From contig JABGPV010000094.1 in NCBI GenBank assembly GCA_018644785.1, forward strand, positions 1 through 16,905: a stretch of 16,905 bases of DNA, in the 5' to 3' direction. The stretch comes from Deltaproteobacteria bacterium (GTDB taxonomy: Bacteria; Desulfobacterota; DSM-4660; Desulfatiglandales; Desulfatiglandaceae). Numbering within the stretch: position 1 is the first letter of the stretch; each line of letters opens with the position of its first letter. Both the position numbers and the translations under genes were made by a program. Of the stretch, positions 1 through 16,905 are shown one piece after another. The notes below the pieces were generated by a model. It was not told where the DNA came from and made no database searches. It saw only the letters and a list, made by a program, of their open reading frames with translations.

Positions 1-670
1 CGCGCATCTTATCGTGCTGGATTTCCATTGATTTGGCGTCTGCAACGGACGGATCAATGTCAAACCATTTACTATAGGTCCAGCGCTCGTCATAGGGCGC
101 AATACCTGCCAGACTGGCTCCCAAAAACCTGGCAGCCCGTTTGACCTGTTTACTGATCTCCGCCTTGTCTTCAAATATCTGCCGCTTGTATGTCGGATTG
201 GCATGCCGGCTCCAGTCATTGTAGTTTCCAGCCCCCCTGACACCCAGGTTGGCCAATGGAGCGCAGGTGTTGGTTCCGGCCATGGCTGCCCAATGAAGGG
301 CCCAATCCACCTTTGAATAACCCGGCGTGCCCTCCTGGGCAAAGGGAACAAGCCCCATTTTCTTGGCCCCATAACTGATCGTTGACGGCCTGACCTCCTC
401 ATCCCACATCCCCCTCATCAGTGCTGTATACTTCTGATCAAAGCGGCGGATATCTTTTGAAATGTCGTACATGTCATCGATTGTTTCATATTCTTTTTCA
501 AATAGGGAAAACGTCTGCGAACTGACACCGCCATTTGAGGCGGCCATGGCATCATTACTAGCACCACCCACCAACGCCCCTGCACCGGCAGCAGATACGA
601 GCTTGATTAACTCCCTGCGGCTGGGTTTGTATTTTCCTGACTGTTCTTTTCTTTCCGGATTGTTATCCAT
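1..670 (-). CDS. rdhA: Reductive dehalogenase RdhA, N-terminal part (truncated by window edge)
   Basis: This reading frame is open from the ATG at 670 to the window edge and gives 223 residues with no stop; the C-terminal half, where the Fe-S cysteines would lie, is outside. The first 46 residues are a Tat signal: a charged start, S-R-R-E-L-I-K with the arginines at 18-19, a small-residue hydrophobic stretch and a likely cut near DAMAA. The following text is typical of respiratory RdhA N-termini: an IRRFDQKYT...MRGMWDEE block, then VDWALHWAA and a corrinoid-domain stretch around FLGASLAGIAPYDERW. The enzyme should act on the outer face of the membrane, reductively removing halogen with a corrinoid and two Fe-S clusters. 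An AGAGAGG-like ribosome site lies 7 bases before the ATG. No rdhB anchor gene is visible because it would lie further left. Substrate cannot be told. Family call is firm; function as a true dehalogenase is inferred. Confidence 0.85.
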   Translation of the reverse strand, partial: MDNNPERKEQSGKYKPSRRELIKLVSAAGAGALVGGASNDAMAASNGGVSSQTFSLFEKEYETIDDMYDISKDIRRFDQKYTALMRGMWDEEVRPSTISYGAKKMGLVPFAQEGTPGYSKVDWALHWAAMAGTNTCAPLANLGVRGAGNYNDWSRHANPTYKRQIFEDKAEISKQVKRAARFLGASLAGIAPYDERWTYSKWFDIDPSVADAKSMEIQHDKMR

Positions 671-760
671 TATAAACCTCTCTGGTGGTATTTTTATCTG
701 ATGTTTAAAGGTGCTGAGCGGTGCATACGCAAAAAAAAATATCGTTTGCCTGTTTTTCTG

Positions 761-772
761 GAACGTTCGTTC
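761..772. promoter_or_regulatory. Short palindrome upstream of rdhA (possible operator)
   Basis: GAACG-TT-CGTTC is a perfect 5-bp inverted repeat about 90 bases upstream of the rdhA start, in an AT-rich leader between rdhA and the DUF362 relic. The outer bases (CTG on the left, TGG on the right) only partly continue the symmetry. It could bind a dimeric regulator. No matching second copy was seen in the window, so this is a weak call. Confidence 0.25.
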
Positions 773-796
773 TGGTATAAATAGTGACTATTTTTT

Positions 797-1252
797 TTAC
801 GTCTGTAAAGTAATCATTCCGCTTTTTCTGAAATATTTTAAATGTATCAGTTTTTCGGGTTTGACATTCACCATGTGGCAGCCGACTGTATCCACTGCGC
901 ATGAATTGGTACCCATGACAATGGCCCCAATGTGAAAGGGTTTGCATGTAACCATAAAGTTCTACCCGGCAACGATGGCATCCATGGCGATAAACCTGGG
1001 TTGAATCACCTCCTGCAGGTCAGCTATTTTATGTTCAAGAAACTGATTATGGTCGATGAGCCGGTGTGCGTCATCCTGGATGCCGATAAAGTTCTTCAGG
1101 GACATGGTCAGCCTGGTCCAGGGATGAGCCTTTAAACGGGGCAGGTTGATCAGAAAATCCGTCTCGCTGATAGCCCGGGGCACATATATTTCCTCGCGGA
1201 GTGCATCCGGATGTTTCAACTGAAAGGGAACACTTTTTTCCTTGGCGGCCAT
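797..1252 (-). pseudogene. DUF362-family protein relic with in-frame amber codon
   Basis: Reading from ATG 1252 gives 96 residues containing the DUF362 core (ISETDFLINLPRLKAHPWT..MSLKNFIGI), then TAG at 964-962 directly after DAIVAG. The same frame stays open for 54 more residues to TAA at 799-797 and still matches the family (GAIVMGTNSCAVDTVGCHM...LIHLKYF). In intact members the residue after DAIVAG is usually Glu, so GAG to TAG is the simplest explanation. The piece also lacks the N-terminal third (an in-frame TAA lies just upstream) and the C-terminal end. I therefore read it as a decaying internal fragment. DUF362 proteins are often Fe-S linked, but the exact role is unknown. A GGGAG ribosome site remains before the ATG. 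Translational readthrough of the amber codon is the alternative. Confidence 0.7.
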
Positions 1253-1588
1253 CTTTGTCTCCCATTCCTGTGGTTAATTGCTATTAGCTTTTCTAACAAA
1301 AAAACCGAACGGTTCGTGCGCCGATTTTCAAGTGTGACGATATTGTATTTGCAGCCGGATAATTTCTTTTGAAGAAGCGGGTTTGTGTTCCTGTCCAAAT
1401 ACAAGCGCTCGCTCCGGGATTAAATAAACCGAAACATAGCAATAAAACCAGTTTTTTTTTACTGTTGTATGAATAACGATGGTTTAAAAGAGACGCTAAC
1501 ATAGCAGTGATGTTTAAGACTTGACATTTTCTGACAATATTTTAACATTTTCCGACAGAACCTCAATTAATAACCAGGGAGTAAATCA
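1253..1588. other. Gene-free stretch between two relics
   Basis: I see no convincing gene here; short open frames on both strands have no family resemblance and poor starts. It is AT-rich and probably consists of the eroded ends of the DUF362 and solute-binding-protein genes. The only ordered structure is a pair of near-identical 13-mers at 1524-1557, listed separately. Confidence 0.5.
1524..1557. repeat. Two 13-bp direct repeats spaced by 21 bp
   Basis: ACATTTTCTGACA (1524-1536) and ACATTTTCCGACA (1545-1557) differ at one base and start exactly 21 bp apart, two helical turns. They sit 32 bases upstream of the ATG of the solute-binding-protein relic. The arrangement suits a regulator binding twice on one DNA face, perhaps a leftover operator of the intact gene. 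Confidence 0.35.
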
Positions 1589-1908
1589 ATGGTTGAACCC
1601 CATCACCGAACTGATATGGTCAGCAAAAGTGAAACAAACATCAAAAAACTGTTTGGAAAGCGAATTAAAGTAATGATTGAGGACCCTGTCATTGTTAATT
1701 ATCTAATCAAAAAATGCGCAATGACCAGATGGGCAAATATCAAATCTTGAATCCTCCTTTGATTGTGTTAAATATGGCGGTCGGATTTAGCCCTCAAGCA
1801 CCTGATTATAAGAAAAAACTAGCGGCTGTAAACCAGGGGTTATCCAGATTTAAACAGGATGGAACATATCGAAAAATCATGAGTAAATGGGGGATCGACG
1901 CATTGTAA
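1589..1908 (+). pseudogene. Relic of an extracellular solute-binding protein family 3 gene (frameshifted)
   Basis: Frame 1 starts at ATG 1589 after an AGGGAG ribosome site and runs 53 residues, including IKKLFGKRIKVMIEDPVIVNYLIKK, which resembles the lobe-hinge region of family 3 periplasmic binding proteins. It stops at 1750. The continuation is in another frame from about 1714 to TAA at 1906-1908 and ends with YKKKLAAVNQGLSRFKQDGTYRKIMSKWGI, the classic C-terminus of these proteins. The two join cleanly if one A is restored to the A-run near 1706-1711, giving ..NYLIKKMRNDQMGKYQI... The N-terminal signal peptide and first lobe (about 150-180 residues) are absent. It is a pseudogene of an amino-acid or similar ABC uptake protein. 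No permease or ATPase remnant is next to it. Confidence 0.7.
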
Positions 1909-2012
1909 TGGGGTGAAATGCTGGTTATTGGTTCTTCACTTGGCCCGGACAAATCGTTAACCCGCTTACCTTAAGATTGAAAATAAAGGGACATGAGACT
2001 TATTTACTTGAG

Positions 2013-5000
2013 TCAGGAAGAGCTGTCGTTTTGGGTATAAATAAAGGTCAAATCCGATTTTTGGATCCCCAGCTTTTTCATCCGGTGGCGCAAGGTGCTT
2101 GGTTTGATATTCAAGATTTCGGCCGCCCCGCCCTTGCCGGCCAACTGCCCGCCTGTTTCTTTCAGGGCGCGCAGGATATGGGACCGCTCATTTTCCTCAA
2201 GGGTTGTAATGGCCGAATCGGGATTTCCGTCCGCTGTTTTTAAGCCTGTGTCCGGGAGCTGCAGGTTTGGCCCATGAGAGAGAATGACGCCCCTCTCGAT
2301 GATGTTTTCCAGCTCTCTGATATTCCCCGGCCAATGGTATCCCTTAAGCTTCTCCAGATCCGATTTTGAGATCTGCTCGATTGTCTTCCCCATTTTTTTG
2401 GTGTTGAGCGTGAGAAAATGGTACGCCAGAAGCGGAATGTCCTCCTTTCGATCCCTCAACGCAGGGACATGAATGGGGAAAACGTTCAATCTGAAGTACA
2501 GGTCCTGCCTGAATCGGCCTGCCTGCACCTCTTTTTCCAGGCTCTTGTTGGTCGCGGCCAGCAGTCGAAAATCCGAGCGCAGTGTTTTATGTCCGCCCAC
2601 CCTTTCGAACTCCTTGCTTTGGAGCACCCGCAGCAGCCGAACCTGGGTCTCTGCCGGGATATCACCGATCTCATCCAGAAACAGGGTCCCGCCATCAGCC
2701 AGTTCAAAACGACCCACCGACCGCTCGTAAGCGCCGGTGAAAGCGCCCTTTTCGTGACCGAACAGTTCACTGGAGATCAGGTTTTCTGAAAAGGCGCTGC
2801 AGTTGACCCGTATGAACGGGCGCTCCTTGCGGAGACTGTTGCGGTGAATTGCCCGCGCCACCAGCTCCTTGCCCACCCCTGTTTCACCCTGGACCAGCAC
2901 GGTTGTGTCCGTTTCAGTGACAGATTCAATATGATGAAAAACCTTTTTGATCGCCTGACTTCTACCGACGATGTCTTCGAAGCTCAGGTCTTCCAGGTAT
3001 TGCGCTTTGTAGTATTGCTTCTCCTCTTCCCGCTTTTCGGCCACCTCTTCAAGCGCCTGGTACGCCAGGGCATTATCCATGGCGATGGCTGCCTGGGCCG
3101 CGAAGTAGTTCAATACCTCCAGGTCCGCATCCTGAAAGTCTACCTGGGAACCGAAATGATCGTGATAGAGAACGCCGAAAACGCTGTTTCTGAGAACCAT
3201 GGGCACGCAGATGCAGGCACTGGCGAAATTCCGGGATGATGTCTTTTTTGATTTTGTGGGCTTAAGCACTGTGGCTTGACCACTACCTGAACGTGCGGTT
3301 TCCATGATCATTTTCATGGAATTTTTGAAATCGGATGAGCTGACATCTTCGGGGGTCAGGTTTTTGGAGGCCTGCAGCACAAGCGGTTCTTGATCTTTCT
3401 GCAGTCGAAATATGGCGCCCCGCTCGGCCCCGGTCAGCCGGTTGGCGGTGGAAATAATGCGACCAACCAGTTTTTGGTGATCGCGGACGGTTGTCAGTTC
3501 CTGGCCGAGCCTGAAAATCTCCTTCAGCATCCCTTCACTGGTTCGCAATTCCCTTTCCAGTTGAAAAAGCGCCTTCGGAATCAGGTTCCGGTTAACGGTT
3601 GCCAGGAATTTAATAGACGGATCTCCCAATACCCTGGCCTGCTCCTCATTACCTGATTTCAGGTATTCAGCGGCCAGCTCAAGCCTGACAGTGGAAAGAC
3701 TGACCTTGTGACCGGATACATCCAGCCATTTGAGCGCAGTTTTGTACGCGTTGATCACTTCCCGCTCGGGCGCCCCTGCCCGTTTTTTAACCAGGGCCCT
3801 ATACCGATAGCCCATCCCTTTCATATGCGTATTCGTACTTTTGAGTGCGTTGGAGATGGCCTGCTCGATACTCAAAAACCCCTTAACCGCAGGCAGCTTG
3901 CCCTGCTCCATGAACCAGCTCAGATACATCACCCAGGGGATTTGAGTCGAATGCACCTTGACCTGACTGCGTAATTTTTGAAATTCCGCCAAAGCAGTAA
4001 CTGCGGGCTTATTACGGCCGAGTTTGTGATTGGCATAGGCCAGACAAATTAAAACACCGGCTTTAAAATGAACATACTTTCCCGCTTCCGTTTTTTTGAG
4101 GGCGGATTCCAGGTATGCAACGGCTTCATCGAATCGGCCAATTTCGTTATAAATATGTCCCATGATATATTCAGCCCAGCTGCTGATACGATGGCTTCCC
4201 AGTTTTTGACCAAGATCGATGGTGGCTCTCACCATACCCAGTCCCTGTGAAATCTGACCACAATAAACCAGACAGGATCCGTGCAGGGGGCGTAACATGA
4301 TTGGGACGCCCGCCTGGGGAACCTGGTCGATTTCAGGAGCCAGCTCCTCATAAAGATCCAACCCCTCGCGGTAGTTTCCCTGCCAATAATGGAAGGCCGC
4401 ACTTAAAAAGTTGATGGCCCGTTTGAACCTGCCGTCCGTAATGCCCTCCGCCAGGGCCAGCCCCTCTTCAAAACTGCGCTGGGCAGATTTGAATTCGGAT
4501 CCAAAAAACTCGTACTCGGCCAGATGCATTTTCAGCAGGGCCCGGTACGGCTGGAATCTGGGCTTCTTCGAGCGCTCCAGGGCTCCGTGAATGGCGGAGA
4601 TAACCTGCGCAGACCCCGTCTCATTCAACGATACGACGGCGTACTCTATGGTTGTTTCCAGCAGAAGGCGGTCTGCCTCTTCGCCACTGAGGCGACCCAG
4701 GTCCTCGATGGCTTTGGCATAATAAGCGATGGCCTGCTGCTCTCGGTTTTGCCTGGCCGCCATTTTACCTTCCGCTAATAACCGTCGACAGCCATCGATG
4801 TTGTTCTCAAGGTTTAAAAGAGACTGGGCCAGAAAACTGTTTTTATCCGGATCTTCCAAGACCTCTGCCAGTAAAATCTCTGCAATTATCGCGTAACGTT
4901 TTTTGCGCTCGTTCAAAGAGAGAGAGTCCTTGAGGCGGATCTGCTCCTCAGTATTTACAAACCGATAGAAGCCGGGTTTTTCAGTTGCCAGCCAACTGTT

Positions 5001-5156
5001 TTTCAGCCCCAGATCAAGTGCTTCCAATATAAGCTGTGGCTTGTCCTGGGATAGCCCCTGCAGCCAATTGATGGAAAACTCAAAATCGAAAAGGGCCGCC
5101 AATGCCAGAATGCGTCGATGGATATCCTTATCAGTTGAATGCGCTGCTGTGGTCAT
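2013..5156 (-). CDS. Sigma-54-dependent transcriptional activator with TPR sensor, GAF, AAA+ and HTH domains
   Basis: 1047 residues. Residues 1-95 resemble the winged-helix arm that follows the NTPase in STAND-type regulators (FDFEFSINWLQGL...YRFVNTEEQIRLKDSL), but no NTPase precedes it. About 95-530 are helical TPR-like repeats (for example FGSEFKSAQRSFEEGLALAEG, IGRFDEAVAYLESALKK). About 545-700 are a GAF domain, followed by a charged helix linker. The AAA+ domain starts near 724: Walker A GETGVGK at 757-763, an intact GAFTGA loop at 804-809, Walker B LFLDEIGD near 825-832 and an arginine-finger region FRQDLYFRLNVFP. A Fis-type HTH lies near 1004-1035. The complete GAFTGA means it should contact sigma-54 RNA polymerase and open promoters. 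It is divergent from the symporter gene, which has a strong -24/-12 site, so it probably controls that gene set. The ribosome site before ATG 5156 is weak. Domain order is confident; the signal is unknown. Confidence 0.93.
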   Translation of the reverse strand: MTTAAHSTDKDIHRRILALAALFDFEFSINWLQGLSQDKPQLILEALDLGLKNSWLATEKPGFYRFVNTEEQIRLKDSLSLNERKKRYAIIAEILLAEVLEDPDKNSFLAQSLLNLENNIDGCRRLLAEGKMAARQNREQQAIAYYAKAIEDLGRLSGEEADRLLLETTIEYAVVSLNETGSAQVISAIHGALERSKKPRFQPYRALLKMHLAEYEFFGSEFKSAQRSFEEGLALAEGITDGRFKRAINFLSAAFHYWQGNYREGLDLYEELAPEIDQVPQAGVPIMLRPLHGSCLVYCGQISQGLGMVRATIDLGQKLGSHRISSWAEYIMGHIYNEIGRFDEAVAYLESALKKTEAGKYVHFKAGVLICLAYANHKLGRNKPAVTALAEFQKLRSQVKVHSTQIPWVMYLSWFMEQGKLPAVKGFLSIEQAISNALKSTNTHMKGMGYRYRALVKKRAGAPEREVINAYKTALKWLDVSGHKVSLSTVRLELAAEYLKSGNEEQARVLGDPSIKFLATVNRNLIPKALFQLERELRTSEGMLKEIFRLGQELTTVRDHQKLVGRIISTANRLTGAERGAIFRLQKDQEPLVLQASKNLTPEDVSSSDFKNSMKMIMETARSGSGQATVLKPTKSKKTSSRNFASACICVPMVLRNSVFGVLYHDHFGSQVDFQDADLEVLNYFAAQAAIAMDNALAYQALEEVAEKREEEKQYYKAQYLEDLSFEDIVGRSQAIKKVFHHIESVTETDTTVLVQGETGVGKELVARAIHRNSLRKERPFIRVNCSAFSENLISSELFGHEKGAFTGAYERSVGRFELADGGTLFLDEIGDIPAETQVRLLRVLQSKEFERVGGHKTLRSDFRLLAATNKSLEKEVQAGRFRQDLYFRLNVFPIHVPALRDRKEDIPLLAYHFLTLNTKKMGKTIEQISKSDLEKLKGYHWPGNIRELENIIERGVILSHGPNLQLPDTGLKTADGNPDSAITTLEENERSHILRALKETGGQLAGKGGAAEILNIKPSTLRHRMKKLGIQKSDLTFIYTQNDSSS

Positions 5157-5221
5157 ACTTACTTATCTCATTTCTGTTTTCATCAAATGCCACTAACTTA
5201 AGAAAATGCTAGATGGGGTAC

Positions 5222-5240
5222 TCCCCCTTCAAAAGGGGGA
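5222..5240. repeat. 8-bp-stem hairpin (TCCCCCTT / AAGGGGGA)
   Basis: TCCCCCTT-CAA-AAGGGGGA is a perfect 8-bp stem with a 3-base loop in the divergent region, about 65 bp upstream of the activator start. With no long U-run it is a poor terminator. It could be a short interspersed repeat or a 5'-leader hairpin for the activator transcript. Confidence 0.4.
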
Positions 5241-5365
5241 ATATTCTAATTAACCTCAGCTTAAGTAAACGACATTGAGTTGAAAAAGCGTTTTGGCTGG
5301 ACATGTTAATGGGTTTTTTATTGGAATTATAACGGTTTGTCAATCGAAAAAGCGAAATATTGATC

Positions 5366-5385
5366 CGACGCCATATAAGGCGTCG
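5366..5385. promoter_or_regulatory. 20-bp palindrome, candidate enhancer site for the sigma-54 activator
   Basis: CGACGCC-ATATAA-GGCGTCG has perfect 7-bp arms. It lies about 100-120 bp upstream of the predicted transcription start of the symporter gene, the usual position for an upstream activator sequence of a bacterial enhancer-binding protein. The activator is encoded just across the intergenic region and its Fis-type HTH would bind as a dimer. The position fits; direct binding is inferred. Confidence 0.5.
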
Positions 5386-5457
5386 TGAGTAGCCGTTGCG
5401 AATATCTGGATTCATTCTAGTAATCTGTATTAATAGGCATTAACATAAAGAAGATAA

Positions 5458-5474
5458 TTGGCATGGATATCGCA
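5458..5474 (+). promoter_or_regulatory. Sigma-54 (-24/-12) promoter for the symporter gene set
   Basis: TTGGCATGGATATCGCA matches the YTGGCACGRNNNTTGCW consensus at all but two defined positions, with GG (5460-5461) and GC (5472-5473) separated by exactly 10 bases. Predicted transcription start is near 5485, leaving a leader of about 65 bases before ATG 5551. A sigma-54 activator gene is divergently adjacent, which strongly supports the call. Confidence 0.75.
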
Positions 5475-5550
5475 AATAACTTTCACCATTGTTAAAAAAC
5501 GTCCAGCCGGGTGGCAATCTAGCCACCACAACTGTCAATCAGGAGAAAAC

Positions 5551-6960
5551 ATGGGTAAAACAGAAGGAAAAATTCCGAAGTTACACATATTGGCATTTGG
5601 CTCCGGCTCTTTACCGGTTAATATGACCTTTGCCATTGTTGTGCTGTACCTGTCCTATTTCTACACGGATGTTTTCGGGTTGCCGCCGGCCATCATGGCG
5701 ATCCTGTTTGTCTCCTGCCGGATCTGGGATGGAATCAACGACCCGATCATGGGGTTGATTGCCGACAAGACCAACAGTCGCTGGGGGAAATACAGGCCTT
5801 ATCTGCTGTTCACACCGATTCCGATGATCATATTCGCCGGACTGACCTTTTATGCACCGGATATGAGCATGACAGCCAAAATCATCTATGCCTTCATCAC
5901 CTACTTTGGATTGCAGATGATCAAAACGGCTGTAGCGGTTCCGTATTTCGCCATGCCGGCGCTGATGACGACAGACGCCACAGAGCGGACGGCATTGTCA
6001 TCGGCAGCCATGATTTTCGGCCCGATCGCTTTTGTCATTGCCAGTACGTTTACGTTAAAGATTGTGGGATTGTTTCCCACTGAAAAAGAGGGGTTCTTCT
6101 TTGCCGCTTTGATATTGGCTGCGTTTTCGTCCATCTTCATGTATATCACCTTTTTTGCGACCAAAAAATATGATTATCCCGGCAACCCTCTGTTCACAAG
6201 ACAGGACTCCGGGAGTCCCGGGACCTTGAGGGATAAGTGGAAGGTCATCAGTCAGAATCGCCCTTTTCTGCTGACCGTAGGCGCTTTCATGGGGCACAAT
6301 ATGTACTCGGCCGTGATCATGGGTATGATCATCTATTTCTTCAAATACAACATCAAAGACTCCAGTATTTATCCCGCATTTTTAGGGGTGATGCTTATCT
6401 CCGCCATGCTCGGGGCGGTGGTCGCTCCACTGCTGGTCAAAAAAATCGGTAAAAAAAATGCCCTGCAAAGTTCCAACGTTTTGACGATTTTGGTAACGCT
6501 TGCCTTGTTTTTTCTTTCCAGCGGCAAGGGAACATCAGAATTGGCCGGTTTGTGGAAAGTCGGAGGCCCCTGTTTCTTCCTGTTTGCCCTGTCCGGCTTT
6601 TTCTCCAATATCACCCCTGTTATTTGTTCGGCCGTGATGGCAGACAGCGTGGATTACGGTGAGTGGAAGACCGGGCTACGGACACAGGGCCTGATCAGTG
6701 CGGTTTTCCTGATGGGCAACAAGGCCGGTATGGCAATAGGCGGCGCTTTTATCGGTCTGGGGCTGGCGTTTATCGACTATGTCCCCAACCTGCCGGAGTA
6801 CCCGTCTGCAACCCTGCAGGGCATCCTGGCGCTGTTTATGCTCGTGCCCCTGGGTTGTCGGATCTTTATATCTGTCCTGATGTGGTTTTACGATCTGTCG
6901 GACGACCGTTTTGCCGAAATCATCGCCGAACTGAATGGCAAAGCGGAGAATGTGAATTAA
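5551..6960 (+). CDS. GPH-family (glycoside-pentoside-hexuronide) MFS cation symporter
   Basis: The product has 469 residues with about 12 membrane segments. Near residues 58-83 it has the GPH signature (RIWDGINDPIMGLIADKT, then SRWGKYRP). A second half-signature VMADSVDYGEWKTG lies in the C-terminal half, also typical of the family. Relatives take up glycosides, sugars or uronides with Na+ or H+; the substrate here is unknown, and in this setting it may be a sulfated or glycosylated compound. I chose ATG 5551 because AGGAGA at 5541-5546 is ideally spaced and the protein then begins like its family. The longer in-frame TTG at 5458 would overlap the sigma-54 promoter and add a non-membrane stretch. 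It is the first gene of the probable sigma-54-driven set. Confidence 0.9.
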   Translation: MGKTEGKIPKLHILAFGSGSLPVNMTFAIVVLYLSYFYTDVFGLPPAIMAILFVSCRIWDGINDPIMGLIADKTNSRWGKYRPYLLFTPIPMIIFAGLTFYAPDMSMTAKIIYAFITYFGLQMIKTAVAVPYFAMPALMTTDATERTALSSAAMIFGPIAFVIASTFTLKIVGLFPTEKEGFFFAALILAAFSSIFMYITFFATKKYDYPGNPLFTRQDSGSPGTLRDKWKVISQNRPFLLTVGAFMGHNMYSAVIMGMIIYFFKYNIKDSSIYPAFLGVMLISAMLGAVVAPLLVKKIGKKNALQSSNVLTILVTLALFFLSSGKGTSELAGLWKVGGPCFFLFALSGFFSNITPVICSAVMADSVDYGEWKTGLRTQGLISAVFLMGNKAGMAIGGAFIGLGLAFIDYVPNLPEYPSATLQGILALFMLVPLGCRIFISVLMWFYDLSDDRFAEIIAELNGKAENVN

Positions 6961-7010
6961 CCCGAACCGCACACTTCAGAACTAGCTGAATTGATGTTTT
7001 TCTCAACAAT

Positions 7011-7160
7011 TTACCACAGAGACTCAAAGAGCACAGAGTTTTATTAGATTTCTATTGAAATGGTTTATAAATACACGAAATGCAATCCGGAAAAACCTAA
7101 AAAATGGGAACAGATCTTAAAATTTTTTCTCTGTGTACTCCGTGCCTCTGTGGTGAAAAT
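7011..7160. repeat. Inverted pair of CACAGAG-type repeats between symporter and STAS genes
   Basis: The left arm (7011-7043) reads ACCACAGAG-N10-CACAGAG. The right arm (about 7122-7160) is the reverse complement of ACCACAGAG-N10-CACAGAG with the same spacing. The roughly 80 bases between them are AT-rich and without a gene. I recall similar CACAGAG motifs scattered in many bacterial genomes, so this is probably an interspersed repeat that landed inside the gene set. The arms could fold in mRNA and reduce readthrough to the STAS gene. Confidence 0.6.
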
Positions 7161-7177
7161 GTTCTGAATAGGTACCT

Positions 7178-7453
7178 ATGATTTTTTTAAAAGAGACATT
7201 CCTGGAAGACGGCACTGTCTCCATCCAGATTGAAGGGAGACTTGACAGCCACTCCATATCCTCCCTGCGGGATTTGTGTGCGGGTCATCTCGGGGAGAAG
7301 AATCTTCGGTTAAACCTGGAAAAGGTTGACCGCATCGACAGGGATGGCCTGGACTACCTGCGCTCAATTAAAAAAAAGGTGCTTCTTGAGGGGTTGAGTC
7401 GGTATCTCACCCTTGAATTGAACGAAACTGAAATAAAAGGAGAAAGCACATGA
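7178..7453 (+). CDS. STAS-domain protein (anti-sigma-factor-antagonist-like)
   Basis: 91 residues forming a single STAS-like fold: a VSIQIEGRLDSHSISSLRDL start, then NLRLNLEKVDRIDRDGLDYL. The D-S-S-G loop that carries the phosphorylated serine in SpoIIAA-type proteins reads D54-R-D56-G here, so the phospho-site position is Asp. It therefore cannot be switched by a serine kinase in the usual way and may mimic the phosphorylated state or act as a simple binding module. Its TGA overlaps the sulfatase ATG as ATGA (7450-7453), indicating translational coupling. The ribosome site before ATG 7178 is weak (TAGGT). STAS domains also occur as transporter partners, so a role with the symporter or sulfatase is possible. 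Family call moderate; role unknown. Confidence 0.65.
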   Translation: MIFLKETFLEDGTVSIQIEGRLDSHSISSLRDLCAGHLGEKNLRLNLEKVDRIDRDGLDYLRSIKKKVLLEGLSRYLTLELNETEIKGEST

Positions 7454-9114
7454 AATGGAAAAAGTGGTTAATTGGCTTGTTGTTGGTGGTTGTCGCATTT
7501 GTCATCGCTGCACCCCGAATTAAGAACTTCTTGATCCTGAATTCAACCCAGATTCGCCTTTTTTTCAAGCCCATCCCCCCAAACCAGGAAGTGGTCTGGG
7601 AGAAGGGGCCGGCTGTTGCTGAAAAGACGCCCGAGAATCGCCCCCCCAATGTGGTCCTGATCCTGGCTGACGACCTGGGCGCCAATGACCTGACATTCGC
7701 GGGTGGCGGAGTGGACAACGGTTCGGTTCCAACACCCAACATCGATTCCATCGCCCGGGAAGGGGTCAGTTTCAGCAATGGTTATGCCGGACATGCCACC
7801 TGTGCCCCATCCCGATCAGCTGTCTTGACCGGTCGTTACGGCAGTCGCGTCGGTTTTATCTCCACACCGGGACCGGCAATCGCCTGGAAATTTGTGGCTG
7901 AACTGCAGAAAGACGCCACCCGTCCGCCAACTTACATTGAGGAGCGGGCAGACGAGGTTCCCGATTCCACAGAAATGGGGCTGCCGCCGGAGGAGATCAC
8001 CATTGCAGAACTGCTCAACGAAAATGGCTATCATTCGGTGATGGTGGGGAAATGGCACCTGGGGATGTCAAAAGGTATACTTCCCAGCGACCAGGGGTTT
8101 GATGAGTTCGTGGGACTCACAGGCGGTGCCTCCCTGTACGCGCCGGTGGACAGCCCTGACTACGTCAATGCTGTTGTGGACTTTGACCCCATCGATTATA
8201 TGCAGTGGAAACTGACCACCTACCACGTTAAAACCAGCACCGGTGGTCATTTCGAACCCAGGGGTTATGTGACGGATTATTATGCGGAAGAGGCCGTTAA
8301 AGCCATTGAGGCCAATAAAAACCGGCCCTTTTTCCTCTACCTGGCCTTTAATGCCCCCCACTCACCGCTGCAGGCTACCAAAGCGGACTATGATGCGCTT
8401 TCTCATATCAAGGACCACAGGTTGCGTGTCTATGGTGCCATGATCCGGGCTCTTGACCGCGGCGTGGGGCAGGTACTTGACACATTGAAACGGAATGGTC
8501 TGGAAGAAAATACCCTGGTTATTTTCGCCAGCGACAATGGCGCCCCGGGATACCTGGGATTGCCTGACCTCAACAAACCTTTCAGGGGCTGGAAAATGAC
8601 CTTCTTCGAAGGCGGTCTCAATGTGCCGTACTTCATGAAATGGCCGGGACGGATACCTAAAGGAGCAACTTACGACAAACCCGTCCTGCATCAGGATATT
8701 TTCTCAACTGTGGCTGCTGCTGCCGGAAGCCCTCTACCGACTGACCGGAAGATTGATGGTGTGAACCTGCTACCCTATGTTAATGGCCAGGTCAACGGAA
8801 GACCCCACGAATCCCTTTTCTGGGACGGTGCGGTTTATCAAAGCGTGATGGTCGGCGACTGGAAATACCAGGTTGATACGCGAACGGGGAAACACTGGCT
8901 GTTTGATATGAAAGCGGATCCTACGGAACAGATTAACCTGGCAGACACCCGGCCTGAAAAACGGAAGGAACTGGAGACCGCCCTGGCTGATTTCAATCGC
9001 ACCGAAAAAGCCAAGCCGTTATGGCCGTCGCTGCTTGAATGGCCCGTCAGAGTCGACGAAACCCTGGACCAGTCCTGGGAAGAGAGCGATGAATACGTGA
9101 CTATAGCAAATTAA
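7450..9114 (+). CDS. Cys-type sulfatase (arylsulfatase family), membrane-anchored
   Basis: 554 residues. Residues 5-21 form a single hydrophobic segment (signal anchor), placing the enzyme outside the cytoplasmic membrane. The alkaline-phosphatase-fold core starts with VVLILADDLG (metal ligands D74, D75). The sulfatase signature HATCAPSRSAVLTGRYG has C118-x-P-S-R, where Cys118 would be oxidised to formylglycine by an anaerobic maturase. MVGKWHLG and IFASDNGAPGY supply further active-site residues. It hydrolyses a sulfate ester; aryl, sugar or steroid sulfates are all possible. No maturase gene lies in this window. AAAGGAG precedes the ATG, and the start overlaps the STAS stop. The RdhA-like gene follows after 16 bases, so the two should be co-transcribed. 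Family is very sure, substrate unknown. Confidence 0.95.
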   Translation: MKWKKWLIGLLLVVVAFVIAAPRIKNFLILNSTQIRLFFKPIPPNQEVVWEKGPAVAEKTPENRPPNVVLILADDLGANDLTFAGGGVDNGSVPTPNIDSIAREGVSFSNGYAGHATCAPSRSAVLTGRYGSRVGFISTPGPAIAWKFVAELQKDATRPPTYIEERADEVPDSTEMGLPPEEITIAELLNENGYHSVMVGKWHLGMSKGILPSDQGFDEFVGLTGGASLYAPVDSPDYVNAVVDFDPIDYMQWKLTTYHVKTSTGGHFEPRGYVTDYYAEEAVKAIEANKNRPFFLYLAFNAPHSPLQATKADYDALSHIKDHRLRVYGAMIRALDRGVGQVLDTLKRNGLEENTLVIFASDNGAPGYLGLPDLNKPFRGWKMTFFEGGLNVPYFMKWPGRIPKGATYDKPVLHQDIFSTVAAAAGSPLPTDRKIDGVNLLPYVNGQVNGRPHESLFWDGAVYQSVMVGDWKYQVDTRTGKHWLFDMKADPTEQINLADTRPEKRKELETALADFNRTEKAKPLWPSLLEWPVRVDETLDQSWEESDEYVTIAN

Positions 9115-9130
9115 CTATATGGAGAAGAGC

Positions 9131-10459
9131 ATGTCGTTGGAACAGGAAATAAAGGATTTTGTAAATGGGTTGGGAATCGATGTTGTGGGTGTTGCCGGAC
9201 CCGGTCGGTTTGACGGGCCGCCGTCGCTGGATCTGAACTATATTTTGAAAGGGGGGAAATCGGTTATCACCTTTGCCATCCCCTTCGATGTGGAGGCACT
9301 CTACTCTTATCTAAGCCGTAAGAGCGCGATACCCCACAATATTGACCAGTACCGGGTGCACCAGCGGGTGATTCATGCAGCGGAAAAGCTGAAAAAATTT
9401 CTGGAGGCCAAAGGTCACCGCGCAGCGCACATTGCCCCCAATGCCGGTTACCGCAAAGACCCCAAAAGTACCTTTGCCCTGATGCCCCAGTTTTCCCATC
9501 GTTACGCCGCATACGTGACAGGGATTGCAGCCCCTGGCATTTCCGGCAGTGCAGTTACCGAGAAGTATGGTGGGTCCGTCTGCCTGAACAGCGTTATCAC
9601 CGATGCGGTACTGGAAGGGGATCCCATGCTTCCGCCGCGGCATATCTTTGATGGGCTCTGCCAGGAGTGTATGGCCTGCACCGAGTCCTGCCCTCCCAAG
9701 ATGTTCATGAAGACAACCGAGGAGTACTCCCTGATCAACGGTCAGTTTTATCCCCGGGGCAAAAAACGGGATACCAACCTCTGTGCTGTCTCCTGCGGAG
9801 GTCTGCACGCGATCTCTGCGGATAAGACCTGGTCAAACTGGGGCAAGGGGTGGATCGACAGCTGGACCGGTGTGGAACCGGATCCGGAGAAGCAGAATAT
9901 TGGAGCGGATATGCGCCGGGTGTTCGGGTTCAACCAGGATCTGCCGGCCCGTATTTCCCCAATCGCTGTTGTCGTTCAGGATGCGATCGAAGAAGGGTTT
10001 TTTGAAGAGGGAGGGCCCTTTCCCTCATACGAAGAGCTGGAAGGCGAGACGGAGGGCCAGAAATTGCGCAGTTTTGCCGATGCCATCGAAAAGCATGTCA
10101 CAGATAATGCGATTGCTGATCCACTGGCCCTGACCTGCAACCAGTGCAACGTGGTTTGCGGGCCTACAGCAGAGGAATCAAACAAGCGCTGGCAGATGAT
10201 CAAAAAGGGCGGAATTCTCACATACAAAGAGAACAATGAGCCCTGCTGGGTCCATGATTTTCCGGAAGCGGAACAGATGCGCAAGGACTATCAATATAAG
10301 GTTAAGAAGCAGGTGGTGAAGGAGGTCAATGGGCGAAGATTTAAAATATTAACGAAACACCTGGGGATCGATTTTCACACCATTTTTAAGGGCAGGAGTT
10401 ACAAGAAAAAGCTGAACAAGGCACTGAACGCGGCGGGTCTGCCCCCGCAGGATTTCTAA
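9131..10459 (+). CDS. Cytoplasmic RdhA/QueG-like corrinoid and 4Fe-4S protein, copy 1
   Basis: 442 residues, no Tat signal or membrane segment. The N-terminal half resembles the corrinoid-binding domain of epoxyqueuosine reductase and reductive dehalogenases (GIDVVGVAGPGRF; KYGGSVCLNSVITDAVLEGDP). The Fe-S part has C177-x2-C-x2-C-x3-C187-P. Then come C218-x3-C222 in a position like the lone cysteine of the family, with W-rich text after it (TWSNWGKGWIDSW), and C336-x2-C-x3-C343-G-P. That supports two 4Fe-4S clusters and corrinoid reductive chemistry in the cytoplasm. True QueG is shorter and would not sit in such a cluster, so another substrate is likely. The start is ATG 9131, with GGAGAAG at 9121 placed correctly and the N-terminus aligning with copy 2; the ATG at 9119 overlaps that ribosome site. 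Reaction unknown. Confidence 0.8.
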   Translation: MSLEQEIKDFVNGLGIDVVGVAGPGRFDGPPSLDLNYILKGGKSVITFAIPFDVEALYSYLSRKSAIPHNIDQYRVHQRVIHAAEKLKKFLEAKGHRAAHIAPNAGYRKDPKSTFALMPQFSHRYAAYVTGIAAPGISGSAVTEKYGGSVCLNSVITDAVLEGDPMLPPRHIFDGLCQECMACTESCPPKMFMKTTEEYSLINGQFYPRGKKRDTNLCAVSCGGLHAISADKTWSNWGKGWIDSWTGVEPDPEKQNIGADMRRVFGFNQDLPARISPIAVVVQDAIEEGFFEEGGPFPSYEELEGETEGQKLRSFADAIEKHVTDNAIADPLALTCNQCNVVCGPTAEESNKRWQMIKKGGILTYKENNEPCWVHDFPEAEQMRKDYQYKVKKQVVKEVNGRRFKILTKHLGIDFHTIFKGRSYKKKLNKALNAAGLPPQDF

Positions 10460-10655
10460 GGGTCGGCTTATCAATTGGCCCACCTTCTGTTTGCAAAATG
10501 TTCAGTTAAAGGTCGGCTAAAAGATTAGTTCACATTCTGTTTGTAAAATGTCTGGCTGATTGGACTTTTTCAAACAGACAAAGTGAAGTTATCTTTTAAC
10601 GATCCCCCTTGTACTTTTGCAAACAGATTAGGTGGCGTTATTGATAAACGATCCC
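10460..10655. repeat. Nested-hairpin intergenic element A (two direct arms and their two inverted partners)
   Basis: Four arms of about 41 bases: arm1 10460-10500, arm2 10510-10550, arm2' 10566-10606 and arm1' 10615-10655. Arm1 and arm2 are diverged direct copies (GGTCGGCT ... CTGTTTG); arm2' and arm1' are their inverted partners ending CGATCCC. The structure is an inner hairpin (arm2/arm2') inside an outer one (arm1/arm1'). TTATCAAT at 10468-10475 pairs with ATTGATAA at 10640-10647, while the homologous arm2 bases TAAAAGAT pair with ATCTTTTA: the sequence changed but pairing is kept. It begins one base after the stop of RdhA-like copy 1. A related single hairpin lies at 14190-14286 in opposite orientation. 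Confidence 0.85.
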
Positions 10656-10681
10656 TAAGGGGCGGTTGAGCCAAAACGCAC

Positions 10682-10720
10682 AGATCACGGATATTCGGTA
10701 CTGTAGAAAATCTGTGATCT
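10682..10720. repeat. Imperfect inverted repeat around the AGATCAC motif
   Basis: AGATCACGGATATT (10682-10695) and AAAATCTGTGATCT (10707-10720) pair at 12 of 14 positions around an 11-base loop, about 30 bases before the ATG of RdhA-like copy 2. It may be a leader hairpin, an operator, or another interspersed repeat; motifs of this kind are common between genes in many genomes. Confidence 0.45.
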
Positions 10721-10750
10721 CAATGAGGATGTCAAAATAGGGGTAAAAAT

Positions 10751-12094
10751 ATGCAAACACTGGAAGAGAAGATCAAGAATTTTGTGAAGGAACAGGGGAT
10801 TGAAGTCGTGGGTCTGGCCGGGCCGGAGCGGTTCAAGGGACCCAAACCCCCCTCCATGAACCCGGCGTATATTTTGAAGGGAGCCAAATCCATTGTCTCA
10901 TTTGTGATGCCGATGAATGTTGAGGCGATATACGACTGGTTCACCAAGAAAAGCAATGTGACGCACCAGGTGGACCAGACCAATCTCAATCAGGAGATGG
11001 GGCAAAAGTCTAAAGCAATTGCCGAATTTATTCAGAACATGGGGTACAAAGCCAAAGCCGTGGGGACCAACAACAACTATCGTCGCTCGCCGGATGTGAT
11101 GTCCACCAGGCCGGAGTTTTCTCATCGATTTGGTGCCATCGCTGCCGGGGTTGGGGGGCAGGGATGGTCCGGCAATATCATGACCAAAGCGTATGGTGCA
11201 GCTGTTTACCTGGGTACGGTGGTGACCACTGCAGAGTTGAAAAGCGATCCGGCCCTCGACCCCCGGTATTTTATCGAAGACTACTGCTACAAATGCCGGT
11301 TATGTGATAAAACCTGTGTCTCGGGCATGTTCGATTCCCAGGAAGAGGAGTATGTGCTGTTGAATGAGGACCTTCACCCACGTGCAAAGCGTATCAGTAT
11401 CGATCTTTGCAATACCTCATGCTTTGCCCTGCACTCCCTCTCCCGGGATAAAAAATGGAGCACCTGGGGCATTCATTGGATCGACTCATGGGTCGATAAT
11501 CCACCGGTGGATGGTGAAAATGCCAGAATCAAGAAGGATCTGATCATCAAAGGCACCCAGATCGGCGATGCAACCCCCAAATATGACATTATCCGGCATA
11601 TTACCAATACAGTCATCCCCGATGATTTGATGGCGGAATACAACGAGAAGATGTCTTCTTTAAAAACGCAAAAGGAACGAAACGCGTTTCTCAGCGATTG
11701 GGCGGAACGAATCGGAGTGAAAAATGTGAAGGAGGATCGCTTCCTGGTTTGTGGAAATTGTGCCCTGATTTGCGGTCCAACCCTTGAAGAGACGCGCAAG
11801 CGTTATGACATGCTGGTCAATTCCGGAATTGTGATTCCGGGTCCCGATGAGGAGAATCTTATTGTGCATTCGTACGAGGAAGCAGTTGAAAAGCGGCAGG
11901 AGCACTTTCCTAAGGTAACAAAAGCGGAGATGGCAAAGGATGCCGCAGAATCGGCGGCTCTCTGGGCAAGACTCTATCTGGGGACCAACCCCACCGAGGA
12001 GCATAAGGGCAGAGTCTATGAAAAGCAGAGATTGGCGGCAGTCAAAAAGTTGGAAGGCCAAACCAGGATTTCGGATGGTAAGACAGCAAAATGA
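10751..12094 (+). CDS. Cytoplasmic RdhA/QueG-like corrinoid and 4Fe-4S protein, copy 2
   Basis: 447 residues and a clear paralogue of the preceding RdhA-like protein: the same start (EKIKNFVKEQGIEVVGLAGPERF), the same corrinoid-domain landmarks (SHRFGAIAAGVGGQGWSG, AVYLGTVVTTAEL) and the same cysteine layout. Cluster cysteines are C179-x2-C-x2-C-x3-C189, followed by Val instead of the usual Pro; then C220-x3-C224 with KWSTWGIHWIDSW; then C334-x2-C-x3-C341-G-P. It has no export signal. ATG 10751 follows a TAGGGGT ribosome site. The divergence between the copies (many changes but all cysteines kept) suggests an old duplication, and they may act as a heteromer or on successive substrates. Copy 2 is separated from copy 1 by 291 bases of repeats, so it may have its own expression level. 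Reaction unknown. Confidence 0.8.
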   Translation: MQTLEEKIKNFVKEQGIEVVGLAGPERFKGPKPPSMNPAYILKGAKSIVSFVMPMNVEAIYDWFTKKSNVTHQVDQTNLNQEMGQKSKAIAEFIQNMGYKAKAVGTNNNYRRSPDVMSTRPEFSHRFGAIAAGVGGQGWSGNIMTKAYGAAVYLGTVVTTAELKSDPALDPRYFIEDYCYKCRLCDKTCVSGMFDSQEEEYVLLNEDLHPRAKRISIDLCNTSCFALHSLSRDKKWSTWGIHWIDSWVDNPPVDGENARIKKDLIIKGTQIGDATPKYDIIRHITNTVIPDDLMAEYNEKMSSLKTQKERNAFLSDWAERIGVKNVKEDRFLVCGNCALICGPTLEETRKRYDMLVNSGIVIPGPDEENLIVHSYEEAVEKRQEHFPKVTKAEMAKDAAESAALWARLYLGTNPTEEHKGRVYEKQRLAAVKKLEGQTRISDGKTAK

Positions 12095-12286
12095 AATCGA
12101 CGTGACGGGAAAGCAGCAACTCTCTGGAACCGCATACGATGCGGAACTTAACCGACGTCAAAATGGGATAACCGGCACTGTCTTTTTGAATCTCATTGGC
12201 TGATAGACATATTGCAACAATAGGAATAGTACTTTGTTAAACGACTGGTAAATACTGGATTTTCATCAATAAACACGGAGTTGAAT
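12095..12286. other. Intergenic gap with a small hairpin (12130-12144)
   Basis: This 192-base gap holds one clear structure, CCGCAT-ACG-ATGCGG, a perfect 6-bp stem with a 3-base loop. It lacks a U-tract, so it is not a convincing terminator. No sigma-54 match and only poor sigma-70 matches were seen before the acyl-CoA synthetase gene, so readthrough from upstream is likely. Confidence 0.4.
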
Positions 12287-14134
12287 ATGAGTGCACCTGT
12301 AACCAAAAATATCGATCATCAAAGAACCCTGAGTTTCAGCGAGGTATTCCCGAAAATCCTGGGCATGATTCCCAGGATACCAAAATTCGCCAAGACATTG
12401 AAGAAACTGCTGAGCCTCACCGATGAGGATCCGCTGTCACTCGGGCGTGTTATCGAGGAGGTTGCCGTGACCTACAAGGATCGCACGGCGCTGTTGTTTG
12501 AGGACCAGTCCTGGACCTACCACCAGTACAACCAGGAGGCCAATCGACTGGCCAATTATCTGCTCTCCCGGGGGGTGAAAAAGGGGGACAACATCGTCAG
12601 TTTCATCAACAATCGCCCGGCCCTGCTGTTTACCATGGCGGCGGCGGCCAAGATCGGTGCCCGAGTCTCGCTGATCAATTTCAATCTCCGGAAAAAGGTG
12701 CTGAGTCACTGCGTCAACATCATGCCGATCAAACTCTACCTGGTTGACGAGGAGCTGGTGGATGCCTTTGAAGAGATTCGATCTGATCTGCCGGAGAGCG
12801 CCAAAGGCAACCTCTATTTCTATCCGGACGCCGGCACCCGGGAGGCCCCGGAAGGCTATCATGATATGAAACAGGGAATGGCAGCTGAATCCGACCTGAA
12901 TCCGCCCACCACCAATGATATTGTACTGGGTGACGGTATCTGCTACATCTTCACCTCGGGCACCACCGGATTTCCCAAGGCCGCTCCGCAGTTTCATCGC
13001 TCCATGTACCGGGCAGCCACGTTTATCGGTTCCCTGGTTCTGAATATCAAAAAGGAGGACCGCGTCTATGTGGTCCTGCCCTTTTTTCATTCCAACGCCA
13101 TCAAACTCTCCTGGATGAGCACCTTCTCGAAAGGGGCCACCCTGATTATGAAGCGGAAATTCAGCGCCAGCAGTTTCTGGGATGACGTCCGCAAGTACAG
13201 GGCCAACACCTTTATCTACATCGGTGAATTGTGCAGCTACCTCATGAACCAGCCGGAAAAGGAGAGCGACAAGGACAATACCATTGAGAAGATCCTGGGC
13301 AACGGCCTGCGGCCTGAAATCTGGAAGAAATTCAAGAATCGTTTTCAGATTTCACGGGTGATGGAGTTTTATGGGGCCTCGGAGTCCAATGGCGGCACAT
13401 TCAATCTCCTGAACCTGGACGAAACCGTGGGGATGGCGCTCGAAAGCCATACCATTGTCGAGTATGACATCGAAGAGGAGGCCTTTGTCCGGGATGAGAA
13501 CGGTTTCTGTAAAAAGACGCCGAAGGGCGGAGCCGGCATGCTGTTGTGGGAACTGCCGGATGGTAAGGACCAGTTCACGGGTTATACGGATCCCAAGGAG
13601 AGTGAAAAGAAGATCCTGACCGATGTGTTTGCCAAGGGAGACCGCTGGTTCAACACCGGTGACATGATGCGGGTGATGGGATTCAACCACTATCAATTCG
13701 CCGACCGCATGGGGGATACCTTCCGCTGGAAAGGGGAAAACGTAGCCACCCACGAGGTGGAAGAGACCGTCAACGCCTTTGCCCAGGTGGCGGAATCGAC
13801 CACCTATGGCATCTCCATGCCGGGTTCGGATGGACGGCTGGGGATGACCTCCGTGATTCCCTTCTGCCCCTTCGAAGAGTTTGACCTGGCCGGATTTGCG
13901 GAACATGTCACCAAAGCCCTGCCTGCTTATGCAGTACCCCGCTTCCTGCGCTTCAAAAAGGAGTTTGAAACCACTGCCACCCACAAGATCAAGAAGGTCC
14001 AACTTCAGCAGGAGGGATTTGATATCAAGACGGTCAAGGATCCCCTTTACGTCCTGATTCCCGGGCGTGATGCCTTTGAACCCCTGACGGATGCGCTGTT
14101 TGCCGAGATCCAGGACGGGAAATACAATTTTTAA
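12287..14134 (+). CDS. Long-chain/very-long-chain acyl-CoA synthetase, FATP type
   Basis: 615 residues, usual length for the FATP/VLACS branch of ANL adenylating enzymes. The AMP-binding motif YIFTSGTTGFPKAAPQFH starts at 220. MEFYGASESNGG is the A5 region, and GDMMRVMGFNHYQFADRMGD with FRWKGENVATHEVEETV (D473 onward) is the FATP-type A7/A8 hinge. The C-terminal HKIKKVQLQQEGFD and the closing DPLYVLIPGRDAFEPLTDALFAEIQDG text are characteristic of FATP relatives. It activates a carboxylic acid with ATP and CoA through an acyl-adenylate. Here the substrate could be a fatty, steroid-side-chain or other bulky acid. The start is ATG 12287, with GGAG at 12277-12280 six bases upstream; an in-frame TTG at 12281 lies inside that spacer. 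It probably supplies the CoA ester for the pathway of this cluster. Confidence 0.92.
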   Translation: MSAPVTKNIDHQRTLSFSEVFPKILGMIPRIPKFAKTLKKLLSLTDEDPLSLGRVIEEVAVTYKDRTALLFEDQSWTYHQYNQEANRLANYLLSRGVKKGDNIVSFINNRPALLFTMAAAAKIGARVSLINFNLRKKVLSHCVNIMPIKLYLVDEELVDAFEEIRSDLPESAKGNLYFYPDAGTREAPEGYHDMKQGMAAESDLNPPTTNDIVLGDGICYIFTSGTTGFPKAAPQFHRSMYRAATFIGSLVLNIKKEDRVYVVLPFFHSNAIKLSWMSTFSKGATLIMKRKFSASSFWDDVRKYRANTFIYIGELCSYLMNQPEKESDKDNTIEKILGNGLRPEIWKKFKNRFQISRVMEFYGASESNGGTFNLLNLDETVGMALESHTIVEYDIEEEAFVRDENGFCKKTPKGGAGMLLWELPDGKDQFTGYTDPKESEKKILTDVFAKGDRWFNTGDMMRVMGFNHYQFADRMGDTFRWKGENVATHEVEETVNAFAQVAESTTYGISMPGSDGRLGMTSVIPFCPFEEFDLAGFAEHVTKALPAYAVPRFLRFKKEFETTATHKIKKVQLQQEGFDIKTVKDPLYVLIPGRDAFEPLTDALFAEIQDGKYNF

Positions 14135-14151
14135 GCGCTTTGTGTCGAATG

Positions 14152-14171
14152 CCCCGCGGCTTGCTGCGGGG
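14152..14171 (+). terminator. Possible weak terminator hairpin after the acyl-CoA synthetase gene
   Basis: CCCCGC (14152-14157) pairs with GCGGGG (14166-14171) around an 8-base loop, 17 bases after the stop codon. The following TAGTTTACTATTT is only modestly T-rich, so it may be a partial terminator or an mRNA 3'-end stabiliser. Confidence 0.4.
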
Positions 14172-14189
14172 TAGTTTACTATTTGCATA

Positions 14190-14286
14190 GGGATCGTTTA
14201 ATGATACCGTCACTTCATCCGTTTGCAAAAGCCCCAAAGGACGGGCATTTTGCAAGCGGAATGTGACCTAATCAATAAGCCGACCC
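14190..14286. repeat. Single-hairpin intergenic element B, related to element A but inverted
   Basis: The left arm 14190-14231 starts GGGATCGTTTA and ends GTTTGCAAAAG. The right arm 14246-14286 starts CATTTTGCAAGC and ends AAGCCGACCC. The arms fold on each other, with the stem continuing through GCCC/GGGC at the tip. Its two unlike ends, GGGATCG and CGACCC, are those of element A in reverse order, so the element is oriented oppositely. It ends three bases before the AGGAG ribosome site of the Fe-S protein gene and would form a large hairpin in that leader. Confidence 0.8.
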
Positions 14287-14299
14287 GTAGGAGAATAAA

Positions 14300-15376
14300 A
14301 TGGAACCGAATGAACTATATGGAAGACTGCGCGAGCACCTGAACAATTTTCTGATGGGAATGCCCCACGAGCCCACCCTGATGCAGATGCTGAAGGTGAT
14401 GTTTCCGCTCGATGAGGCGGAGATTGCGCTTAAAATTCCCATGGCAGATACAAAACTCTCCGAGCTGGAACAACAGTTTCCGGAGGTGGACAACCTGGAA
14501 GAGATTCTGATGCGGATGGTTGATCGTGGTACGGTTTTCTGGAATCAGGCCCCGGGTAAGGAGAAGGTGTACCGGCTGATGACAGGCGTCGGCGGCTGGG
14601 CAGAGACCCCTTTCTGGGGCGGCAGGGACACCCCCCAGGCACGGGAGATGGCCCCGCTCTATAAGAATATGAAAACGCTGGCGTACAGTAAAGCGTTGGC
14701 AGAGGGTGCGCCGCTGGTGAGGGTGATTCCGGTGATGGAGTCGCTGGAGGACAGCTCCGCAGTCCTTCCGTATGACGAGTTGATTCCCAAAATCGAAGCC
14801 ACCAAATTCAGGGCGGTGGCTCACTGCCCCTGCCGACACGCTGCCAACTTGAGAGGTGAGGGGTGCGATCACACCGTGGATAACTGCCTCCACTTCGGAA
14901 CCTTTGCCCGCTTCATGGTGGAGCAGGATATTGCGCGGGAGATCAGTGTGGAAGAAACCATAGATATTCTGAAAGCCGCCCGATCGGAAGGGTTGGTCCA
15001 CGTGGCCAACAACATGGACGGTCACCTGGAATCGATCTGCAACTGCTGCACTTGTGGCGACTGTTACTGGCTGAATACAGCAAAAGACATTAATAGGGAC
15101 GTACTGATGGAATCCAATTATGTGGCGAAGGCGGACGAGGATACGTGTACACTATGTGGTGAATGTGAGGAGCGCTGCCCCATGGAGGCAATCGAGGTTG
15201 ACGGTCACGATTGCGCCGAGGTCGATGCCAAGCTTTGTATCGGTTGCGGGGTCTGTACCATCTGTGATGAAGAAGCGATCAAGCTGGTGCCGCGGGAAAC
15301 CATCAAAACGCCGCCAAATTTGATGGAATGGGCGAGTCAGCGCATGGAAGCCTTCAAGCAGAGAAAGAGCGAATAG
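14300..15376 (+). CDS. Multi-cluster 4Fe-4S protein (ferredoxin-like electron carrier or oxidoreductase subunit)
   Basis: 358 residues. About 1-165 lack cysteines and are helical (EPTLMQMLKVMFPLDEAEIALKI; ELEQQFPEVDNLEEILMRMVDRG), resembling a winged-helix start. The middle has C176-P-C178-R and then GCDHTVDNC, followed by the dense C247-x-CC-x-C-x2-C255 group. The C-terminus is a ferredoxin domain: C283-x2-C-x2-C-x3-C293-P is normal, but the second motif reads C313-x2-C-x2-C-x2-C322-D, one residue shorter and without the proline. It probably passes electrons in the cytoplasm, possibly to the two RdhA-like proteins, which need low-potential electrons; that link is inferred from position. AGGAG at 14289 gives a good start. 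The large hairpin element just upstream may tune its translation. Confidence 0.85.
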   Translation: MEPNELYGRLREHLNNFLMGMPHEPTLMQMLKVMFPLDEAEIALKIPMADTKLSELEQQFPEVDNLEEILMRMVDRGTVFWNQAPGKEKVYRLMTGVGGWAETPFWGGRDTPQAREMAPLYKNMKTLAYSKALAEGAPLVRVIPVMESLEDSSAVLPYDELIPKIEATKFRAVAHCPCRHAANLRGEGCDHTVDNCLHFGTFARFMVEQDIAREISVEETIDILKAARSEGLVHVANNMDGHLESICNCCTCGDCYWLNTAKDINRDVLMESNYVAKADEDTCTLCGECEERCPMEAIEVDGHDCAEVDAKLCIGCGVCTICDEEAIKLVPRETIKTPPNLMEWASQRMEAFKQRKSE

Positions 15377-15394
15377 GGGTAATTTAACATAGGA

Positions 15395-15553
15395 TTGAAA
15401 ATTGTCAAAAAAATTTTAGGGCTGGTTGTATTTGCGCTTGGATGTCGCATGATCAGTCAGTCATTTCCGTTGGGAGCCGGTTTTATTGCCGAGCATCTGG
15501 TTAAAGTGGTGATTTATGGTGTTGAAACAGAAACGTCCAGGTTTGGTAATTAA
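15395..15553 (+). CDS. Possible small membrane protein (52 aa)
   Basis: From TTG 15395 a 52-residue frame reads as a lysine-rich start (KIVKKI), a hydrophobic segment LGLVVFALGC, an amphipathic middle and a polar tail ending SRFGN. An in-frame TAA at 15380-15382 limits the start. AGG lies only one base before the TTG, and the better AGGGG is 13 bases upstream, so initiation is uncertain. It directly follows the Fe-S gene and its stop codon lies in the first repeat unit. I do not recognise it. It may be a real small protein or the remains of one cut by repeat insertion. Confidence 0.35.
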   Translation: MKIVKKILGLVVFALGCRMISQSFPLGAGFIAEHLVKVVIYGVETETSRFGN

Positions 15554-15685
15554 GGGGACACCTTACTTAATTACTGCTGGTTATGGCGGGCCAGGAACTA
15601 ATTAAGGGGACACCTTACTTAATTACTGCTGGTTATGGCGGGCCAGGGAGTTAGTATAGCAATTAAGTAAGGTGTCCCCTTAATT
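15547..15685. repeat. REP-like repeat cluster: 49-bp direct duplication plus inverted copy
   Basis: Two identical 49-bp units (15547-15595 and 15599-15647) begin TAATTAAGGGGACACC and end GCGGGCCAGG. A 25-bp inverted copy of the leading part lies at 15661-15685, ending GGTGTCCCCTTAATT. The second unit and the inverted copy can fold into a 25-bp stem. The GGGGACACC core resembles repeats that I associate with RAYT/IS200-like transposases. No transposase gene is in the window, so this would be a non-autonomous copy. Confidence 0.85.
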
Positions 15686-15710
15686 CTTTGAGACCCTGGC
15701 ATTACCCAAT

Positions 15711-15776
15711 TCGTCAATTATTCACTGTAATGAAAAATAGACATGACAATTTTTCATTACAGTGAATAATTGACGA
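15711..15776. repeat. Perfect 28-bp inverted repeat with 10-base loop
   Basis: The left arm 15711-15738 starts TCGTCAATTATTCACTG. The right arm 15749-15776 is its exact reverse complement, and the loop is AGACATGACA. It lies directly after the REP-like cluster and is followed by AAATCTGACCCC, another motif typical of mobile short repeats. The absence of any mismatch suggests recent origin. It may also block readthrough between the convergent gene sets. Confidence 0.9.
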
Positions 15777-15799
15777 CTAAATCTGACCCCTTTTTCCCT

Positions 15800-16279
15800 T
15801 CAACTGCTTATCTCTTTCTTTTTCTGCCAGAGGGAGAGTACCAGCATCAGGCAGGCGAAGAGCAGAAGCGGCAGATTCCCGGCTGCTCCGGGGGCTGTTC
15901 CGGCCGTTTCAATGGACTTGAAGGCCGGGATATAGGTCATACGCACCAGATATTCAACTGCGACCAGCAGATACAACATCGGGATCAGCGACCGGTAACG
16001 GATCGCAGCGACCAGATAGATCAGTCCGATAATCAGCTGGGACAATCCCCAGAGCGCAAAAATGCCAATAACAGTACCAGCAGCCCCTTCTGGATATGTG
16101 TCCAGAGGAATGGTGGCAATGGACTGGGCTCCTCCATCGGCTGCGAAAAGATGGTGCTGACTCCGCCAAAGGGTCAGCAGTGTAAAAGGGTAAAACAGCC
16201 ACAGGGCCAGCCTGATCCCGGGGAATTCATTATTGATCCGGCCAGGAAACAAGCCTTGGGCGATTTTCTTCAACTTCAT
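15800..16279 (-). CDS. Small polytopic membrane protein of unknown function
   Basis: 159 residues with four likely membrane segments near 21-38, 69-93, 97-113 and 136-151, a basic N-terminus and a KKK tail. I do not recognise a family. ATG 16279 is chosen because GGAG lies six bases upstream; the longer start at 16327 would add 16 polar residues and overlap the expected transcription start. It follows a NosR/RdhC-like gene after 114 bases and has a reasonable promoter of its own, so it may be a companion of the membrane electron-transfer protein or independent. No cysteine cluster or catalytic motif is visible. Confidence 0.75.
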   Translation of the reverse strand: MKLKKIAQGLFPGRINNEFPGIRLALWLFYPFTLLTLWRSQHHLFAADGGAQSIATIPLDTYPEGAAGTVIGIFALWGLSQLIIGLIYLVAAIRYRSLIPMLYLLVAVEYLVRMTYIPAFKSIETAGTAPGAAGNLPLLLFACLMLVLSLWQKKKEISS

Positions 16280-16331
16280 TTTGACTCCGCTATTTAATGT
16301 TTTCTGAAATCTTTTTGCGACTATCATTTAG

Positions 16332-16360
16332 AATATATTATGTGCTCTTTGACAAATCAA
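16332..16360 (-). promoter_or_regulatory. Sigma-70-type promoter for the four-TM membrane protein
   Basis: On the minus strand TTGATT (16360-16355) and TATATT (16337-16332) are separated by 17 bases, matching 4/6 and 5/6 consensus bases. The predicted start near 16325 gives a leader of about 45 bases to ATG 16279. Confidence 0.4.
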
Positions 16361-16393
16361 ACACTATCGATTCGCCAGTGGCAAGACGCCCCC

Positions 16394-16905
16394 TCAGGAT
16401 GTTCTCCGCCATCTCTCCTTTGCCCATCCGCGAACGGTTAGCAGGAAATCATAGATTGCACCGATGGGGCAGAGAAATCGGCACCAGGGTCGTTTAACCA
16501 GAAAAGAGCTGATCAGCACCGTTCCCAACAATCCGAATTGAAAGGGGCTGCCCTCAAGGTCAAACATTGTTCCGAAGACTTCATAACTTGAAATCCCCGG
16601 ATTTCTAAAGAGCAGGGCTGCCAGGACGGCAGTGAGGGCCAGTCCACGGGGCAGCCAGCGGAAAAATTCCGCAAACCGTTTGGGGCTGCGGGATTTGGCG
16701 CCGCCGATCATCCCCAGGGTTTCCTGGATTGCACCGAAAGGGCAGATCCACTGGCAATAAGGATTTTTTCCCTTAATCAGAAACACCAGCAGGAAAAATC
16801 CGAACAAGGTGTACCAGTAGAGGCTGTTTTGCCACTGCGGCCAGAATCCCATCAGCATTTTGGTCATGAAGGGCAGTGTCAACAGACTGGTATAGATGAA
16901 ACCCA
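16394..16905 (-). CDS. NosR/NapH/RdhC-like membrane polyferredoxin, C-terminal part (truncated by window edge)
   Basis: The frame is open to the window end and gives the last 169 residues; the start lies outside. It has several membrane segments and two C-x3-C-P motifs, YCQWICPFGAIQE and WCRFLCPIGAIYDF, at residues 50-55 and 141-146 of the visible part. The text SYEVFGTMFDLEGSPFQF between them is typical of NosR and RdhC-type proteins, which carry an FMN-binding domain further upstream (not visible). These proteins move electrons through the membrane to periplasmic metalloenzymes. Since an exported RdhA lies elsewhere in the window, an RdhC-like role is attractive, but NosR or a general quinol-linked carrier remains possible. 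No classical ferredoxin domain follows the second motif. Confidence 0.85.
   Translation of the reverse strand, partial: GFIYTSLLTLPFMTKMLMGFWPQWQNSLYWYTLFGFFLLVFLIKGKNPYCQWICPFGAIQETLGMIGGAKSRSPKRFAEFFRWLPRGLALTAVLAALLFRNPGISSYEVFGTMFDLEGSPFQFGLLGTVLISSFLVKRPWCRFLCPIGAIYDFLLTVRGWAKERWRRTS

Follow-up and report, generated by a model that had tools for sequence, protein, structure and literature searches.

Tat-less RdhA/QueG-like proteins and sulfatase-type genes are neighbours in distantly related bacteria, a recurrent partnership that points to an undescribed breakdown route for natural compounds probably carrying both sulfate and halogen. In the window (the whole stretch of DNA analysed, 16,905 nucleotides of a Desulfobacterota contig), such a pair lies within a block of seven co-directional genes on the forward strand encoding, in order, a GPH symporter, a STAS protein, a formylglycine-type sulfatase, two RdhA/QueG-like proteins (rdh1 and rdh2), a FATP-type ligase and an Fe-S protein (Table 1). 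This set at 5551-15376 had been recognised in an initial annotation; its open reading frames are real and the domains named were recovered by profile searches. The genes of the block are likely to function together, a confidence set no higher because the families were chosen after the loci had been seen and PF00884 alone gave P 0.013. Overall, the interpretation offered in the initial annotation is partly supported.

Table 1 Features of the window
Feature	Position	Strand	Evidence
Tat-type RdhA-like protein, N-terminal part, cut by window end	2..670	-	SRRELIKLVSAAGAGA in sequence; weak TIGR02486
Sigma-54-dependent activator, TPR-GAF-AAA-HTH_8, candidate regulator, divergent	2013..5156	-	PF00158 243 bits; GAF; HTH_8
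Possible sigma-54 promoter, GG-N10-GC, 2 mismatches	5459..5474	+	Consensus scan; not above chance in window
GPH:cation symporter (MFS_2), importer candidate	5551..6960	+	TIGR00792 340.7 bits (cut-off 231.35)
Small STAS-domain protein	7178..7453	+	PF01740 27.3 bits (cut-off 22.6)
Type I sulfatase with CAPSR, N-terminal hydrophobic segment	7450..9114	+	PF00884 197.2 bits (cut-off 25)
rdh1, Tat-less RdhA/QueG-like protein, H81/N108/C155 type	9119..10459	+	Homology, alignment, structure model
rdh2, deep paralogue of rdh1, N81/N108/Y155 type	10751..12094	+	Homology, alignment, tree
FATP-type long-chain acyl-CoA ligase	12287..14134	+	NF006134 706.2 bits (cut-off 625); FATP2 match
Multi-cluster Fe-S protein, candidate electron donor	14300..15376	+	Fer4 domains, PF00037 26.5 bits (cut-off 21.1); relatives near same reductase clade
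Membrane protein	15800..16327	-	40% identity over 100 aa with protein adjoining Fe-S gene in Dehalococcoidia locus L051; no Pfam family matched

Organisation of the gene block

The intergenic spacings, from the GPH symporter gene to the Fe-S gene, are 217, -4, 4, 291, 192 and 165 bp. The 4 bp spacing couples the sulfatase gene tightly to rdh1, and given the spacings of 291, 192 and 165 bp, rdh2, the ligase gene and the Fe-S gene may have promoters of their own. The block had been placed behind a sigma-54 promoter, which found no statistical support: a candidate site (TGGCAT-N5-TCGCA, with GG-N10-GC kept) is located upstream of the symporter gene, which opens the block, on the side facing the divergent gene for the sigma-54 activator, but 7 consensus matches with two or fewer mismatches were observed in the whole window against 10.2 expected by chance, and the site was rejected as evidence. 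Scans for sigma-70 promoters (14 versus 10.7 in shuffles) and terminators (10 versus 12.4 in shuffles) were not used as evidence either.

The sulfatase carries CAPSR at residues 118-122, an instance of the C-x-P-S-R formylglycine motif of type I sulfatases, and is probably periplasmic, as judged from its sequence. Its nearest PDB entries are carrageenan S1 sulfatases, which are sugar sulfatases, and those of the symporter are MelB, a melibiose-type transporter, and then the lysolipid symporter MFSD2A. The ligase scored above the cut-off for FATP/very-long-chain acyl-CoA ligases, and FATP2 (389.8 bits) accounts for its only PDB matches at E<=1e-30. The predicted structure of the Fe-S protein (pLDDT 57.8) was not used for a fold search. 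The RdhA-like fragment at the window end weakly resembles two canonical RdhAs among those compared.

The rdh1/rdh2 reductase clade

The two reductase-like proteins share 35% identity, and a recent tandem duplication was rejected as each falls within its own supported subclade. No Tat signal peptide was seen on inspection by eye of the N-termini of rdh1 and rdh2 (MEKSMSLEQEIKDF and MQTLEEKIKNF). Neither protein reaches the cut-off of TIGR02486 for respiratory RdhA (19.4 bits for rdh1 and 33.7 bits for rdh2, cut-off 160.35) or that of TIGR00276 for QueG (cut-off 200), for which rdh2 scored 27.5 bits and rdh1 had no match at E<=0.001. In a tree covering canonical RdhAs and QueG, from which NpRdhA itself is absent, they fall in a clade separate from both; the long branches of QueG, canonical RdhA and short forms meet in this tree and their branching order was not used. 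The closest relatives of rdh1 are metagenome proteins (P0002-P0010, 63-80% identity), and none was found in viral contigs. In databases, clade members go under labels like 'ferredoxin' or 'epoxyqueuosine reductase'.

A confident structure model of the reductase-like protein has the cobalamin/Fe-S enzyme fold, including the cobalamin-binding fold of class III cobalamin-dependent enzymes. Full-length members number 205 (219 proteins minus 14 outside 415-500 aa, the second search having given the best 120 of 315 matches), and nine cysteines are invariant in 205/205 among the matches listed. The cluster cysteines (CX2CX2CX3C at 181-191, C222/C226 and CX2CX3C at 340-347) are enough for two [4Fe-4S] clusters, and the predicted cofactors are a cobamide and 2x[4Fe-4S].

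A Tyr above the corrin is reported to be conserved in PceA (Tyr246), QueG (Tyr101) and NpRdhA (PMC4646009). At the aligned position 81, rdh1 has His and rdh2 has Asn, and among the matches listed 32 of the 205 members have Tyr there and 173 another residue; neither window protein has a Tyr anywhere within positions 79-83, where 34 of the 205 listed members do. Because both are without the catalytic Tyr, a classification of rdh1 and rdh2 as ordinary RdhA or QueG is not supported. Position 155 is Tyr in 146/205 and Arg in none of the members listed, and the aligned residue is Tyr in two PDB QueG chains, Phe in E. coli QueG and Arg305 in PceA. The DYH motif (St QueG 100-102) is missing, positions 80-82 being VHQ in rdh1 and LNQ in rdh2. 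In the region of St QueG Asp130, where gap placement is uncertain, neither protein has an Asp at 107-110 (50/205 listed members have one at 110), and the inserted loop at 113-122 contains an Asp in both. A gap-free mapping of PceA Asn272 to position 108 was not relied on, since profile alignment placed it at 109; the profile alignment with E. coli QueG was weak (24.8% probability).

Neighbouring genes in related loci

Neighbourhoods were compared across 20 loci, comprising 18 (17 full-length rows and a single broken gene split over two rows) plus 2 from another search, with 8 of 27 rows dropped from the locus search as short forms or N-terminal-half matches; two loci found later were counted apart (22 in all). 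A sulfatase-superfamily gene was located within 3 kb of the reductase in 7 of the 20 loci, against 0.49 expected, and both later loci also pair the reductase with a sulfatase-type gene. These partners, which include a type I sulfatase, an alkylsulfatase and phosphodiesterase-like proteins, are unrelated to each other, and the PF01663 neighbours may be phosphodiesterases. The linkage P values are post hoc, as PF01663, PF14863 and NF002043 were picked after the neighbourhoods had been seen, and presume random placement, whereas catabolic genes cluster. PF00884 alone, the family named at the outset, was present in 2/20 loci (0.18 expected), and the collapsed linkage test was weaker at 5 kb (P 0.003). 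The complete seven-gene set was found in none of the 22 loci. The conserved neighbourhood by which the initial annotation was to be checked is thus borne out for the reductase-sulfatase pair and not for the full set; the recurrent pairing backs its proposal that a sulfated substrate is handled jointly by corrinoid/Fe-S reduction and by activation with CoA.

In L001, which holds the closest relative of rdh1 among the genome loci (74%), a sulfatase is again found about 2.0 kb away. The alkylsulfatase of G007 scored above cut-off for PF14863 (105.2 bits versus 26) and PF14864 (35.4 versus 27), as did its orthologues in G008 and G010 for PF14863. In three loci from two lineages (G012, G008 and G007) the reductase adjoins its genome's only haloalkane dehalogenase, with NF002043 scores of 390.5 and 358.5 bits for the G012 and G008 neighbours (cut-off 265); a hydrolase in L049 (44 bits) was rejected as a member, and none was seen in the window. 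In ten of the 20 loci, no sulfatase-type gene occurs within 3 kb of the reductase and no haloalkane dehalogenase within 5 kb. Relatives of the Fe-S protein occur near the reductase clade in at least 5/20 loci within 5 kb (P 0.004) and at least 3/20 within 3 kb (P 0.04), a modest adjacency for a family of 5-65 copies per genome, and it was rejected as strong evidence. In G004, clade members adjoin a gene for an SCP2 protein and a side-by-side pair of acyl-CoA dehydrogenase-like genes, with clustered homologues in G012; none of three dehydrogenases scanned exceeded a curated cut-off, steroid models included.

Proposed route and competing explanations

Our tentative reading is that the genes form a catabolic module. 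Its substrates would be long-chain or alicyclic lipophilic compounds, present as sulfate esters and bearing a reductively removable group, most likely a halogen bound to aliphatic carbon. The sulfatase would strip sulfate outside the membrane, the symporter would take up the desulfated product, and the ligase, firmly placed by family, would convert its presumed substrate into a CoA ester. As putative cytosolic cobamide/2x[4Fe-4S] reductases receiving electrons from the Fe-S protein, rdh1 and rdh2 would carry out reductive elimination of the group ahead of beta-oxidation; we infer the substrate, the chemistry and the order of steps. The initial annotation left the group open as halogen, hydroxyl or ether, and the haloalkane dehalogenases in G012, G008 and G007 favour an aliphatic halogen. 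An alkylsulfatase with fatty-acid activation is also the arrangement of SdsA1-type alkyl sulfate (SDS) degradation clusters, which are not known to include a cobamide reductase.

Chlorosulfolipids, the polychlorinated long-chain alkyl sulfates of algae, would suit this module, though a dedicated chlorosulfolipid pathway is distinctly unlikely. In such an undescribed anaerobic pathway, unrelated sulfatases would desulfate and Tyr-less cobamide/Fe-S reductases would remove vicinal halogens or halohydrins before beta-oxidation. Reductive elimination of a dihalide requires no proton donor, and the Asn81/Asn108/His127 and Tyr81/Ser108/Leu127 types would then mark elimination and hydrogenolysis enzymes, respectively. 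No paper on microbial breakdown appears among those listed on chlorosulfolipids, danicalipin and chlorosulfolipid biodegradation, and the main text of PMC13413282, which has the most mentions, contains no word starting 'degrad' or 'dehalogen'.

Absence of the full set from all 22 loci, and a sulfatase nearest to sugar sulfatases beside a melibiose-type transporter, speak against the catabolic-module reading, as do the ten loci with neither type of partner gene, the lack of a haloalkane dehalogenase in the window and the post hoc choice of families. The first two points, the 165-291 bp gaps between the later genes and the P value for PF00884 alone would suit chance neighbours, in which case the sulfatase-symporter pair would handle a sulfated sugar, with rdh1/rdh2 at work elsewhere, for example in corrinoid redox or detoxification. 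This is unlikely given the 4 bp from sulfatase stop to rdh1 start, the sulfatase in L001 and the recurrence across unrelated genomes with unrelated sulfatase types. Alternatively, the reductases of the same module could break a C-O bond, be it of an epoxide, an allylic hydroxyl or an ether, much as QueG does with its epoxide. The substrate would then be a sulfated lipid such as a sterol or bile alcohol, with no halogen, which we consider possible but doubtful. The predominance of Tyr and absence of Arg at position 155, the Tyr of the two PDB QueG chains as opposed to Arg305 of PceA, the SCP2 and dehydrogenase-like genes of G004 and G012, and the inclusion of bile-acid ligases in the FATP family are consistent with such chemistry; however, the likeness at 155 is not general because E. 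coli QueG has Phe there, the DYH motif is missing, haloalkane dehalogenases adjoin the clade and the scanned dehydrogenases matched no steroid model above cut-off. Halogenated aromatic sulfates, for example algal bromophenol sulfates, would call for an arylsulfatase, cytosolic debromination as in NpRdhA or the Comamonas enzyme, and CoA activation. Catabolic cytosolic RdhAs are described for halogenated aromatics (PMC4646009, PMC4959651) and the window has a Tat RdhA-like gene at 2-670, but a long-chain/FATP-type ligase, alkylsulfatases and haloalkane dehalogenases in related loci, and the loss of the PceA Tyr and Arg positions make such substrates very improbable.

Relation to known systems and meaning

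Like NpRdhA and the Comamonas enzyme, rdh1 and rdh2 are without a Tat signal and have the same predicted cobamide and 2x[4Fe-4S] core, and removal of the group is proposed to make carbon usable (PMC4646009, PMC4959651). Unlike them, they keep neither the catalytic Tyr nor the Arg position, are encoded close to sulfatase and CoA ligase genes, and are shorter, with 446 aa compared with about 700 aa for NpRdhA chains. They differ from QueG also in a context that is not tRNA modification. By description, they resemble the two adjacent Tat-less rdhA genes of the Desulfatiglans single cell SAG2, which fall outside the branch that contains the known organohalide respirers and whose genome group also holds sulfatases; the accessible text of PMC6129605 does not mention genomic sulfatase linkage of that pair. 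The DEH-C11 RdhA clade of marine Dehalococcoidia, likewise compared by description, is Tat-less, had no RdhB found and was proposed to have a non-respiratory role; its description names NpRdhA and the Comamonas RdhAs as relatives, with no sulfatase link mentioned in the accessible text (PMC4959651).

If the catabolic-module reading is true, sulfate-ester and organohalogen turnover by anaerobes would form one pathway and the Tat-less RdhA/QueG-like clade would be assigned a function. Its members would also provide class III cobalamin enzymes that naturally do without the Tyr, the presumed proton donor, and would thereby make the proton-donor question testable.

Organisation of the gene block

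ORF and domain checks found the seven co-directional genes in the window with the identities given by the initial annotation (GPH symporter, STAS protein, sulfatase, the reductases rdh1 and rdh2, FATP-type ligase and Fe-S protein). The STAS gene runs 4 bp into the sulfatase gene, a 4 bp gap separates the sulfatase stop (9114) from the rdh1 start (9119), and the gaps further along the block, after rdh1, are 291, 192 and 165 bp. The preferred starts are ATG 5551 for the symporter, over TTG 5458, and ATG 12287 for the ligase. The sigma-54 promoter also proposed gains no statistical support, as sites of equal quality are not enriched in the window (7 seen versus 10.2 expected). The DUF362 remnant, situated between the gene of the Tat RdhA-like protein and that of the regulator, probably represents a gene in decay.

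Features of the block and its flanks
Feature	Position	Orientation	Remark
Tat-type RdhA-like protein, N-terminal part	2-670		cut by window edge
DUF362 remnant, 96 aa	962-1252		covers profile positions 85-167 only
sigma-54 activator	2013-5156	divergent	flanks block
candidate sigma-54 site	5459-5474		shape and place fit
rdh1	9119-10459	+	
rdh2	10751-12094	+	
Fe-S protein	14300-15376	+	
Fer4_5 protein	16394-16903		cut by window edge

Distribution and neighbours of the reductase clade

A genome-collection scan identified 14 loci of the clade in 13 genomes, whose titles label the hosts as MAGs of Deltaproteobacteria type, of Chloroflexi/Dehalococcoidia and of Actinomycetota. Of the 14 locus titles, 7 refer to a lake (judged by its name), a bog or a fen. 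The family was sporadic in two wider draws with at most four candidates scored per listed genome (3/395 genomes for the phylum of G001, 4/393 for the class of G008) and present in 3/3 genomes of the small phylum of G012, centre genome included each time. In G001, a gene of the rdh1 type and one of the rdh2 type occupy separate contigs. The nearest rdh1 relative among genome loci (74%; L001 2498-3826), from a MAG, contains one in-frame TAG that may be an assembly error, a pseudogene or recoding; intact relatives exist. Five distinct rdh1 relatives (P0021, P0022, P0025, P0031 and P0032) share the value of 62,414 bases for their longest contig, an indication of a multi-copy array on a single metagenome contig. 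Short relatives of ~280-360 aa, similar chiefly to the N-terminal B12 half, adjoin long members in G003, G004 and G006 (L043, L044, L046).

The proposed neighbourhood recurs in other genomes in part only, as a reductase-sulfatase pairing. Among 20 loci with a full-length-type member (window excluded), a PF00884, PF01663 or PF14863 gene lies within 3 kb in 7 (G001:C100, G002:C128, G003:C190, G004:C129, G007:C81, G008:C198, G010:C29), versus 0.49 expected if such genes, in the numbers counted for each genome, were placed at random (P 1.6e-7; 0.72 expected at 5 kb, P 2e-6), these P values being post hoc as the families were chosen after the neighbourhoods were seen. Collapsing orthologous loci left 4/17 versus 0.44 expected (P 7e-4, weakening to 0.003 at 5 kb). 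PF00884 alone, the family named beforehand, gave 2/20 versus 0.18 expected (P 0.013), and PF14863 alone 3/20, from a single lineage. The partner is a type I sulfatase in G001 and G004 and a phosphodiesterase-like protein of alkaline-phosphatase fold in G002 and G003, while G007, G008 and G010 have a metallo-beta-lactamase-fold alkylsulfatase, phosphodiesterase-like genes and a second metallo-beta-lactamase protein. Both later loci agree with the pairing: G407 (reductase, DUF2804, sulfatase named through 44% identity to the scanned G004 stretch, metallo-beta-lactamase protein) and G680 (DUF169-like, alkylsulfatase-like with 70% to the G010 gene, reductase, PF01663/PF00884 protein); they are not fully independent because G680 is of Dehalococcoidia type and G407 resembles G004. 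The sulfatase and reductase probably act together. DUF169 proteins (PF02596) adjoin the alkylsulfatase-reductase pair in four Dehalococcoidia loci (scanned in L055; by clustering in L052, L054 and L076).

The window Fe-S protein belongs to a family with 5-65 copies in each genome among the matches listed, with expansions to 65 in G015 and 26-29 in G001, G009 and G011. Its relatives lie within 5 kb in at least 5/20 loci versus 1.13 expected (P 0.004) and within 3 kb in at least 3/20 versus 0.78 (P 0.04). A 40% relative of the 175-aa membrane protein of the window adjoins the G008 relative of the Fe-S gene. Clustering with scanned members gave, as bare occurrence counts of common families, AMP-binding ligases in six other locus stretches (20-26% identity to the window FATP) and acyl-CoA dehydrogenase-like genes in eight. 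An SCP2 protein directly precedes a short member in G004 and, assigned by clustering, the long member in G012. A 20-kb stretch of G015 (L040, G015:C93:62001-82000; genome 8.9 Mb, 4 RdhA matches above cut-off) combines a clade member with two Tat-type RdhAs and an Fe-S relative, and also has a Tat-type Fe-S protein and, named by eye, an MMPL-like transporter and a phosphotriesterase-like protein.

Active site of the clade

In the alignment of 205 full-length members among the matches listed, nine cysteines, Arg112, Pro123, Arg128 and His230 (rdh1 numbering) are invariant. The cysteines agree with the RdhA/QueG-like identity initially assigned. The pair belongs neither to RdhA nor to QueG as these families are defined. 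PceA numbering was checked via a canonical RdhA of G015 and then mapped by profile alignment. The PceA Tyr position corresponds to 81 (Asn 146, Tyr 32, His 13, others 14 of the 205 listed), and 34/205 listed members have a Tyr somewhere in 79-83. Neither rdh1 nor rdh2 has a Tyr at 79-83 in the alignment, so its absence at 81 is robust to a shift of 1-2 positions. PceA Asn272 falls at 109, where gap placement is uncertain (Asn in 127/205 listed), beside position 108 (Asn 176, Ser 29 of the same 205). PceA Arg305 maps in a gap-free stretch to 155, which is Tyr in 146/205 and Arg in 0/205 of those listed; the equivalent is Tyr in two PDB QueGs and Phe in E. coli QueG. All Ser108 members listed (29/29) have Tyr81 and Leu127, and two active-site types are therefore distinguished, Tyr81-Ser108-Leu127 (29/205 listed) and one that is mostly Asn81-Asn108-His127. 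The residues are H81/N108/C155 in rdh1 and N81/N108/Y155 in rdh2. The Tyr81-Ser108-Leu127 type occurs in L045, L049 and L050, none with a sulfatase neighbour.

Candidate substrates and pathway

In G012 the gene immediately downstream of the reductase is a haloalkane dehalogenase (390.5 bits), and in G008 one adjoins the reductase (358.5 bits), both above the NCBI cut-off; G007 carries the orthologue. At E ≤ 1e-40 no further copy was found in any of these three genomes. This adjacency (3/20 loci, P 2e-5; as two lineages P ~1e-3) was counted post hoc. G007 contigs C81 and C105 both end within the gene, their pieces matching 724-969 and 1-722 of the G008 gene without overlap, and the gene order across the junction is that of G008:C53; because of this synteny the two contigs are read as one island. 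It would carry a metallo-beta-lactamase protein, transporter, phosphodiesterase-like genes, reductase, alkylsulfatase, CoA ligase, SDR, Fe-S protein and haloalkane dehalogenase, and also another reductase gene, which is broken. Counting against a halogen link, the other 17/20 loci have no haloalkane dehalogenase beside the reductase; none was seen in the window.

In the proposed pathway, sulfate would be taken off outside the membrane, and the product would be imported and activated with CoA; a cytosolic, cobalt-centred two-electron reductive elimination would then precede beta-oxidation. Lacking the usual Tyr acid, the reductases may remove a vicinal pair, a chemically attractive reaction in that no proton is consumed when the pair is a dihalide. 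A halogenated aliphatic sulfate is a tentative candidate substrate, given slightly under an even chance. Chlorosulfolipids, whose long chain bears aliphatic halogen and sulfate, have been described from chrysophytes of fresh water and from mussels, and coastal water of the Eastern Pacific is now also reported to contain them (PMC13413282). Their parts match the gene set, which is suggestive and not evidence of substrate, and a chlorosulfolipid is an unlikely substrate. Since the window sulfatase is nearest to carrageenan sulfatases and the symporter to MelB, then to the lysolipid symporter MFSD2A, both may, judged by similarity, handle a glycosidic substrate.

No paper on this reductase-sulfatase gene partnership was found among those listed by a literature search that included few subscription journals and covered reductive dehalogenase/sulfatase, alkyl sulfatase/dehalogenase, haloalkane/reductive dehalogenase, Dehalococcoidia, chlorosulfolipid, danicalipin and sulfated organohalides. 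Desulfatiglans SAG2 is reported to have, like the window, paired adjacent cytoplasmic rdhA-type genes, and sulfatases are handled in a separate section of that paper (PMC6129605); Tat-less, probably non-respiratory RdhAs have been reported from Dehalococcoidia (PMC4959651). We regard the gene arrangement as real and in part recurrent, with rdh1 and rdh2 representing a new variant among the class III cobalamin/Fe-S enzymes that is set in a sulfate-ester context.
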